64,000 bases of DNA from Trichocoleus desertorum ATA4-8-CV12 (GCA_019358975.1 JAHHIL010000001.1:186001-250000), one strand, 5' to 3'; shown: positions 1-64,000, counted from the first letter of the stretch. Translations and numbers: made by a program. Notes: generated from the sequence alone by a model not told the origin.

Positions 1-1359
1 CAGTGCGGTTTCTAGCTCTTGGCAGTTCATCATGAAGCCGCCATCTCCAGTCACCGCTACTACCTTCCGGTCTGGATGCACGAGCTTAGCCGCGATCGCG
101 CCTGGAATGGCAATGCCCATTGCGGCAAAACCGTTAGAGATAATGCAGGTGTTGGGGCGATCGCAGTGGTAGTGACGCGCCATCCACATCTTGTGTGCGC
201 CCACATCGGAGATCACAACGTCCTCTGGCCCCATGATTTGCCGCAAATCGTAGACTATTTTCTGCGGCTTGATCGGAAAACCATCATCCTTGGCGTACTG
301 CTCATAGTCTGCCTGGATCTCTGCTCGTAAGCTGATGGCATAAGGCTCTGGCTGGCCTTGGCGGTTAGAGCGCTTCAAGATTTCTTGGAGGGAGTCAGAA
401 ATATCCCCGACCACATCGGCGATCGGCATGTAACTGCTATCAACTTCTGCGGTGGTTTGCCCAATATGCACAATCGGAATCGTGCCGTTGGGGTTCCACT
501 TCTTGGGTGAATATTCAATCAAGTCGTAGCCGATCGCAATCACTAAGTCAGCGCGATCGAAACCACAACTAATATAGTCGCGTAGTTGTAACCCCACTGA
601 CCACAAAGCTAAAGGATGCGTGTAAGGAATCACCCCTTTGCCCATGAAGGTATTAGCCACAGGAATATTCAGTTCGGTGGCAAACTTGGTTAACGCTTCA
701 CTAGCGTCGGCTCGAATCGTGCCATTCCCAACCAGAATAATGGGATTCTTGGCGGCAGAAATCGCGGCGGCAGCTTGCTCAATGCTGTGGAATGAAGCGT
801 AGACTTTCTCCATCGAGCACTTCGACAGGGCTTGGCCTGGGGCCGTCATAGCAGCAATATTTTCTGGTAGATCGATGTGAACGGCACCCGGTTTCTCACT
901 TTCAGCAATCTTGAACGCTTTGCGGACAATTTCTGGAGTATTGCTAGGGCGAACAATTTGGGCGTTCCACTTGGTCACGGGCGCAAACATAGCTACCAAG
1001 TCGAGATATTGGTGTGACTCGATGTGCATGCGATCGGTGCCAACTTGCCCAGTAATGGCTACTAGCGGAGCGCGATCCAGATTAGCATCGGCCACGCCAG
1101 TCATTAGGTTGGTGGCTCCAGGACCGAGGGTGGAAAGGCAAACGCCCGCTTGCCCCGTTAAGCGACCATACACGTCTGCCATAAAAGCAGCGCCCTGCTC
1201 ATGCCGCGTGGTGATGAACTGAATCGAAGAGTGGCTTAAGGCTTCCAACATGTGAAGGTTTTCTTCACCAGGTAGGCCAAACACGTAGCGAACGCCTTCG
1301 TTTTCGAGGCATTTAACCAACAGTTCGGCGGTGTTGATTGGACCTGTTATTTCACCCAT
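1..1359 (-). CDS. 2-oxoglutarate decarboxylase (ThDP-dependent, acetolactate-synthase-like), 3' end cut by window edge
   Basis: The frame opens at an ATG whose complement is at 1357-1359 and stays open for 453 codons to the left edge, so the C-terminus is missing. It has the fold markers of the acetolactate synthase/ThDP enzyme family: the N-terminal activating Glu in RHEQGAAFMADVYGR, and the Mg-ThDP motif GDGGFMMN near the edge. Alone it would be annotated as acetolactate synthase large subunit. It starts 1 base after the stop of a succinic semialdehyde dehydrogenase gene, and that pairing is the known cyanobacterial arrangement in which this protein decarboxylates 2-oxoglutarate to succinic semialdehyde. 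The family assignment is seen. The substrate is inferred from the neighbour. A true acetolactate synthase remains the alternative. Confidence 0.85.
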   Translation of the reverse strand, partial: MGEITGPINTAELLVKCLENEGVRYVFGLPGEENLHMLEALSHSSIQFITTRHEQGAAFMADVYGRLTGQAGVCLSTLGPGATNLMTGVADANLDRAPLVAITGQVGTDRMHIESHQYLDLVAMFAPVTKWNAQIVRPSNTPEIVRKAFKIAESEKPGAVHIDLPENIAAMTAPGQALSKCSMEKVYASFHSIEQAAAAISAAKNPIILVGNGTIRADASEALTKFATELNIPVANTFMGKGVIPYTHPLALWSVGLQLRDYISCGFDRADLVIAIGYDLIEYSPKKWNPNGTIPIVHIGQTTAEVDSSYMPIADVVGDISDSLQEILKRSNRQGQPEPYAISLRAEIQADYEQYAKDDGFPIKPQKIVYDLRQIMGPEDVVISDVGAHKMWMARHYHCDRPNTCIISNGFAAMGIAIPGAIAAKLVHPDRKVVAVTGDGGFMMNCQELETAL

Positions 1360-1360
1360 G

Positions 1361-2728
1361 TCATTTCACCCAAACGGTTTTGATATTGACGAATTCGTGA
1401 ATGCCCTGAATGCCCAACTCTCGCCCATATCCCGATCGCTTGATGCCGCCAAAAGGGAGACGTGGATCGGATTTGACTAGTCCGTTAATAAATACAGCAC
1501 CCGCGTCTAGTTCTTCGATCAGGCGGCTTGCTTCGTCTGCTACTTGGGTCCAAGCACTGGCTCCCAAGCCAAAAGAAGTGCTATTAGCGAGGCGAATGGC
1601 CTCATCGATATCTTTCACCCGAAATAGCAGTGCCACCGGACCAAAAAACTCCTCTTGGTCAGCAGGAGTACCGGGGGGAAAGTCGGTAAGGATTGTCGGA
1701 GCGTAAAAGTTGCCAGGGCGCTCTTTTATAGAATGCCCACCGACTGGGGCTCTTGCACCTTGTTCTAGACAAGCTTGCACCTGATGGTCTAAGTCTTGCA
1801 GAATGTCGGGGGTAGCCAAGGGGCCAATATCGGTGTCGAGTTCCATTGGATCGCCCACTTTCAGCGCTTGATACTTCTCGACTAAGCGGCGCTCAAACTC
1901 ATCGGCGATCGCCTCAGCAATAATAAAGCGCTTGCCAGCGATACAAGATTGGCCGTTGTTCAGGAGGCGCGCAGTGACAGCGGTGGTTACGGCAGCCTCT
2001 AAATCAGCACTTTCTAAGACAATAAAGGGGTCACTACCACCTAGCTCCAGCACAGTTTTCTTGATTTGTTTTCCGCAAGCAGAGGCGAGGCTAGCACCAG
2101 CATGCTCGCTACCTGTCAGTGCAGCGGCTTTGACGCGGTCGTCCGCCACAATAGCGGCAACGCGATCGGAACCAATCAGTAAAGTTTGGAAAACCCCAGG
2201 CGGAAAACCCGCTTTGTCAAAAATGTCTTGGATGGCTAAGGCGCACTGCGGTACGTTTGAGGCATGTTTGAGCAAGCCAACATTGCCTACCATTAGCGCT
2301 GGAGCCGCAAAGCGAAAGACCTGCCAAAAGGGGAAATTCCACGGCATCACCGCGAGCACGGCCCCAATAGGTTGGTAGCGCACAAAGCTTTGGCTGGCAT
2401 CCGTTTGAGCGGGCACATCTGCCAAAAATTCTGCGGCATTTTCCGCGTAGTAGCGACAGACCCAGGCACATTTCTCTACCTCAGCGATCGCTGACTTGAG
2501 AGTTTTGCCCATTTCCAGGGTCATGATTTTGCCAAAATGCTCTTTATTCGTCTCCAAAATCTGAGCGGCGGCTTGCATCCACTCCGCCCGTTGAGCGATC
2601 GCAGTTTTTCGATATTCGTGAAAGGCTTGGTCTGCTTGCTGAAGTTTGGCTTCTAATTCTGCGTCTGTCAGGGGTTCAAATGTCTTAAGTGTCTCTCCTG
2701 TGGCTGGGTTAATCGTTGCGAGTCCCAT
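1361..2728 (-). CDS. gabD: NAD(P)-dependent succinic semialdehyde dehydrogenase
   Basis: Aldehyde dehydrogenase superfamily protein of 455 residues, a usual length for the short GabD-type enzymes. It should oxidise succinic semialdehyde to succinate in the cytosol. The general-base Glu lies in VLELGGSDP (about residue 228), the nucleophilic Cys in NNGQSCIAGKRF (about residue 262), and the PWNFPFWQVFR segment is typical of the family. I chose the ATG at 2728 because GGGAGG stands six bases upstream and the protein then begins with the family-like MGLATINPATGE. A slightly longer frame opens at 2749. It is directly followed by the 2-oxoglutarate decarboxylase gene, so the two form an operon for the 2-oxoglutarate-to-succinate bypass of the TCA cycle. 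Confidence 0.9.
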   Translation of the reverse strand: MGLATINPATGETLKTFEPLTDAELEAKLQQADQAFHEYRKTAIAQRAEWMQAAAQILETNKEHFGKIMTLEMGKTLKSAIAEVEKCAWVCRYYAENAAEFLADVPAQTDASQSFVRYQPIGAVLAVMPWNFPFWQVFRFAAPALMVGNVGLLKHASNVPQCALAIQDIFDKAGFPPGVFQTLLIGSDRVAAIVADDRVKAAALTGSEHAGASLASACGKQIKKTVLELGGSDPFIVLESADLEAAVTTAVTARLLNNGQSCIAGKRFIIAEAIADEFERRLVEKYQALKVGDPMELDTDIGPLATPDILQDLDHQVQACLEQGARAPVGGHSIKERPGNFYAPTILTDFPPGTPADQEEFFGPVALLFRVKDIDEAIRLANSTSFGLGASAWTQVADEASRLIEELDAGAVFINGLVKSDPRLPFGGIKRSGYGRELGIQGIHEFVNIKTVWVK

Positions 2729-3201
2729 ATCCAACCTCCCGTTGAACACAAATGAGGTAGCTCATCTAGCCCTGCATGGACTGGCTCAAATCCCCCAAGC
2801 GCCCCAAGTGCTTAATCCTGCTCAATTCAAGGATGCTCAATTCATAGCAATCGCTATTGAGCCAGCAGTTCTAGTCGATTTCCAGCTTTCGCAGCGTGTG
2901 GAGAAAAGGTACATCTGCTATGAAGAAATGGCAGTCGTTAGATGCTTAGATTGGATGCTTAGAAAGTAATAAACCAGTCAATAAGCTTACTAGATACGTT
3001 GTGTAGCTACCAGCTGCTAGCACGAGTCTAACAACAAATTTCTTGAATGGCGGATATTGAACCCCTAATTCCTACCCGAAGTAAGAGAAAACCTCCAGCC
3101 CGGAGGCCAGAGGTGCTTTAGAAAGATGCAGATCTTGCAAATTGAAAGAAGTGTCACACGGCATTGCAAGATCCGAGCAGAGACATAGGTTTCGCAAACG
3201 C
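2729..3201. other. Intergenic region, no gene seen
   Basis: Holds the upstream region of the dehydrogenase operon and the downstream region of the small secreted protein gene. A short hairpin with arms CCTCC and GGAGG lies at 3092-3106 but has no T-run. The open frames here lack a ribosome site or family resemblance, and I call none of them. Confidence 0.6.
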
Positions 3202-3627
3202 TTATCTTACGTTATTAACCTCAACTGAGGTAGAAGTTTGGCTAGTGGAGTTAGTGGTAGAGGTTGTAGAGGTTGACGGCGCGGTGGAACTTGGAGGTAG
3301 TTGCGGCAGTCCGGTGCAGGCATTTGCTACTTGTCCCGCTAGCTGGCTTTTCCTAGCTTGGTTAAGTTGATGTACATATTCGGCACGAGCTTGACCGCGT
3401 AGTTTTCCACCTTTGTTAGAACGTAGGTTGGAAGCCTTAGCCCCAGTACTTAGAGGGCTTTGTTGACAAATTGGCTGAAGATTTGGATCGGTTGAGCTAG
3501 GCTGCTCGGAAATTTTCTCTGTTTTTTGCGGCTTCTGTTGCTTTTGAGGTTTGCCTTTAGCCATTGCAGGCATCGTCACGGCAGCGAGGCAGACGATGAT
3601 CATGCCCGAATACAGTAATTTCTTCAT
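3202..3627 (-). CDS. Small secreted hypothetical protein with Ser/Thr-rich tail
   Basis: I do not recognise this protein of 141 residues. Residues 1-23 look like a Sec signal peptide (MKKLL, hydrophobic core, cleavage after AMA). The mature part is basic and rich in Lys, Gln and Pro, followed by a middle segment around residues 65-105 with two Cys and many polar residues. It ends in a low-complexity Ser/Thr tail over roughly residues 108-135. It stands alone with about 470 bases of non-coding DNA on one side and 400 on the other. It is probably periplasmic or exported. The signal peptide and composition support a real gene. Function is unknown. Confidence 0.6.
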   Translation of the reverse strand: MKKLLYSGMIIVCLAAVTMPAMAKGKPQKQQKPQKTEKISEQPSSTDPNLQPICQQSPLSTGAKASNLRSNKGGKLRGQARAEYVHQLNQARKSQLAGQVANACTGLPQLPPSSTAPSTSTTSTTNSTSQTSTSVEVNNVR

Positions 3628-4027
3628 AGTTGGCTGGTAAGTCCCTGGGGAAGCTTAGGAATGAGTAAGGCTCTAGCGATCGCGGATTACGACGGGAACT
3701 GACTCTGGAATTGAGCAAAAGGAAATCATGTCTTGTCTACAAAAAGGGACGAAGTATAAATTTATACTGCTCCCAAAGAGCGAAAAACCACAGAAATTAC
3801 TCTTGGTGAGAAGACTTAATCTCTTAATCTGTAGACAAATAAGGTAAAGGCTGAGAGTCCAAGACTTCAGTATTCCCAACTTTGAGGTAAAAAATAATCG
3901 CCGCTTCGTCTAGGGGGATGACAAAGGGCGATCGCTTGAAAGTATTGAATTTAACGTTGCAGGTAAATCTTCAATTGAGACTGCCTAAAGCCTGGGTGAT
4001 GATTTCTGAGGCTGCTGGAGGGTTTGT
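3628..4027. other. Intergenic region, no confident gene
   Basis: A leftward 68-codon frame at 3673-3879 is present, but it is rich in hydrophobic and Cys/Phe codons, has no ribosome site and resembles nothing I know, so I do not call it. The AT-rich part near 3720-3900 may carry the promoter of the small secreted protein gene. Confidence 0.5.
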
Positions 4028-4243
4028 TTAGGCTGCATCTACTTCATCGCTGGCAGACGAATCTGAAGTCGTCCAGTCAACACCCCAGGAGTAGGCGAGT
4101 AATTCCGCCCAGCCTTCAGTATCGCTATCAAGGGCTCCTAAGCTAAGGAATGGATCAAAAGCACCCGCGATATCTAGGGGGGAGTTTTGGCTAGGAAGTT
4201 CGTCTTCCTCTAGCACTACAGTGGGCTTGAAGTCTGCAAACAT
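4028..4243 (-). CDS. Small acidic hypothetical protein
   Basis: A 71-residue frame that I do not recognise. It is strongly acidic (Asp/Glu throughout, almost no Lys or Arg), with Trp residues near positions 45-57 and an Asp/Ser-rich C-terminus ending SDEVDAA. There is no signal peptide, membrane segment or cysteine. The start ATG is preceded by AAGAG at a plausible distance. It stands alone between non-coding stretches, downstream of the metalloprotease gene and on the same strand. The composition is unlike random frames in this genome, which favours a real gene. The evidence is nevertheless thin. Confidence 0.45.
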   Translation of the reverse strand: MFADFKPTVVLEEDELPSQNSPLDIAGAFDPFLSLGALDSDTEGWAELLAYSWGVDWTTSDSSASDEVDAA

Positions 4244-4489
4244 GGTTTTCTCTTGAATTCGTCATTCCATGTCGGCCCATGAAGTGCCGTAACACGAACC
4301 TGAGCCAATAGATATTTCTAAGGATGCGCCAAAACTCCGGATGAATCCTGTCTCGAAAGACTAACGTGACCCCCTTCTTAGGTGCAGTTCAAGGTTAAAA
4401 GCCTTGTAATTCTTAGGGGAGATGGAAGGAAGATGAGCGCGTTTCTATACAGCCTCTACCGTTTTTCTGCCATCTCCATCCTGTGCTAC

Positions 4490-7423
4490 TCAGTTGGTTT
4501 GCAACTGGGCTTCTAGGGTTTTAGCAATGCGATCGCGGGTTTCCTCTAAGTGAGCTTTGTTGTAGGTGTCTAGCTTGCGGCCTTGTTTGCGTAAGGTGTT
4601 GCTCAACGAGTCATGTAATTGGCGTAGCTCGTACCATGCGAGGGTTCGCGCATCTTCTGGAGCTTCTCGCTTTCGCAGCACCATCGCTGTTAAGACATTG
4701 AGATGCTCGCGTTGTAGGGCGCGATTTAGGCTGGAAAATTTCATCGGCTGGTCATTGGATTTCACCACCCCTTGCCAGATGCTGGTTTGGAGGGTGTCGA
4801 AGAGTTCTGGCAAGGTCAAAGCTTTACCAGGCTCAGTTTTGAGTTCTGTATCTTGCAGGCGGCTGAGGCGATCGGCGGAGAGTAGATCTCGCAGCACAAT
4901 CTTTTGCAAGAACAAGACGCGATCGTGGATGGGGTAGTCGAGATTAAACACGGGTACATTGGTGCCCCAATGGTTCCAGCGAGAGGGAGCTAACTTGTTC
5001 AGGAGTTGGGGAGAAAACTGGAACGACTCCTCATTGAACACATACTTTTGCACTACCGCTAGGGCTTGCCGCTGTTGTTCTACAGGGATCGGTTCTAGGG
5101 GCAAGCGTCCAGCTGCATCTCCACCGTGATAACGGCTAAGAGATTGCCCACCGATAAAGTTGTTGGCATTGAGGGCATAGCCTAAGTAGTAGAAGAAGAT
5201 GGTGTCAAAGATATCTCGAACTTCGCTATAGCTCTCGCCTGCCACTGGATAGCGCTTCTCTAGGCGCTTCCACATTTCACGAGCGTTGTCCATTTGCCAC
5301 TGTGAGTAGAGCAGGACATCGCCACTAAGGTCGAAGGCATTCACCTCTGGATCAAGACCTGCCATGACATCTTCGTCGGTAGCGTAGGCTAATGCTGCTT
5401 GGGGGGCGCGTTGGGCGATCGCCTGTAGCTCTCGAACTTCGGCTTGCGACACCGTCGCGACAATTGGTTTATATCCGTATTCGATCGCCCACTCATCGTA
5501 AGGACCGATTACTTCAGTAAAATAGTCTCCTTGCTTGCTACCTCGGGGGGCTAAGTTGGCGGCGTTGTAGTCCATCACCGAGGCCACTAAACCCTGAGAT
5601 TGAGTGAGTTTAGTATTGTTTAAATCTTGGGGCTGAACCATTGTGCTGCCGTGAAAATTATGCCGTAGCCCTAATGTATGGCCAACTTCATGGGCAATCA
5701 GCTCTCGCATGAACTGATGAATATATTTCTGCATCTCTGGGCCACGAGGCATGACATTTTGCAGCAAGGATAGGGAGAGGTGCCCTGCGGCAAATTGGTG
5801 TGCTAGCTCCATGCCATAACAAGCATCTTGTTCATGGGTCTGCTGCACGATCCGGGCTACAGCGGGAGGAATGGCGGGCTTAGCGATCGCGGAGTCTGCT
5901 TGTAGGGCTTGTAGGTAACGTGGTTGAACCCCACTGAGGGTACATAAGTTTTTGGGCGCTGCTTGACCAGAAGGCTGACTAGAGGGCTGGTTTTGCGACA
6001 CTAATGCCTGAAAACCCTGCTTCAAGTAGCGAATGAAGTTAGCATCTACGATAATGTCAGCGTCAAGAATTTCTCCTGTGAGCGGATTGACGCGGGAAGG
6101 CCCCATCGCAAAAGCGCTGTCAAAGGAATTGAACCAGCGAATCGTGTTGTAGCGGATGTCAGCAGGGTCCCAAGTGGCGTTGTCAGGCATCTGTTTGACT
6201 TCGATCGCGTTGAGGAAGCCAATTTTCTCGAAGGCTCGATTCCACATCAATACCCCTTCTCGCACTGTCTCCCGGTACTCTAGGGGCACTGTGTTCTCAA
6301 TCCAAAAGACAATAGGCTGTTTCGGTGGTGACAGAGCAGCATCGGGGTCTTGTTTCTGTAAGTCCCATCGGTTGATATAGCGAACAAAAGGCTCTCGACG
6401 GTTGCTGTCTGAAAAATCTTGGTAGGCCGTAATAAAATAACCGACGCGATCGTCTGCTAATCGGGGACGGTAGGGATTATTTTTCGGTAACTCTGACCAA
6501 CTGTAGTGTACCCGCAAGGTTAGCCCTCGGCTGTCTGGTAAGGCATTGACATAAGAGGAACCACCCTCTTCACTCCCGCCAGAAAAGCCATAGACTGACT
6601 CGATTTCTACGTTAAACGGAAATGCTTTAGCGGGCCCAAAGTAAGACTTACTCGCATCGATACTATAGGGGGTTTCTAGCATCCAACTCACAACCGGAGA
6701 GAGGCTGGCAAAGTCGTTGAGCAACATTGGCCCTAAATCGACCAGAAGCGTTTTCCGCTTGGGATGAATGCTTTTGATTGGCAGAGACGCGAGTACGGAA
6801 TCACTAAAGGAGCGGTCAATGGAGCGCTGTTGTGGATCACCTGCACGGGTGCGGAAGTAGGTGTTGGGAACCACAAAATGAATGTTTTGATTCACCCGCC
6901 GAAACTGAAACAGAAAGTCCCCAGTCGGTAAACCACTGTAGAGACCGCTTTCCCCAATCCCCGACTCTAGGGTCATGGTCGCTAAAAAGTTCTGGTTTAG
7001 CTGCCCTGGCTTGATTTCAGCGTAGATTTTGCCTGTGTCTTTGTTGCGATAAAGGGTAAATAGCCCTTCCGACTTCCGTGTTTTTTTAATGACTTTATCG
7101 AAGGGTTGCAGATCAGGCAGATCTGATTCTTCAGATACGTCCTCAGATACGTCCTCAGATGCGTTGCCAGCAGAGGCGATCGCTTGGGCTTCAAGGTTAA
7201 CTGTAGCCTGATTGCCCACAGGATTGCCCATCGGAGCAAAGACCGAAGGGGACGTAGTCTGAGTGCTAGCAAGCAGATCTGGAGGTGGCGCGATCGCCTG
7301 ACTCTCACGGGCCTGATTCTCATGGGTCTGAGGCTCATAAGCTTGAACCAGACCCACGCCTAAAAATAGAAATAAGCTACAGAGAAAAGCAATATAGAAC
7401 GAGAACTTTTTCATTTCACCCAC
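4490..7423 (-). CDS. Secreted zinc-dependent metalloprotease (metzincin type, DUF5117/DUF4953 family)
   Basis: A protein of about 975 residues with an N-terminal hydrophobic signal (FSFYIAFLCSLFLFLGVG). The metzincin zinc site HEVGHTLGLRH near residue 575 carries three His ligands and the catalytic Glu. It is followed by HNFHGS and, further on, a Met-turn-like SVMDY. Its length and this His motif match the large secreted zinc metalloproteases of the DUF5117/DUF4953 group. GTG at 7423 has AGGGG four bases upstream, while ATG at 7414 is the alternative start. Residues near 90-100 are a short acidic Ser-Glu-Asp-Val repeat encoded by 12-bp repeats around 7130-7165. It probably acts in the periplasm or outside. 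Substrate is unknown. Confidence 0.85.
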   Translation of the reverse strand: MGEMKKFSFYIAFLCSLFLFLGVGLVQAYEPQTHENQARESQAIAPPPDLLASTQTTSPSVFAPMGNPVGNQATVNLEAQAIASAGNASEDVSEDVSEESDLPDLQPFDKVIKKTRKSEGLFTLYRNKDTGKIYAEIKPGQLNQNFLATMTLESGIGESGLYSGLPTGDFLFQFRRVNQNIHFVVPNTYFRTRAGDPQQRSIDRSFSDSVLASLPIKSIHPKRKTLLVDLGPMLLNDFASLSPVVSWMLETPYSIDASKSYFGPAKAFPFNVEIESVYGFSGGSEEGGSSYVNALPDSRGLTLRVHYSWSELPKNNPYRPRLADDRVGYFITAYQDFSDSNRREPFVRYINRWDLQKQDPDAALSPPKQPIVFWIENTVPLEYRETVREGVLMWNRAFEKIGFLNAIEVKQMPDNATWDPADIRYNTIRWFNSFDSAFAMGPSRVNPLTGEILDADIIVDANFIRYLKQGFQALVSQNQPSSQPSGQAAPKNLCTLSGVQPRYLQALQADSAIAKPAIPPAVARIVQQTHEQDACYGMELAHQFAAGHLSLSLLQNVMPRGPEMQKYIHQFMRELIAHEVGHTLGLRHNFHGSTMVQPQDLNNTKLTQSQGLVASVMDYNAANLAPRGSKQGDYFTEVIGPYDEWAIEYGYKPIVATVSQAEVRELQAIAQRAPQAALAYATDEDVMAGLDPEVNAFDLSGDVLLYSQWQMDNAREMWKRLEKRYPVAGESYSEVRDIFDTIFFYYLGYALNANNFIGGQSLSRYHGGDAAGRLPLEPIPVEQQRQALAVVQKYVFNEESFQFSPQLLNKLAPSRWNHWGTNVPVFNLDYPIHDRVLFLQKIVLRDLLSADRLSRLQDTELKTEPGKALTLPELFDTLQTSIWQGVVKSNDQPMKFSSLNRALQREHLNVLTAMVLRKREAPEDARTLAWYELRQLHDSLSNTLRKQGRKLDTYNKAHLEETRDRIAKTLEAQLQTN

Positions 7424-7436
7424 TGCGCCCCTACTG

Positions 7437-7565
7437 CCGATTACGAGTTAAATTTTGGATTTGTTTGGGCGGGCACCGCTCAAACTCAGTACAAACCGAT
7501 GACGAGTTAGGTTTCTTGATTGTTTAGGCGGGCACCGCTCAAACCTAATACAAACCGATTACGAG
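7437..7565. repeat. 59-bp tandem repeat, two full units plus a start of a third
   Basis: Units start at 7437, 7496 and 7555, each with CCGAT(T/G)ACGAG. The two full units are both exactly 59 bp and share GGCGGGCACCGCTCAAAC, while the segments around it differ. Within each unit GTTT..GGC can pair with GCTCAAAC. In unit 2 TTAGGTTT (7507-7514) also pairs with AAACCTAA (7541-7548). The array lies immediately upstream of the metalloprotease start. Confidence 0.85.
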
Positions 7566-7572
7566 AAGGTGA

Positions 7573-7608
7573 ATGGTGCTGGAGGGTAGGGAGCAACTCC
7601 TGCACCAT
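7573..7608. other. Inverted repeat downstream of GH116 gene
   Basis: Arms ATGGTGCTGGAG and CTCCTGCACCAT pair except for one T-T mismatch, with a 12-base loop. It lies about 90 bases beyond the glycosidase stop and has no T-run on either strand, so it is at best an RNA-stabilising hairpin rather than a clear terminator. Confidence 0.5.
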
Positions 7609-7701
7609 CAAGCGAGACAGTCCTATAAAGCTATCCCTAAATAGCGGGGCAAATAGCGCAAATTTAAACAATCTACCGATTGTCGGAATTGCGACTCAGT
7701 A

Positions 7702-10212
7702 CTACGGCTCAGCCGAAAATTTCGTCAGAACTCCGTAGATCGCCCAGATTGCCATTGCCCGTAAATAATGGCTGGCTCGAAAGGTGCCATTGGCGGTAAT
7801 AGCTTCGGGTGTCCGAAATTGCAAACCGTGATTGTAAATTTGCTGCACGACTGCCTCGGTTAGTTGAAATGCCTCAGCCTTCATCTCCATCTGTAGCAAA
7901 AAAGCAGCGAGTCCGAAGTTAATTCCAGTCCAAACTTCTAACGGATGAGTAGCTTTGGGATTTTCGGGAGAGCCGTCCGGTTTCACGCCATTAGCCGCTC
8001 CATATTGACCGTCAAAAAACTTTAAGAAGCAGGCCTCATAGACAGTCTTTAAGGCGGTGTGAGCGCAATCTAGGGGGACTACATCGGGTAAGCTCAGCAA
8101 CCGAGCATAAAACTGACCGCAGAGCTGGTCTGCCATTACCACATCTGAGCCACTTTCACTGTCGAGGCGGTAGTATTGACCGTTCCACAGTTTGGCTTGG
8201 TAGAGGGGGCGAGCTTGAGCTAACCAAGTTTGGTAAGTAGCGATCGCGCCCATAATCTCAGTCGTATCAGCCGTCGGGCTAGTTGCATCTGGCTGACTGA
8301 TCAGAATTTGACCAATGGCGATCGCGGCTTCTAAGGCAGCAATCCACAAGCCACCACAGTAGGCGCTAATGCCTTGCAATCGCCAATCATCAAAGGTTTG
8401 GTCGGGGGCACCAGAATTTTCTGGGATGTCATCGCCATCGAGATCAAAGGTTTTGAGGTAAGCCAATGCCGCGACAACGGAGGGCCAGCACTCTTCTAAA
8501 AACTGAACATCATTGGCCCCGGTGAGCAGGTAATCCCGGTACACCTGCAACACAAAATCGGAGGGCAAATCCTTCCAGAGATTGCAGTCTTGGTAGCTGG
8601 TGTAGTTGGTTTTCTCCCACACATGCTCGTTGGGAGCGCCCAAATCGTGCGGGGTGGCGTTCGCCACTTTTCTTACTGCTGTGGGGCTTTCTGCGCCGAT
8701 GGTGTAGTAGTAACCAATGACACGAGTGCGATCGTCAGCAGCAGGAATGGCACGGGCAAAGGCTCGCATTACGGATTTTTCTAGTTCTGGCCACAGCATC
8801 AGCAGCCCAAAGGAGCCATACAGCCGCACGTCCAAGCTTTCGTACCAGCGGTAGTCAATACATTCCAAAATGGCAAACTGGCCGATGGGGTCGCGATCGC
8901 TAGCGGCACTCCACAGCGCTCCACCATCGGTGAGGTCGTACAACTCATTAAACAGCGCCATCTTGAACCATTGGGGCAAATCCCCTCGCTCTAGAATCGG
9001 CTGCTGCCAAGCTTGAATTTTGGCATTCCAGTCTGGGTAATGCTTTAAGGCAGTGCGAACCATTGACCAAGCATTTTGTCCACTGCGACCAAAAAAATCG
9101 GTATAGCGGCGGTAGTACTCGACTCCAGCCGCAAACTCAGTGACGGGAAAATCCCAAGCCAGTACAAAGGGAATCTGACGCGACTCACCAGGCGCAAGCG
9201 TAAAGCGGATGGCGATCGCGGCTCCCACCTGCTCTCCTGCCGCTGCTGGGGTTTCGTCGCTACAGTCTGCCAAAGATCCGTCTTGGGCAAAGGTCTGCCA
9301 AATCTCAGCCCCATCCCCAATTGGATTCCAGCGGGTGTAGTAGAACACTTCCGAAGTATAGGGAGGGGCTAGAGAAGCGATCGCCCACTGTCCCTCACCT
9401 TCCTGAGGATTGGCGTTGGCATCTCGGCCCGCTCGATCTAACACACATCCAACGCGATGGCGATCTACGACCCACTGGTTGAAATTACCTTGGCTCTCTC
9501 CTAAGCGCGGCTGGTACTCATAAACAGGGCTACCATCATCCCTAACTCGCACTTCTGGTGACTTGTTGGCATTGGTGAACCAACCCACCAAATTTTGCCA
9601 AGTCAGCATAATGCTGAGGGTAATCGGTTGGTCGGTGGGGTTGTGAGCTGTCCACTCAAAAATCGCGATCGGATAGCTGGCTTCCTGGTAATTGTGCGCC
9701 CAAATGGGTGAAAACTGCTGACAGGTCAGTTCGGCTTGAAACACACCAGAGTAGACGAACCAACTCCTAGGATAAAGAGCGTGGTAGGTACCAGAAGGAT
9801 GAGAGATGAGGGATGACGGATGAATGGAATCGTCAGAGGAAGCTCGGATTTCTGTCCTCTGGGCCCGCTTGGGATACCAGTGCCACTGGCTCAGACTACC
9901 GTCGGTTGGTAGCTCAGTGCAGAGGGCATGGGCCTGAGGGGTTTCTGTCCCCACTTGCTCAAAAACACTGAACTGACAAGCTGGGATCGATTGAAAGACA
10001 TGTTCTCCGCCGTCAATGTGCCAGAGGTTGAAGTCTCCCCGTGAGGAGCGACCGATACATCCAGCCCCAAAGCCGCCTAAGGGCATGCCATGCCAGGGGC
10101 CATCATCTAAATTGCTAGCGTAGCGGACAGTGTAGGGCTTGTCCCAACCTAAGCCAATCGGTCGTTGCCAAGCACACGAAGGAATTTCTGAAAGAGGATG
10201 CTGATTCGTCAT
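7702..10212 (-). CDS. GH116-family glycosidase (GBA2/bile-acid beta-glucosidase-like)
   Basis: An 836-residue protein with the two-domain plan of GH116. An N-terminal beta-rich domain opens with a GGFGAGCIGRSSRGDFN motif near residue 50, and a C-terminal helical domain follows. The family nucleophile Glu appears to be in WYESLDVRLYGSF near residue 458 and the acid/base Asp in TFDDWRLQGISAYCGGLW near residue 608. Both catalytic positions are kept. No signal peptide is seen, so it is likely cytosolic. GH116 enzymes remove beta-linked glucose or related sugars from glycolipids or small glucosides. It lies just beyond the far end of the glycan/acyl operon on the same strand, 70 bases from its last gene, so a role in turning over that product is possible. 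Confidence 0.85.
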   Translation of the reverse strand: MTNQHPLSEIPSCAWQRPIGLGWDKPYTVRYASNLDDGPWHGMPLGGFGAGCIGRSSRGDFNLWHIDGGEHVFQSIPACQFSVFEQVGTETPQAHALCTELPTDGSLSQWHWYPKRAQRTEIRASSDDSIHPSSLISHPSGTYHALYPRSWFVYSGVFQAELTCQQFSPIWAHNYQEASYPIAIFEWTAHNPTDQPITLSIMLTWQNLVGWFTNANKSPEVRVRDDGSPVYEYQPRLGESQGNFNQWVVDRHRVGCVLDRAGRDANANPQEGEGQWAIASLAPPYTSEVFYYTRWNPIGDGAEIWQTFAQDGSLADCSDETPAAAGEQVGAAIAIRFTLAPGESRQIPFVLAWDFPVTEFAAGVEYYRRYTDFFGRSGQNAWSMVRTALKHYPDWNAKIQAWQQPILERGDLPQWFKMALFNELYDLTDGGALWSAASDRDPIGQFAILECIDYRWYESLDVRLYGSFGLLMLWPELEKSVMRAFARAIPAADDRTRVIGYYYTIGAESPTAVRKVANATPHDLGAPNEHVWEKTNYTSYQDCNLWKDLPSDFVLQVYRDYLLTGANDVQFLEECWPSVVAALAYLKTFDLDGDDIPENSGAPDQTFDDWRLQGISAYCGGLWIAALEAAIAIGQILISQPDATSPTADTTEIMGAIATYQTWLAQARPLYQAKLWNGQYYRLDSESGSDVVMADQLCGQFYARLLSLPDVVPLDCAHTALKTVYEACFLKFFDGQYGAANGVKPDGSPENPKATHPLEVWTGINFGLAAFLLQMEMKAEAFQLTEAVVQQIYNHGLQFRTPEAITANGTFRASHYLRAMAIWAIYGVLTKFSAEP

Positions 10213-10282
10213 CCCCCGATTTTAGATTGTGCGACTGCACTTGTGAAATTGGTGCGACTAAAATCTCAAATTAAGCCAGAGA

Positions 10283-11869
10283 TCACTGAAGCTGATAAAC
10301 AAAAGTAGTTGGAGTTTCCCAGAGCAGAGTTGCAGCTTCTTCGAAAGACCCAGTTCTAGAAACCTTTAGAGCGGGCCACAAATTATCTTCTAGGAACTGA
10401 TAATAAAATTTATTATGCATCGTGTAATTCCCTGCTTGGCATTGTGCGGTAATATTAAATGCTTTTTTGGTTATATAAGTGTCAATGTAGCTGTAGGGAT
10501 TGTTGACTTTTCTCCATCCCCTGAGGTTGCGATCGCAAATAGTTGAGCTGGCAGGTAGTTGATTGAGTACTTCAACCATTTCTTGAGTTGAAATAACCCT
10601 GTTTTGACCATATTTCCCAGCTAAGTAGGTATAGTCCATATTAAGGTTGATACCAATCGATAAAACTATACCTACTAGAATAGACAGCATCGTAACGTTT
10701 GTGATTAATGTGTTCGGCTTGAGAGACGTCCCTAAAAAGGAAAGGCTTAGAACGGTAAAAATAATAGGACTAAATAAAATTGGCATCTTAAAATGAATCG
10801 GATACAGCCCTGTATGATTAGAAGCTGCATAAAAGTAAACTAACCAAGTGAAAGACAAAACGGCAAAAATGATTTTGTTGCCTCTAAACTTCCAGATTCC
10901 TAAGATTAGAACTAAGAATGAAAATGTTATGGAAATGGCTGTAAATAGCCAAGAGGAGTTGATAAAGTAGACTTGTCGTCCTAACTCGGAATAGTTAAAT
11001 AAAATCCTGCCGATTTTTTCCCAAGGTGTATAACCTTGTACTTCTCGGTTTGAGTTAAAAACCGTTAACAAAATTTCCTTTGTATTATCCCATCCACGGC
11101 TCGCCTCCCCTTTCCAATAAGGAATCAGACAAAGTAAGGCTGTTAAAATAGAATAGGCAGGAAGACAGCACTGCTGCCAGCGCTTCCGGTTTTTGGCAAT
11201 AAATAAAATTGAACTGGCAAGAAACACAATTGGCATCACAAACATGGTGCTAGAGTGCAAGCTAACTAAAATAGCCAACACCACGCCATAGGCAACCCAA
11301 CTAACTGCTTGGACTTTGAGGGGTAAATGGGTTTCCAATTGAAATTTGTAGAGCAGCACAAAACTCATTAAGAAGAACGGAATGGGGCTAGGGTTCCACT
11401 CGTAAGTGCTCAGATAAATATCAGCGAAGAGACTGCTATACCAAAAACCTGCTAAACCTGCTAAAAACAGTCGTTTGCTAGGATTGAGGTTTTCTAAGAG
11501 CTGGTAGACCAAGTAAATTAGAACTGGAATTGACAAGAAAGAAAAGAGCGCATTCGGTAAAGCTTGAAAAACTGGATTGGGACCAAAAATAGTAAATGGA
11601 AAAACTAAATAATAGTAGAGCGGTGGTATATTGTAGCCACCAATTGAGGAGGCTGGTCCTAAGCTAGGCCAAATTCCTTGCCACATCTTCATATAAACGT
11701 GGGCATCTCTCACTTGATCTGGAGAAAACCCCACATCAAAAGTGTTGTAATGAAACACACTGATAACTCGACTGAAAAAACCAAAACCAATTGCCAAGAG
11801 GATTAAGGCTTTCCCCACAAGTTCGGTGGAATTGCCTGCATGAAGAGAGATTAATTTTCTGATTCTCAT
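10283..11869 (-). CDS. Polytopic GT-C-type glycosyltransferase-like membrane protein
   Basis: A 528-residue protein with roughly ten to twelve hydrophobic segments. After the first membrane segment comes an acidic loop with GFSPDQVRDAH near residue 47, the place where GT39/ArnT-type enzymes carry their catalytic Asp, and then IPPLYYYLVFPF. The shape fits GT-C transferases that use a polyprenyl-phosphate sugar on the outer face of the membrane. The gene is more AT-rich than most of its neighbours. It is the last gene of the leftward glycan/acyl run, 48 bases after the preceding gene. The specific sugar and acceptor cannot be read from sequence. Confidence 0.7.
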   Translation of the reverse strand: MRIRKLISLHAGNSTELVGKALILLAIGFGFFSRVISVFHYNTFDVGFSPDQVRDAHVYMKMWQGIWPSLGPASSIGGYNIPPLYYYLVFPFTIFGPNPVFQALPNALFSFLSIPVLIYLVYQLLENLNPSKRLFLAGLAGFWYSSLFADIYLSTYEWNPSPIPFFLMSFVLLYKFQLETHLPLKVQAVSWVAYGVVLAILVSLHSSTMFVMPIVFLASSILFIAKNRKRWQQCCLPAYSILTALLCLIPYWKGEASRGWDNTKEILLTVFNSNREVQGYTPWEKIGRILFNYSELGRQVYFINSSWLFTAISITFSFLVLILGIWKFRGNKIIFAVLSFTWLVYFYAASNHTGLYPIHFKMPILFSPIIFTVLSLSFLGTSLKPNTLITNVTMLSILVGIVLSIGINLNMDYTYLAGKYGQNRVISTQEMVEVLNQLPASSTICDRNLRGWRKVNNPYSYIDTYITKKAFNITAQCQAGNYTMHNKFYYQFLEDNLWPALKVSRTGSFEEAATLLWETPTTFVYQLQ

Positions 11870-11917
11870 GTCTAGGATATATTACTCAAAAACTAATAAT
11901 TGTGGCTAAAAAAAGGC

Positions 11918-13567
11918 CTAACCAGTTGGCAGAAAAAGAGGGCGGTAATAGAAGAGGGTGCTGACCACCGCGATCGCCACAATGACTACCCAAATTACAA
12001 ATAAGACTCTTGCAATTGGAGCGAGGGCTGGGTTCTTAATTGCTTGCTGGCTGAAGCTAAATGGTAAAAAGGTAATCGAGTTATATTCCTTGAGATAATT
12101 GCTGATTTTAGGGGGTAACTCGCTAGAGCAGCGGGTTGAAATAGAACTATTGGCTAAGCAGGCAATGTTGATCACGCGCTGAGCCAGACGGAATTGTAGA
12201 CGCGAGCCAGGAGCCCCAACTAGAGTCTGAGTTTCCTCCATTTGTCTCGGCATTGCCACTGAAGCAAGTTGAATGGCGATCGCCAAAACAATCAAACCGC
12301 GCATCACCCAAGCTTTTAATCTTCGACTGTAGAGCAAGCGCTGAGCAAAAAGAGCTAGCAGAGGTAGTAGTAAGAGATGGACAGACGTGACGTGGTATCT
12401 GGCTCCCCAAGCTGCATCTCCATGCCAAAACACAAAGCGACTGTAAGCCAAGAGATGCAATCCCAGGTTCATCACCCCAACGGCTAAGTACCACTTGAGA
12501 AAGGGATGAAGCTTTCGCCAAAGCACCACGCCTAGAATTAGACAAGGTACGAGTAGGGGATCATAAAGAAAAATGCTTTTGGCTGGAGAGAAAAGCGCTC
12601 CTAAAATGCCCACGGAGGGATCGTTGATCCAGGGGTAATTTGCTGGTAGATCAGGCAACCCATTCCACATGGGGTCTGTGGTTAACTGTTGCTGCTCGAC
12701 GATTTTGCCAGTTGCCCAAAAGCCGCCATACCGCCAGTCATCCAGAATGCGACTCACTAAAGCTAAAGGGATAAAGCCTGCTACCCATAGCAGCAATGCT
12801 TGGAACGTTTTGGCGATGCTACGGCTTTGGTAAATCTCACACCCAGCCAGAAAGAGTAATACGGTGAGTCCATGTAAAGTGCTGGTGGAACGGATCAGTA
12901 AGGCTCCGCCGAGCGCTAAACCACTAAGAAGTGCAAAATAACGCTGCCTTTGATGCACATAAGCAAGGGCAGTAGCGTATCCAAGTGTTACCAACAGCAA
13001 TAACTGGTTATTTTGTTGAGGCACTTGGGCGTAGTGCAGCATAGTGGTCGCGAGGAACAGAGTGATACTGGTCAGTCCAGCAATTTGCTCGTCAAAGTTA
13101 AACAAACGGAGGAGCCAGAAGCCAGAGACAACCGCAGCTACATTCAGGGGAATAAAGATCAGAAAACTAACGGCTAAGGTGCGCCATTGCAAGGAATCGA
13201 TCGCGGGGAATGCGCGATGTAGTTGAGTGCCAACCCAGTCTCCAGGCAACATCAACATCGATTGCCCAACCTCGTAGGCAATATATCGCTTCTCTCCTTT
13301 ACCTATGACGCCGAACCGAATGTCTCCCCGGACTTTGGGTGTCATGTCAGGCGTGAGAATGACTTCTTCAGTGCCCGTCCACCAAGCATGCGCCATCTGG
13401 AGTCTCAGGTCTGTGTCTAGCCCTAAAGTGTCCGAGGTGACGGCGATCGCCCACAACCAGGTCACGAGCGCCAGAGTCAACGCTGCTTTAACAACGGTTT
13501 TGCGGGTACGGGTGGCCTGAGAATGTTGTTCCGTAGCCAATTTATTGGGTCGGCTGAGCCATTGCAT
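11918..13567 (-). CDS. Polytopic membrane protein, GT-C glycosyltransferase-like
   Basis: A 549-residue membrane protein with about eleven hydrophobic segments. The first extracytoplasmic loop carries LGLDTDLRLQMAHAWW, resembling the loop of GT39-like proteins. I use the ATG at 13567 because GGAG stands nine bases before it. A longer frame with a TTG start at 13645 has no ribosome site. The layout is similar to the rightward protein at 25670-27307 (first loop, then a long hydrophobic core and a polar C-terminal loop), which suggests related roles. It lies between the GT2 gene and the last GT-C gene of the leftward run. Function beyond a probable lipid-linked sugar transferase is not known. 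Confidence 0.65.
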   Translation of the reverse strand: MQWLSRPNKLATEQHSQATRTRKTVVKAALTLALVTWLWAIAVTSDTLGLDTDLRLQMAHAWWTGTEEVILTPDMTPKVRGDIRFGVIGKGEKRYIAYEVGQSMLMLPGDWVGTQLHRAFPAIDSLQWRTLAVSFLIFIPLNVAAVVSGFWLLRLFNFDEQIAGLTSITLFLATTMLHYAQVPQQNNQLLLLVTLGYATALAYVHQRQRYFALLSGLALGGALLIRSTSTLHGLTVLLFLAGCEIYQSRSIAKTFQALLLWVAGFIPLALVSRILDDWRYGGFWATGKIVEQQQLTTDPMWNGLPDLPANYPWINDPSVGILGALFSPAKSIFLYDPLLVPCLILGVVLWRKLHPFLKWYLAVGVMNLGLHLLAYSRFVFWHGDAAWGARYHVTSVHLLLLPLLALFAQRLLYSRRLKAWVMRGLIVLAIAIQLASVAMPRQMEETQTLVGAPGSRLQFRLAQRVINIACLANSSISTRCSSELPPKISNYLKEYNSITFLPFSFSQQAIKNPALAPIARVLFVIWVVIVAIAVVSTLFYYRPLFLPTG

Positions 13568-13672
13568 TGAGATGAACTCCAGTAAATTTTCAGGGGATTC
13601 AATACCGTCAAGCAGTTCAGTGATTAGTCCTGCCTTTTCAGGCAATTGATCTCAGTGCACCCTAATTTCGCC

Positions 13673-14659
13673 TTACTGGTGGAGCAATTCATGGGTTCCT
13701 GGCGCTGAGTAAGATAGGTAAATCATGCGTTTCGCTTCCTGCCGTCCTCTCGCCACTGAGTCCAAAACCATGCCGCAGGTTAAGCTCAAGAAAGCCAGCA
13801 GCATAATAGATGTTGAGAGGATCGCAGTCGGAAATCGAGGAACCAATCCTGTCTCCCAAAAAGTGGTCAGAACGGGGATACTTAAAAGAATGGATGTAAG
13901 AGCCAAAAGTAAAAAGATTAGGCCGAAAAATAGTAGAGGCCGTACTTCCTTAAACAGCAGCAAAGCAGTGCCGACAATGCGCCAACCATCACTGAAAGTT
14001 TTGAGTTTGCTGGTAGAACCAGGTGGGCGAGATTTATACCAGGTGGGCTCTTCAGCAAAAGGCATTTTCAGCTCCAAGGCGTGAACTGTAAACTCAGTTT
14101 CAATCTCAAAACCATTCGATAGCGCTGGAAAAGATTTGACAAAGCGGCGTGAGAACACTCGATAACCCGAAAGCATGTCGGAAAATTGGGCTCCGAACAA
14201 CATCCGGACAAAATAGGTCAGCATGAGATTGCCACCGCGATGTCCACGTCGATAAGCAGCTAACTCGCTAGGTGTGCTGCGCCGTACTCCTACCACCATA
14301 TCTAGCTGATGATCCAGTAAGCGAGTGACGAGATGCCTGACTGCGCCTGATTCGTAGGTGTTGTCGCCATCTACAATTACATAGGCATCTGCTTCAATGT
14401 CGGCAAACATCCGCCGAACAACATTGCCTTTGCCAGGTACAGGTTCATAGCGAACGATCGCGCCTGCTGCACTTGCTATTTCTGCTGTATTGTCAACTGA
14501 ACGATTGTCATAGACATAAACCTTGGCCTCTGGCATAGCAGTTTGAAAATCCGCCACCACCTGAGCGATCGTCAAAGCCTCATTATGGCAGGGGACTAAG
14601 ACCGCAACCCTGGATGTTAGGCGAGCCGTAGGCTGAATGGTCGATAGTTGATCCAGCAT
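13673..14659 (-). CDS. GT2-family glycosyltransferase, polyprenyl-phosphate sugar synthase-like, with C-terminal membrane anchor
   Basis: Residues 18-230 form a GT-A domain of the DPM1/DPG-synthase type: VLVPCHNEA at the start, DNRSVDNT, and a metal-binding DGDNTY at about 97-102 in place of the commoner DxD variants. Two hydrophobic helices at about 242-265 and 278-300 anchor it in the membrane. Such enzymes load a sugar from a nucleotide donor onto polyprenyl phosphate at the cytosolic face. That would supply the donor for the two GT-C proteins encoded next. It begins 23 bases after the HTTM-DCC gene. Sugar specificity is unknown. Confidence 0.85.
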   Translation of the reverse strand: MLDQLSTIQPTARLTSRVAVLVPCHNEALTIAQVVADFQTAMPEAKVYVYDNRSVDNTAEIASAAGAIVRYEPVPGKGNVVRRMFADIEADAYVIVDGDNTYESGAVRHLVTRLLDHQLDMVVGVRRSTPSELAAYRRGHRGGNLMLTYFVRMLFGAQFSDMLSGYRVFSRRFVKSFPALSNGFEIETEFTVHALELKMPFAEEPTWYKSRPPGSTSKLKTFSDGWRIVGTALLLFKEVRPLLFFGLIFLLLALTSILLSIPVLTTFWETGLVPRFPTAILSTSIMLLAFLSLTCGMVLDSVARGRQEAKRMIYLSYSAPGTHELLHQ

Positions 14660-14682
14660 GAGTAAATGTCCTTTCTGGAACG

Positions 14683-16509
14683 CTATGGTTGATTAGGCTG
14701 AGAGCAGGACTGTTGCCAGGCTTGGGTTTTCTCTACGGTTTGGGGTTGTCCGGGTGGAACTGTTCTCTCCTTCATGAAGTAAACCTCTAAACTTCGGATC
14801 TGTTTTGCACCTTGATGTCGAGCGTTCCAGTTGCGGCATAGATACTCACCGTAGTAGGGATACAGCTTTTTACCCATTGCTCGGTTGAGATTAATCAAGT
14901 AGCTGCGCCATTGCATATTGCGGTAAATGGCATTCCGCACCTTTAAGCTAGGTTTGTCGTAGGACACAGGCGCACCATCTTTAAATACATCTACTTCGGT
15001 GCCATCGGCTAACTGACCCGGAATCACATACCAACCATCATCTCTGGGTGGAGCGGGGGCGAAGATACTCCATGACTGATTAAGGCGGGTGACTCGGCTA
15101 ATTCCATCCACAGAATTTAGGGTTCTGCGATTAAAAACATCGGGAGCAAAGCTTCTGAGATTCCAAATAAAGGTATAAGCAAATAGCAATAAGGTAATCA
15201 GATTCAGTGGCCGCGACGATCGCACTTCTAAAGGACGGAATTTGAGGGGTTTGGTGAACTTTCCGGCAGTACGACGATTGGTGGCAATTGTTTCATAAAA
15301 CTTAGTTCCCACAGACATCACAGGCCGCCACCGCAGCACCGGAGCCAAGATCTTGAACACAGGGGAAAGAGAACAAATATAGGCGATCGCCTCAAACTTG
15401 TAATGTCTACGTTCTTGCCAATCTACGACAACCCAAGAGTTGTAGGTTTGCATATCCGCAAAGATGCTAGGATCTTCCTGCGCCATGAGTAAGGGGATAT
15501 TGGGTAGCAACAGAAAAGTTCGGAGCAAATGCACTACTTTCTTGCAGAAGCCGCATTCACGGTCGTAGTAAATCTGCAATCCAGCTCGCTCTGCTGTATA
15601 CAGGCGTTTCCCCCAACTGTCCCAAACATCGCTAGGGATAAATGCTAGCCAGCAAAAGACACTCAACATTGGGAAAATACCGATATGAAGGCTGGCACCA
15701 AAACCGATATGTAACAAGATAAACGTGATAATGGTGCCACATCGGAACCAGGTGGTGCGGAACGGCACAAAGAGAAACAACGGCCCTATCCACTCCAGTA
15801 GCAGAGTGCTTAAGGTAAAAAAGGTAAGCAAGGGCGGGAAGTTCAGCAGAAATTTACCAAACTGAGTGGCGTATTGGTCAAAACTCAAGGCGTAGTAGAC
15901 AGCATCGCCTTGAGGCCACCAAATTGGGCTGGTAGTTTTGAAAGCAGCAGAAAACCAATAGACAAAGCAGATTTGTAAAGTGAGTGCCAGAGTAGCGCCA
16001 GAAAGTATCCGTTTGGGTAGAGGTTTAGAAGAGGTGTTGAGGGCGCGATCGATAGAATAATAAGCGCCTAGTGGTAAAAACATGCACCAAAACAGTAAGG
16101 CGCGCAATACATCATCTGCCGCAAAGATCAGAGCAGGATTGCGGTTATGGAGGGAGATGATCAGTGCCCAAGAAGCGATCGCGGCGAGTCGGGTTTGGTA
16201 TCCCACCAACAGAGCCAAGGCGATTAGAGCAGCGCTTAAAAAGATTAAACCTTGGACGAGGGGCTGACCACTGATTAGGTGAATAGACCAATAGCCTGGT
16301 TTCCAAAGGGCTTCTGTGAGTAGCGATCGCGGCAAGACACCAGCGTCTGTGTAGTGTGCGACCAGATCCCCGGAACGGATGATTAAATCTGTGAGGATCA
16401 GCAGCGCTAAGCCAATGCGAAACACAGCTAATGAGCGCAGGTCTAAGCCGAACAATTCCTCTAGCTTGGTTCTCAGTAGGGATTTAGGTTTTTGCGCCTC
16501 AGCCACCAT
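14683..16509 (-). CDS. HTTM (gamma-carboxylase-like) membrane protein fused to a DCC thiol-oxidoreductase domain
   Basis: A 608-residue fusion. Residues 20-300 are a polytopic HTTM domain (opening LDLRSLAVFRIGLALLIL), related to the membrane part of vitamin K-dependent gamma-carboxylase. Residues 312-400 form a DCC/DUF393 domain with YYDRECGFCKKVV, the CGFC pair being at about 319-322. A final membrane segment near 430-450 precedes a soluble tail of about 150 residues. ATG at 16509 follows GAGG at six bases, and a TTG at 16515 is the alternative. The pairing of an HTTM channel-like core with a thioredoxin-like redox domain suggests a membrane redox or carboxylase-like reaction. The actual role here is unknown. 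It sits between the NDH-2-like gene and GT2 gene in the operon. Confidence 0.8.
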   Translation of the reverse strand: MVAEAQKPKSLLRTKLEELFGLDLRSLAVFRIGLALLILTDLIIRSGDLVAHYTDAGVLPRSLLTEALWKPGYWSIHLISGQPLVQGLIFLSAALIALALLVGYQTRLAAIASWALIISLHNRNPALIFAADDVLRALLFWCMFLPLGAYYSIDRALNTSSKPLPKRILSGATLALTLQICFVYWFSAAFKTTSPIWWPQGDAVYYALSFDQYATQFGKFLLNFPPLLTFFTLSTLLLEWIGPLFLFVPFRTTWFRCGTIITFILLHIGFGASLHIGIFPMLSVFCWLAFIPSDVWDSWGKRLYTAERAGLQIYYDRECGFCKKVVHLLRTFLLLPNIPLLMAQEDPSIFADMQTYNSWVVVDWQERRHYKFEAIAYICSLSPVFKILAPVLRWRPVMSVGTKFYETIATNRRTAGKFTKPLKFRPLEVRSSRPLNLITLLLFAYTFIWNLRSFAPDVFNRRTLNSVDGISRVTRLNQSWSIFAPAPPRDDGWYVIPGQLADGTEVDVFKDGAPVSYDKPSLKVRNAIYRNMQWRSYLINLNRAMGKKLYPYYGEYLCRNWNARHQGAKQIRSLEVYFMKERTVPPGQPQTVEKTQAWQQSCSQPNQP

Positions 16510-16568
16510 ATTCAACCTCAGAAAAATCTTTTATTAAGTTCGGGTTTTTTGATTTATTTGAATCTGTT

Positions 16569-17912
16569 TTAGTAAGGCAAACGTCCAGGGTAGTGAGCCA
16601 CGGCTCGTCGCGATCGCCTATTTAACCGCTTCCAAACTTGGCGAACAGGTTGGCGAGCGGGAGTTGGCAAGCACCGCAGGAGACCACTAGCAAGCCAATG
16701 TCTGATGACACGGAGACGATGGCGCAGGGTTGGCATTCGCTGTAAATAAATCCAATGCCGAATCACACAGGCGATCGCTCCCTGTAGGGTGAGACCAAAG
16801 CTCCAGACCACCGCTGAGTTGGTGCCCAGCGTCAACATTTCCCCTAAATGGAGGTAGCGGAAGGAAAGCAGTGACTTGTCTGTGATTGCAGCACGGAGAT
16901 TGCGAGCCGCACAACTGGCTTGTTGATAAGCAGCTTGAGCTGTGGCGGGAACTGGCTGTCGTCCTACAGTTTGAATCGCTGCCAGATCTCCTAAAGCAAA
17001 TACTTCTGGGTAATCTGCTAATTGCAGGGTTGGTGATGTGAGCAGTTGTCCCTGCGAATTCTGTTGGCAAGGGAGATCTCTTACCCAATCTAGAGTTTGA
17101 GTCCCAGCAGTCCACAACACTAGATCTGTATCTATCGTGCGAGTTTGCTCTTGATGAACAAGTGTCAGGTGATGGGCCGCGATCGCCTCAATGCCCGTTT
17201 CCAACTCAATCTGTACCCCTCTGCGTTGCAGCGCTTTGTAGGCCACTGCTCGACTTGCCACTGAAAAGGTTTTCAGGATGCGATCGCCCCGCTCAATCAA
17301 CCGCACCTGCCCTCTGGCCTTTAAGCGATCTGCCAGCTTACAAGCGAGTTCCACACCATTGGGGCCACCCCCGACCACAGCGACTCGAATCTGGTGTTGC
17401 CCTGATGCTTCCAAAAAACGCAGTCTCTCCTTTAAATGCATCGCATCAGCCAAGGAGCGGAAAGGAAAAGCATGTTCAACTGCACCCGGAATGGTATCAA
17501 GTCGGGTTTCTCCGCCTACTGCTAAGACCAAGTAGTCATAGATCAGCGATTCACCATTTTGAAGTCGGACACGACGGTGCGCTAAATCAACGCTGGAAAC
17601 CGCTTCCTGCCACAGCTCAACGTTAGTGTGAGCCAAAAGTTGTTGATAGGTGGGGGCAATTTCCCAAGCTTGGAGTTCACCCGTCACCAGCTCATAGAGG
17701 AGCGGTGTAAACAGAAAATGATCTTTCGGTTCAACCAACCTAATTTGATAGTTTTTGAACTTTTTGCCTAGAGTGCGCTGCAAGTATAAGGCGGTGTAAA
17801 GCCCCCCAAAGCCTCCTCCCAAAATGCAAATCCGGATAGGATTGACGTTTAGAAAAGGGGTAGGAAGGGTTTCAGGTTGATCTGCAAGCCTATCTTTTTT
17901 GCAGTACATCAT
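16569..17912 (-). CDS. Type II NADH dehydrogenase-like FAD/NAD(P) oxidoreductase
   Basis: About 447 residues from the ATG at 17912. A TTG at 17987 would add 25 residues that look unlike the family. The FAD-binding motif ILGGGFGGLYTALYL lies near the N-terminus and the NAD(P)-binding motif VAVVGGGPNGVELACKL about 150 residues later. A second FAD-contact segment FALGDLAA comes near residue 305. The C-terminal third ends in an amphipathic or membrane-associated stretch and a highly basic tail. NDH-2 enzymes pass electrons from NAD(P)H to membrane quinone. Its position between the SGNH-like and HTTM-DCC genes suggests a redox job inside this pathway rather than general respiration. That is inference. 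Confidence 0.85.
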   Translation of the reverse strand: MMYCKKDRLADQPETLPTPFLNVNPIRICILGGGFGGLYTALYLQRTLGKKFKNYQIRLVEPKDHFLFTPLLYELVTGELQAWEIAPTYQQLLAHTNVELWQEAVSSVDLAHRRVRLQNGESLIYDYLVLAVGGETRLDTIPGAVEHAFPFRSLADAMHLKERLRFLEASGQHQIRVAVVGGGPNGVELACKLADRLKARGQVRLIERGDRILKTFSVASRAVAYKALQRRGVQIELETGIEAIAAHHLTLVHQEQTRTIDTDLVLWTAGTQTLDWVRDLPCQQNSQGQLLTSPTLQLADYPEVFALGDLAAIQTVGRQPVPATAQAAYQQASCAARNLRAAITDKSLLSFRYLHLGEMLTLGTNSAVVWSFGLTLQGAIACVIRHWIYLQRMPTLRHRLRVIRHWLASGLLRCLPTPARQPVRQVWKRLNRRSRRAVAHYPGRLPY

Positions 17913-17998
17913 TATTAGCGAATTAGGGTGAGTGTCATGGGGGACTGACGGAGTGGAACTTGTGACTGCGATTTGGCTTAGCCCCAACAGACTGATGC

Positions 17999-18961
17999 CT
18001 ATTGAGGTTGTTGGGTGAGCGGTGATGCTGCTATCTGATCTCCCATCACTTGCTTAAATTGCTGGGCTAGTTCGGTAGAGCGTATCCTTCTGGCAGGTTG
18101 ATTCAAGTGATAATGCGTATCCGCAAATAAGCTAGAGTCGGCTTTGAGATTTAAGGAAGCCTTGTCGTAGAGAACAGGGGCGATCGCCTCTAGCTGGGTC
18201 GCAGTTTTTTGCACGTTTTCAATCGTTTGTGGGTCATCGCTGGCATACAGCCAAGGCAACCCTAAGACTAGCGTGGCTCCTTCGGCTTCTACCTCTTGGC
18301 GAAACTTGGCGATGCGCTCATAGGCATAGTCAGAGATGGGCTCTTTGATCTTCATCTGCCACCACTTTGACTTGGTACGCTGCTTAAGAACAGTCGGATC
18401 GCCATTCTGCGTAATGGGGTCAGAATAATAACCTGTGAGTTTACCCTTCTCCACAATATCTAGGGATGATTTGGTCAAGGCTCGCAAAGTGGGTGCTCCC
18501 ACCATCAGCGTGTCTTGAGCCAGTTGTTTGGCAGGAATGCCTCCCAGTCCAGGCTGACCGATCGCGATACTAAACTGCCCAGAGCGATCGCCAAAGCCAT
18601 CGTCATCTAGCAGTAGCAAATATTCTGGAATCAGCAGAACGATATCTCCCGGTCGAATCTTATCCTTGATGCTAGGGATAATCACATCGAGTCCCACAGG
18701 GCCATCCACGCCAAGATTGAGAACAGGGATGCCTAGTTCTTGCTGCATCACCCCCGCATCTACTGTGTAATGAGCGCCAGAACCTCCTAAAATTAAGACT
18801 CGTCGCGGCCCCTGAACCTGATCTGCCAAGGCCATCTTTTGCTCATACATCATGCGCAACCAGCTTAGCTCACCTCCATAGCGGGCATTGTAGAAGTAGC
18901 CAGCCGTCCAAGCTAAACCTGCGATCGCGACCCAACTAGTGAGCTTGAGAAGTTTCTGCAT
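17999..18961 (-). CDS. SGNH/DltD-like membrane-anchored protein, MBOAT partner
   Basis: A 320-residue protein with one N-terminal membrane anchor (residues 7-23) and an exported domain. LILGGSGAHYTVD holds a candidate nucleophile Ser at about residue 61. DTHYHLN at about 281-287 gives the Asp-His pair expected in SGNH hydrolases. The ATG overlaps the stop of the MBOAT gene by one base (TAATG), so the two are translationally coupled. MBOAT plus SGNH-type partners are known from DltB/DltD and AlgI/AlgJ systems, where the SGNH protein takes part in acyl transfer outside the membrane. I infer the same role here. No family name beyond SGNH-like can be claimed. Confidence 0.7.
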   Translation of the reverse strand: MQKLLKLTSWVAIAGLAWTAGYFYNARYGGELSWLRMMYEQKMALADQVQGPRRVLILGGSGAHYTVDAGVMQQELGIPVLNLGVDGPVGLDVIIPSIKDKIRPGDIVLLIPEYLLLLDDDGFGDRSGQFSIAIGQPGLGGIPAKQLAQDTLMVGAPTLRALTKSSLDIVEKGKLTGYYSDPITQNGDPTVLKQRTKSKWWQMKIKEPISDYAYERIAKFRQEVEAEGATLVLGLPWLYASDDPQTIENVQKTATQLEAIAPVLYDKASLNLKADSSLFADTHYHLNQPARRIRSTELAQQFKQVMGDQIAASPLTQQPQ

Positions 18962-20424
18962 TAGAACTCAAAGTAAATAAACTGAGAGGGAGTGTTTGCA
19001 GCCAGTAAGACTGTCAAAGCAAGTAAGGTTCGCGACACCCAAGGCGAAGTCAGCAAGTCATACTCAGATTCACGTTTTTGCCAAATTGCTACATGCTCAA
19101 GCAACAGCACTAAGGTTGCCAGCCCCAAAGTGAAACCGAGAACGACAGCCTCGTTAGTACTAAACGAGCTAAGCGCACTGCTAATGTTGCTAAAAGAGTA
19201 GGCTTCCGGGTTAACTAAGGTCTGTAGCTTGGTGCCTAAACGGCGTACATTAGTTTCCATGAAGAACAGACATCCGAGGATGACTGATCCGAAGGTCAAC
19301 GCCCAAGAAATAAACTGGGGCATGAGCAATCGCTGGCCCACGAAGCTATAGAAAGGCCGCCCAGCATAGCGGAGGACAAGCAGCAATAGACCGTGATAAG
19401 CACCCCAAAGAATGAAGTTCCAAGCGGCTCCATGCCAAAAGCCGGAGAGGGTAAAGGTCAGAAACAAAAAGAAAGGAGCCCACTGTTTCTTAGAACCCAT
19501 TAGCGGCAAAAACACATAATCCCGGAACCAAGTACTGAGGGTGACATGCCAGCGCCGCCAGAACTCGTTGATGCTTTGGGATGTATAAGGCGCGAGAAAA
19601 TTAGTTGTCAGCTTCACCCCGACAAACTTGGCAAGTCCTAGCGCGATGAAACTGTAACCTGCAAAGTCAAAATAAATTCTTAAAGTAAATAGGTAGGCCG
19701 AAAACCAAACTAGCCAAGCATTACTGGCTTCTTCTAAATCGATGTAGGGAGAGATATTATCAGCGAGCACAAACTTCATGAACAATCCGAGCGAGAGCCA
19801 TCGGAGACCTGCCTCAAAGTTGTCCAAGGTAAATTTAAACCGAAATCCTTCGATCTGGGGAAACAGATCGGCGCGGCGTTCAATTGGACCTGCTACAACC
19901 TGGGGAAAAAAGGAGACAAAATTGACATAGTCAATTACCCCGATCGGGCGCTTCTTCTTGCTGGTAAAGGAGTCAACGACAAAAGCAACCATTTGAAAGG
20001 TATAAAAGGAAAGACCTGGCGGGATCGCTCCCATACCTGGAATTTCCCCTCGTGACCTCCAGCTAGCAGCTATCCCTGGCAATAGTAGCCCCACTACATC
20101 TTCGACAAAGAAGTTGAGGTACTTGAAGTAAGCGAGGATGGCAATATCGATCGCAATCAAGCTGGTGGCAATCATCTTTGCTTCCCACCCTTGACGACGT
20201 AGCATCAGACGCACCAGGACGTAGTTGAAAATAATTTCAAAGATAAAGATGATAAAACTAGAGCGCGATGCATTGACAAATAAGAACAATGACATCGCGG
20301 CTAAGCCAACACTGTCGAAAGCAGGTCGCCACAGGTTGAAGTGCTGGCCGATAAAGCGAACCGCGAAGAAAGGGATACTGAAGAGTATTAGTACCCACCA
20401 GAAGGAGAATTCCGAAAAGTTCAA
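18961..20424 (-). CDS. MBOAT-family O-acyltransferase
   Basis: A 487-residue polytopic protein with the AlgI/DltB-type MBOAT signature. WRRWHVTLSTWFRDYVFLPL has a His at about residue 293, and LSGFWHGAAWNFILWG has the second conserved His at about 331. A VAGPIERR segment typical of the family is near residue 177. GGAGG eight bases before the ATG supports the start. MBOAT proteins move an acyl group from a carrier through the membrane onto an exported polysaccharide, lipid or protein. The upstream ACP, 147 bases away, is the likely acyl donor and the overlapping SGNH-like protein the likely partner. Confidence 0.92.
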   Translation of the reverse strand: MNFSEFSFWWVLILFSIPFFAVRFIGQHFNLWRPAFDSVGLAAMSLFLFVNASRSSFIIFIFEIIFNYVLVRLMLRRQGWEAKMIATSLIAIDIAILAYFKYLNFFVEDVVGLLLPGIAASWRSRGEIPGMGAIPPGLSFYTFQMVAFVVDSFTSKKKRPIGVIDYVNFVSFFPQVVAGPIERRADLFPQIEGFRFKFTLDNFEAGLRWLSLGLFMKFVLADNISPYIDLEEASNAWLVWFSAYLFTLRIYFDFAGYSFIALGLAKFVGVKLTTNFLAPYTSQSINEFWRRWHVTLSTWFRDYVFLPLMGSKKQWAPFFLFLTFTLSGFWHGAAWNFILWGAYHGLLLLVLRYAGRPFYSFVGQRLLMPQFISWALTFGSVILGCLFFMETNVRRLGTKLQTLVNPEAYSFSNISSALSSFSTNEAVVLGFTLGLATLVLLLEHVAIWQKRESEYDLLTSPWVSRTLLALTVLLAANTPSQFIYFEF

Positions 20425-20571
20425 TTAATCCATCCTCCCCAAGCTTAAGTTCATCCGTTCCCAGCCCTATCAAGGTTGATCCGTAGATTATTCGGTAGGA
20501 CTATGCGAGAGCCTTCACAACCATGACTGATTATTTGAATCAGCAATGAAGCCAGGCTCCCCATCTGCAAA

Positions 20572-21000
20572 CTAGCTACCACTAATACGGTTCCACAAGC
20601 CACCCCAACCAGAAGACTTCTCTGCTTTCTCTTGAGGAGCAGTTGTAGCCGTCTCTATGTTGACGTTGTTCAGGGCTGCTGCCACGTCAAACTCTTGCAC
20701 CAAGAAAGTAGCGGCTTTCTCAATGGTGGGGTAATCCCACAATAGGGTGGAAGGAAGTTCCAACTCTAGCCAATCTTCTAGCTCTCCTACGAGAGTTACG
20801 GCATCAATGGAGTCTAAGCCGTAGCGAGTGAGCGGCTCTTGAACCTTAATGTTGTTGGGATCAAGGGATAACTGCTTTGCCAATTGGCTGACCAGCCACT
20901 GTTGAATTGCTTCTACTGGAGAAGTTTCTGTGGTTTGACTGCCTAAATCGATTGGGCTCAAAACTTCGCTAGGCTTGTAGCTGGAGTTCTGAAGTTGCAT
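20572..21000 (-). CDS. Acyl carrier protein with N-terminal extension
   Basis: A 142-residue carrier protein. Residues 30-107 form a carrier domain with phosphopantetheine attachment site YGLDSIDAVTL, Ser at about residue 64. A polar N-terminal extension of about 28 residues and a 35-residue tail flank it. It overlaps the end of the acyl-CoA-dehydrogenase-like gene by 32 bases, implying coupled expression. The long form with LDSID and DYPTIE resembles stand-alone carriers that work with fatty acyl-AMP ligases rather than the housekeeping AcpP. It is expected to receive a fatty acyl group from the ligase encoded two genes upstream. Confidence 0.88.
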   Translation of the reverse strand: MQLQNSSYKPSEVLSPIDLGSQTTETSPVEAIQQWLVSQLAKQLSLDPNNIKVQEPLTRYGLDSIDAVTLVGELEDWLELELPSTLLWDYPTIEKAATFLVQEFDVAAALNNVNIETATTAPQEKAEKSSGWGGLWNRISGS

Positions 21001-22777
21001 TGGTTTGATCCCCTTGTACTTTAGATGTTGCTAGTTGAAAAGGAACGATGGAAAAGAGTTTGTCTTCCATGTGGAGCTGTAGAAGCTCCTGAGCGATCGC
21101 TTCATCGTTAATTCGAGAAGCAAGACTGTGCGCCGGGCGGAATGAGAGGGCCAGCCTTCTGAGGCAGAGAGCTAGCCATTCACCCTTGGCAAAAAAGGCA
21201 CCCAAATGATGGCGGTTGTGGAGCCACATATGCACACAAGATGCTGCGGCATGTAAGGTGCAATAGTGCTTAGCTAGGTCGAACAACTCTGGTGATTGGT
21301 CGTGCCCAAACTCAAATGTAGAGTTCTCTAAGCTCTGATCTAGAGCGCTGAGTTCTTCTAAAAGGAGATGAGTGAACCCACCAATTTGCTGCAATACGTC
21401 AGAATCGAGATCGGGATCTGTTTCCAGGCTTTGCAGCTGTGTCAGAGCTAATGCCAAACCTTGCAGGACATCATCTGCACCGCGACTAAACAGCTCCAAT
21501 TTGCGACCGTCAAATGTGGGAACTGACTGGTCTAGGGAGAAACAAGCTGCTAAACGAGCTTGTAAAGCTTCCAGATTGCGGCCTTTCTGGCGCGATCGCT
21601 GTTTTGCCAGTTGTCGCAGTTGCAGCAGCAGGGCATGTAAGTTAACCACAGTGCTGCCATCAAACACGCTGATGATGGCGTTGTCTCTCACGACTTTTTG
21701 GAAGATGCCCCAGTCATGAGCGTCGCGCATATAGTACCGAGCCCCCAGCACCACCGAAACATTCGTCACCATGCTCTCCAGCGTGGTTGTGACGAAGTAT
21801 TTCACTACTGCCGACCAAACGCTGAACTGCTCAGGGATGACATGAAAACCTCTGGCAGCTCCAATGGTGGCGCAATCACAGATCAAAATATCTAGAAAAG
21901 CATCAACCAAAGTTCGCCGAGGCTGGGGCATATCAAAGACAGTCTTGCCGTAGAGCTTACGGCCCAGTGCAAAGTTGAGTGTGGTTCTGAGGGCGGTATC
22001 TGCGGCTCCCTGAGAAAAAGCGGCACAAAGGGCGCGAGTAATTTGGAAGCCTTTGAGCGCCCATTCTAGACCTGCGCCCTCTGCCCCGATGCGGCTAGAC
22101 TCTGGCACAAAGCAGTCTTGAAATCCAATGCCGCTCATATCAGAACCACGGATGCCGTGAGTCAGAATTTTGGGCAGGTTGTAGTAAGTATTGGGATCAA
22201 GTTGGCTTTTCTCCACCATGAACAGAGATAAGCTGCGCGCTCCACCTGATTCATCTGTTTTGGCTAAGACAAAGGTGACACCGGAGATCGTCGCTCGATT
22301 AATTGGCCACTTTTCTCCATTGAGGAGATAGCCTCCGGCCACTTTGGTGGCTTGTACATCACTGGCGACCAGGTCGCTGCCATGTGCCCTTTCGGAATAA
22401 GCCAGACACATCGCGCCGTTGTGATCTTTGATAAAGCTAGCCAACCGCTGTTTTTGTTCATCTGTGCCTGCCATCCAAACCAGATAAGACCAAAACAGCG
22501 TGGTGAAGCTGATAGCAGTTGTCAAATCTCGACGAGACATGACTCGGACGAAAGCAACAAACTCCTCAAAGGAGGTAAACTCACCCCCACATGCAGTTGG
22601 TATGTAGTAATGATTGAGCTTCCAGTTATAGAGCCAATTAAGCAGATCTGTAGGAAACTCCTCTTGCTCGTCCAGTTCTACAACCTGCTGGAAAGACATC
22701 AGGCTATCTGGATTACAGGGATCTCCTAAATCTTGTTCAAGGGCTTCCGCGACCCAGTATTGTTTGAGTGGATGCAT
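20969..22777 (-). CDS. Acyl-CoA dehydrogenase-like flavoprotein (acyl-ACP oxidising?)
   Basis: 602 residues from the ATG at 22777, which follows AAGGAG at six bases. The frame itself opens earlier, at 22819. Residues 1-400 have the acyl-CoA dehydrogenase layout, including CLAYSERAHGSDLVA near 124-138 in the FAD/substrate region. At the place where many family members have the catalytic Glu (YEG), this protein reads VFDGST, with Asp at about residue 373. About 200 extra residues follow the usual C-terminus. It lies between the fatty acyl-AMP ligase and the ACP gene, so it probably introduces a 2,3-double bond into a carrier-bound chain. Whether the Asp suffices as base is unknown. Confidence 0.8.
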   Translation of the reverse strand: MHPLKQYWVAEALEQDLGDPCNPDSLMSFQQVVELDEQEEFPTDLLNWLYNWKLNHYYIPTACGGEFTSFEEFVAFVRVMSRRDLTTAISFTTLFWSYLVWMAGTDEQKQRLASFIKDHNGAMCLAYSERAHGSDLVASDVQATKVAGGYLLNGEKWPINRATISGVTFVLAKTDESGGARSLSLFMVEKSQLDPNTYYNLPKILTHGIRGSDMSGIGFQDCFVPESSRIGAEGAGLEWALKGFQITRALCAAFSQGAADTALRTTLNFALGRKLYGKTVFDMPQPRRTLVDAFLDILICDCATIGAARGFHVIPEQFSVWSAVVKYFVTTTLESMVTNVSVVLGARYYMRDAHDWGIFQKVVRDNAIISVFDGSTVVNLHALLLQLRQLAKQRSRQKGRNLEALQARLAACFSLDQSVPTFDGRKLELFSRGADDVLQGLALALTQLQSLETDPDLDSDVLQQIGGFTHLLLEELSALDQSLENSTFEFGHDQSPELFDLAKHYCTLHAAASCVHMWLHNRHHLGAFFAKGEWLALCLRRLALSFRPAHSLASRINDEAIAQELLQLHMEDKLFSIVPFQLATSKVQGDQTNATSELQLQA

Positions 22778-22839
22778 TGCATTCTCCTTGGAGCGATCGC
22801 CAGCCGATCGACAGTACAACTACAGCAGAGCTGTAAGCT

Positions 22840-24672
22840 TTAGTGAGTGGGTTGTATGCGTTGTAGGAGAGAGTTGACATCTCCTTGTAAATGTCGAAAA
22901 TTAGACCGAATCTGCGGATTCTCGCTCCAGTCTGCTAAAACTCCGAGTTCTCCAGCTAAGAAGCTAGATCGACAAGCTTGACGCTGAATCTTACCGCTGG
23001 AGGTTTTGAGGACATTGCCCGGCTTCACTAGAACCACTGCATAAACTTGCAGCTCATGTTGCTCAGCGATCGCCTGCCGAATCTCGGCGATGACTTCATC
23101 TACATCCAAGTTTTGGGCTTGTCGCTCTACTTCTTGCACCACAATCAGCCTTTCTTCGCCCTCAAACTCGACTGAGAAGGCAGCACCGTAGTCGGGACGC
23201 AAGGCTGGATGAACTTCCTGCACCGTCCATTCAATATCTTGAGGATAGTGGTTGGTGCCTCGGATAATGATCAAGTCCTTGATCCGACCCGTGATAAACA
23301 ACTCCCCATCCTGAATGAACCCTAAATCCCCGGTGCGGAGGAAGGGGCCTTCGCCACTATCGTTTAAGTAAGCTTGGAAGGTAGCTGTAGTATCCTCCGG
23401 TCGTTGCCAGTAGCCTTGAGCCACGCCAGGATCAGATACCCAGATCTCCCCCACCTCATCAGGTGCACAACGATTTAGAGTTTGAGGATTGGCGATCGCC
23501 ACTTGAGTCTCGCAGACTAACTGCCCACAACTGGCAATTGTCCGAACCCCTTCCTGTTGGTTAGGCGGTGCAATCGCAATGCGATTCTTTTCGATTGCTG
23601 CGGCCTCAACCGTACAAATTACAGGCGATGTGTTGACAGGGCTGGTGGAAACTAGCAAAGTTGCTTCAGCGAGCCCGTATGCTGGGGCAAAGGTGTCCCA
23701 CTGAAAGCCGCAAGGAGCAAACTTTTCGTAAAAGTTCTCCATCACTCTGGGGTTAATCGGTTCAGCAGCATTGCCTGCCCCTTGCCAACTGCTGAGATCC
23801 AGCGTTTCTAATTGAGTCGGAGTAACTCGCCGGACACATTGATCGTAGGCAAAGTTAGGAGCTTGGCTATGCGTGGCACCATAGCGAGAGATTGCTTGCA
23901 GCCACCGGACAGGTTGCTTGATAAAAGCAAACGGTGACATCACATAGCAAAGTGTGCCGTTGTAAAGCGGTTGGGTGAGCCCTTCCACCAAGCCGTAATC
24001 GTGAAAATAGGGCATCCAAGTGACAGTCACACTCTCTGGGGTATATCCACAAGCCCTTTGCAGATAGGCCGAGTGAAACATTAAATTCTTATGGCTGATC
24101 ATCACCCCTTTGGGTGTGGAAGTTGAGCCAGAAGTATATTGCAGATAAGCGAGAGTGTTGCTGTCAACGTCAGGGTCTTGCCACTGATCTGCCAAGCTGA
24201 GATCAACTTGCTCAGTGTCAATCCAACGCATGCTTTGAAACTCAGGAAACTCCAACCCCGCCTTTGCCAAAATATCAAAAATGCGGCTGGTGGTCAGCAC
24301 AATCGAAGCCTGCGCATCCTTAACGATCGCGCGTAAACGAGGTAGGGTGCGCTTTAGCCGACTACCATCAGGTGGTGGCACTGGAATCGCAATCACGCCC
24401 GCATAGAGACACCCACAAAAAGCCGCAAGTACTTCTAGTCCTTGGGGGTATAGCAGTAAGGCCCGCTCTCCCTGAGCTTGGTGCTGTTGCAGCAAAGCGC
24501 CAATGGATCGGGCCTGTCGATCCAGTTCAGCGTAGGTTAGGGCTGGGCCTTCTGTCTTGCCATCAATCAAAAACGTATAAGCTTGCTGTTCAGGTTGCTG
24601 CTGCGATCGCCAACGCAGCAACTTGATTAATGTAGAAAACTCAACAGTGGGTTGAGAAAGACATTGGGGCAT
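22840..24672 (-). CDS. Fatty acyl-AMP ligase (FAAL)
   Basis: A 610-residue ANL-superfamily enzyme. The ATP-binding loop YTSGSTSTPKG is at about 179-189, the adenine-contact region FAPAYGLAEATL near 329-340, and the hinge region TGDLGFIQDGELFITGRIKD near 450-470. Length and motifs match FAALs, which make acyl-AMP from free fatty acids and hand it to an ACP instead of CoA. The ATG at 24672 has GGAG seven bases upstream. It is the first gene of the leftward run, with the ACAD-like gene 62 bases on and the ACP after that. No NRPS or PKS gene is present in the window, so it is not obviously a lipopeptide starter. Confidence 0.9.
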   Translation of the reverse strand: MPQCLSQPTVEFSTLIKLLRWRSQQQPEQQAYTFLIDGKTEGPALTYAELDRQARSIGALLQQHQAQGERALLLYPQGLEVLAAFCGCLYAGVIAIPVPPPDGSRLKRTLPRLRAIVKDAQASIVLTTSRIFDILAKAGLEFPEFQSMRWIDTEQVDLSLADQWQDPDVDSNTLAYLQYTSGSTSTPKGVMISHKNLMFHSAYLQRACGYTPESVTVTWMPYFHDYGLVEGLTQPLYNGTLCYVMSPFAFIKQPVRWLQAISRYGATHSQAPNFAYDQCVRRVTPTQLETLDLSSWQGAGNAAEPINPRVMENFYEKFAPCGFQWDTFAPAYGLAEATLLVSTSPVNTSPVICTVEAAAIEKNRIAIAPPNQQEGVRTIASCGQLVCETQVAIANPQTLNRCAPDEVGEIWVSDPGVAQGYWQRPEDTTATFQAYLNDSGEGPFLRTGDLGFIQDGELFITGRIKDLIIIRGTNHYPQDIEWTVQEVHPALRPDYGAAFSVEFEGEERLIVVQEVERQAQNLDVDEVIAEIRQAIAEQHELQVYAVVLVKPGNVLKTSSGKIQRQACRSSFLAGELGVLADWSENPQIRSNFRHLQGDVNSLLQRIQPTH

Positions 24673-25669
24673 CTCTAGACTCCGCAAGGATAGAGCCAAC
24701 TCTAGGGAGTTCCTCGGTTATGCTCTGACCAAAGTTGGCATTTTAAGCTTTGTTCACTAAAAAACTTATCTAAGCGTTACTTGTTAAATAACACCTAAGT
24801 GGTTTCTCGTAAGTGAATACCGAACTTAAATGCAGAGTCTGGCATATCGAGTTTGGGCATTACTAGTCCTTTGACTCATTTTCATCAAAAAAAAATCTAG
24901 TCACTCCTCCAAAGAGTGATATTTTTCCTGAGCAAACCCCTCAAAGTATTGATTTTGGGATGAGTTAACTTAAGCGATCTGCTGAGTCCTTACTTAAATG
25001 AATTGTGAAGTTTCTGTATAGCTACGGATTTTTGTTGTCCAAAATACAGCTGACTCTGGTAAATAGATGCTCAGAGTAAGTAACGAAGTCTCGGTAATTA
25101 CAGGAAAACTTCTTAATAAAAAAATGCTGATTGCTAGAGATTGACATATTCTCAGTTCTGCGATCGCCTGATTTAGCCTTGATCTACCTGCTAAAAGTTT
25201 CGTTTTGGTCGCCATTAGGAGCTTTAGTTGCGAATCAGCCAAAGCATCTATTCGTAAGCTTCACTCTTATTTCGAGAGAATAGTCGAGAGGACAGTAAAA
25301 ACGCTGACAGTCTGGGCTATGAAGATAAAGCTTCTCTAAAGCCTATTTTTGTGCAGATGCAATCTGGGACAGTATAAACGTGTGGGTAAAGGCTTTACCT
25401 TCTACGGTCAAGATGACAGTAAATTTGCTAGATGTTTTGATCTGAGGATTTGTCAAAAGAAGTGTTAATTGACAAATTAAGGTAGGTGAAATCCAAGCCA
25501 TGCGTACATTCACTGGTTTGACAAAGCTGTGACCAATTTTTCCGGAGTTATGGGCTGAAACAATTGATATCTATAAGTGATATGTCATGATCTGCTCAGA
25601 AAAATATGAGTTTTTAAGTTGACATCAAAATCAGACCTTAGAGCTAGGGTATTCCTAGGCAGGGAAACC
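24673..25669. promoter_or_regulatory. Divergent intergenic region between two halves of the glycan/acyl locus
   Basis: About 1 kb with no convincing gene. It should contain promoters for the leftward FAAL operon and the rightward GT-C operon. It is AT-rich and carries the hairpin listed at 24887-24926. A leftward 82-codon frame at 24994-25242 has no ribosome site or recognisable family and is not called. Confidence 0.5.
24887..24926. terminator. Terminator-like hairpin in the divergent region
   Basis: TCACTC (24901-24906) pairs with GAGTGA (24914-24919) around a 7-base loop. A run of nine A precedes it and TATTTTT follows, so either strand could give a hairpin plus U-run. No recognised gene ends here, so it may stop a leader transcript, end a small RNA, or be chance. 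Confidence 0.4.
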
Positions 25670-27307
25670 ATGAAGATTCCTCGATTGAATATTCCGCTCA
25701 CCGTCATTTTTATTGGCATTCTATTTTCTTTATGCTTACAAGCTTTAGTGCCAAATGATGTCTTTTACAGTGGTGATGGTGGGTTGAAAGCTTTGTTGGC
25801 GAAACAATTTAGTGCTGGAAACTTTCACTTTGATCTGAGGCTACCTGTAAATACCTGGATACAAAGCCTGTGGGACATTGGGCTATATCCCTTTCGGCCT
25901 CCCTTTGTCTATAACGTAGAGAACCGTTACTTTGTTACTTTCCCTTTTACCTTTCCGCTGGTAACTGCTCCTTTTCATGCTCTGTTGGGTTTTAGAGGAC
26001 TCTATGTTGTTCCTTTGGTTTCTACTTGGGTCCTTTGGTTTAGTTTTTATTTAGCCTGTCAACGCTTGAAGCTAGGTAAGATTAGTACTTCGATCGCTCT
26101 AGTTGTCCTAATTTTTACAGCTCCTCTGTCCTTGTATAGTGCGATGTATTGGGAGCATACATTGGCTGTTGCTTTAGCGTTTCAAGGCTTAGCTTTAGCG
26201 CTAGTTCCTCCTGTTAAAGGTCTTTCTACTAGAGATGCAATTTTCAGTGGAGCATTGATTGGCTTAGCTGTATGGTTTAGACCAGAGTTTTTATGCTTGG
26301 TTGGGATCATGCTTGTGTGGCTAGTTGCAACTCAAACCAAACAATTAAAAAAATTTAATTTTGTTGGGCAGAAGGCGATCGCGATCGCGGTTAGTATGAT
26401 GCTGTCAGTGGCAATATTTTTTGGTATCAATCTGCTGGTTTATCAGCATCCTTTAGGAATTCATTCTGTTCAAATCGTTGAAGAATTCACTTTGAGCCAA
26501 CGCTTGCGAACGGCGTTAGATAATCTTAAGCAGTTGCTATTTAGTCTTACTTACTATTTTCCAGTTGTTTTCTTTTCTCTAATCTATACCTGTCTGGCCT
26601 TTTTAGGAGGTAAGTTGAAACTGACTCCTAAAATGCAGGTGATTTTGCTCATCAGCATTTTATTTGTTCTGGCCGTGCCTCTGATTGTGCCTGCCGGTGC
26701 AGGTGGTAAACAATGGGGACCACGTTTCTTACTAATTACGGTTCCACTGATTGCTTTGCTAGTAGCGATGCAACTGAAATCGTTAATGCAAACTCATCAA
26801 CGAAACTTGCAGTTGGCCTTCATGGGACTGCTTGCTGTATTTGGGTTGGTGGGCTTGTATATCAATATCTTCTTAGGAACGGTCGATTTAGCCCGTAACT
26901 ACCAGCTCACTGTACCCGCAGTAGCAGGATTGCGATCGCAACCAAGCTCCATCATTGCGATGTCTCATGAGTATGTAGCCCAGGCGTTAGCGCCCTCACT
27001 GCCTGAGAAAGCATTCTTCCTCACTGAGGCAAACCAAGATGTGAAGCAGCTGAGCACCACGCTATTGTCTCAGGGATACCAAAAGTTTTTGTATGTTTGT
27101 TATCCCTATCGGGACTGTAATACTCCTAAAGCAAGTCTAGATGATTTAAAGTTTTCGCACTCAAATCAACCTTTTACAATGCAGTTCTCGGATTTGGGAA
27201 AGTTTGGTAAGTATCCCATCTACGAAGTTTCTATTCTTCAAAGTTCTAGCATTTCCTCTTCTAGTCACCTAACCACCCCGTCTAACCCCATTAGAAATGA
27301 GGCATGA
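25670..27307 (+). CDS. Polytopic GT-C-like membrane protein
   Basis: 545 residues from the ATG at 25670, which follows AGGGA at four bases. An earlier TTG at 25619 is less likely. It has about eleven hydrophobic segments. The first exported loop carries VFYSGDGGLKALLAKQF, with acidic residues where GT-C enzymes place theirs, followed by an aromatic loop RYFVTFPFTFPL. A C-terminal polar domain with CYPYRDCN follows the last helix. It has the same general plan as the protein at 11918-13567. It is the first gene of the rightward run and overlaps the next gene by 11 bases. A probable lipid-linked sugar transferase of unknown specificity. The gene is AT-rich compared with its neighbours. Confidence 0.65.
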   Translation: MKIPRLNIPLTVIFIGILFSLCLQALVPNDVFYSGDGGLKALLAKQFSAGNFHFDLRLPVNTWIQSLWDIGLYPFRPPFVYNVENRYFVTFPFTFPLVTAPFHALLGFRGLYVVPLVSTWVLWFSFYLACQRLKLGKISTSIALVVLIFTAPLSLYSAMYWEHTLAVALAFQGLALALVPPVKGLSTRDAIFSGALIGLAVWFRPEFLCLVGIMLVWLVATQTKQLKKFNFVGQKAIAIAVSMMLSVAIFFGINLLVYQHPLGIHSVQIVEEFTLSQRLRTALDNLKQLLFSLTYYFPVVFFSLIYTCLAFLGGKLKLTPKMQVILLISILFVLAVPLIVPAGAGGKQWGPRFLLITVPLIALLVAMQLKSLMQTHQRNLQLAFMGLLAVFGLVGLYINIFLGTVDLARNYQLTVPAVAGLRSQPSSIIAMSHEYVAQALAPSLPEKAFFLTEANQDVKQLSTTLLSQGYQKFLYVCYPYRDCNTPKASLDDLKFSHSNQPFTMQFSDLGKFGKYPIYEVSILQSSSISSSSHLTTPSNPIRNEA

Positions 27308-28994
27308 GGCGCTCACGCTTATGTATAAGCAATTTAGAGCCATTAGATTAAAGTTTGCTGTATCCCTAGAGTTGCTGTTGCTTCTAGCGATCGCGATCGC
27401 TGTGCTGCTGCGCCTGCTCAATTTAGGAAGTCGCGAACTCTGGTATGACGAAGTTTTATCTGTACTTCTCTCTACCGGACAGCGCGGGCAGTATCAAAAT
27501 CCTGGAGCCTTACCTATAGTTCTGCAAGACTATGCAGCTCTTTTGCATCTACCCTCTAACGTGGCTGGTTACAGCGCAATAGAAGCGGTGAAGAATGTGA
27601 TCAAAGGAATTCTGAGTGACCCTCATCCCCCACTTTCCTATTTAAGTTTGCATGGGTGGCTATATTTATTTGGCAACAGTGAAATTGCTCTGCGCAGTTT
27701 GGTCGCTCTCCTTAGTATTGCTGCAATTGGCTGTGCTTATGGTTTGGGAAAAACACTGTTGGGACACCGGGGCGGCTTGATTTTGGCGGCCCTCCTCAGT
27801 GTCAATCCATTCTACTTATCTCACTCACTGAATGCTCGTATGTATGGTCCCTTGGTGCTTTGGACGATCCTTAGTGCTTGGGCTCTCCTCCGCTTGATTC
27901 ACCAAGATGATAGACAGCTCCCACAAAGATGGAAGCAATCTTTGTCCTGGCAGCTCTTGTTAATTGGCTCTGTGACGGCAGGACTGTTGACTCAATATCT
28001 GTTTGTGTATTGGGTTGTTACCTTAGCGGCCTTAGTGCTCTATTTAGATTGGCGGCGCTGGTGGCAGTATGCCATACCCTTAACCACTGGCGTTATCTTA
28101 ACCATCCCTTGGGCGGTGTGGGGAACACTACAACAACTACGCAATCGTAGTGATGTTGTGCGTCAAGTTTCGGGTGGGGGGGGGACAGCTGCGATCGCTC
28201 ACCTGCAGGATGTAGCTCAGACTTTAGCCGCTCATCTATTGTTGGGTGATTGGCTCACGAGCTTACCCACGACAAGTATTGTTTTAGCTGGAGTTGGAGT
28301 GATTGCAGTGCTAACGGCCTGCATTGTTTCAGTTTGGCGATGGGGTAAGCATCAATTGCTTGGAACCGCTTGCATTCTAGGCATTTTCCCCCTGCTTTTG
28401 GCCCTAGCTGTGGATACCGTAACTGGTAAGCTCACCATTGGATTTGGCTGGGGGCGAGCTATGATTTTTATCTTGCCTGGTTGCTTACTATTACTCACTC
28501 TAGGGCTAGAACGGTTATCAGCTAGATGGCAAGGACCTGCCGTGGCCGCTCTCTTGCTTCTATACCTAGGTGTTGGAGTAGGCGACTTCAGTTTGAGGCA
28601 GCGTCAAGTGTTTCATGCGGTGGCCGACTTGGTGATGCAAGAGCCAACGACCCCAACGCTGATTGCCATGAACTCTAGCGCTTGGGGCCATGTGTTACGG
28701 CTGGCTTACTACATGCCTCCTAGCGCTCCTGTACAGCTCTTAGCCCAGAAATCCACTGATTTAGCGGCGGCTTTAGCAACGACCTTAACCCCTGAGACGG
28801 CATCATATCCTCGGATTCTCTGGATAGATAGCGCTCGGCCTGTTTGGTCTCGCCCCAGTACAGAATTAGAAAAACAGCAAGTTCAACAAGTGCTGGCTCA
28901 ACAGTACCGCCAAACCCAAACTCAGCACTTAACAGGCACGATGCTTTTGGATGAGTTTACTGTCCGTCTTTATACCCGTTCTTCTGCAACCTGA
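27297..28994 (+). CDS. GT39-family glycosyltransferase (ArnT/PMT-like)
   Basis: A 565-residue polytopic protein. After the first helix LWYDEVLSVL carries the Asp-Glu pair typical of GT39. HPPLSYLSLHGWLYLFG is the conserved second-loop motif, and LNARMYGPLVLW near residue 180 is the usual follow-on. These enzymes transfer a sugar from polyprenyl phosphate to an acceptor at the outer face of the membrane. It overlaps the previous gene by 11 bases, and the next gene starts 10 bases after its stop, so the three are one operon. An internal ATG at 27321 is an alternative start. Confidence 0.82.
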   Translation: MRHEALTLMYKQFRAIRLKFAVSLELLLLLAIAIAVLLRLLNLGSRELWYDEVLSVLLSTGQRGQYQNPGALPIVLQDYAALLHLPSNVAGYSAIEAVKNVIKGILSDPHPPLSYLSLHGWLYLFGNSEIALRSLVALLSIAAIGCAYGLGKTLLGHRGGLILAALLSVNPFYLSHSLNARMYGPLVLWTILSAWALLRLIHQDDRQLPQRWKQSLSWQLLLIGSVTAGLLTQYLFVYWVVTLAALVLYLDWRRWWQYAIPLTTGVILTIPWAVWGTLQQLRNRSDVVRQVSGGGGTAAIAHLQDVAQTLAAHLLLGDWLTSLPTTSIVLAGVGVIAVLTACIVSVWRWGKHQLLGTACILGIFPLLLALAVDTVTGKLTIGFGWGRAMIFILPGCLLLLTLGLERLSARWQGPAVAALLLLYLGVGVGDFSLRQRQVFHAVADLVMQEPTTPTLIAMNSSAWGHVLRLAYYMPPSAPVQLLAQKSTDLAAALATTLTPETASYPRILWIDSARPVWSRPSTELEKQQVQQVLAQQYRQTQTQHLTGTMLLDEFTVRLYTRSSAT

Positions 28995-29004
28995 GGCTTT
29001 CGAG

Positions 29005-30231
29005 ATGAGTATTAGCCAATCCCGTTCTCTTTTAGCGCCTCCTTCTGGCTCTTTGACAATTACTGAGCCAACGGTTGCACATGACCTTGAGCCGAACTCT
29101 CTCGAAGAGCAGTTCTTACCTACGGTTTATTTATCCCTGGTGATTCCCACTTTCAATGAAGGTGAGAATATTGAAGCCTTGATTGAATTGTTGAGTCGGC
29201 TGTTAGATCAGGTGCTACCAGGTAACTATGAATTGATCGTGGTCGATGATGATAGCCCAGACTATACCTGGAAGATTGCTCAAGAGCTGGTGAGCCAGTA
29301 TCCTCAGGTGCGGGTGATGCGGCGGCAACAGGAGCGGGGGTTGTCCACTGCGGTGATCCGGGGTTGGCAAGTGGCTAAAGGAGAAGTGCTCGGTGTCATT
29401 GATGGAGATCTCCAACATCCACCGGAGGTTTTGCTCCAGCTGATTGCAGAGACGCAGCAGGGCGCAGATCTAGCCACAGCAAGTCGCCATGTAGAAGGAG
29501 GTGGCGTTAGTAGCTGGAGTGTGGTGCGGCGTTTTCTATCCCGGGGAGCCCAGTTGGTTGGGCTCGTGATTCTACCGGGTGTAGTAGGTCGAGTCTCGGA
29601 CCCTATGAGCGGCTACTTCTTGGTACGGCGTAGGGCGATCGCCGGGAAAACATTGAGTCCTGTCGGCTACAAAATTTTGATTGAAGTGCTGGGCCGAGGC
29701 GATATCGGGCGAGTAGCAGAAGTAGGCTATGTGTTTCAGGAGCGACAGGGAGGCGAGAGCAAGGTTACTTGGAAGCAGTATGTGGATTATTTGCGTCATT
29801 TAGGGCGCTTGCGTTTGGCATTATCACCCTTTGGTCGCTTCATCCGGTTTGGCTTTGTGGGGCTAACGGGTTTGTTTGTCGATATGTCAGTGTTTTATCT
29901 ACTGCGGGAGGGGCTGCAATTAGGACTGACGAGAAGCAACATCATCTCGGTGGAGTTGGCCATTATTAACAACTTTTTCTGGAATGATGCTTGGACTTTT
30001 AGCGATGTTTCCAGTCGGCAGCAGGGATGGCGACAACGTGCCAAACGGTTGCTGAAATTCAATGTGGTTTGTTTATTGGGTTTAGTCCTTAATACTTTGA
30101 TTGTTAACGGTTTGTATAATGTCTTCCACGTCAACCAATATGCCGCCAAAATGATCGCGATCGCAATCGTGCTGTTCTGGAATTTCTGGATTAACTTGAA
30201 ATTGAGTTGGCGAGTTACCGAAGTCAAATAA
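29005..30231 (+). CDS. DPM1-like GT2 glycosyltransferase fused to a GtrA flippase-like domain
   Basis: 408 residues from the ATG at 29005. GAGG stands eight bases upstream, and an earlier ATG at 28951 would overlap the previous gene. Residues 40-260 form a GT2 domain with LVIPTFNEGENIEAL, VVDDDSPDYTW and the metal-binding GVIDGDLQHPPE. Residues 275-405 form a four-helix GtrA domain (FIRFGFVGLTGLFVDM and NNFFWNDAWTF). The fused protein should make a polyprenyl-phosphate sugar and possibly help move it across the membrane, supplying the GT39-type proteins encoded on both sides. Confidence 0.88.
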   Translation: MSISQSRSLLAPPSGSLTITEPTVAHDLEPNSLEEQFLPTVYLSLVIPTFNEGENIEALIELLSRLLDQVLPGNYELIVVDDDSPDYTWKIAQELVSQYPQVRVMRRQQERGLSTAVIRGWQVAKGEVLGVIDGDLQHPPEVLLQLIAETQQGADLATASRHVEGGGVSSWSVVRRFLSRGAQLVGLVILPGVVGRVSDPMSGYFLVRRRAIAGKTLSPVGYKILIEVLGRGDIGRVAEVGYVFQERQGGESKVTWKQYVDYLRHLGRLRLALSPFGRFIRFGFVGLTGLFVDMSVFYLLREGLQLGLTRSNIISVELAIINNFFWNDAWTFSDVSSRQQGWRQRAKRLLKFNVVCLLGLVLNTLIVNGLYNVFHVNQYAAKMIAIAIVLFWNFWINLKLSWRVTEVK

Positions 30232-30407
30232 GATGCAGGTTAGCGGCAGAAGCAGCATTTTGCTAACAGACGCTTAACCTAAATTCGTGAGAAACTGATT
30301 GACTTGGAGGGAAGCGCTTAGACGAGTTGCTGAGATCGATGGGGGCAATTCATCATCTAAGTGGCTGACCTGCAATTCTTGAAAGCGCTGGCTTTGGGCC
30401 CTGACAC

Positions 30408-32192
30408 TTGAAAACTTTGCTTCACAGCCGCTGGCTGCATCTCCTACTGCTGTTGTTTTGGCTGCTTGTGGGTATAGGGCTACGCTTCCTATGCCTTGAC
30501 TCGAAATCAGTTTGGACGGATGAATTTGCCACTTTGGTGTTTAGCTTAGGGCACAGTTTTCGTACTATTCCGCTGAATCAAGCGATCGCTCTGGATACCC
30601 TCCTGCAACCTTTACAGCTAGAGCCACAAACAAAGGTGGCTGCGGTGTCGGAGCACTTGATGCAGGAAAGCACTCATCCTCCTCTCTATTTTGTGCTGGC
30701 TCATTGGTGGCTGCAATTGTTTCCGTCTCAAGAGGGGTTGGTGTCCATTTGGGCGGCGCGATCGCTCCCTGCCATCTTTGGGGCTGTTTCAATTCCGGCG
30801 ATGTTTGGCTTGGGCTGGCTGGCTTTTGAATCTCCTTTAGTTGGGCATCTGGCAGCAGCGGGGATGGCTGTTTCCCCTTATGGTATCTACCTGGCTCAGG
30901 AAGCGCGTCACTATACCCTGGCTGTGCTGTGGGTGATCGCTTCCTTGGGCTGCTTAGTAGTTGCGCTGCGATCGCTGCGGGTTCATAAACCTTTACCCCT
31001 ACTGGTTGGGTTAAGTTGGGTTGGGGTGAATACGCTGGGTATGGCAACCCATTACTTCTTCGTCCTGTCTTTATTCGCAGAGGCTTTGGTATTACTGGGA
31101 TTTTGGCTTTTGGTGGGGCAAAAAGCTAGGTCCAATCAATCTCATCTGCCCTTCCAGCTACCAGCGCTTAAACTGTGGGGACGAATTTATGCGGTGGTCG
31201 CTGGAACCGTAGCGGGCATCGTCGTTTGGTTACCTGCTTGGCAAGGAGTTTACGGCAATCAGCTGACCGACTGGATCTATAGCGGTACTCGATCTGGGCT
31301 GGGTTGGTTCGATCCAGTGCTACAGGCTTTAGTGGGGTGGATCACCATGCTGGTCTTTTTACCCGTGCAAGCCCCCAATTTTACCCTAGTGATTATGTCT
31401 GGCCTGGGTATGCTGCTGTTTTGTGCCTGGTCAGTCCCGCTAATTTACCAAGGGTTAAAGCAGCAGTGGCAGAAACTCCAAAGCCGATTGGCGCTGCAAG
31501 GATTAGGTGGTTTTGTCCTCAGTGCGATCGCGCTCTTTTTTGGTATTGCTTACGGTTTAGGAACCGAAATTACCAGTGCATTTCGTTTCAGCTTTGTTTA
31601 TTTTCCTGCCGTTGTTGTTTTACTGGCAACCAGCCTAGCTGCTTTTTGGTCTGAGTCCGTCACGCCTCAACCCGAAGTGTCACCACCAAAACCAGCGGGT
31701 AATGTTTGGAAACGGTGGCAACCCAACGGTAAAACAGTGGTGATGATTGTTTGGCTCGTTGGCCTGCTTAGTAGTCTGACCGTTGCGACAGGATTGGGTT
31801 ATCAGAAAACCCATCGCCCTGATGTGGTGGTGCAACATCTTCAGCAAGCGACTCAATCTCCCCCCTTGATCGCGATCGCCCATATGACTCATGGGCAGAC
31901 AGGCAGGCTGATGGGTTTGGCTTGGGAGCTGAAACGCCGACCGATCACAGGGACATTGGCTAATCCCCGCTTTCTGCTAGCCCATCAAGACCAAAATCCG
32001 TTATCGAGTGCGATCGCGCTCCAGCAAACCTTAAGCCAATTGCCTCGCCCGCTGGATCTATGGTTGCTCAACTTTCCCAATCCGGACGAGACACCGAGTT
32101 TAGCCTCTCTCTTAGCGGGAGAGCGTTGTATCGCTGATCCAGAGCACAAGCATCGTACCGATGGCTATCGATACCGTCTGTACCGTTGTTAG
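30408..32192 (+). CDS. GT39-family glycosyltransferase-like membrane protein, non-ATG start
   Basis: About 594 residues. The first exported loop carries SKSVWTDEFATLVFSL with the GT39 acidic pair. STHPPLYFVLAHWWLQLF follows near residue 88, and YLAQEARHYTLAVLW near residue 163. The frame is closed by a stop directly before the TTG at 30408. No ATG occurs before the conserved region, so translation must begin at this TTG, at another TTG at 30417, or at a GTG further on. No clear ribosome site is visible. It lies 176 bases after the GT2-GtrA gene on the same strand and ends the rightward run. Confidence 0.75.
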   Translation: MKTLLHSRWLHLLLLLFWLLVGIGLRFLCLDSKSVWTDEFATLVFSLGHSFRTIPLNQAIALDTLLQPLQLEPQTKVAAVSEHLMQESTHPPLYFVLAHWWLQLFPSQEGLVSIWAARSLPAIFGAVSIPAMFGLGWLAFESPLVGHLAAAGMAVSPYGIYLAQEARHYTLAVLWVIASLGCLVVALRSLRVHKPLPLLVGLSWVGVNTLGMATHYFFVLSLFAEALVLLGFWLLVGQKARSNQSHLPFQLPALKLWGRIYAVVAGTVAGIVVWLPAWQGVYGNQLTDWIYSGTRSGLGWFDPVLQALVGWITMLVFLPVQAPNFTLVIMSGLGMLLFCAWSVPLIYQGLKQQWQKLQSRLALQGLGGFVLSAIALFFGIAYGLGTEITSAFRFSFVYFPAVVVLLATSLAAFWSESVTPQPEVSPPKPAGNVWKRWQPNGKTVVMIVWLVGLLSSLTVATGLGYQKTHRPDVVVQHLQQATQSPPLIAIAHMTHGQTGRLMGLAWELKRRPITGTLANPRFLLAHQDQNPLSSAIALQQTLSQLPRPLDLWLLNFPNPDETPSLASLLAGERCIADPEHKHRTDGYRYRLYRC

Positions 32193-32216
32193 GCAATTGG
32201 GTGTTAGAAATTGGGC

Positions 32217-32828
32217 TCACTTGGAAAACTGCACCTGATAAGCCGTTAGTTCCAAGCCAGAAACAGAGAGTTCAATGGCCTCACAAGTCCAAGTTGTAGA
32301 TTGCAACTGCTGGAACGCCAACTCCGTCAGTAAAATCTCATTCGATCGTGCTAGGTCTTCCCCTAGTTTGGAAGCCAAATTCATTTCATTGCCGTACAGA
32401 TCTTCGCCCGCTACCAACAACACTTCTCCGTAGCCGATGCCAATGCTAGCGTACAAATCCATTGCATCTGGTAATCCAGAATTGACAGTCGCTAAGCTTT
32501 TTAAGATATCTAGCCCAGCATTCACCGCTAATACAACTTCTGGGAAAACAGCAAATAAATTATCAGCTTCTTGCTTGATCACAGTACCTTGGTGCTGTTC
32601 GACTAGGGGGGTGGCGATCGCACTTAAGCGATGAATCATAGCCAAGAAATGAATAATGCCATGCCGAATCGTAAGCCGAGAAAAGCCTGACATATCCAAT
32701 ACCAGAATTGCGTGAGTTTCGGCAAAAATGGTATGAATTTGAGCGTCAATTTCAGCGATTTTTTCGGGGTACTCGTTGCGAGCTTGAAGGAGGCGGTGCA
32801 ATTCAGCTTTGGTGTTTTGAGAGTGCAT
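32217..32828 (-). CDS. Class III nucleotidyl cyclase-like domain protein, probably degenerate
   Basis: A 203-residue single domain. AILVLDMSGFSRLT gives the first metal Asp (about 45) and IKQEADNLFAVFP the second (about 89), although the usual Gly before it is Ala. Further on YGNEMNLASKLGED keeps the Asn (about 150), but the transition-state Arg of active cyclases is Lys (about 154). So the metal site may be intact while catalysis is doubtful. No sensor domain is attached. It stands opposite the last GT39 gene, and on the far side the thioredoxin gene ends 54 bases upstream on the same strand. It may bind nucleotides without cyclising them. Confidence 0.72.
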   Translation of the reverse strand: MHSQNTKAELHRLLQARNEYPEKIAEIDAQIHTIFAETHAILVLDMSGFSRLTIRHGIIHFLAMIHRLSAIATPLVEQHQGTVIKQEADNLFAVFPEVVLAVNAGLDILKSLATVNSGLPDAMDLYASIGIGYGEVLLVAGEDLYGNEMNLASKLGEDLARSNEILLTELAFQQLQSTTWTCEAIELSVSGLELTAYQVQFSK

Positions 32829-32882
32829 AGGCTTAGGAGGGATACGGCGATCGCGACTACTCTAGCAACCCTCGCATCCTGC

Positions 32883-33212
32883 CTACGAATTTCTGGAAAC
32901 AAACGGTTGTAAACGTTGCACAATCTGTTTCGCCTGCATCACACCTTCTATGCGATCGATCGGCTGTCCATCCTTAAATAAGACCAGCGTTGGCAGCGCA
33001 TGAATTTGGTATTGAGATGCCAATTCTGGATAGGTTTCTGTGTTGATTTTTACGACACGCAATTGTTCCTTCATTTGAGCATTGACCTGCTCTAAAATCG
33101 GAGCCATAACTTGGCAAGGGCCACACCAAGGCGCATAAAAATCTACTAGCATTGGTAACTCAGAACCAGATAACAATTCTTGAAAGTTACTGAACTGTTT
33201 TTTGGTAGCCAT
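32883..33212 (-). CDS. Thioredoxin
   Basis: 109 residues from the ATG at 33212. An earlier in-frame ATG at 33236 would add eight residues. LVDFYAPWCGPCQVMAP holds the redox-active WCGPC. IHALPTLVLFKDGQ contains the cis-Pro, and DRIEGV follows. Full length and all key residues are present, so it is an ordinary cytosolic disulfide reductant. It is encoded singly, 54 bases upstream of the cyclase-like gene on the same strand. The Shine-Dalgarno evidence for either start is weak. Confidence 0.92.
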   Translation of the reverse strand: MATKKQFSNFQELLSGSELPMLVDFYAPWCGPCQVMAPILEQVNAQMKEQLRVVKINTETYPELASQYQIHALPTLVLFKDGQPIDRIEGVMQAKQIVQRLQPFVSRNS

Positions 33213-33301
33213 AGGACACAACCAGTTGCGGATCATTGCATTGATCCTAGTACAAATCCTTTGTAGCTCATCTGTCCTCGGTTAAGCAGCCCATCGGTTA
33301 A

Positions 33302-34147
<846 letters not shown>

Positions 34148-34297
34148 CGGGTGTAGGGCAACTGTAGGGAAATCCTCTGTGGTTGCCTGCAAAAATTGAA
34201 TTCTGGAGAAAACTGCCTTCAGCAAGCTAAAACTGTAGAACAGGACCCTGATAATTTGAGGGGCAAATCTCAGGTGAGATACTGCTGAGGCAAAGCC

Positions 34298-34885
34298 ATG
34301 AAGAATGACGATAAAAGTGCGATCGCCCGTGAACTCAGAAATCATGCTCTGATTCTGGGCAGCTTCATTATCTGTATTTGGTTGCTAGAAATTATTGATT
34401 TGTTCGTTTTAGGTAACGCTCTCAACCTCTACGGTATCCGCCCTCGTAGTATTAGCGGCTTGCGGGGCATTCTGTTTGCACCGTTTTTGCATGGAGGTTT
34501 AGGGCACTTAATGGCGAACACCATCCCTTTCCTAGTTTTGGGATGGTTTGTGATGCTCCGAGAAATCAGCGACTTTTTTATCGTTAGTCTGATTACAATC
34601 CTGGCCAGTGGCTTGGGTGTGTGGTTGTTTGGCTCCGCTAATTCGATTCACATTGGAGCCAGCGGTGTTGTTTTTGGCTACTTCGGCTTTTTATTGTCAC
34701 GGGGTTACTTTGAAAGAAGCGCAGTGGGGATCGCCTTTTCACTTCTAGTCGGTACTCTCTATGGCAGCTTGATCTGGGGAGTGCTGCCTATTCGTAATGG
34801 CATCTCTTGGGAAGGCCACTTGTTCGGTTTTCTAGGTGGACTTCTAGCAGCGCGTCTTTTAGCCCAACGTAAAAAGTCCATTTGA
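34298..34885 (+). CDS. Rhomboid-family intramembrane serine protease
   Basis: A 195-residue protein with about six hydrophobic segments. IGASGVVFGYFGFLLSRG gives the catalytic Ser at about 122, and ISWEGHLFGFLGGLLAARL gives the catalytic His at about 174. HGGLGHLMANTIPFL in the first loop has the conserved His and Asn. The complete dyad argues for an active protease that cuts substrates within the membrane. It is encoded alone after fabG, with 150 bases between. Substrate unknown. Confidence 0.9.
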   Translation: MKNDDKSAIARELRNHALILGSFIICIWLLEIIDLFVLGNALNLYGIRPRSISGLRGILFAPFLHGGLGHLMANTIPFLVLGWFVMLREISDFFIVSLITILASGLGVWLFGSANSIHIGASGVVFGYFGFLLSRGYFERSAVGIAFSLLVGTLYGSLIWGVLPIRNGISWEGHLFGFLGGLLAARLLAQRKKSI

Positions 34886-34935
34886 CGGGTTCAAGCTGAT
34901 TTTGAGTGCAGCCCGTTGAGTTTTGTAGGAGCCTG

Positions 34936-34968
34936 AAAAAAGGGTGAGCCTAATATTAAGCCCACCCT
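34936..34968 (-). terminator. Rho-independent terminator of the YsnF/AvaK stress-protein gene
   Basis: Read leftward, AGGGTGGGCT pairs with AGGCTCACCCT around an AT-rich loop, followed by a run of six T. It lies about 90 bases past the stop of the stress-protein gene at 35057. On the plus strand the hairpin lacks a T-run, so it serves mainly the leftward gene. Confidence 0.8.
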
Positions 34969-35021
34969 TGATCACACTAGCAATCTGCTCTGGTTGCAAT
35001 GCACCATCAGCTAACTATCTG

Positions 35022-35054
35022 GTTAGGCCAGAGTTAGGCCAGAGTTAGGCTAGG
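35022..35054. repeat. 11-bp tandem repeat, three units
   Basis: GTTAGGCCAGA occurs at 35022-35032 and 35033-35043, followed by a variant GTTAGGCTAGG at 35044-35054. The run sits directly after the stop codon of the leftward stress-protein gene. It is short and probably slippage-derived. Confidence 0.75.
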
Positions 35055-35056
35055 GT

Positions 35057-36022
35057 TTAGGTTAGAGGATTGGAGCGATCGCTTACTCCACGACCTTGGC
35101 GATCGATATCTAGTTCTTCCCGGCGAATTTGCTCTTCCGCCTGAACCGTCTCATGATCAACTTCTTTTCTGATATTCACTTCTTCGCGTAGTACCGCTTC
35201 TTTGTGAATGTCAGCTCGCTCCTCATAGATTTCTACCCGTGCTACTTCTCCCTCATGGAAGTCAGCTTCTCCAGGTGTAACTGGGGTACCAGCATTCGTC
35301 GGGGTAGTGCGCTCTACAACTACACGCTCTTTTTCCACCGGAACATCAACGCGGGCAGTTTCAGTTTCTACATGCTTACCAACGTTGACTTCACCAGTCT
35401 TGACACGGGTTTTGTCAGTGATCAGCCTTTCTTCGTACAGATTGACTTGTTGAGTGTCGCCTCGGCCAGCAAGATTTTGTCCGGAGTTGCGATCGCCAGA
35501 ACCTGTAACTGTATTTTCAACCTTGTCCCAAGCATCGCGGGCTGCATGCTTTGCTTTATCCCAACCTAGACCTTTACCGCCATGACGGGTTTCGTAATCG
35601 CTCCGAAGATCTGGTTCGATCTCATCAAACTTTCTTCCAGTCTCTGCATGACGACCATAGCCCTCATACCCAGTTTGGTAAGCTGACTGATAATCATCAT
35701 AGGTGTGGCCTGGTTCCACATAAGGCCGAGAAGCATAATTGTTGCGCCAGTATTCCTCTTCAACGGTGGGGTCAACGGCTTCAGCCGCACTTTTGCCAAC
35801 CAAACCACCTGCTACTGCTCCAACTGCGCTTCCAATCACTGCGCCGATAGGACCGCCAATTACACCCCCTACTACCGCACCCACTGTGCCAATTCCAGCG
35901 GCACCAATGCCAGTTCCTACGGGATGAGCACCGGGTTGACCAGAAAGCGGGTCACGGTTCGCATCGGGCTCATGAGCCTCATTTCCTTGATTCAAATCTC
36001 GATTTTTATCTAAATCAGCCAT
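35057..36022 (-). CDS. YsnF/AvaK (DUF2382) domain stress protein with glycine-zipper segment
   Basis: A 321-residue protein. Residues 1-35 are polar. Residues 36-80 form a Gly/Ala/Val-rich glycine-zipper stretch (GVIGGPIGAVIGSAVGAVAG). Residues 85-190 are a charged Tyr-rich region, and residues 195-310 a DUF2382 domain (YEERLITDKTRVKTGEVNVG, then VPVEKERVVVER and later VEIYEERADIHKEA). AAGGAGG six bases before the ATG is a strong ribosome site. Such proteins are linked to general or salt stress in bacteria. The zipper suggests membrane insertion or oligomerisation. Biochemical function is unknown. Confidence 0.85.
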   Translation of the reverse strand: MADLDKNRDLNQGNEAHEPDANRDPLSGQPGAHPVGTGIGAAGIGTVGAVVGGVIGGPIGAVIGSAVGAVAGGLVGKSAAEAVDPTVEEEYWRNNYASRPYVEPGHTYDDYQSAYQTGYEGYGRHAETGRKFDEIEPDLRSDYETRHGGKGLGWDKAKHAARDAWDKVENTVTGSGDRNSGQNLAGRGDTQQVNLYEERLITDKTRVKTGEVNVGKHVETETARVDVPVEKERVVVERTTPTNAGTPVTPGEADFHEGEVARVEIYEERADIHKEAVLREEVNIRKEVDHETVQAEEQIRREELDIDRQGRGVSDRSNPLT

Positions 36023-36458
36023 AGCTTTCCTCCTTTTTTCTTATGGGTGGCAACTAACGCGAGCTAACTCTGCATTTATCTGCCCCTTCTCCAGCCTAGG
36101 GGCTAGATTTGGCAGGGTTTTATACCTCAAGTAAGACTTAGGAGATTGCAGCAGTGTTTTATAGCCTAAGAAGGAGTTAAATTAAAATGACCTAAGCCTA
36201 TTGGGTAGTAAAATTTCAGGCTACAGGTACTTTTTGTGCCCGCAGTCTCACGCCTAGATGGAGTGGTGAAGTCATGATTCTTAATATCGAGATGAAGAGC
36301 TATTGCTGACAGACGCTTCAGAATCTAATAGGCTGAATCAAAGTAGTAATCAAAGCTAATGCCCAGAAATTAGTATTAATTCTGCTATATCGATGAAGCG
36401 ATCGCTGCTTTGTTTTTGTTTGATATTTCATCGCCCAGTTAGTGAACTGTTATGAACA
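36023..36458. other. Intergenic region between divergent genes
   Basis: This AT-rich stretch must hold promoters for the leftward stress-protein gene and the rightward small protein gene. CTTAGG and CCTAAG near 36137-36170 form a weak inverted repeat. I see no gene. Confidence 0.5.
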
Positions 36459-36782
36459 ATGAAACTTAAAATTATTGAACATTTTGATAGTGGATTTACG
36501 CTGGAGCCAGCAGCCCAAGCGGATTTATTTAACTTGTTGAGAAGTGAAGCTTTTTTACAACAAGTAGCTCAGCAGTCGCAATGTGAGCAAGTAGAATTTA
36601 CAGAATTACTATTTCAACCTGTGCCTTATAGCACGTCAAGCCCTAAAGGCATGCCCCAAGAATTTGAAAAATATCATGAATCTAATCAGTATGTGATTGT
36701 GAATGTGCCGCCTAACTTTATGTTTAAGGCTAAGATTTTTCAGCCTAGTCGCTTGTGTGCTATCTATCACAAAATTGACTAA
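36459..36782 (+). CDS. Conserved-looking hypothetical protein
   Basis: 107 residues, not recognised. It begins MKLKIIEHFDSGFTLE and has no signal peptide or membrane helix. It contains a central TELLFQPVPY segment and ends in VIVNVPPNFMFKAKIFQP. It looks like a compact soluble domain. Its stop lies 21 bases before the GIY-YIG gene on the same strand, so the two probably form an operon. The ribosome site before the ATG is weak. The balanced composition and operon context support a real gene. Confidence 0.6.
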   Translation: MKLKIIEHFDSGFTLEPAAQADLFNLLRSEAFLQQVAQQSQCEQVEFTELLFQPVPYSTSSPKGMPQEFEKYHESNQYVIVNVPPNFMFKAKIFQPSRLCAIYHKID

Positions 36783-36803
36783 AACTATTTTTTTAAGCAA
36801 CGC

Positions 36804-37343
36804 ATGACTTTTATAACTGATATTCCTGTTCTCGCCGACTTAGAATACATTCCCTACCTCGATGATGCTGGTCAAGTAAACGAGCAATTCCAAGGGAAAG
36901 TTGGTGTTTATGCAATTTTTGACCAAGCACAAACTCTACAATTTATTGGCTACTCGCGAGATATTTATCTCAGCCTCCAACAGCATTTAGTGCGTCGCCC
37001 TCAAGCTTGTTACTGGTTTAAAGTCCAGACGAGCGATCGCCCCAATCGTACCGCCCTAGAAGCGATTCGAGATGCTTGGATCTCTGAAAACGGCAAGACT
37101 CCGGTAGGCAATGCGGAGGAGCAAAATCTTTGGAATCAGCCGATTGATGCCAAGTTTGCCATGACTGAAGAAGAGCAGACTGATTATCGCGAAGCTGATG
37201 AAATGACGCAAATAAAGCTACTGAAGCGGGTGGCTAGGCGAGTCGAAGAGCAAATCTTAGCCCAGCTACGAGATCGAGGCGTTCAGATGCAAATTCGCTT
37301 CAATCCTAAGTTGAAAGAGACTGGCTTATTAGACCTGAAGTAA
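36804..37343 (+). CDS. Stand-alone GIY-YIG domain protein
   Basis: 179 residues. GKVGVYAIFDQ (about 31-41) matches the GIY motif as GVY, and LQFIGYSRDI (45-54) matches YIG as FIG with the Arg at about 52. A helix with an acidic residue (ALEAIRDAW) follows. It is therefore a minimal GIY-YIG nuclease-type domain with a charged C-terminal helical extension of about 80 residues. The family includes repair and homing nucleases, but small stand-alone members in cyanobacteria have no known function. It is probably cotranscribed with the preceding small gene. Weakened motif letters leave activity uncertain. Confidence 0.72.
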   Translation: MTFITDIPVLADLEYIPYLDDAGQVNEQFQGKVGVYAIFDQAQTLQFIGYSRDIYLSLQQHLVRRPQACYWFKVQTSDRPNRTALEAIRDAWISENGKTPVGNAEEQNLWNQPIDAKFAMTEEEQTDYREADEMTQIKLLKRVARRVEEQILAQLRDRGVQMQIRFNPKLKETGLLDLK

Positions 37344-37414
37344 GGTTAGCCGTTTAGCGATTGGGTATGGTTTCAAGTAGGGCTGGGCGATCGCCTATTC
37401 ATCACAAAAATCCC

Positions 37415-37443
37415 AAAAAAAGGAGCCTAAATCAGGCTCCTTT
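37415..37443 (-). terminator. Rho-independent terminator of the rplJ-rplL operon
   Basis: AAAGGAGCCT (37419-37428) and AGGCTCCTTT (37434-37443) form a perfect 10-bp stem with a 5-base loop. Read leftward it ends in a run of seven T. It lies 33 bases past the rplL stop. On the other strand it could also end the GIY-YIG transcript. Confidence 0.92.
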
Positions 37444-37475
37444 GCTCATTGAGATAGAACGAATAGCAGCGAAGC

Positions 37476-37868
37476 TTACTTAATCGTTACCTTAGCGCCA
37501 GCTTCTTCGAGTTGCTTCTTAGCATCTTCAGCATCACCCTTAGCAATATTTTCTTTCACTGCCTTAGGCGCAGCTTCTACAAGGTCTTTTGCTTCCTTCA
37601 AGCCTAGACCTGTCAAAACTCGAACAACTTTCAGAACTGCAATTTTCTTGTCAGCAGGAACTTCATCGAGCATGACAGTGAACTCAGTTTGCTCTTCTAC
37701 TTCTTCAGCAGGAGCGCCAGCCCCAGGCCCAGCCATCATCATCATGCCACCAGCAGGAGCTGCAGCGCTAACGCCGAAAGCTTCCTCGATTTGCTTAACC
37801 AAGTCAGCTGCTTCTAGCAGAGTCAGAGACTTAAGTTGTTCCAGAATTTGGTCAGTTGTAGCAGACAT
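37476..37868 (-). CDS. rplL: 50S ribosomal protein L7/L12
   Basis: 130 residues with the N-terminal dimerisation helix ([20 protein letters not shown]), an Ala/Gly/Met-rich hinge at about 35-55, and the C-terminal factor-binding domain ([20 protein letters not shown], then [12 protein letters not shown]). It forms the L12 stalk that recruits translation GTPases. It follows rplJ by 95 bases in the usual order and is followed by a strong terminator. Confidence 0.97.
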
Positions 37869-37963
37869 TAGTTAACTCCTAGGAATTTTTTGCGTAAACC
37901 GTTTGGCCTAAAAAACTAGAACTTGGTACAAATCCAAACTCTAAAATCTAGAATCCGAAAGCA

Positions 37964-38500
37964 TTAAGCTGCCTGTTGGTCGTCTTTCTCGGACACAGCC
38001 TTGATGGCGCGAGCCAAAGAACCAGGAACTTCGTTGATACCCACAGCCAGCTTGGTAGCGACACCATTGATGGCTCCTGCAATCTGAGCAATGAGCTGTT
38101 CCTTAGATGGCAACTCACCGATCGCCTTGACATCATTAGCGCTGAGGACACGGCCTTCCATGACGCCACCACGAAGTTCAGTCTTCTTCGTAGCCTTCTG
38201 GAAATCTTGGTAAGCCTTAATGGCACCACCAATGTCGTCCTTCACGAGCAAGAAGGCGGAAGACTGAGATGCAAGTTCAGTCATTGGTTGCCAGGTTGCA
38301 TCCCCGTCAACCGCAATCCGCATCAACGTGTTCTTAGTGACCGTGCATGTTGCGCCTACTGGACGCAAACGTCGCCGCAGATCAGTGATCTCAGCCACAC
38401 TTAAGCCCTTGTAGTCGATCACGAATGCAAGTTGGGACTCGCTCAACTGCTGTTTGAGTTCGGCCACAATTGCCTTCTTATCCTCTAGCGTTCTGCCCAT
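37964..38500 (-). CDS. rplJ: 50S ribosomal protein L10
   Basis: 178 residues, family-typical. It opens with [19 protein letters not shown], continues with [20 protein letters not shown], and has the C-terminal helix that binds L12 dimers. AAGGAGG stands upstream of the ATG. It is encoded between rplA and rplL, and the 288-base gap to rplA contains an attenuator-like structure listed separately, which suggests autogenous control by L10-L12. Confidence 0.97.
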
Positions 38501-38580
38501 ACTTGATACTCACCTCCTTAAGAAAAAACGCAGAATGCCAAATCTAAACCCATCCCTAAACAAAGCCCAACTCAAACCAG

Positions 38581-38698
38581 AAAAAAACCCGGACATTGAG
38601 CCGGGTTAAACACTACAGGGATTGGCCTTCAAAAACTAGAGGGACCAATTACTAGTAGAGTTAAAACCTCGGCAGGAGATTAAGCAATCTGCGCCTGC
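38581..38698 (-). promoter_or_regulatory. Candidate L10 leader with intrinsic attenuator before rplJ
   Basis: Read leftward in the rplA-rplJ gap. First comes a helix with arms GCAGG/CCTGC and AGATT/AATCT, separated on the 5' side by a three-base bulge (38672-38698). Then comes a hairpin AACCCGG/CCGGGTT (38586-38607) followed by seven T. The second part is a good intrinsic terminator placed about 80 bases before the rplJ ATG. L10 leaders in other bacteria bind the L10-L12 complex, so I infer attenuation here. Confidence 0.6.
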
Positions 38699-38788
38699 TG
38701 TCTCTGGCTTTGTTTATTCAATTGGGATTTTGTGGGTAAAACTTGTTGCTCCTCCACTCCGGGAAGTACTTTAGATGCAGTGCTAGGC

Positions 38789-39505
38789 TTAGGCTACGTC
38801 AGTCAGCTTTAAGTCGCGCAGCGCACTAACATCTACTTCGATCGAAGGTCCCATTGTTGCAGAAACAAAGACCGATCGCCAGTAACGACCTTTAGCACCA
38901 GAAGGACGGTTCCGATCAATCGTCTCTTGCAGAGCTTTCAAGTTGACTAGCAAATCGTTTGCTGAGAAGTCAGACTTTCCAAAAAGAACGTGGACGATAC
39001 CAGTTCGGTCGGCTCTGAATTCTAGTTTTCCAGCTTTGAAGTCTGAAATAGCCTGGGCCAAATCAAATGTCACTGTGCCGCCCTTGGGGGAAGGCATCAA
39101 ACCACGAGGTCCGAGCAAACGACCTAATTTTGCCACTTGAGGCATCATATCAGGTGTTGCGATCAGGACATCAAAGTCCATCATGCCCTTTTGGATGTCA
39201 TCAATCAACTCTTCCGAGCCAGCGATATTAGCGCCAGAGTTGTTGGCTTCAGCTACTTTTTCACCCCGAGCAATGACTGCAACCCGAACAGTTTGTCCGG
39301 TGCCTTTTGGGAGAGCCACAGTGGTTCTCAATTGCTGATCGGTGTATTTGGGATCAATACCAAGACGAATGTGCGCTTCTGCTGATTCTGTAAATTTAGC
39401 AGTAGCTGTCTCTTTCAAGAGGTTGAGCGCTTCCATCGGCTCATACGCTCTCTCTTCTACTTTCTTATTCAGCTCTGCGAGCCGACGCGATACCTTCTTT
39501 GCCAT
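38789..39505 (-). CDS. rplA: 50S ribosomal protein L1
   Basis: 238 residues, full length, with the family motifs [20 protein letters not shown] near residue 47, [19 protein letters not shown] near 127-145 and [14 protein letters not shown]. It forms the L1 stalk of the ribosome. It follows rplK by 66 bases in the common order. The gap to rplJ is unusually long for the operon and carries the candidate leader. Confidence 0.97.
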
Positions 39506-39571
39506 TTTCCTCTCCTGGGGTCATTAACGAAGCGCTGCTTCTCCCCCGTGATAACTGTTTATATTCGAGGT

Positions 39572-39997
39572 CTAGTCTTTGACAGTAATACCCATGTTGC
39601 GTGCAGTCCCTTCCACGATTCTCATGGCTGCTTCAACATCATTGGCATTCAGATCGGGTAGTTTGGTTTGAGCAATTTCTTGCAGTTGAGACCGACTAAT
39701 CGATCCAACTTTCTTGGTGTTGGGCTCACCAGAACCTCGTTCTACACCTGCAGCTTTGCGAATTAGTACAGAAGCGGGGGGTGTCTTGAGAATGAAGGTA
39801 AAACTGCGATCTTCGTAGACAGAGATTTCTACAGGAACCACTAAACCTACTTGATCAGCAGTTCTAGCATTGTATTCCTTGCAGAACATCATGATGTTGA
39901 CGCCGTGCTGACCGAGCGCAGGGCCAATCGGAGGCGCAGGGTTCGCCTTACCTGCGTTAATGGCCAACTTAATGACCGTAACTACTTTCTTTGCCAT
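39572..39997 (-). CDS. rplK: 50S ribosomal protein L11
   Basis: 141 residues, the usual length. The N-terminal half has [20 protein letters not shown], the proline-rich segment that contacts thiostrepton-type drugs and GTPase factors. The C-terminal half is the 23S rRNA-binding domain ending in [11 protein letters not shown]. It starts 7 bases after nusG, in the standard nusG-rplK-rplA order. Confidence 0.97.
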
Positions 39998-40004
39998 TTA
40001 TCTT

Positions 40005-40655
40005 CTAGCTCTGTTTTTGAACCTGATTAAACTCCAGTTCTACGGGAGTGTCTCGCCCAAAGATGGAAAGCAAGGCTTTGAGCTTGCTGCGCTCTGGACT
40101 GACTTCAATCACTTCCCCTTCAAAATCCTTGAAAGGACCCGAGAGCACCAGAATTTTATCTCCGGTTGCCATATCAATTTTGATGACTGGCTTCTGCTCT
40201 TGAGCGCGCTTGAAGATACGTTCTACTTCTGTCGCACCTAACGGCATCGGTTTAACGTGGCCTCGCCCGCGTCCATAGCGACGCTTTTGCTCAGCGCCGA
40301 CAAAGTTAATCACATTCGGGGTGTTCTTGACAACTTGCCAAGTCTCGTCGTCCATGACCATGCGAATTAGCACATAACCTGGAAAGACTTTCTCTTCCGA
40401 ATTTTGCCGACTGCCATCCTTCCGAATCTTAACAGCAGGAGTTTGAGGAATTTCTACTTGAAGGATTCGCTCAGCGACATCCATCGTTTGAACTCGCTGC
40501 TCCAAGTTAGTTTTCACCCGCTTTTCACAACCAGAAGCTACTTGAACGGCATACCAATGAGAACTATTAGGAGCGAAAGACTCCTCCTCATGGCTTTCCA
40601 CTCTCACTTCCGGTGGGAGGGCATTGTATGATTCATCTGATGCAGAAGTCATCAA
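40005..40655 (-). CDS. nusG: Transcription termination/antitermination factor NusG
   Basis: 216 residues. A polar N-terminal extension of about 30 residues precedes the NGN domain (HWYAVQVASGCEKRVKTNLE, later FPGYVLIRMVMDDETW). The C-terminal KOW domain has GDKILVLSGPFKDFEGEV. It binds RNA polymerase, and links it to ribosomes or Rho. The ATG overlaps the secE stop by four bases, so the two are coupled. Confidence 0.96.
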   Translation of the reverse strand: MMTSASDESYNALPPEVRVESHEEESFAPNSSHWYAVQVASGCEKRVKTNLEQRVQTMDVAERILQVEIPQTPAVKIRKDGSRQNSEEKVFPGYVLIRMVMDDETWQVVKNTPNVINFVGAEQKRRYGRGRGHVKPMPLGATEVERIFKRAQEQKPVIKIDMATGDKILVLSGPFKDFEGEVIEVSPERSKLKALLSIFGRDTPVELEFNQVQKQS

Positions 40656-40873
40656 AACACCTTTCCAGCTACCCAGTTGAAGAAGTTGTCCACCAAGTAG
40701 ATGAGGGTTGCAGATAGGGTTACCATCAGCAATACTGCTAAGGATTCACTGACGAGCTGTTGACGACTTGGCCAAACGACCTTATCTAGCTCTTCTTTGG
40801 ATTCTTTGAAGAAACCAACTGCATCAAATCCTGAACTTTTCTCTTGTATTTCTACTTCGTCTTTTTTAGCCAC
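40652..40873 (-). CDS. secE: Preprotein translocase subunit SecE
   Basis: A 73-residue protein with a polar N-terminus, the amphipathic helix EELDKVVWPSRQQLVSES and one C-terminal membrane helix (residues 47-66). This is the short single-span SecE of cyanobacteria. It is a component of the SecYEG channel. It overlaps nusG by four bases. tRNA-Trp lies upstream on the same strand. Confidence 0.96.
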   Translation of the reverse strand: MAKKDEVEIQEKSSGFDAVGFFKESKEELDKVVWPSRQQLVSESLAVLLMVTLSATLIYLVDNFFNWVAGKVF

Positions 40874-41108
40874 AATTGCTCATTCCCCTATCAGTGCAGC
40901 TATGAGCGGTTTCCCGCTAAAGTTAGGCAACCCTGCTCAAGAGAGCTGCAAGCAAGTATGCACTGTTGCTTCACCTAAAAGTAGGAACTCAATTACAATG
41001 CTCGGTGGATCGCCCAAACAACAATTCTACTCGAAAGTAGGTACTTACAGCACCTGTTCACCAATCTTGGAGACACTTCCGAGTAGAACCGTCATGGTAA
41101 TCATCCAG

Positions 41109-41181
41109 CGCGCCCTGGAGGACTCGAACCCCCGACATCAGGTTTTGGAGACCTGCGTTCTACCAACTGAACTAAGAGCGC
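41109..41181 (-). tRNA. trnW: tRNA-Trp (anticodon CCA)
   Basis: Read leftward, acceptor GCGCTCT pairs with AGGGCGC including one G-U. A D-arm with AGTTCAGTTGGTAGAAC follows, then the anticodon arm GCAGGTCTCCAAAACCTG with loop CTCCAAA, and a T-arm with GGTTCGAGTCC. The discriminator base is G and CCA is not encoded. Position between rplS and secE fits the common cyanobacterial order. Confidence 0.96.
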
Positions 41182-41272
41182 CCAAGTTGAGCTTAGGCTC
41201 AACGCTCAGCTTTCGCATTGTAATTCTAAAGCTGTTTTGCGTCAACCTTAGAGCTGTGGAAGCTGAGCCTGA

Positions 41273-41635
41273 TTAGAGGCCGCGGTCGAAGCGCTGCTTA
41301 ATGCGAGTTGCTTTACCGACGCGATCGCGTAAGTAGTATAGCTTAGCGCGACGCACTTTGCCTCGACGAATCACCTTAACGCTTTCGATGCGGGGAGAGT
41401 GAACTAAAAACACTCGCTCTACACCAACGCCTTGGAAGACGCGACGTACGGTAATCGTGGCGTTGATGCCACCATTACGCTTGGCAATTACGACGCCTTC
41501 ATAAGGCTGAGTCCGTTCTTTGCCTCCCTCTTGAATGATGACGCCTACCCTGACGGTGTCGCCAACATAAATTTCAGGGAGATTTGCCTTTAACTGCTCC
41601 GCTTCAATCGAGCGGATGACTTCCTGCGCGTTCAT
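41273..41635 (-). CDS. rplS: 50S ribosomal protein L19
   Basis: 120 residues, the usual bacterial length. It has [20 protein letters not shown], the core [19 protein letters not shown], and ends with the basic [12 protein letters not shown]. It binds at the 30S-50S interface. It lies on the same strand upstream of tRNA-Trp and secE and may be the first gene of the block. Confidence 0.97.
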
Positions 41636-41718
41636 AGGTTTTTAAAAAACTCACAGTCTCCAATAGTAACTCGAAGAAAGGCTTTCGGTCTAGTCCTCAG
41701 TTTTTAGAATTGCTTTGC

Positions 41719-42576
41719 TTACTGCAATTTTTCTGCATGCAGGGGTGGAGGCAAATAACGTTTTTGGCGCTGTTGGAAACGAGTCCACCCCAGAACGAGA
41801 CTAAAAACTAGGGTGGAGAGCAGGACGACGCTGGCTCCAGAGGCGATGTCGAAGTAGTAGCTGATGTAGATGCCGACAAAGGCGATCGCGGCTCCCAATC
41901 CGCCTGAGAGTAGCATCATGGTGCCAAAGCGATTGCTGAGAAGGCGAGCGATCGAAGCAGGAATCACGACTGCTGAAATGATCAAGGTGACTCCTAACAC
42001 TTGTAAGGTGGCGACTAGCAGCGTTGCCATCATCAAGGCAAACAGCGTATCCATTGCGAAAACTGGGACGCCATGTACCTTAGCTACTTCCCGGTCAAAA
42101 CACCAAAAAAGTAAGGGACGGTAGAAGATGAAAACCAGGCTTAGCAAGAGTACAGTCACGGCTGTCACCACCCATAAGTCGGTGGGTGTAATGCCTAAAA
42201 CATTGCCAAATAGGGCTGCTTCAAAGCTTTGAGTGAAGCTGCGATAGGTGCTGATAATGGCAACGCCCAAGGCAAAACTAGCGGTAGTGACAATGCCAAT
42301 CGCAGCATCAGAGTAGATTTTGCGGCCTGTGAGGTATTGAATCAGCAGGGCAGTACCAAACCCCCAAATTCCAGAGCCGATATAGAAGTTGAAGCCTAAA
42401 ACATAGGTAATTACAGCACCCCCCAAGATGGCGTGGGATAAACCGTGGGCGATGTAACTCATGCGTCGGGTGGTGATGTAGACTCCCATCACACCGCACA
42501 ACAACCCTGCCATCATCCCGACCCACATGGCTCGACTAAAGAACTCGTATTGAAAGGGTTTGAGCAGGAACTCCAT
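41719..42576 (-). CDS. Metal ABC transporter permease (ZnuB/MntB family)
   Basis: A 285-residue inner-membrane protein with about eight hydrophobic segments of the ABC-3 permease family. MMAGLLCGVMGVYITTRRMSY is at residues 18-38, and LTLIISAVVIPASIARLLSNR near residue 190 is the cytoplasmic coupling segment. It forms the channel of a Zn2+ or Mn2+ importer with the ATPase encoded 27 bases upstream and the binding lipoprotein before it. Confidence 0.93.
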   Translation of the reverse strand: MEFLLKPFQYEFFSRAMWVGMMAGLLCGVMGVYITTRRMSYIAHGLSHAILGGAVITYVLGFNFYIGSGIWGFGTALLIQYLTGRKIYSDAAIGIVTTASFALGVAIISTYRSFTQSFEAALFGNVLGITPTDLWVVTAVTVLLLSLVFIFYRPLLFWCFDREVAKVHGVPVFAMDTLFALMMATLLVATLQVLGVTLIISAVVIPASIARLLSNRFGTMMLLSGGLGAAIAFVGIYISYYFDIASGASVVLLSTLVFSLVLGWTRFQQRQKRYLPPPLHAEKLQ

Positions 42577-42603
42577 AGTCAGTCCAGACGTTGGTGCAAG
42601 AAA

Positions 42604-43440
42604 TTAGGCAGATTTAGAAGGTAGAGATTTGTAGAGGGCGGGTGGCAGATTGTCTTGCATTTCATGCAGCAAGGAGGTGGCTCCACTCGCAACCAAAATT
42701 CGCTCATTGTGCCGAAATACCACCATTTCACCTCGGAAGGTTTTCCCTAAGCTTTCGGGCGTGAAAACGTCTTTGGGTGGGCCTTGGCAGATGAGGCCGT
42801 GGTTGAAGCAGATTACCCAAGGTAGGTGAGTGGCAACGGAGTTGAGATCATGGGTAGAAATTAAGATGGCTAAGCCCTGTTGCCCTAGCTCAGCTAACAG
42901 ATGCAGGAGTTCGTGCTGGACATGCAAGTCGGAACTGCTGGTTGGTTCATCGAGTAACACGATTTCGGGATCGCCCACGAGCGCTCGTGCTAGAAACACT
43001 CGTTGCTGCTGTCCACCGGATAGTTCACCAATGGGCTGACGCGCTACATGTTCAATGCCAACGCGGCTGAGCAGTTCTCTGGCCTTGGTGCGATCGCAAC
43101 GGGAGGGCCAAGGCCAGAGCCTTTGCTGTCGGTACCGCCCCATCATCACCACTTCTTCTGCGGTGACGGGAAAGCCCCAATCTACCGTCTCTACTTGAGG
43201 AACGTAGCCCACCTTAACCGGAGAAGCTCCTGGTTTTAGGCGGCGTCCCCGATACCAAATTTCTCCGCCCCAGGGATGCAGCAGTCCCACAATGGTCTTG
43301 AGTAAGGTACTCTTACCACTACCTGAAGGCCCCACCAAGCCGGAAAATTGGCCTGGGTACAAGGAGAAATTGACATCTGCAAAAATGGTTTGGCTTTGAT
43401 AGCCACAGGCAAGATTTTTGACTTCCAGCAAAGGTTGCAT
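42604..43440 (-). CDS. Metal ABC transporter ATP-binding protein
   Basis: 278 residues from the ATG at 43440, which follows AAGG at eight bases and gives the family-like start MQPLLEVKNLACGY. A longer frame begins at 43485. It has Walker A GPSGSGKSTLLKT, signature LSGGQQQRVFLARAL, Walker B IVLLDEPTSS and the switch His in LISTHDLN. The tail of about 60 residues includes FRHNERILVASGATS. It energises the metal permease encoded downstream. Confidence 0.94.
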   Translation of the reverse strand: MQPLLEVKNLACGYQSQTIFADVNFSLYPGQFSGLVGPSGSGKSTLLKTIVGLLHPWGGEIWYRGRRLKPGASPVKVGYVPQVETVDWGFPVTAEEVVMMGRYRQQRLWPWPSRCDRTKARELLSRVGIEHVARQPIGELSGGQQQRVFLARALVGDPEIVLLDEPTSSSDLHVQHELLHLLAELGQQGLAILISTHDLNSVATHLPWVICFNHGLICQGPPKDVFTPESLGKTFRGEMVVFRHNERILVASGATSLLHEMQDNLPPALYKSLPSKSA

Positions 43441-43450
43441 GCTTTCTACC

Positions 43451-44521
43451 TTATGGCTTGGCTTGAGCGGTGGCAGTTGGCCCAACGATGTTGGCCGTTT
43501 CTAGGCTATCTACTAGGCTAGGATCACCACCGAGGTTCCTCGCCAAGATGCGGAGGTTTTCGGCCATCATCCCGATATAAGTATGTTCAGGATTGTTGTT
43601 TTCCATCGCATTGGCAGAACCTTCACCGGGTAGATCGTCGTCACTAGTATTGTCAAGTTTGACGTTGGCTTCGCGGGCAATCTGTTCTGCCACTTTGCTA
43701 GGAAACACTTCCGACCCAAAAATAGCAGGGACTTTGCTTTCCCGGATCTGATCGATCAACTTGGAGACATCCTGGGCAGAGGGTTCGTTGAAATCAGAAG
43801 GTTGAATGGCCCCGATCACGTCAACGTCATATTCGCGAGCCCAGTAGGCCCAAGAGTCGTGGTAGGTGAGAAGCTTCCGGTTTTCGGGTGGAATGCTGGC
43901 CACGACTTTGCGAGTCACTTGATCGAGTTGATCTAATCGTTGCAGATAGTTTTTGAGGTTGGTGGCGTAATAGTCAGCTCCAGCGGGATCTAGAGCGGTG
44001 AGCTGCTCAGCTGCCTGACGAGCATAGGCCGCTGCATATTTGGGGTTAACCCAGAGGTGAGGATTTGGCTTGCCGCCTTCTTTGGGAAAGCTGGCATCAA
44101 AGATCCACTCGCCTTGCTCGATCGTGCTGGTACCAACTTCATGAATTTTTGCGTCTCTTGGCTTAGCCGCCTCAGCTAACTTTAAGGTGGGAGCTTCTAG
44201 TTGCAAACCGTTAGCAATAATTAGATCGGCTTGCTTGAGCAGTTCACCATCGGAAGGGCGAGGCTCAAAGGTGTGAGAGTCGGTGCCTTCAGGGACGATG
44301 CCTCTCACTTCAGCGCGATCGCCCGCAATATTGCTGACGATGTTCGTTAAAGGGGCAACGGTGGTGACAACAGTCGGCTTACCTTGAGCTTGGCGATCGC
44401 TCGACTGACTAGATTGAGCGGGGGAATTGGTAGGGGATGCACTAGGAGAAGTTGAATTCTGAGTTGCGTTGCAGCCTACCAGTATCAAACTAAGAAGTGA
44501 CAGAACGATAAAGGGCTTCAT
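43451..44521 (-). CDS. Metal ABC transporter substrate-binding lipoprotein (cluster A-I)
   Basis: A 356-residue lipoprotein: hydrophobic leader and lipobox LVGC with Cys at about 17, then a Ser/Pro/Gln-rich linker. Metal ligands expected in this family are His at about 83 (DSHTFEPRPSD), His at about 155 (PNPHLWVNP), a third His at about 221 (TYHDSWAYWA) and an Asp near 294-296 (SDDDLPG). Mn-type proteins usually have Glu in place of the third His, so Zn or another metal is favoured. There is no His-rich loop as in many ZnuA proteins. It is first in the binding protein-ATPase-permease operon. Confidence 0.88.
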   Translation of the reverse strand: MKPFIVLSLLSLILVGCNATQNSTSPSASPTNSPAQSSQSSDRQAQGKPTVVTTVAPLTNIVSNIAGDRAEVRGIVPEGTDSHTFEPRPSDGELLKQADLIIANGLQLEAPTLKLAEAAKPRDAKIHEVGTSTIEQGEWIFDASFPKEGGKPNPHLWVNPKYAAAYARQAAEQLTALDPAGADYYATNLKNYLQRLDQLDQVTRKVVASIPPENRKLLTYHDSWAYWAREYDVDVIGAIQPSDFNEPSAQDVSKLIDQIRESKVPAIFGSEVFPSKVAEQIAREANVKLDNTSDDDLPGEGSANAMENNNPEHTYIGMMAENLRILARNLGGDPSLVDSLETANIVGPTATAQAKP

Positions 44522-44901
44522 CCTGGCTTTCCTTTGCGAGGGGCATAGAAAATTAGAGCTTTAGCTTGCTTAAACAAGCAATGCCCCGCTGGGGCATCTG
44601 AAAGCTAATTTTTCGCTTTTTAAGAATAAATTTGCTTTTTTTTGTCAAAAATCTTTCCAAGGAAAGACCTTGTTTTAAGTAATGCTCTTAATGTTTTAGT
44701 GCTATGTCAACTGAATCACAATCTTTTGTTTCTAGCCCATTTAGGCCAAAGACACATACCAAAGACTTACAGCTGAGCTAAGGGGCTTAGCTGAGTCTCA
44801 GGGAAGTGAACTAGAGTAGATGTCAGGCTTACATAGAGCCTTGTGCGTCTGAATTTTTAACTTGTGATTCCTGAATTAATGCAGTTATTGCATTTTGCCC
44901 C
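44522..44901. promoter_or_regulatory. Divergent promoter region with two inverted repeats
   Basis: Lies between the metal-binding lipoprotein and an M16 peptidase gene. It holds ATGCCCC-GCT-GGGGCAT at 44581-44597, about 60 bases upstream of the lipoprotein start, and TCTTTCC-AA-GGAAAGA at 44652-44667. AT-rich DNA (T-run at 44630-44643) surrounds them. Either could be an operator for a metal regulator, though neither matches a Fur or Zur box I know. Confidence 0.5.
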
Positions 44902-47742
44902 ATGTCACTGCTAGGTTCTATGCGTCGCTATGGCAGAGTCACTCTGTTGTTTGCTTGCTGCTTAATGGCTGTTGTGTTTGTCTCAGGCGAGACTGCCGCT
45001 ACCCTAGCGCTTCCCGCTGTTTCTGCTACCCCTAACGATAAGACTAAGATCGATATGAAGCAGTCACCTACTGCTATGCCTGCTGCCTTAACTCATGGTG
45101 TGCGAAAAACATTACTAGATAATGGTTTGACGGTTTTAACCAAAGAACTCCACACAGCTCCGGTGGTGAGCGTCCAGGTTTGGTACCGAGTCGGCTCGTA
45201 CGATGAACCCGCAGGTTTGAGCGGAATTTCTCATCTGCTTGAGCATCTTATGTTTAAGGGCACCAACAATCGCCCTGTGCAATTTGGTCGTTTATTTAGT
45301 GCGCTGGGTAGCCAGTCGAATGCGTTTACTGCTTATGACCAAACTGCTTATTACGGCACCGTAGAACGTCACAAGCTGCCAGCTCTGCTGGTTTTGGAAG
45401 CAGACCGCATGAAAAATGCCCTGATCAATCCTGAGCAGCTGCTGAGCGAAAAGCGAGTCGTAATCTCGGAGCTGCAAGGGTACGAAAATGAGCCAGGTTA
45501 CCGTCTAGAACGAGCAGTGCGGAAAGCGGCCTTTCCCCAGCAATCTTATGGTTTGCCCATAGGCGGCACGAAAGCTGAGGTGGAAACTTTTACGGTTGAG
45601 CAGGTACGAGACTACTACCGCAAATACTACAGTCCTAGCAATGCCACGCTAGTGATCGTGGGAGATTTTGAGACTGAACCCACTCTGCAAGTCGTCAGAT
45701 CAGCTTTTGGACAAATTCCAAATGAGGAGCAGGTGGGAACCGCAAAACCTGTAGCTTCAGCGATGCCCCCCACCCTAAAACCCGCCGCTACAGCTCAGAA
45801 AGCACCGATTATGCTGCGAGAGCCGGGAAGTGCATCTCTACTGCAAGCGGTTTATCCTTTGCCTGATCTGAGTCATCCGGATGTGGCTGCGCTCCAGGTG
45901 ATGGACTACATCTTGACCGGAGGTCGTAGTTCTCGGCTGTACCAAGCTTTGGTGGAATCGGGTTTAGCCAGTGACGCGGGTGGCTATGCGGCCAACTTAC
46001 TCGGCTCTGGTTGGTATAGCTTCTCTGTGACCGCAGCCCCTGGCAAGAAGCTGAGCCAGATTGATCGAGTGTTGCAGCGATCGCTTGCCAACCTCCGAGA
46101 TAAGCCCGTGAGCGAAGCAGAACTCCAGCGGGCCAAAACTCAACTACGCGCTTCTCGATTGCTGCAAAACCGAGATGTTACGAGTCAGGCGATGCAGTTG
46201 GCCGATGACCAAAGCGTAGCGGGAGATTACCGTTATAGCGATCGTTTGTTAGCCGCGATCGCCCAAGTCACCGCAGCGGATGTGCAGCGTGTCGCCAAAA
46301 CCTATTTCCAGTCAGCTAGCCGTACCGTTGGCTTCTTTGAACCGACTCAACTGCAAGCAGGTACCGGAGGGACAGGAGTTGGGGCGACCCAAACAACCGA
46401 AAACTTTAGTGCTGGTGAACCCGTTGATCCGGCGGAGCTAGAACAATATCTGCCTCGCTTAGAGACAACTACCTCCGAGAACACCCAAGCCTTGCCAGAA
46501 GCGGTGACGCTGGAGAATGGTTTACGCATCCTGTTGCTACCAGACACCAGTACGCCAACCATCACGCTGAGTGGCCACATTGGCGCTGGAAGCGAGTACG
46601 ACTCCATCAAGAAGGCTGGATTGGCTGACTTGACCGCCGAGAATGTGATGAACGGCACCAAAACCAAAGATGCTTTAACGCTAGCTGAAACACTGGAAGA
46701 TCGAGGAGCTGACTTATCCTTTGATACCAATCGCGAAGGGGTCACGATTGATGGTGATGGTTTAGCAACCGATTTGCCCTTGCTGGTGCAAACGTTGGCC
46801 GATGTCTTACAAAACGCTTCATTCCCTGCTGATGAGCTGGAGTTGAGTCGGCAACGAGGTTTGATTGGTTTGCAAGAGCAATTAGATGATCCCCGCTCCT
46901 TGGGTCGCCGCCAGTTTCAGCAAGCTATTTATCCAGCCAATCATCCCTTCCATAGTTTCCCCACCCCGGAAAGCCTGAAGCAAGTTACCCGTGATGACGT
47001 AGTGCAGTTTTATCGCACTCATTATCGACCGGACAAAACCGTTTTGGCTTTAGTGGGTAACTTTGACCCTGCTCAGGTGCGATCGCTCCTCAAGCAACAA
47101 CTAGGGACTTGGCAAGCGGCTGGGCAAGCTCCGAAGCTAAATTTCCCAACCGTGTCTGCTCCCCAAAAACTGACTTATTTAGCGGCTCCTTTGCCCGGAA
47201 AAACCCAATCAGTCACTTACTTGGGCTACCAGGGCATCGATCGCCAAGATCCCCGCTACTACCCAGCTTTAGTGCTAAATGAAATTTTGGGAGGGAGTAC
47301 ACTCTCTAGCCGTCTAGGAACAGAAATTCGCGATCGCCAAGGACTTACCTACGGCATTTATAGCTACTTCCAAACTGGCACCTCTGCGGGACCGTTCTTG
47401 ATCTCAATGCAAACTGCACCTGAAGACTCCCAACAGGCGATCGCTAGCACGTTGGCTTTGTTGAAGCAGATGCGCGAACAGGGAGTGAGTGCCTCTGAAG
47501 TGGCGATCGCGAAGCAATCTCTAGCCAGCGGCTATCCGGTTGAACTGGCTGACCCCGAAATCCTAGTTGAACAAATCTTGATGAATGAGGTTTATGGCCT
47601 CAAGCGAGAAGAGTTGCAACAGGTGAGCGACAAGATTCAAGCCGTAACAGTCGAACAAGTGAACCAAGCTATCCAAGAATTGCTCCAACCGGATCGCTTA
47701 GTGGTAGTGACCGCAGGTGCGCCAGCGTCAACCGCTCCCTAA
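44902..47742 (+). CDS. M16-family metallopeptidase, double-length, secreted
   Basis: A 946-residue protein made of two M16 units (about 60-490 and 530-940). The N-terminus is a signal peptide or anchor with a hydrophobic core at about 13-35. The first unit carries the inverted zinc site HLLEH (about 111-115) with the downstream Glu region ERAVRKAAFPQQSYGLPIGG. The second unit lacks HxxEH and is the structural half. It probably degrades peptides in the periplasm or thylakoid lumen. ATG at 44902 or 44920 could start it. It is encoded upstream of map. Confidence 0.9.
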   Translation: MSLLGSMRRYGRVTLLFACCLMAVVFVSGETAATLALPAVSATPNDKTKIDMKQSPTAMPAALTHGVRKTLLDNGLTVLTKELHTAPVVSVQVWYRVGSYDEPAGLSGISHLLEHLMFKGTNNRPVQFGRLFSALGSQSNAFTAYDQTAYYGTVERHKLPALLVLEADRMKNALINPEQLLSEKRVVISELQGYENEPGYRLERAVRKAAFPQQSYGLPIGGTKAEVETFTVEQVRDYYRKYYSPSNATLVIVGDFETEPTLQVVRSAFGQIPNEEQVGTAKPVASAMPPTLKPAATAQKAPIMLREPGSASLLQAVYPLPDLSHPDVAALQVMDYILTGGRSSRLYQALVESGLASDAGGYAANLLGSGWYSFSVTAAPGKKLSQIDRVLQRSLANLRDKPVSEAELQRAKTQLRASRLLQNRDVTSQAMQLADDQSVAGDYRYSDRLLAAIAQVTAADVQRVAKTYFQSASRTVGFFEPTQLQAGTGGTGVGATQTTENFSAGEPVDPAELEQYLPRLETTTSENTQALPEAVTLENGLRILLLPDTSTPTITLSGHIGAGSEYDSIKKAGLADLTAENVMNGTKTKDALTLAETLEDRGADLSFDTNREGVTIDGDGLATDLPLLVQTLADVLQNASFPADELELSRQRGLIGLQEQLDDPRSLGRRQFQQAIYPANHPFHSFPTPESLKQVTRDDVVQFYRTHYRPDKTVLALVGNFDPAQVRSLLKQQLGTWQAAGQAPKLNFPTVSAPQKLTYLAAPLPGKTQSVTYLGYQGIDRQDPRYYPALVLNEILGGSTLSSRLGTEIRDRQGLTYGIYSYFQTGTSAGPFLISMQTAPEDSQQAIASTLALLKQMREQGVSASEVAIAKQSLASGYPVELADPEILVEQILMNEVYGLKREELQQVSDKIQAVTVEQVNQAIQELLQPDRLVVVTAGAPASTAP

Positions 47743-47762
47743 GAAATTAGGACAGCAGAATT

Positions 47763-47787
47763 AGGACAGCGATCGCTCTGCTGTCCT
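47763..47787 (+). other. Hairpin after the M16 peptidase gene
   Basis: AGGACAGC and GCTGTCCT form a perfect 8-bp stem with a 9-base loop that contains the rest of a HIP1 site. The left arm also occurs as a direct repeat (AATTAGGACAGC) starting at 47745. There is no T-run, so termination is uncertain. Confidence 0.55.
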
Positions 47788-47847
47788 AGAGCAAATTGGG
47801 TTAACTTAGATCTAAAGATAAGCTCCTATCAGTACTCCTCGATCTCC

Positions 47848-48672
47848 ATGAACATCCTCAGCAATTTGATTCCTCAAGCGTCTCAGCCGCCCCGTGTTAA
47901 GCAACGTCGGGGAATCGAGCTCAAGTCTCCGCGCGAAATTGAGATTATGCGGGAGTCAGCCAAAATTGTCGCGACCGTGTTGAAAGAAATTTCCCAAATT
48001 ATTCAACCGGGGATGACGACTGCTGATCTAGATGCTCATGCAGAAAAGCGGATTCGCGAAATGGGAGCTACTCCTAGCTTTAAGGGCTATCACGGCTTCC
48101 CTGCTTCTATTTGCTCCAGCATCAATAACGAAGTAGTGCATGGGATTCCCAATGCCAAAAAGGTGATTCGCACCGGAGATGTGGTCAAGATTGACACGGG
48201 AGCTTACTTCCAAGGCTTTCATGGCGACTCTTGCATCACCATCGGTGTGGGAGAAGTGACCGCAGAAGCAGCTAAGTTAATCCGAGTGGCTGAAGAAGCA
48301 CTTTACAAAGGTATTGAGCAAGTCAAAGCGGGCAAGTACTTGCTGGACTTGGCGGGTGCGGTGCAAGACCACGTTGAGGCGAATGGTTTTGTCATCGTAG
48401 AAGACTACACCGGACATGGCGTAGGTCGTAACCTGCACGAAGAACCGTCTGTATTTAACTTCCGTACCCGTCAAATGCCCAACGTCAAGCTGCGGGCAGG
48501 CATGACCCTGGCGATCGAACCGATTCTGAATGCTGGCTCCAAAGTCACCCGCACCTTACAAGACCGCTGGACGGTGGTGACAGTGGATAACTCGCTCTCA
48601 GCTCAGTTTGAGCACACCGTTTTGGTGACTGAAGACGGCTACGAAATCCTCACCGATCGCACCAAAATCTAA
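47848..48672 (+). CDS. map: Type I methionine aminopeptidase
   Basis: 274 residues. The five metal ligands are visible: Asp in [16 protein letters not shown] (two), His in [13 protein letters not shown], Glu in LAIEPIL and Glu in [13 protein letters not shown] short N-terminal extension of about 25 residues ([15 protein letters not shown]) precedes the catalytic core, which begins at [12 protein letters not shown]. It removes the initiator Met from nascent proteins in the cytosol. A terminator follows. Confidence 0.96.
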
Positions 48673-48700
48673 ATAGACGAACCTTTAGACGAACCAATAG

Positions 48701-48747
48701 AAAAGCGATCGCTCTTGAGAACCCTAGAAGCAAGCGATCGCTTTTTT
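48701..48747 (+). terminator. Rho-independent terminator with HIP1 in both arms
   Basis: AAAAGCGATCGCT (48701-48713) pairs with AGCGATCGCTTTT (48733-48745), continuing into a T-run. Each arm contains the octamer GCGATCGC. It lies between convergent genes (map and the SLH protein). A short A-run on the other side lets it work leftward too. Confidence 0.88.
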
Positions 48748-48769
48748 ATGACTCTATGGCCTGATGAGT

Positions 48770-49201
48770 CTATAGCTTGGGGCCATGTCTGAGAGGCTGG
48801 CGAGGACGAGTGATGGGTTTAGTAGAAATGCCATCTACGCGGCTCGATAAATCTTTGACCTGAGCATTTAGCTCCCGTTGGCGTTGAATCAATGCCTCAA
48901 AATCGGCCTTAGTCGCTAAGTTAGCGCGGTTTGCGGGAATCTGTTGCTCAATGTTATTCAGGCAAGCATTTAAGCCAGCCGCAAATTCGTAACGAGTAAC
49001 TGGGCGATCGCCGCGAAAGGTGCCATCGGGATAGCCAGAAATGCAGCCAGATTGAGGTTGTGGATTGCTATTCGGGGCGTTGGTCGGAGTAGTTTGAGCC
49101 AGTATTGGGCTGGGCGACGAGGCGATCGCTGTTACTCCAAGGGCGATCGCCATTCCCAAAGAAAACCTGATTGATTGACCGACAAACGCAACTCTAGACA
49201 T
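48770..49201 (-). CDS. SLH-domain protein resembling the N-terminus of a cyanobacterial porin, without barrel
   Basis: A 143-residue exported protein. A signal peptide (about 1-35, ending ILAQ) is followed by a single SLH motif SGYPDGTFRGDRPVTRYEFA and a coiled-coil-like stretch (FEALIQRQRELNAQVKDLSS). The same order of SLH then coiled coil begins the cyanobacterial iron-uptake porins, which are several hundred residues longer. Here the frame ends after RHGPKL, and no barrel sequence follows. AAGGAG eight bases before the ATG supports translation. It may be a peptidoglycan-binding periplasmic protein in its own right or a truncated porin gene. Confidence 0.82.
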   Translation of the reverse strand: MSRVAFVGQSIRFSLGMAIALGVTAIASSPSPILAQTTPTNAPNSNPQPQSGCISGYPDGTFRGDRPVTRYEFAAGLNACLNNIEQQIPANRANLATKADFEALIQRQRELNAQVKDLSSRVDGISTKPITRPRQPLRHGPKL

Positions 49202-49435
49202 CGCTGCTGCTCCTTGCCACTAATTCCACCTTAGCTGATCAGAATTTAGTTGAGGGCCGAGAGTTCCCGTTACAACACCGCTGTTAGCAACGGCTGTCGC
49301 CAATTTGGCGTTTTTACTGACTCTTTCCGAGGGGCTTCATGCTTAAGTTCTAGAGATACGTAGATTGCTTGAGGTTCTCTTTGAGTCTCAGTAGTTCTAT
49401 GAGTCAGTCCTAATCCATTTCCCAGCCAATTAATC

Positions 49436-49918
49436 ATGCTGAATACCTTTGCCCAAAACCTCAATCTTGCTCCTGCTGATGTTGAAGCTTTGCTAGCCTG
49501 CAACTTGTCCGAGTTGTTGGCGAACCCCACAGTCCAACAAAAGTTAGCTAGCCTGAACGTTGAGCTACTACGGCAAACCTTACCCACCGCAGGTCAAGTC
49601 TTAGCAGAGAACCTGCCCCCCTTCTATATCTGGTTAAAAACAGAGCTAGATGTGAAGCGAGTTCCCGATAGCCCCGACCATGCCACTCGCTGGGTTGTCA
49701 GTTTCCTCAACAACCAAGAAAGCTTAACTCGCCTAGTCGAACTGCACCAACCTGTACCCCGTCCCGCAATGGAACGCTCCATCCCACGCCTAGTCAGCTT
49801 ATTTGACGGTGTAGAAGACACCAGCGTTCGCCAAGAATGGCAAACCGCGATCGCCGCCCTCTGCTTAGTACTAGCCGTCGGAGCCCGCGAAGCAGACAAA
49901 ACCGCCGCTGCCTCCTAA
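49436..49918 (+). CDS. Hypothetical soluble helical protein
   Basis: 160 residues, not recognised. It has no signal peptide. It is rich in Leu and Ala and looks mostly helical (LAPADVEALLACNLSELL), with one more hydrophobic C-terminal helix AIAALCLVLAVGA near 140-152. No catalytic motif is visible. Codon use and HIP1 content match the genome, which supports a real gene. It is encoded alone between a divergent SLH gene and a GC-rich intergenic element. Confidence 0.65.
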   Translation: MLNTFAQNLNLAPADVEALLACNLSELLANPTVQQKLASLNVELLRQTLPTAGQVLAENLPPFYIWLKTELDVKRVPDSPDHATRWVVSFLNNQESLTRLVELHQPVPRPAMERSIPRLVSLFDGVEDTSVRQEWQTAIAALCLVLAVGAREADKTAAAS

Positions 49919-49980
49919 CCTTCAACTTCTCGCACTGCCCCCTCAATACTGGCAGGGCTGTTTCATACAATAAAAGAGTT

Positions 49981-50189
49981 CCGAGCCAAGCCCCCCTACC
50001 CCCCCAATTCTGGGAGGAACCTAACCAAAGTCCTCTTTTTGGGTATGTCGGTTAGAGCGATAAATTCGGGGAGTTATTAGGGAGCACTGCAGAGAGGTTA
50101 AACCTACAGCCTTACCCTTCTGGAGGAGGTCTGGAGGACGCAGCCGTCCTTCAGCGGGGGTTTGGGGGCGAGTGCCCCCAAGGGCTCGG
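49981..50189. repeat. GC-rich intergenic element with nested inverted repeats
   Basis: It is bounded by CCGAGCC (49981-49987) and GGCTCGG (50183-50189). It contains AGGACG/CGTCCT around 50135-50150 and a perfect TTGGGGGC-GAGT-GCCCCCAA at 50162-50181, plus C-rich and G-rich runs near 49990-50010 and 50155. It resembles the GC-rich dispersed repeats seen in intergenic DNA of filamentous cyanobacteria. Copy number cannot be checked in this window. Confidence 0.55.
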
Positions 50190-50248
50190 TTCCTTCAAAT
50201 AAATAAAAATTTCAGGGTAAATGCCCTAGAAAATATAACACCTGCACC

Positions 50249-51298
50249 ATGACCGCTTCGACTACAGCACCCAGCCTATCCCAACGTTGCGATCGCCCTC
50301 CCATCGGCAACCCCCTCAGCGTCGCCCCCATGATGGATCGTACCGATCGCCACTTCCGCTACTTCATGCGGCAAATCACCCAGCGAACCCTGCTGTATAC
50401 CGAAATGGTGACAAGCCCCGCAATCCTGCATGGCGATCGCGAACGATTACTAGCGTTTTCCCCCGAAGAAAAGCCCTTAGCGCTGCAAGTGGGTGGAGAT
50501 GACCCCAAAGACCTCGCCATCTGTGCCCAAATTGCCGCCGACCTAGGCTACGACGAAATCAACCTCAACGTCGGTTGCCCTAGCGATCGCGTCCAAAACG
50601 GTAACTTTGGCGCTTGCCTGATGGCCCAACCAGAGCGAGTCGCCGATTGTGTCGCTGCCATGATGCAAGCAACCAGCATTCCAGTCTCCGTCAAGCACCG
50701 CATTGGGATTGATGACCGCGATCGCTACGAGGACATGGTGGCGTTTGTCCAAACCGTTGCCGCCGTAGGCTGTGAGCGCTTCACTGTCCATGCTCGCAAA
50801 GCTTGGTTGCAAGGACTCAGCCCCAAAGAAAACCGAGATATCCCGCCGCTTCGCTACGCAGACGTGCATCGGCTGAAGCAAGACTTCCCAAACCTATTCA
50901 TTGAAATCAACGGCGGCTTCACTAACTTGGCTCAAGTGCAAGAACAGTTGTGCTTAGTAGATGCGGTGATGATTGGTCGTGCCGCTTACGATCAGCCTTA
51001 CTTGTTTGCTCAGAGCGATCGCCTGATTTACGCTCAAGAAACTACCCCTCCCACGCCTCAGGAAGTGGCTGAAGCAATGTTGCCCTACATTGACTTTTGG
51101 ATCGCTAAAGGTTTGAAGCTCCACAAAATCACCCGACACATGCTGCAACTATTTGCGGGGCAACCTGGAAGCCGAATTTGGAAACGACATCTCACAGAAA
51201 ATTCTTGTCTCGCGGGTGCTGGTTCTGAAGTCGTCCGTGAAGCTTTAGCGATGGTATCCAGAAGCTCCGGAAGCTTAAGGGCGATCGCTCCTAGATAG
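50249..51298 (+). CDS. dusA: tRNA-dihydrouridine(20/20a) synthase DusA
   Basis: A 349-residue flavoprotein. APMMDRTDRHFRYF opens the TIM barrel, INLNVGCPSDRVQNGNFGAC contains the catalytic Cys, and VKHRIGIDD and EINGG are the FMN-binding strands. The C-terminal helical domain has a G-x-R-x-W-K-R segment. These DusA-specific motifs distinguish it from DusB/DusC. It reduces uridine 20/20a in the D-loop of tRNAs, using NADPH and FMN. Confidence 0.95.
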   Translation: MTASTTAPSLSQRCDRPPIGNPLSVAPMMDRTDRHFRYFMRQITQRTLLYTEMVTSPAILHGDRERLLAFSPEEKPLALQVGGDDPKDLAICAQIAADLGYDEINLNVGCPSDRVQNGNFGACLMAQPERVADCVAAMMQATSIPVSVKHRIGIDDRDRYEDMVAFVQTVAAVGCERFTVHARKAWLQGLSPKENRDIPPLRYADVHRLKQDFPNLFIEINGGFTNLAQVQEQLCLVDAVMIGRAAYDQPYLFAQSDRLIYAQETTPPTPQEVAEAMLPYIDFWIAKGLKLHKITRHMLQLFAGQPGSRIWKRHLTENSCLAGAGSEVVREALAMVSRSSGSLRAIAPR

Positions 51299-51300
51299 AC

Positions 51301-52050
51301 TTAGCATTTCACCTCTTCTCGTACTAACTGCTGTGTAGTAGCCGCGATCGCGACTTGAGTTGCTTCTGGAAGCGCCGATTTTTCGCTATTGTGGGGACTT
51401 TGGAAGTTGGCTTGAGCATCGGGTTGCTGGCAGACGATCATCGTTTTGACATGTTCTAGTTCATCGTCCCGCACCGCCAAAAACACATCATAGAGCGTCT
51501 TAATTTGAGGACGGCGCTGCTCCGATCCTGCCGCCATTTGGAACTCATCGAACAGATACATATCACCTTCTTGGTAGTACTTAGCAGCTACAGCAGGCGC
51601 AGGTTCAGCCTTTAGCGCTGCTTCATGCTTTTGCAAAAAGGTGTCGTAGGTATGGTAGGCATGTTCTTCCACCAACTGCATGAAGTGGTAGGCCGATCGC
51701 GGCGAAATCATATAGACAGGCACCAAAATCCAGTAGTAGACAAACGCCCCTGCCCGCGCCACAAACCGATCGATCCAAAAGCGATCGCCGTCCAGCGCTT
51801 CGGCAATCAGGAGATGATGTAATTCATTCCAAGCTTCGGCAAAGTGAATTTTCAACCAGTCCGATTTGCGCCACCAGCCCATTGTTTCGTAGAGATGCAG
51901 CACGGATAGGTAGGCAAAATAAGGCACCCGCGCCACGGTTTCCAACACGAAAAAGCGACGATAGACCTGCACTGATAAATCAGGGCCATCATCTTCCCTA
52001 TAAAACGTATTCAGCACAGCGACCAGAAAGCTAACCAGCAGGCGAATCAT
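51301..52050 (-). CDS. Alternative oxidase / plastid terminal oxidase-like di-iron quinol oxidase
   Basis: 249 residues from the ATG at 52050. A TTG at 52098 would add 16 residues. The di-iron ligands fit AOX/PTOX: Glu in VLETVAR (about 37), Glu and His in WNELHH (about 76 and 79), Glu in VEEHAYHT (about 128-129), and Glu and His in DDELEH (about 197 and 200). It is a membrane-associated enzyme oxidising plastoquinol with O2, acting as an electron safety valve. It lies 2 bases from the convergent dusA stop. No good ribosome site is seen. Confidence 0.9.
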   Translation of the reverse strand: MIRLLVSFLVAVLNTFYREDDGPDLSVQVYRRFFVLETVARVPYFAYLSVLHLYETMGWWRKSDWLKIHFAEAWNELHHLLIAEALDGDRFWIDRFVARAGAFVYYWILVPVYMISPRSAYHFMQLVEEHAYHTYDTFLQKHEAALKAEPAPAVAAKYYQEGDMYLFDEFQMAAGSEQRRPQIKTLYDVFLAVRDDELEHVKTMIVCQQPDAQANFQSPHNSEKSALPEATQVAIAATTQQLVREEVKC

Positions 52051-52430
52051 AAAGGGGCAATTTCTACAGCTTCTTCCATGAAACTGATGAGACGCCAACT
52101 CGCATCAATATTAGGAAGGAACCAAGATCATGGCTCGGTAGTTTTTGTATTCCGCAACACAGAGCGTCGGCAAGTAGTGAAATGTTCAAGTTTTAGGGAT
52201 GGAAAAATTAGAATACGAGTACAGAGGCTTGGTCGTTGTCGTCACCATCCCTAGCTTCCAACCTAGCTCCAAACGCGGCGGAAATTATACGCTGCCAGAG
52301 CATAATTAACGTTGGGGCTGCAACAGCATTTGCTGGGTTGGGGGTATTGTGACTACACCGGGCGTTTTGTCCTATCTTGCTTTTGTTTTTGCAGTTCTAA
52401 CAAGTGATTGAGGAACCTGGAGGAATTGTG
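52051..52430. other. Intergenic region between divergent genes
   Basis: Should contain promoters of the PTOX-like gene (leftward) and the HtrA protease gene (rightward). I see no gene, repeat or strong hairpin. A good ribosome site GGAGGA lies at the right end before 52431. Confidence 0.5.
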
Positions 52431-53717
52431 ATGTCGTCCTCGGAGCAACGCTTTTTTCCGCTTCGTCAAATTAGTAGCTACGTATTGGTGGTTGTTCTGA
52501 GCGTTGCTTTAACTTTGGCTGTGCTTTGGACTTTTCCATTGGCTTGGCTTCCCAAGGTTTCAGCGCTGCTCAATCAATCTACGCTGCTCAGCCCAGCAAC
52601 GGTGGAAGAACCTGCCGCTGCGATCGCGCCCAATATCACGCCCAATATCGCGCCTAACATCGTACCTAGCCAAGAAACTAGTCGTAACTTTGTGGCTGCC
52701 GCAGTCAATCGAGTTGGCCCAGCCGTGGTGCGGATCGATACCGATCGCACAATCACAACTCGTCCGGCAGACCCCTTATTTGATGATCCTTTCTTTAGCC
52801 CCTTCTTTGGCGATGGCTACTCACGCGCCCCACAGGAATATCACCAACGCGGTCAGGGCTCGGGCTTCATCATCGATCGCAACGGCATTCTTTTGACCAA
52901 TGCCCATGTGGTGAGTGGAGCAGATACGGTCAGCGTCACGCTCAAAGATGGTCGGACCTTCAAGGGAGAAGTGCGCGGCATTGATGAGCCGTCTGACTTG
53001 GCAGTGGTGAAAATCAACGGCCAAGATCTACCTGTGGCTCCGCTAGGCAACTCTAGCGATGTGCAGGTGGGAGATTGGGCGATCGCAGTCGGCAACCCCT
53101 TAGGTTTGGATAACACCGTCACCTTGGGCATCATTAGCACCCTCAACCGTTCCAGCGCCCAGGTTGGCATTCCAGACAAGCGCCTAGACTTTATCCAAAC
53201 CGACACAGCTATCAATCCTGGCAACTCTGGGGGGCCATTGTTGAGCGATCGCGGTGAAGTGATTGGGATTAATACTGCTATCCGGGCCGATGCTCAAGGT
53301 ATTGGTTTCGCCATTCCCATTGACAAAGCCAAGGCAATCAAAGATGTGCTAATTCGCGGCGGCAAAGTTCCGCATCCTTATATTGGAGTGCGATTGCTTA
53401 CCCTCACCCCAGAACTAGCGAAAGAATCTAACCGTAACCCCAATTCCCCCTTCCCTGTCCCGGAAGTGAATGGCGTTTTGGTAATGCAGGTGATGCCCAA
53501 TAGCCCAGCAGCAGCGGCAGGCTTGCGTCGGGGTGATGTGATTACTGCGGTCGAAGCCAAGTCTGTCAAAACTGCTGAGCAATTGCAGCGGGCAGTCGAA
53601 CAAAGCCGAGTCAATCAGCCTTTGCAATTGCAAACCCAACGGGGAGAACAAACTCAGCAACTGTCCATTCGACCTGGTGATTTACAAGATGTGCCTCGTC
53701 CTAAGCTAGAGCGCTAG
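52431..53717 (+). CDS. HtrA/Deg-family serine protease with one PDZ domain
   Basis: 428 residues from the ATG at 52431, preceded by GGAGGA at six bases. A membrane anchor or signal lies at 15-40, then a linker with repeated PNI units (about 67-79). The protease domain has the triad His159 in TNAHVV, Asp189 in EPSDLAV and Ser266 in [10 protein letters not shown] single PDZ domain follows at about 320-415. It matches the cyanobacterial HhoA/HhoB/HtrA group, which degrades damaged proteins in the periplasm or lumen. Which paralogue this is cannot be told. Confidence 0.93.
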
Positions 53718-53786
53718 TTTTAAGTCCATTCAGCCGTCTGAATTTAAGGCGGCTCCGCTTGATTAATAGCCCTACCGAGTCCTCTG

Positions 53787-54779
53787 ATGCTGGATACCCT
53801 GTTCCGTGCTTACACTCCTTTGCTAATCTGGCCAGGGTTAGGGCTATTGCTCCTGCGGTGGGTACCCAATCGGTTTCCCCGGTTGCTGGGACAAGCGTTG
53901 TATTGGGTCGGAGTCCCTTTACAGCTCTTGGTGCTAGGACGCCAAACCGAGTTGTCCGATCGCGTGGGCTTTATTCCAGCCGTGGCAGTCGGAGTATTAC
54001 TGCTGAGCCTGGTTTTGTCCTTAGTTTGTTGGTGGGGGTTGCAGAAGCAGTTTGAACCAACTCCAGTGGCGATCGCTGACTCCTCTCAGCTCCCCGTTAA
54101 CCTAGTGTCGAGCAATACCCCTGTCTCCCAGCGAGCCACGCTAGGCAGCTTTATTCTGGCGGCAATGTTGGGGAATACAGGCTTTGTTGGCTTAGCCTTG
54201 GCTCAAGTGTTGTTTGGCATAGACGATTTAGGCTGGGCAGTCCTCTTTAGCGTCACCAGCAACGTGGTGGGCAACTATGGCATTGCTGTGTTTATTGCTA
54301 GCTATTTTGGCCATAGTGCGGCCAAGAACCATTGGTGGGTTCAGTTACGGGACGTAGTGACTGTTCCGAGTACTTGGGCCTTTCTCTTAGGATTTAGTAC
54401 TCGCGCGATCGCCCTACCAGAAGCGATCGAAACTGGGCTTAATCAAGCGGTATGGGTTGTGATGGCGAGTGCTTTGTTGCTAGTGGGCTTACGCCTTGGC
54501 TCAATTAAAGGCTGGCGCAGTCTCCAACGTGCTGTTTTGCCCACCCTGCTCAAAGTTTTGATTGTACCTGGGCTGGTGGGGTTAGGGGCGACATGCTTAG
54601 GCATGACAGGCGTACCTCGATTAGTCTTGGTGCTGATGTCTGGGACACCCACGGGGTTGTCAGTGTTGATTCTGGCAGAAGTTTACAATCTCGATCGCGA
54701 ATTGCTCACAGGTAGCATTGCTCTGAGTTTTATCGGGTTGCTGCTAGTACTACCGCTGTGGCTGACTTGGTTTGGTTAA
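53787..54779 (+). CDS. AEC-family membrane transporter
   Basis: A 330-residue protein with about ten hydrophobic helices in the two-half arrangement of the auxin efflux carrier/bile-acid-transporter-like family. The halves are linked by a polar loop near residues 90-120. AMLGNTGFVGLALAQVLFG and TPTGLSVLILAEVYNLDREL are the family-like crossover regions. Substrate is unknown: family members move small organic acids or auxin-like compounds. It begins 69 bases after the HtrA gene and faces the adaptor gene convergently. Confidence 0.85.
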   Translation: MLDTLFRAYTPLLIWPGLGLLLLRWVPNRFPRLLGQALYWVGVPLQLLVLGRQTELSDRVGFIPAVAVGVLLLSLVLSLVCWWGLQKQFEPTPVAIADSSQLPVNLVSSNTPVSQRATLGSFILAAMLGNTGFVGLALAQVLFGIDDLGWAVLFSVTSNVVGNYGIAVFIASYFGHSAAKNHWWVQLRDVVTVPSTWAFLLGFSTRAIALPEAIETGLNQAVWVVMASALLLVGLRLGSIKGWRSLQRAVLPTLLKVLIVPGLVGLGATCLGMTGVPRLVLVLMSGTPTGLSVLILAEVYNLDRELLTGSIALSFIGLLLVLPLWLTWFG

Positions 54780-54802
54780 TTGTTTAGTTGAAACTGCGTT
54801 AG

Positions 54803-56152
54803 TTATGGCTTCTTTTGACCTTTAGGTTTGGTGAAGTCTTCTAGCTTCTTATTTTCTGGCAACTCAACAAACACTTTTTCACCTGCTGCTAACCCTTCCA
54901 ACACTTGAGTTTGGTTGCCAATGGTAGGGCCAATGGTGACAGGCTTAAAGGTGGGTTGATTCTCGGCATCGGTGACTAAGACTCCAGTTTCACCTTCCTT
55001 AGTGACGATCGCGACTGTCGGAACAACCAAGGCTTGATCCAACTGCTTGCCTAGAAAGGTGAGATCGACATTCATGCCCGATCGCAGCTGATCTTTACCC
55101 GTCACCAGAGCCACCCGCACTTGAAAGGAGGTGACATTTTGCTCCTCTACTGCCGCAGGAGCAATCAGGCGAACTTTGCCCTGAAACACTTGATCGGGAA
55201 AAGCATCGGCCACAATTTCTACAGCCTGCCCTTCCGCCACCTGGTTAATATCTACTTCAGGCACCTCAGCTAGTACTTCTAAGCCACTAGCGAGGGCAAC
55301 CACGGAAGTAGAGGTGGCAGAAGAGTTGGTCGAAGCTGAAGTGGTCGGGGTGACGAATGCTCCCTCAGTGGCGTACTTCTGCGTGATGATGCCTGCAAAA
55401 GGAGCTCGCACAGCAGTATCTTCAATCTGAGTTTGCACTGCTTGGACTCGACCCTGGGCCTCCTTGACGCGAGCCTCTGCTACGGCAATGTCTTCTGGGC
55501 GGGAGCCATTTTGTGAATCTTCTAGCCGTCTTCTAGCTTCTCGCACCCCTGCTTGGGCTTGTTCCACGCTGGCTCTAGATCGGTTGGCTTCGCTGATCAC
55601 TTCATCCAGGCGATCGCGAGAAATCGCTCCTTCTGTAGCCAAAGTTTCGTTGCGGCGGACGCGATCGTTCGCGAGAGCTAAGCGGGCTTCTGCTTCGCGC
55701 ACCTGAGCTTCTGCCTGTGACACACTCGCTTGTATCTGACCAATTGCGGCAGTCGTATTGCCCGCTTTTGCCTTAGCCAGATTGGCTTGCGCTTGCGCTA
55801 AATTGGCCTGGGCTTGAGTCAGCTCTGCCTGGAAGGTGCTGTTGTCCATCCGGGCGACCACATCGCCTGCTTCCACGCGATCGCCTTGCTCAACGTACAG
55901 TTCTTTCACAATTCCTGCCGATTTGGGGCTGAGGTTGACGCTTTGAATCGGTACCACCGTGCCATTGGCAGTGATCCGAACCCGCAAATCTTGGGACTGG
56001 ACGGGGATAGTCAACTCGGCAAGATCTTCTCGTGGGGCTGTGGCTCGGTTGATAAGAACCGCAGTCCCTGAAACACCAAGCACTCCAGCCACAATCAGCC
56101 CAATGATCCAGGGGGTAGGTTTTCCAACTTTGCCAATCATGGGAAGTTGCAT
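54803..56152 (-). CDS. HlyD/MFP-family periplasmic adaptor of an efflux system
   Basis: A 449-residue protein with an N-terminal membrane anchor (residues 15-32). Its biotinyl-lipoyl half-motifs (KSAGIVKELYVEQGDRV and DTAVRAPFAGIITQKY) are split by a long coiled coil at about 105-240, rich in Ala-Gln-Ala repeats. Beta-barrel and membrane-proximal domains follow, and the tail is basic (KKLEDFTKPKGQKKP). Such adaptors couple an RND or ABC pump to an outer-membrane channel. No pump gene adjoins it. The GbsR/MarR regulator encoded 173 bases upstream on the same strand probably controls it. Confidence 0.92.
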   Translation of the reverse strand: MQLPMIGKVGKPTPWIIGLIVAGVLGVSGTAVLINRATAPREDLAELTIPVQSQDLRVRITANGTVVPIQSVNLSPKSAGIVKELYVEQGDRVEAGDVVARMDNSTFQAELTQAQANLAQAQANLAKAKAGNTTAAIGQIQASVSQAEAQVREAEARLALANDRVRRNETLATEGAISRDRLDEVISEANRSRASVEQAQAGVREARRRLEDSQNGSRPEDIAVAEARVKEAQGRVQAVQTQIEDTAVRAPFAGIITQKYATEGAFVTPTTSASTNSSATSTSVVALASGLEVLAEVPEVDINQVAEGQAVEIVADAFPDQVFQGKVRLIAPAAVEEQNVTSFQVRVALVTGKDQLRSGMNVDLTFLGKQLDQALVVPTVAIVTKEGETGVLVTDAENQPTFKPVTIGPTIGNQTQVLEGLAAGEKVFVELPENKKLEDFTKPKGQKKP

Positions 56153-56324
56153 GAAGTGCTCCTAAGATTCAGCCGCTCAAAATGAATACAGATGTAATGC
56201 CGTGCCCAACGCAGAGATAGCGAAGATGACAAGGCGAAATATAACGAAGTGTGACATGTTCTAGTCTGACATCGAGGGGGGCTCACTTCATCCCACTAAA
56301 GGGAGTGACGCCCCAGGCTCAGGG

Positions 56325-56819
56325 TTAGGCATCTGGCTGAGCAGGTTGGGTTTTAGTGCATCGTTGCTCCCAGCGTTCCAGCATCTTCGGTAGTTCTTGT
56401 TCGCAGAAGGCGTGCATGTCTCGCATTTCTTCGAGGCGTTGCTGAAGTTCGGTTTCTTGCCCTGCCATCAGTTGTAGACCCCGCTCTGCTAGCTGGCGAA
56501 AGGCAGTCATTTGGGCCACTCGTTGTCTGGTGAGTTGTGACCAGGCATCTGGTTTGATGCGGAAGTAATCCCGGCGCTGACCTGGTAAGCTGATTCGTTC
56601 GATTAAACCGATTTGCATCAATAGACGAGTAATCGTGCTGATTGAGCCTTTGCTGGCTTGTAACACTTCAGCTAATTCACCCGGAGATTGATGCGGTGGG
56701 TCTGAGATCAGCAGCCAACCGAAGATCCGCCCTGCCATCCGTGGTAACCCTACCATCTCGAATAGGATGCCGCTTTCTTCAATAAAGTGCTTCTCTTCAA
56801 ACTGGCGTTGTTCTTTCAC
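56325..56819 (-). CDS. GbsR/MarR-family transcriptional regulator
   Basis: A 164-residue winged-helix protein. FEMVGLPRMAGRIFGWLLIS is the GbsR-type start of the DNA-binding domain. SPGELAEVLQASKGSISTIT is the recognition helix region, and GQRRDYFRI is the wing. A helical dimerisation tail follows. Translation seems to begin at a GTG (56819), because no ATG precedes the conserved domain. It is expected to repress its neighbour, the efflux adaptor gene, in response to a small ligand. Confidence 0.9.
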   Translation of the reverse strand: MKEQRQFEEKHFIEESGILFEMVGLPRMAGRIFGWLLISDPPHQSPGELAEVLQASKGSISTITRLLMQIGLIERISLPGQRRDYFRIKPDAWSQLTRQRVAQMTAFRQLAERGLQLMAGQETELQQRLEEMRDMHAFCEQELPKMLERWEQRCTKTQPAQPDA

Positions 56820-57143
56820 AGGGCAGCGTTGGGCATGAACCAGCGTTAGGTAAGGCTGAGTAATTTCCTGATATTTCTAAGTTAACAAGTTTTTGAATGT
56901 TCAGTAAAGATTGAATCTTTCGGATAAAGAATTGCCTAACTTTTTCTAGTCTAGGCCCAGGATAGCGATCGCACCTCACTCCATCGCTTCATCCAAGGGA
57001 ATGAGTTGACCCAGCCAATTTTTGAGCTAATTTAGTGATGCTTCCGGAAGGTTGGCTCGGTGATACTCCCAACAGCAGTTCGTAAGTGGAAGGAGGATTG
57101 CGGGCAAAATTCTTCTGCTTGCTTTTAATGGCCCTTAAAGTTT
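56820..57143. other. Intergenic region between divergent genes
   Basis: Contains promoters of the GbsR/MarR gene (leftward) and the EndoU-like gene (rightward). I see no further gene or strong structure. A weak open frame at 56797-56979 overlaps the regulator start and is not called. Confidence 0.5.
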
Positions 57144-58259
57144 ATGAAACAACGCACCCGTTGGCTTTCCTTTACCGCTAGTCTGGCTCTGGGATCGGTC
57201 TTGTTTGGTTTGACGCTCAGCCATCCAGCGATCGCTCCAGCCCAAGCTCAAGTGCTCCAACCCGGAACTCTCACTATCACTCAGACTTGTCCAGCTACAC
57301 GCGCCATCAATGGGCCTAATCCTGGCAATATCCGAGTCGCGCAGAATCAGCGCTATGAAGTGATTGGGTTTAATAGCGCCGAGCGGCGATTTGTCTTGAT
57401 CAAAGTCCCCAATGCTACTCCTGAGCGTCGTTGGGTTAGTGTCAACTGCGGTACGTTCCAGGCAGGCTCTTCTGCCAACAGAAATGCCTCAAATAGCAAT
57501 GACCGTGAGGCCAGAACTCGCCCCGCACCTCCTGGCAATACAACACTGCTTCCGTTTTTTGACCAAGCAAACAACTTGGAAGTGCGTCGCTTTCCCGCAG
57601 GTCGGCCAGCGGATATTACGCCACCTACACCCAGCTTGACTGCATTTGACCTAGCCGTGTTGCAAGCTTGCGGCCCCATTGGTAGCACAGTCAATGCCAA
57701 CAGCTTCAAGCAGCTAATGGCTAGTCACCCTGAGGTGTTGCGCCAAATTCAAACTGCTGTAGGAGGTGAACTCCTGCCAAGGCGGAAAACACAAGCAGAA
57801 TTTCTCACTGATCTCACAGCAGCCTGGTCAGATCGAGGTGGGTTTGAGCATATCTTTTGCGGTGAACTAGAAGGCCCCCAGAAAATTGGTGGGTTACACT
57901 TTGTCGGTCGCTATCTACAGTTGCAAAACGAGAAGATGGGGGGCCGCTTAGTGAACAATCTCAACCGTGAAGAAGTAGAGCCTGGAGTGCTTTATACCTT
58001 GGGAGTGGTAATCAAGCGAGGCAACCAAACTTGGACTGATACCCTCAAAGGCTACCCCTTGATCAGCAACGCCGAAGAAATGTTGTTGGATGCGACCAAA
58101 GCCTTGAAAGCGCAAGGCAATGGTCAGGGAGCCTGCTTATATCGAGTGCAAGACCAACCCACAGGCAAGTCTTACCAAGCGGTATTTGTCAAAGACCGCA
58201 ATGCGATCGTCACCTTTTATCCAGATGCCACACCCAGCGGCAAGCCTTGTCGTCGCTAG
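57144..58259 (+). CDS. Secreted EndoU-like nuclease domain protein
   Basis: A 371-residue protein. A signal peptide (about 1-35, ending PAQAQ) is followed by a small beta-rich domain (about 40-105) with two Cys. A polar linker and then an EndoU-like domain (about 165-371) follow. GGFEHIFCGELEG with His at about 236 and IGGLHFVGRYLQL with His at about 252 match the two catalytic His of EndoU. The tail AVFVKDRNAIVTFYPD likely contains the family Lys and Tyr/Thr. EndoU enzymes are RNases that cut at uridines, and some are bacterial toxins. No dedicated immunity gene is visible next to it. Its role may be extracellular RNA breakdown. Confidence 0.75.
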   Translation: MKQRTRWLSFTASLALGSVLFGLTLSHPAIAPAQAQVLQPGTLTITQTCPATRAINGPNPGNIRVAQNQRYEVIGFNSAERRFVLIKVPNATPERRWVSVNCGTFQAGSSANRNASNSNDREARTRPAPPGNTTLLPFFDQANNLEVRRFPAGRPADITPPTPSLTAFDLAVLQACGPIGSTVNANSFKQLMASHPEVLRQIQTAVGGELLPRRKTQAEFLTDLTAAWSDRGGFEHIFCGELEGPQKIGGLHFVGRYLQLQNEKMGGRLVNNLNREEVEPGVLYTLGVVIKRGNQTWTDTLKGYPLISNAEEMLLDATKALKAQGNGQGACLYRVQDQPTGKSYQAVFVKDRNAIVTFYPDATPSGKPCRR

Positions 58260-58290
58260 GGTTTAGGTGAGCAGATCCGATCGTCTCAAC

Positions 58291-59037
58291 TTAGTTTCTC
58301 AAGGTGCGGAGCATCTTTTCCGCTTGCCCTACAAAGTGGCGATTTTTGCGGTAGTGGTAAGGCGGTGCTCCTCGCACTTTCATAATCAGTTTTTCCAAGT
58401 ACTCCCGTGCTGCTGGAATATTTCCCTGCTTTTGTTGGATTTTAGCCATCAGCACATAAGCTTCCGGTGTGCCCCAGTTTCGTAGGTGGGATTCTAAGTG
58501 GCTTTGGGCTACTTCATGTTCTGCCAGTTCAAACAGAACCCGTCCGTAAGCTAGAGAAGCATCTCCATACTTATGTTCTGGATCAACCTGAATGAGTTTT
58601 TCTAGATAGTCTTTAGCAACTGTAAAGTCTTTGTTGCGGATGGCCAAAGATGCTGCTCCCCAGAGGGCTTGAGGGTTGTTTGGCTCTTGCGCGATCGCTT
58701 GCTGGTAGGCTTGTGCGGCTTTGTCAAAATCGCCAATTTCACAGCGGATGTTGCCTAGGGTGACGAGCTGATGAGCTTTGCCGATATTCATGGCAGCGGC
58801 TTCAGCTTGCCACAGTTGATCTTTACGAGTCCAACGGTTTAAGAAGCTGGGCAGTGGAAAAGAGGCACGGGGTAGCCAGCGAGCAATAAAGTAGACAAAA
58901 GCGCCAGGAAAGTTGAGAAAGATCAAGAGCCAGAGCCAAGTTTGGCGATCGCGCTCATACTGGACGCAGTCGTAAATCATCCAAATCCAGAAAGCAGTTG
59001 TGAATAAACCAACAGGCCCTAATATCTGTGTAAACAT
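58291..59037 (-). CDS. Membrane-anchored TPR protein
   Basis: A 248-residue protein. Two N-terminal hydrophobic segments (about 8-26 and 33-52) with IYDCVQYERDRQTWLWLL resemble the PLDc_N anchor. Residues 95-235 form about four TPR units, such as LGNIRCEIGDFDKAAQAYQQ and YVLMAKIQQKQGNIPAAREY. It probably acts as a membrane-bound protein-interaction scaffold, as in several cyanobacterial assembly factors. It converges with the EndoU-like gene. Partner unknown. Confidence 0.85.
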   Translation of the reverse strand: MFTQILGPVGLFTTAFWIWMIYDCVQYERDRQTWLWLLIFLNFPGAFVYFIARWLPRASFPLPSFLNRWTRKDQLWQAEAAAMNIGKAHQLVTLGNIRCEIGDFDKAAQAYQQAIAQEPNNPQALWGAASLAIRNKDFTVAKDYLEKLIQVDPEHKYGDASLAYGRVLFELAEHEVAQSHLESHLRNWGTPEAYVLMAKIQQKQGNIPAAREYLEKLIMKVRGAPPYHYRKNRHFVGQAEKMLRTLRN

Positions 59038-59181
59038 TCCAACGACTGCCCCCTTCTGGAAAGATTTATCTTATTTTTCCCAGTCAGGTTTTACCTACAA
59101 CAAATTTTGCTTCTGGTTCGGAAGCCAAGGGCGAAAAATTCAAGGGGCAGCCTATTACCCACCAGTGATTAAAAATTGTAG

Positions 59182-59247
59182 GGGTTTAGCATTTGGATCA
59201 AGATCTAGGAAACCAAACCGCTGATGGCTGCTCCAAATGCTAAACCC
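59182..59247. repeat. 66-bp element with perfect 16-bp terminal inverted repeats
   Basis: GGGTTTAGCATTTGGA at 59182-59197 and TCCAAATGCTAAACCC at 59232-59247 are exact reverse complements around a 34-base interior. The element encodes nothing and has no T-run. It lies in the gap between the TPR gene and a convergently placed M16 gene terminus, 46 bases before a second element of the same plan. Confidence 0.85.
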
Positions 59248-59293
59248 TTTTGGAATACAAAGTTAGCAGTGTCCAAAGTAATTCCTTTGCACT

Positions 59294-59358
59294 GGGTAAA
59301 GCATTCAGATTGAGCTTGATGGTCTTTGCTGCTATCTCAACTGCCGAATGCTTTACCC
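59294..59358. repeat. 65-bp element with perfect 13-bp terminal inverted repeats
   Basis: GGGTAAAGCATTC (59294-59306) and GAATGCTTTACCC (59346-59358) are exact reverse complements. TTGAG (59311-59315) and CTCAA (59336-59340) extend the fold. Its ends resemble those of the neighbouring 66-bp element (GGGT-A/T-AGCATT) while the interiors differ. It ends 17 bases before the stop of the M16 gene. Confidence 0.85.
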
Positions 59359-59374
59359 CTACCGATCATTCTGT

Positions 59375-60889
59375 TTATGTGCGGCTTGTGGCTTGGGGTT
59401 CTGGAATGGTGATGTCTACAGGAGTAACTTTGACCTTGGGACCTAGACTGGTCAGAGGTGGCGCGATCGCTTTGGCGTTGCCCACGACTAGCGTCACAAT
59501 ATTCTCTGGTTTGAGATACGTCCGCGCCACTTGCTGTACATCTGCAACGGTGGTTGCTTCCACGCCTTGCTGATAGCGAAAGATGAAGTCGGCTGGGTAG
59601 CCGTAGTATTCATACCGCATGAGCCGCCCTAGGGTTTGCGCTGGATCTTCGAAGTTGAACACAAAAGAGTTCAGCACCGAGTCTTTGGCATAAGCTAGCT
59701 CTGCCGATGATATAGGGGTGGTGCGAATGCGTTCGATCTCCGCGAATACAGAGCGAATAAACGGGACAGTAGCATCGGATCGCGTTTGCCCCCCGGCGAT
59801 AAACACACCCGGGTAATCGTGCCGCGCGCTCCAAGCCGAATATACCGAATAAGCTAAGCCTTGACGCGATCGCACTTGGTTGAACAAGCGTCCACCGAAG
59901 CCATTGAGCACTCCATCCATCACTGTGAGGGCTGGGTAGTCGGGGTTATTGAATTGACCGCCCAAATGACCTACTTGGACGTAACTTTGGGTCAATTGGG
60001 GTTGATCGACTAGGAAGACACCGCTCTGATTCGCTTGCGTGACGGTTGGTAAGGTAGGCGAGATGGGTTTAGTGGGTTTCCAGTCGCCAAACTTTGCTTG
60101 GATCAGCGATCGCATTTTCTGGCTGTCGAAGTCCCCCACAATCCCCAAAATCATGTGGTTGGGGTGGAAATAGGTTTGGTAGAACTTGACCACATCATCC
60201 CGTGAAATATTGTCGAGAGTGGCGTACTCTACAATGCGGGCGTAGGGACTGGTTTCTCCATAAAGTAGCCGCCTAAACTCGCGTCCTGCAATATCATCTG
60301 GGCTGTCATTGCGACGAGCGATGCCGCCTGTGGTCTGAGTTTTAGCTAAGTCTAGTTTTTCTGGTGCGAAGGCGGGTTGGCGAATCACCTCTGCAAACAA
60401 GCCAAACACGTCTCCTAAGTCTTCAGTCAAGGCATTAAAGCTAGCGCTACCTGAGGCGCTACCTATACTGGTTTCTACGGAAGCAGCTCGCTGCTCTAAT
60501 AGTTGGTTGAGTTCATCCGCAGAGCGTTGCTGAGTCCCCCCCGTCCGCAACACAGTTCCGGTCAATCCTGCTAAACCGATTTGATCACCAGGTTCTAAGC
60601 GATCGCCTGTACGAATCAAAGCAGTGCCGCTCACCAGGGGTAACTCATGGTCTTCCATCAAGTACACAATCATGCCGTTCTTGAGCTGAAAGCGGTTGTA
60701 CTTGGGAATTTGAACTTCTGGCAGGGCTGGAAAGGTCAGCTCAGTATAATGCTTGGGGGCGAGAGCTGAAGCAGGAGCAGGCCGCAAAGCCAAAATCAGT
60801 AGCGCTAGGACAGCGAACCCCACCGACAAACGACGCACTAATTTTCTACCCAGCTTTGCCTTGGGCAATGGAAACTGCCGCACGATCAA
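59375..60889 (-). CDS. M16-family protein, probably non-catalytic subunit
   Basis: A 504-residue protein with an N-terminal signal or anchor (about 20-42). It has the M16 fold (FQLKNGMIVYLMEDHELPLV, later RLFNQVRSRQGLAYSVYSAW). Where the zinc motif HxxEH belongs it reads LAGLTGTVLRTGG, so the metal site is absent. Translation appears to start at TTG 60889 with AGGAGG five bases upstream, or at GTG two codons later. It is encoded 60 bases downstream of an M16 gene with intact zinc site, an active/inactive pair like mitochondrial processing peptidase subunits. Confidence 0.9.
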   Translation of the reverse strand: MIVRQFPLPKAKLGRKLVRRLSVGFAVLALLILALRPAPASALAPKHYTELTFPALPEVQIPKYNRFQLKNGMIVYLMEDHELPLVSGTALIRTGDRLEPGDQIGLAGLTGTVLRTGGTQQRSADELNQLLEQRAASVETSIGSASGSASFNALTEDLGDVFGLFAEVIRQPAFAPEKLDLAKTQTTGGIARRNDSPDDIAGREFRRLLYGETSPYARIVEYATLDNISRDDVVKFYQTYFHPNHMILGIVGDFDSQKMRSLIQAKFGDWKPTKPISPTLPTVTQANQSGVFLVDQPQLTQSYVQVGHLGGQFNNPDYPALTVMDGVLNGFGGRLFNQVRSRQGLAYSVYSAWSARHDYPGVFIAGGQTRSDATVPFIRSVFAEIERIRTTPISSAELAYAKDSVLNSFVFNFEDPAQTLGRLMRYEYYGYPADFIFRYQQGVEATTVADVQQVARTYLKPENIVTLVVGNAKAIAPPLTSLGPKVKVTPVDITIPEPQATSRT

Positions 60890-60949
60890 TCGAGCCTCCT
60901 GTGGCTATGCATACTAATGAACATTGAGATAAAAAGGGCCATAGAGTCG

Positions 60950-62584
60950 CTATGAAGCTTGAGGAAGTAGCCGTCCGATGGTGCGATTCTCGGGTCGGAA
61001 GGTTTCTCGCGCTACCCGCTGAATATCGGCAGGAGTTACTGTGGCGATCGCATCCAATTCCTTGAATAAGTTTCGCCAACTGCCTGTTTTGGCTTCGTAC
61101 TCCAACAACAAACTAGCCATGCCTGAGTTAGAGCTGAGCGATCGCAATAAGCCAGCACGAGCTTGGGTTTTGACGCGATCGAGTTCTTCCGCAGACACGG
61201 GTTCTGTTTTTAGTCGTTCAATTTCGGAGCGCAAACTCGTTGCCACTTCATCGACAGTATGGTTGGGGGCGGTGAGGGCGTAGAACAGCATGATGCTGGG
61301 ATATTTATCGCCCGGAAAACCACTAAACCCTTGAGCTGAGAGAGCAATTTGCTGCTTTTCTACCAATGACTTATACAGCCGCGAAGTGCGACCGTCGCTC
61401 AGAATGCTGCCGATCATCTGATACACCACATGATCGGGATGGTTCATCGCAGGTTGGTGATAGCCCTCTAAATACCAAGGCTGCGTCGGTAGCCGTACCG
61501 TCACTTCTTTGGTTTTGGTTTGGGGTGGCTCCACGACTGTTAGCTTGGGTGGTGCTGAACCAGCCTTGTATCGACCAAAGTAAGTTTGAGCTAAGCGTTT
61601 GACTTCTTGCGGATTTACATCTCCCACCACCGCAATGCTGAGGTTGTTGGGGACATAGTAAGTGTCAAAAAAATCAGCAATATCTTGGCGTGTGAGGTTT
61701 TTCAGATCTTCTGGATAACCAATCACAGGCCGACGGTAGGGGTGCTTGTTGTAGGCGGCATCTAAAAAGGTCTCGATCATTTGGCCGATCGGAGAGTTAT
61801 CCACTCGCATCCGCCGCTCTTCCAAAATCACGTCTTTTTCTTTGTAGAACTCGCGAAACACAGGCTCTAGAAAGCGCTCGGACTCCAGGGACATCCACAG
61901 CTCTAGCTTGTTGGCAGGGAAACTGTAGAAGTAGCGAGTCGCATCTGAAGAAGTGGTGGCATTGAGGCCAACGCCTCCCGCCTGCTCCACAATCCGACCA
62001 TATTCGTTTTGTTGAATATAGCTGGCTGCTTCGGCTTCGGCTTCCTCAAACCATTGTTTGAGCTTGGCAACTTCTCTAGTTTTTCCTTCTGCCTCAGCTT
62101 TTGGAATACGTTCGGCCAGTAGATCCAAACGACTTAATAGAACTTGCTCAATGTCATAGTTTTTGGTGCCGATCCGCCGAGTGCCTTTAAAGGCTAAGTG
62201 CTCCAGAAAATGGGCCACTCCAGTTTTGCCCTCAGGTTCATCGGCTCCTCCCACATCGGCGTAGGTAAGAAAGGAAACTACCGGAGCTTGGTGCCGTTCT
62301 AGCACAATAAACTTTAAGCCATTGTCGAGACGGAATTCAGTCACCCGATCCATGACTCGGTCTAGGTAGGGCTGAATGGAGGGAGCAGGGGTAGGCGTTT
62401 TAGCCTCTGCTGGGGGCGCTTGAGGTGTGGCAGCTAAGACTCCACTGGTTAGCGTGGTCCAGCTTAACAACATCGCCAAACCGATCGCGATCGCTTGTGG
62501 CCACTTTTGCAGCCTTAAGCGTGCGATCGCCTGTGGTTTTACGAGCGACCTGAAAACTCGAAGAATTTGATGGAACTGAATCAT
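60950..62584 (-). CDS. M16-family zinc peptidase, catalytic subunit
   Basis: 544 residues from the ATG at 62584. A GTG at 62605 would add seven residues. A hydrophobic signal or anchor lies at about 27-55. The zinc motif is HFLEH in GVAHFLEHLAFKGT near residue 140, with the distal Glu in the LEERRMRVDNSPIG region. An insertion of charged helices lies between about 160 and 210. It is likely exported and forms a heterodimer with the inactive M16 protein encoded just downstream. Function probably peptide or signal-peptide removal outside the cytosol. Confidence 0.9.
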   Translation of the reverse strand: MIQFHQILRVFRSLVKPQAIARLRLQKWPQAIAIGLAMLLSWTTLTSGVLAATPQAPPAEAKTPTPAPSIQPYLDRVMDRVTEFRLDNGLKFIVLERHQAPVVSFLTYADVGGADEPEGKTGVAHFLEHLAFKGTRRIGTKNYDIEQVLLSRLDLLAERIPKAEAEGKTREVAKLKQWFEEAEAEAASYIQQNEYGRIVEQAGGVGLNATTSSDATRYFYSFPANKLELWMSLESERFLEPVFREFYKEKDVILEERRMRVDNSPIGQMIETFLDAAYNKHPYRRPVIGYPEDLKNLTRQDIADFFDTYYVPNNLSIAVVGDVNPQEVKRLAQTYFGRYKAGSAPPKLTVVEPPQTKTKEVTVRLPTQPWYLEGYHQPAMNHPDHVVYQMIGSILSDGRTSRLYKSLVEKQQIALSAQGFSGFPGDKYPSIMLFYALTAPNHTVDEVATSLRSEIERLKTEPVSAEELDRVKTQARAGLLRSLSSNSGMASLLLEYEAKTGSWRNLFKELDAIATVTPADIQRVARETFRPENRTIGRLLPQAS

Positions 62585-62874
62585 GAACTTTGAAGCAAAC
62601 AGCACTGATCTACAGGATAGAGACTGCTCAGCTATCCCGCTCGTTTCCGCAGCCTCTCCCCTCTTAGCAATTTAAATCTAAGCTTCCTGCTGCGAAATCT
62701 AAACTTCCTGCTGCAAAGTGGCGGCGAAGATTGCTCCGAAAAGATTTAATAACTTACAGAGGTGAACCTCACAATTTCCTTGAGATCAAGGGAAGCTAGA
62801 AATAGCAATTAAGTTTGCGTGACGTCCCGCCCAGCCCTATGGTTGGGCTTTCTCTTGAGCAGAGATGACCAGGC

Positions 62875-63168
62875 TTAGTGATTGCGCAAATTTTGGTAGC
62901 GGTAAAAGTTAAAAGTGTCGAACAAACCGCCGACCAAGCCACAAGTAAAGCCAATAATCACTAGCCCTTGAAACGGATGCCCACTGCCAAAGGTCGCGAG
63001 AAACTGTAAAACTTGCTGCAGTCCAGTTTCGCCAAGCGACCCTAGCAAGGGAACATAGCCTAGTAGAGAAAGACTGACTAAAATTGCCCCTACCAAAATC
63101 AAAGGCGCTGTAAAGCTCAAGATGCTTGTCAGAAGCAGTGAACGGAGAAAAGGAGGCAAAGTACTCAT
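62875..63168 (-). CDS. Small membrane protein of unknown function
   Basis: 97 residues, not recognised. Two clear membrane helices (about 14-38 and 64-85) are separated by a Gly/Leu-rich loop that may re-enter the membrane (LLGSLGETGLQQVLQFLATF). It ends in a short basic tail RYQNLRNH. No motif suggests a reaction. Base composition fits the genome. It stands about 230-330 bases from the divergent mlaE gene. Confidence 0.65.
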   Translation of the reverse strand: MSTLPPFLRSLLLTSILSFTAPLILVGAILVSLSLLGYVPLLGSLGETGLQQVLQFLATFGSGHPFQGLVIIGFTCGLVGGLFDTFNFYRYQNLRNH

Positions 63169-63501
63169 GCAGAGAAGGCTACTCCGGTTGAACTGACAAT
63201 GAAGATGGGGTTAAGCATACTTACTGGCTTCTACAATAGTCGCGATCGCTCAGCCTAAAGGCAGATTTCAAAAATCTTAAATTTCCATCAAGAAGCTTGT
63301 TGAAGATCTGTGGCTAATCTCGCTGTTTTGAGTCGTTTTAAGGGTGGCGATCGCTCAGGAATTTAACAATTTTTTACTAAATTCGCAGGGCTTCTACCAG
63401 TGGTAAAGACAACTTCGGCTGTAGCACTTGAGGCAGTCTCTATCCGAATCGGGCTTTATCCGCTTATTCTGGATAAGGTTGTTGCCTGTTACCTCTTCCC
63501 T

Positions 63502-64000
63502 TTGAGCGAAACGACACCCGGTTCTAGTCTTGGTTTATGGAGTCAGCGATTGCTGGCAGCGATTCTGTTAGGTGGACAAGTACTGATCCATCTCCTAGCA
63601 GGTAAAATTCACCGCCGCAACACCTTCGATCAAATGGCAGTGGCGGGTCCAGAGTCATTGATGATTGCCCTCGTTACCGCTGCTTTTGTCGGGATGGTGT
63701 TCACAATTCAGGTAGCGCGTGAGTTTATTACCTTCGGTGCAACTAATGCGGTGGGAGGCGTCTTGGCGTTATCTCTAGCTCGCGAACTCGCCCCTGTCTT
63801 GACTGCGGTGGTATTGGCAGGGCGAGTTGGGTCTGCCTTTGCCGCAGAAATTGGCACGATGCAAGTCACTGAGCAGATCGACGCGCTTTATGTCCTCAAG
63901 ACTGACCCCATCGATTATTTAGTCATTCCGCGAGTGATTGCCTGCTGCTTGATGCTGCCAATTTTAACCATTATGTCCTTTGTGACGGGCATGGCAGGCG
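63502..64000 (+). CDS. mlaE: MlaE-family lipid ABC transporter permease, 3' end cut by window edge
   Basis: The frame runs to the right edge. It opens after a TAA at 63379-63381, with a possible GTG start at 63400, but the family-like sequence begins near the TTG at 63502 (SETTPGSSLGLWSQRLL), which I prefer. AFVGMVFTIQVAREFITFGA, RELAPVLTAVVLAGRVGSAF and the EIGTMQVTEQIDAL loop are characteristic of MlaE. In cyanobacteria and chloroplasts (TGD1) this permease works in phospholipid traffic between membranes. The last part and any ATPase or MCE partner lie outside the window. Confidence 0.9.
   Translation, partial: MSETTPGSSLGLWSQRLLAAILLGGQVLIHLLAGKIHRRNTFDQMAVAGPESLMIALVTAAFVGMVFTIQVAREFITFGATNAVGGVLALSLARELAPVLTAVVLAGRVGSAFAAEIGTMQVTEQIDALYVLKTDPIDYLVIPRVIACCLMLPILTIMSFVTGMAG

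Follow-up and report, generated by a model that had tools for sequence, protein, structure and literature searches.

To our knowledge, the pairs AlgI-AlgJ/AlgX, PatA-PatB and WssH/WssI transfer acetyl groups and employ no dedicated ligase or carrier protein, and every characterised MBOAT-SGNH pair that we know of is a transferase system. We likewise know of only one well-understood member of the HTTM family, the human vitamin K gamma-carboxylase (VKGC). In the Dlt system, the MBOAT protein DltB binds the carrier protein DltC via helix HC (Met302, Val305, Ile306 and Met309; PMC11035591). The rotihibin cluster of S. scabies carries the gene order FAAL-ACAD-ACAD-ACP, and its ACADs have been proposed to desaturate the acyl tail, which is drawn as cis-2-decenoyl (PMC8552735). 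In VKGC, K218 acts as the base in deprotonating vitamin K hydroquinone (PMC12589487).

The gene set described here is built from known modules, namely lipopeptide-type acyl loading and an MBOAT-SGNH acyl-export pair, together with an unexpected VKGC-like/NDH-2 arm. It lies in the window, the whole 64,000-nucleotide stretch of Trichocoleus desertorum DNA that was analysed. The first-pass annotation had known of no described pathway with exactly the five genes that it listed, and a search of open-access literature text (subscription literature lay outside it) likewise found no description of the FAAL-ACAD-ACP-MBOAT-SGNH-NDH-2-HTTM-DCC set. The set is real, is conserved across genomes and, within the open literature searched, is undescribed. 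We propose that it is a seven-gene acyl-export module, in which an acyl-ACP-fed transmembrane acyltransferase acts on an exported glycan or lipid and is accompanied by a linked redox arm (probability roughly 0.57).

Gene content and inheritance of the cassette

Five adjacent leftward genes, FAAL-ACAD-ACP-MBOAT-SGNH, run head-to-tail on the minus strand at 17999-24672 as first annotated, with the overlaps given there: 32 bases between ACP and ACAD (20969-21000) and one base between SGNH and MBOAT (18961). While these five genes are present, the span assigned to the unit was too short. Two more downstream genes (14683-17909), one NDH-2-like (16569-17909) and one HTTM-DCC (14683-16515), had been overlooked, and the cassette is a set of seven genes, larger than first noted. 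The genes of the region are:

22840..24672, minus strand: FAAL, stand-alone fatty acyl-AMP ligase (ATG at 24672; the mechanical ORF opens at TTG 24699)
20969..22777, minus strand: ACAD-fold flavoprotein, proposed acyl-ACP dehydrogenase (ATG start; Pfam ACAD N, M and C domains)
20572..21000, minus strand: ACP with GLDSID phosphopantetheine site (PP-binding 2.3e-15)
18961..20424, minus strand: MBOAT acyltransferase with His293 and His331 (TTG start; PF03062 2.2e-26)
17999..18961, minus strand: SGNH/GDSL-fold protein, membrane-anchored and probably extracytoplasmic, with Ser61, Asp281 and His283/His285 (AlphaFold model and Foldseek)
16569..17909, minus strand: second, divergent NDH-2-like pyridine-nucleotide oxidoreductase (Pyr_redox_2; conserved start Met at 17909, ORF opens at 17987)
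14683..16515, minus strand: HTTM (vitamin K carboxylase-like), DCC thiol-disulfide and C-terminal domains, with Lys193 and CGFC (DCC1-like 2.3e-9)
13673..14659, minus strand: peripheral DPM1-like GT2 glycosyltransferase (PF00535)
11918..13645, minus strand: peripheral GT39/PMT-like multi-pass glycosyltransferase (weak PMT_2 match)
25619..27307, plus strand: possible accessory multi-pass GT-C-like protein, divergently oriented from FAAL (8/13 cassette genomes, 1 other)

At 7702-10212 and 4490-7423, downstream on the same strand, lie genes for a GH116 glucosylceramidase-like protein and a DUF4953 met-zincin; neither showed conservation with the cassette in the loci examined.

The first-pass annotation had made its Dlt analogy depend on the five genes co-occurring elsewhere, which they do. 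They lie side by side in 20 cyanobacterial genomes (the window's own, L009-L018, L020-L023, L029, L107-L109 and L115; L019 duplicates the contig of L011 and was left out of the count), including Anabaena azotica, A. subtropica, A. lutea, A. catenula, Sphaerospermopsis and Coleofasciculus, and in distant cyanobacteria the order runs on into the NDH-2-like and then the HTTM-DCC gene. All surveys used the same 244 cyanobacterial genomes (completeness at least 90%). The ACAD was found in 14 of these and the SGNH protein and MBOAT orthologues in 13 each, with the SGNH and MBOAT genome sets identical to one another and to the ACAD set minus one variant (G244). The 13 genomes span 10 genera and six families. 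Fisher's exact test for co-occurrence gave 1e-20 by species and 4e-13 by genus; because the genomes are related, the 13 occurrences are not independent events. FAAL orthologues are present in 13/13 cassette genomes and strong HTTM-DCC orthologues (at least 670 bits) in the same 13; outside this strong set, HTTM-DCC matches comprised a 539-bit relative in G165, weaker second copies in two genomes and distant relatives elsewhere. Pairwise protein distances among the seven families correlate at 0.84-0.94.

The cassette is divided in several genomes. G117, G119, G250 and G252 have MBOAT-SGNH-NDH on one contig stretch and ACAD-ACP, FAAL and HTTM elsewhere, so that in G117 the cassette is split over four sites. 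G163 and G127 carry ACAD-ACP-MBOAT-NDH plus SGNH-HTTM, G132 carries FAAL-ACAD-ACP-MBOAT plus SGNH-NDH, and G151 has all five genes plus NDH-HTTM. Since order is conserved in distant genomes and the phyletic patterns match, the five-gene set is not due to chance; moreover, genes that are co-retained though scattered over the chromosome argue for a common function, not just hitchhiking.

Variant arrangements were also observed. In G244, which contains no SGNH orthologue, a cluster at L117 (1101-11110) combines two FAALs, the ACAD (696 bits), an ACP, an AONS-like aminotransferase class I/II PLP enzyme and an SDR, and has the look of a carrier-bound pathway towards a sphingoid-type base. In Microcystis-like genomes (L118, L112-L114) the ACAD-ACP pair sits away from FAAL and MBOAT, beside genes that look like cytochrome oxidase and protoheme farnesyltransferase.

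Proposed acyl flow and the MBOAT branch

From the observed gene identities, active-site residues, linkage and co-occurrence, we infer an acyl donor, a direction of acyl flow, a probable desaturation, an acceptor, a product and a role for the redox arm. The FAAL would adenylate a free fatty acid and load it onto the ACP, and the ACAD would probably oxidise the acyl-ACP to 2,3-enoyl-ACP. The MBOAT would take the acyl chain from the ACP at the cytoplasmic side and present it across the membrane, where the anchored SGNH protein would transfer it to a hydroxyl of an exported glycan or glycolipid, yielding an O-acylated surface molecule. The NDH-2-like and HTTM-DCC proteins would constitute a linked quinone/thiol redox arm, with the NDH-2 quinol most likely used by the HTTM protein in a step of this pathway, either maturation or a redox reaction. 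A new kind of pathway for modifying the envelope, in which 2,3-unsaturated acyl chains bound to the carrier protein pass via the MBOAT onto an exported acceptor, and a VKGC-like HTTM enzyme using quinol from the dedicated NDH-2 and thiols of its own DCC domain then matures the product, is the boldest reading and an unlikely one.

Both MBOAT histidines recognised earlier, H293 and H331, are invariant (37/37 copies). Searched against solved structures, the cassette-MBOAT profile had DltB as its sole match (1e-28), and the window protein scored 177 bits against the DltB equivalog TIGR04091, whose cut-off of 375 places it outside that family. The DltC-docking helix HC is absent from the cassette MBOAT, with the V305/I306 equivalents falling in a gap and a short VFLPLMG present instead. 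With the same profile, AlgI-type MBOATs of other loci (LYIPLGG) scored 172-230 bits and a DltB fragment 112. These scores and the missing helix therefore indicate a separate MBOAT branch, and without the long HC helix, carrier docking must differ from that of Dlt. Direct contact between ACP and MBOAT is thus a prediction against which the missing helix counts.

The greater score for AlgI-type proteins than for the DltB fragment, together with the lack of the docking helix and the glycosyltransferases that are sometimes adjacent, would also suit two separate acylations: acyl-ACP would acylate a cytoplasmic glycolipid, and the MBOAT-SGNH pair would attach another kind of acyl group, a short one, to that same exported product, akin to AlgI-like acetylation. 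Against this, ACAD-ACP-MBOAT stay adjacent even where SGNH and FAAL lie elsewhere (L024-L027, L110, L111), and the set holds no conserved cytoplasmic acyltransferase. We consider this alternative doubtful and favour a single transfer of the ACP-borne chain.

For the acceptor, the GT2/GT39 genes at 11918-14659 proved common to same-genus genomes and L016 only (a GT39/PMT-like homologue lies in the L016 neighbourhood), and a reading of the substrate from these neighbours was dropped. No universal acceptor-synthesis gene was found in the set. The nearest candidate is the GT-C-like gene at 25619-27307, present in 8/13 cassette genomes compared with 1/231 others and thus enriched, not universal; it adjoins SGNH-HTTM in G163. 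This enrichment and adjacency point weakly to a glycan or glycolipid acceptor.

At L021, L022 and L226 (8131-10760), a second MBOAT (206-230 bits) with an AlgI-type motif directly follows the HTTM gene; in L022 and L226 a further gene comes after it, possibly encoding its SGNH-like partner.

The NDH-2-like and HTTM-DCC genes

While one generic NDH-2 copy is widespread, a second copy was found in 13/13 cassette genomes and in only four others. The gene adjoins the cassette in most loci, and most cassette copies separate from the generic copies in the NDH-2 tree. The second NDH-2 is missing from two Anabaena cassette loci/genomes, suggesting that this part is dispensable or replaceable.

The HTTM-DCC protein contains a DCC thiol-disulfide domain with a CGFC motif. 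Its N-terminal part aligns with Pfam HTTM members; PF05090 was matched on homologues, and no direct PF05090 match was obtained with the window protein itself. A group profile of HTTM-DCC proteins matches VKGC (3e-12), and Lys193, kept in 35/35 copies, aligns with the KK pair of VKGC, at its second Lys. An AlphaFold model (pLDDT 51) was too poor for fold comparison, and the HTTM call rests on profiles. By these alignments the cassette HTTM domain is distantly related to human VKGC and retains a Lys where VKGC has its catalytic one. The position of the Glu-binding His160 of VKGC is occupied by Ala133, making Glu carboxylation unlikely. Since NDH-2 enzymes produce quinol, an HTTM enzyme supplied with quinol is a natural reading.

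The redox genes could instead provide the acyl acceptor. The NDH-2-like enzyme would make a quinol whose hydroxyl the MBOAT esterifies with the ACP-borne fatty acid, and the HTTM and SGNH proteins would work on the resulting quinone product. Cyanobacteria are known to contain acyl-plastoquinol. In Crocosphaera-type loci the MBOAT stop codon is overlapped by a dedicated NDH-2 paralogue, and the VKGC-like HTTM domain retains the quinol-deprotonating Lys. Acylation of a quinol nevertheless seems improbable, as it needs no membrane-anchored SGNH protein, MBOAT-SGNH pairs elsewhere act on exported polymers, and the NDH-2 gene is missing from the two Anabaena loci.

A separate occurrence was noted at L229 (5954-8393) in G033, where an NDH-2 gene sits beside a truncated HTTM-DCC gene and no other cassette gene is present in the genome; it is possibly a remnant, or a separate use of the redox pair.

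The SGNH protein, proposed acyl loading and comparison with known systems

Sequence searches with the SGNH protein found no match in Pfam, NCBIfam or the PDB. A model built by AlphaFold from 13 cassette members (pLDDT 75) matched rhamnogalacturonan acetylesterase, YxiM, TesA and the OatA C-domain in Foldseek, and weakly DltD (E 6e-3). In line with the Ser and Asp-His residues first annotated, S61, D281 and H285 are kept in 29/29 copies and H283 in 28/29. The cassette thus pairs an MBOAT with conserved His and an SGNH-fold partner with Ser and Asp/His, the features of a two-part O-acyltransferase. The SGNH protein could also be an esterase, not a transferase. As an esterase or thioesterase it would release a secreted free unsaturated fatty acid, serving as signal or surfactant, with the MBOAT as acyl-chain exporter. 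The Foldseek matches, mostly esterases and TesA, are in keeping with such release, and cis-2-enoic acids are known bacterial signals; the transferase function of the characterised MBOAT-SGNH pairs noted above argues against it, and we regard it as quite improbable relative to transfer onto an exported acceptor. In Coleofasciculus LEGE 07092, a tandem second SGNH gene (L022:9751-10806) encodes a protein 47% identical to that of the window, in which His283 is replaced by Val.

The adenylating enzyme is of fatty acyl-AMP type, as annotated at the outset: it comprises an AMP-binding domain (4.5e-66) and a DIP2-like C-domain in Pfam, its best NCBIfam matches are FAAL models, and its nearest solved structures are FAALs (e.g. 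7r7e at 5e-196, 3kxw and FadD32). The phosphopantetheine Ser noted in the ACP is kept in 33/33 copies. The ACAD has a C-terminal extension of ~200 aa and an FDG(S/T) motif that aligns to the YEG of solved ACADs, placing Asp373 at the position of the usual catalytic Glu; this base position is Asp in 44/44 copies. ACADs encoded beside FAAL genes in Streptomyces and relatives also carry an FDG(S/N) motif; in the second ACAD of these clusters, GHA takes its place. The genes for FAAL, FDG-type ACAD and ACP occur together, as in a FAAL-ACAD-ACP loading set. Because clade and motif are shared with the ACADs linked to FAAL genes in lipopeptide clusters of Streptomyces, homology supports, and does not prove, the earlier suggestion that the ACAD may make a 2,3-unsaturated acyl chain. 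Asp in place of Glu counts against acyl-ACP desaturation, though the clade has it in common.

The Dlt analogy was also to fall if the ACP loaded an NRPS or PKS encoded nearby. It survives: contig C1 of the window's genome (G000), which carries the cassette, has no condensation or KS domain, and two cassette genomes, G017 and G132, lack both NRPS condensation domains and type I PKSs, their ketosynthase matches being ORFs of at most 432 aa, the size of FabF/FabH. Condensation domains and one large PKS ORF are encoded on other contigs of the window's genome. That FAAL, ACAD and ACP load lipopeptide precursors for an NRPS/PKS encoded elsewhere, with MBOAT and SGNH as unrelated neighbours, fits the nearest non-cyanobacterial ACAD relatives, which lie in Streptomyces lipopeptide-type clusters, and the condensation domains of 11/13 cassette genomes, but it is highly improbable given contig C1 and the 244 genomes, where MBOAT and SGNH never occur without ACAD, and as a general explanation it is ruled out because G017 and G132 have neither NRPS nor type I PKS.

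If the acyl-export reading is true, cyanobacteria use acyl-ACP to attach long and possibly unsaturated fatty chains to molecules beyond the membrane; we know of no acyl-ACP-fed pathway of that kind, and the open literature searched yielded none. Dlt logic would then extend beyond D-alanine and Gram-positive walls, FAAL-ACAD-ACP sets without an NRPS would gain a role, and a bacterial HTTM protein would be tied to a defined gene set in which its function is testable. As the set is also present in Microcystis- and Crocosphaera-like genomes, besides Anabaena, model strains should be available.

Each module resembles a described system and departs from it. The HTTM-DCC protein shares the HTTM fold region with VKGC and the SdpB family, including the Lys193 alignment, whereas its fused DCC domain, new C-terminal domain and Ala133 set it apart from VKGC. 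As in AlgI-AlgJ/AlgX, PatA-PatB and WssH/WssI, an MBOAT is combined with an exported SGNH-fold partner, but the MBOAT motif is VFLPLMG, not the LYIPLGG of AlgI-type proteins. With the Streptomyces lipopeptide loading sets (rotihibin RthH/RthI/RthK; ramoplanin type) the cassette shares FAAL, ACP and an ACAD from one clade (FDG(S/N) motif, 35-41% identity); those sets usually have a second, GHA-type ACAD and an NRPS, while the cassette has just one ACAD and, in place of an NRPS, an MBOAT-SGNH pair.

With Dlt (DltA-DltC-DltB-DltD) the cassette has in common an AMP-forming ligase, a carrier protein, an MBOAT and an anchored SGNH protein, with the His pair and Ser/Asp-His kept. The Dlt-like relay proposed by the first-pass annotation holds as a functional analogy, since ligase, carrier, MBOAT and SGNH are inherited together with intact active sites; it does not hold by family. 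No DltA model was among the best 25 NCBIfam matches of the ligase, whose best NCBIfam and PDB matches are FAALs, and for the SGNH protein neither Pfam nor NCBIfam gave a match to the DltD family, the resemblance to DltD being at the fold level only. As the MBOAT scores far below the DltB cut-off (177 against 375 bits) and lacks the long docking helix HC, true Dlt membership is ruled out. The cassette further differs in its FAAL-type ligase, in the added ACAD, NDH-2 and HTTM-DCC proteins and in its Gram-negative-type hosts. By analogy, the cassette appears to work like Dlt, and is not Dlt.
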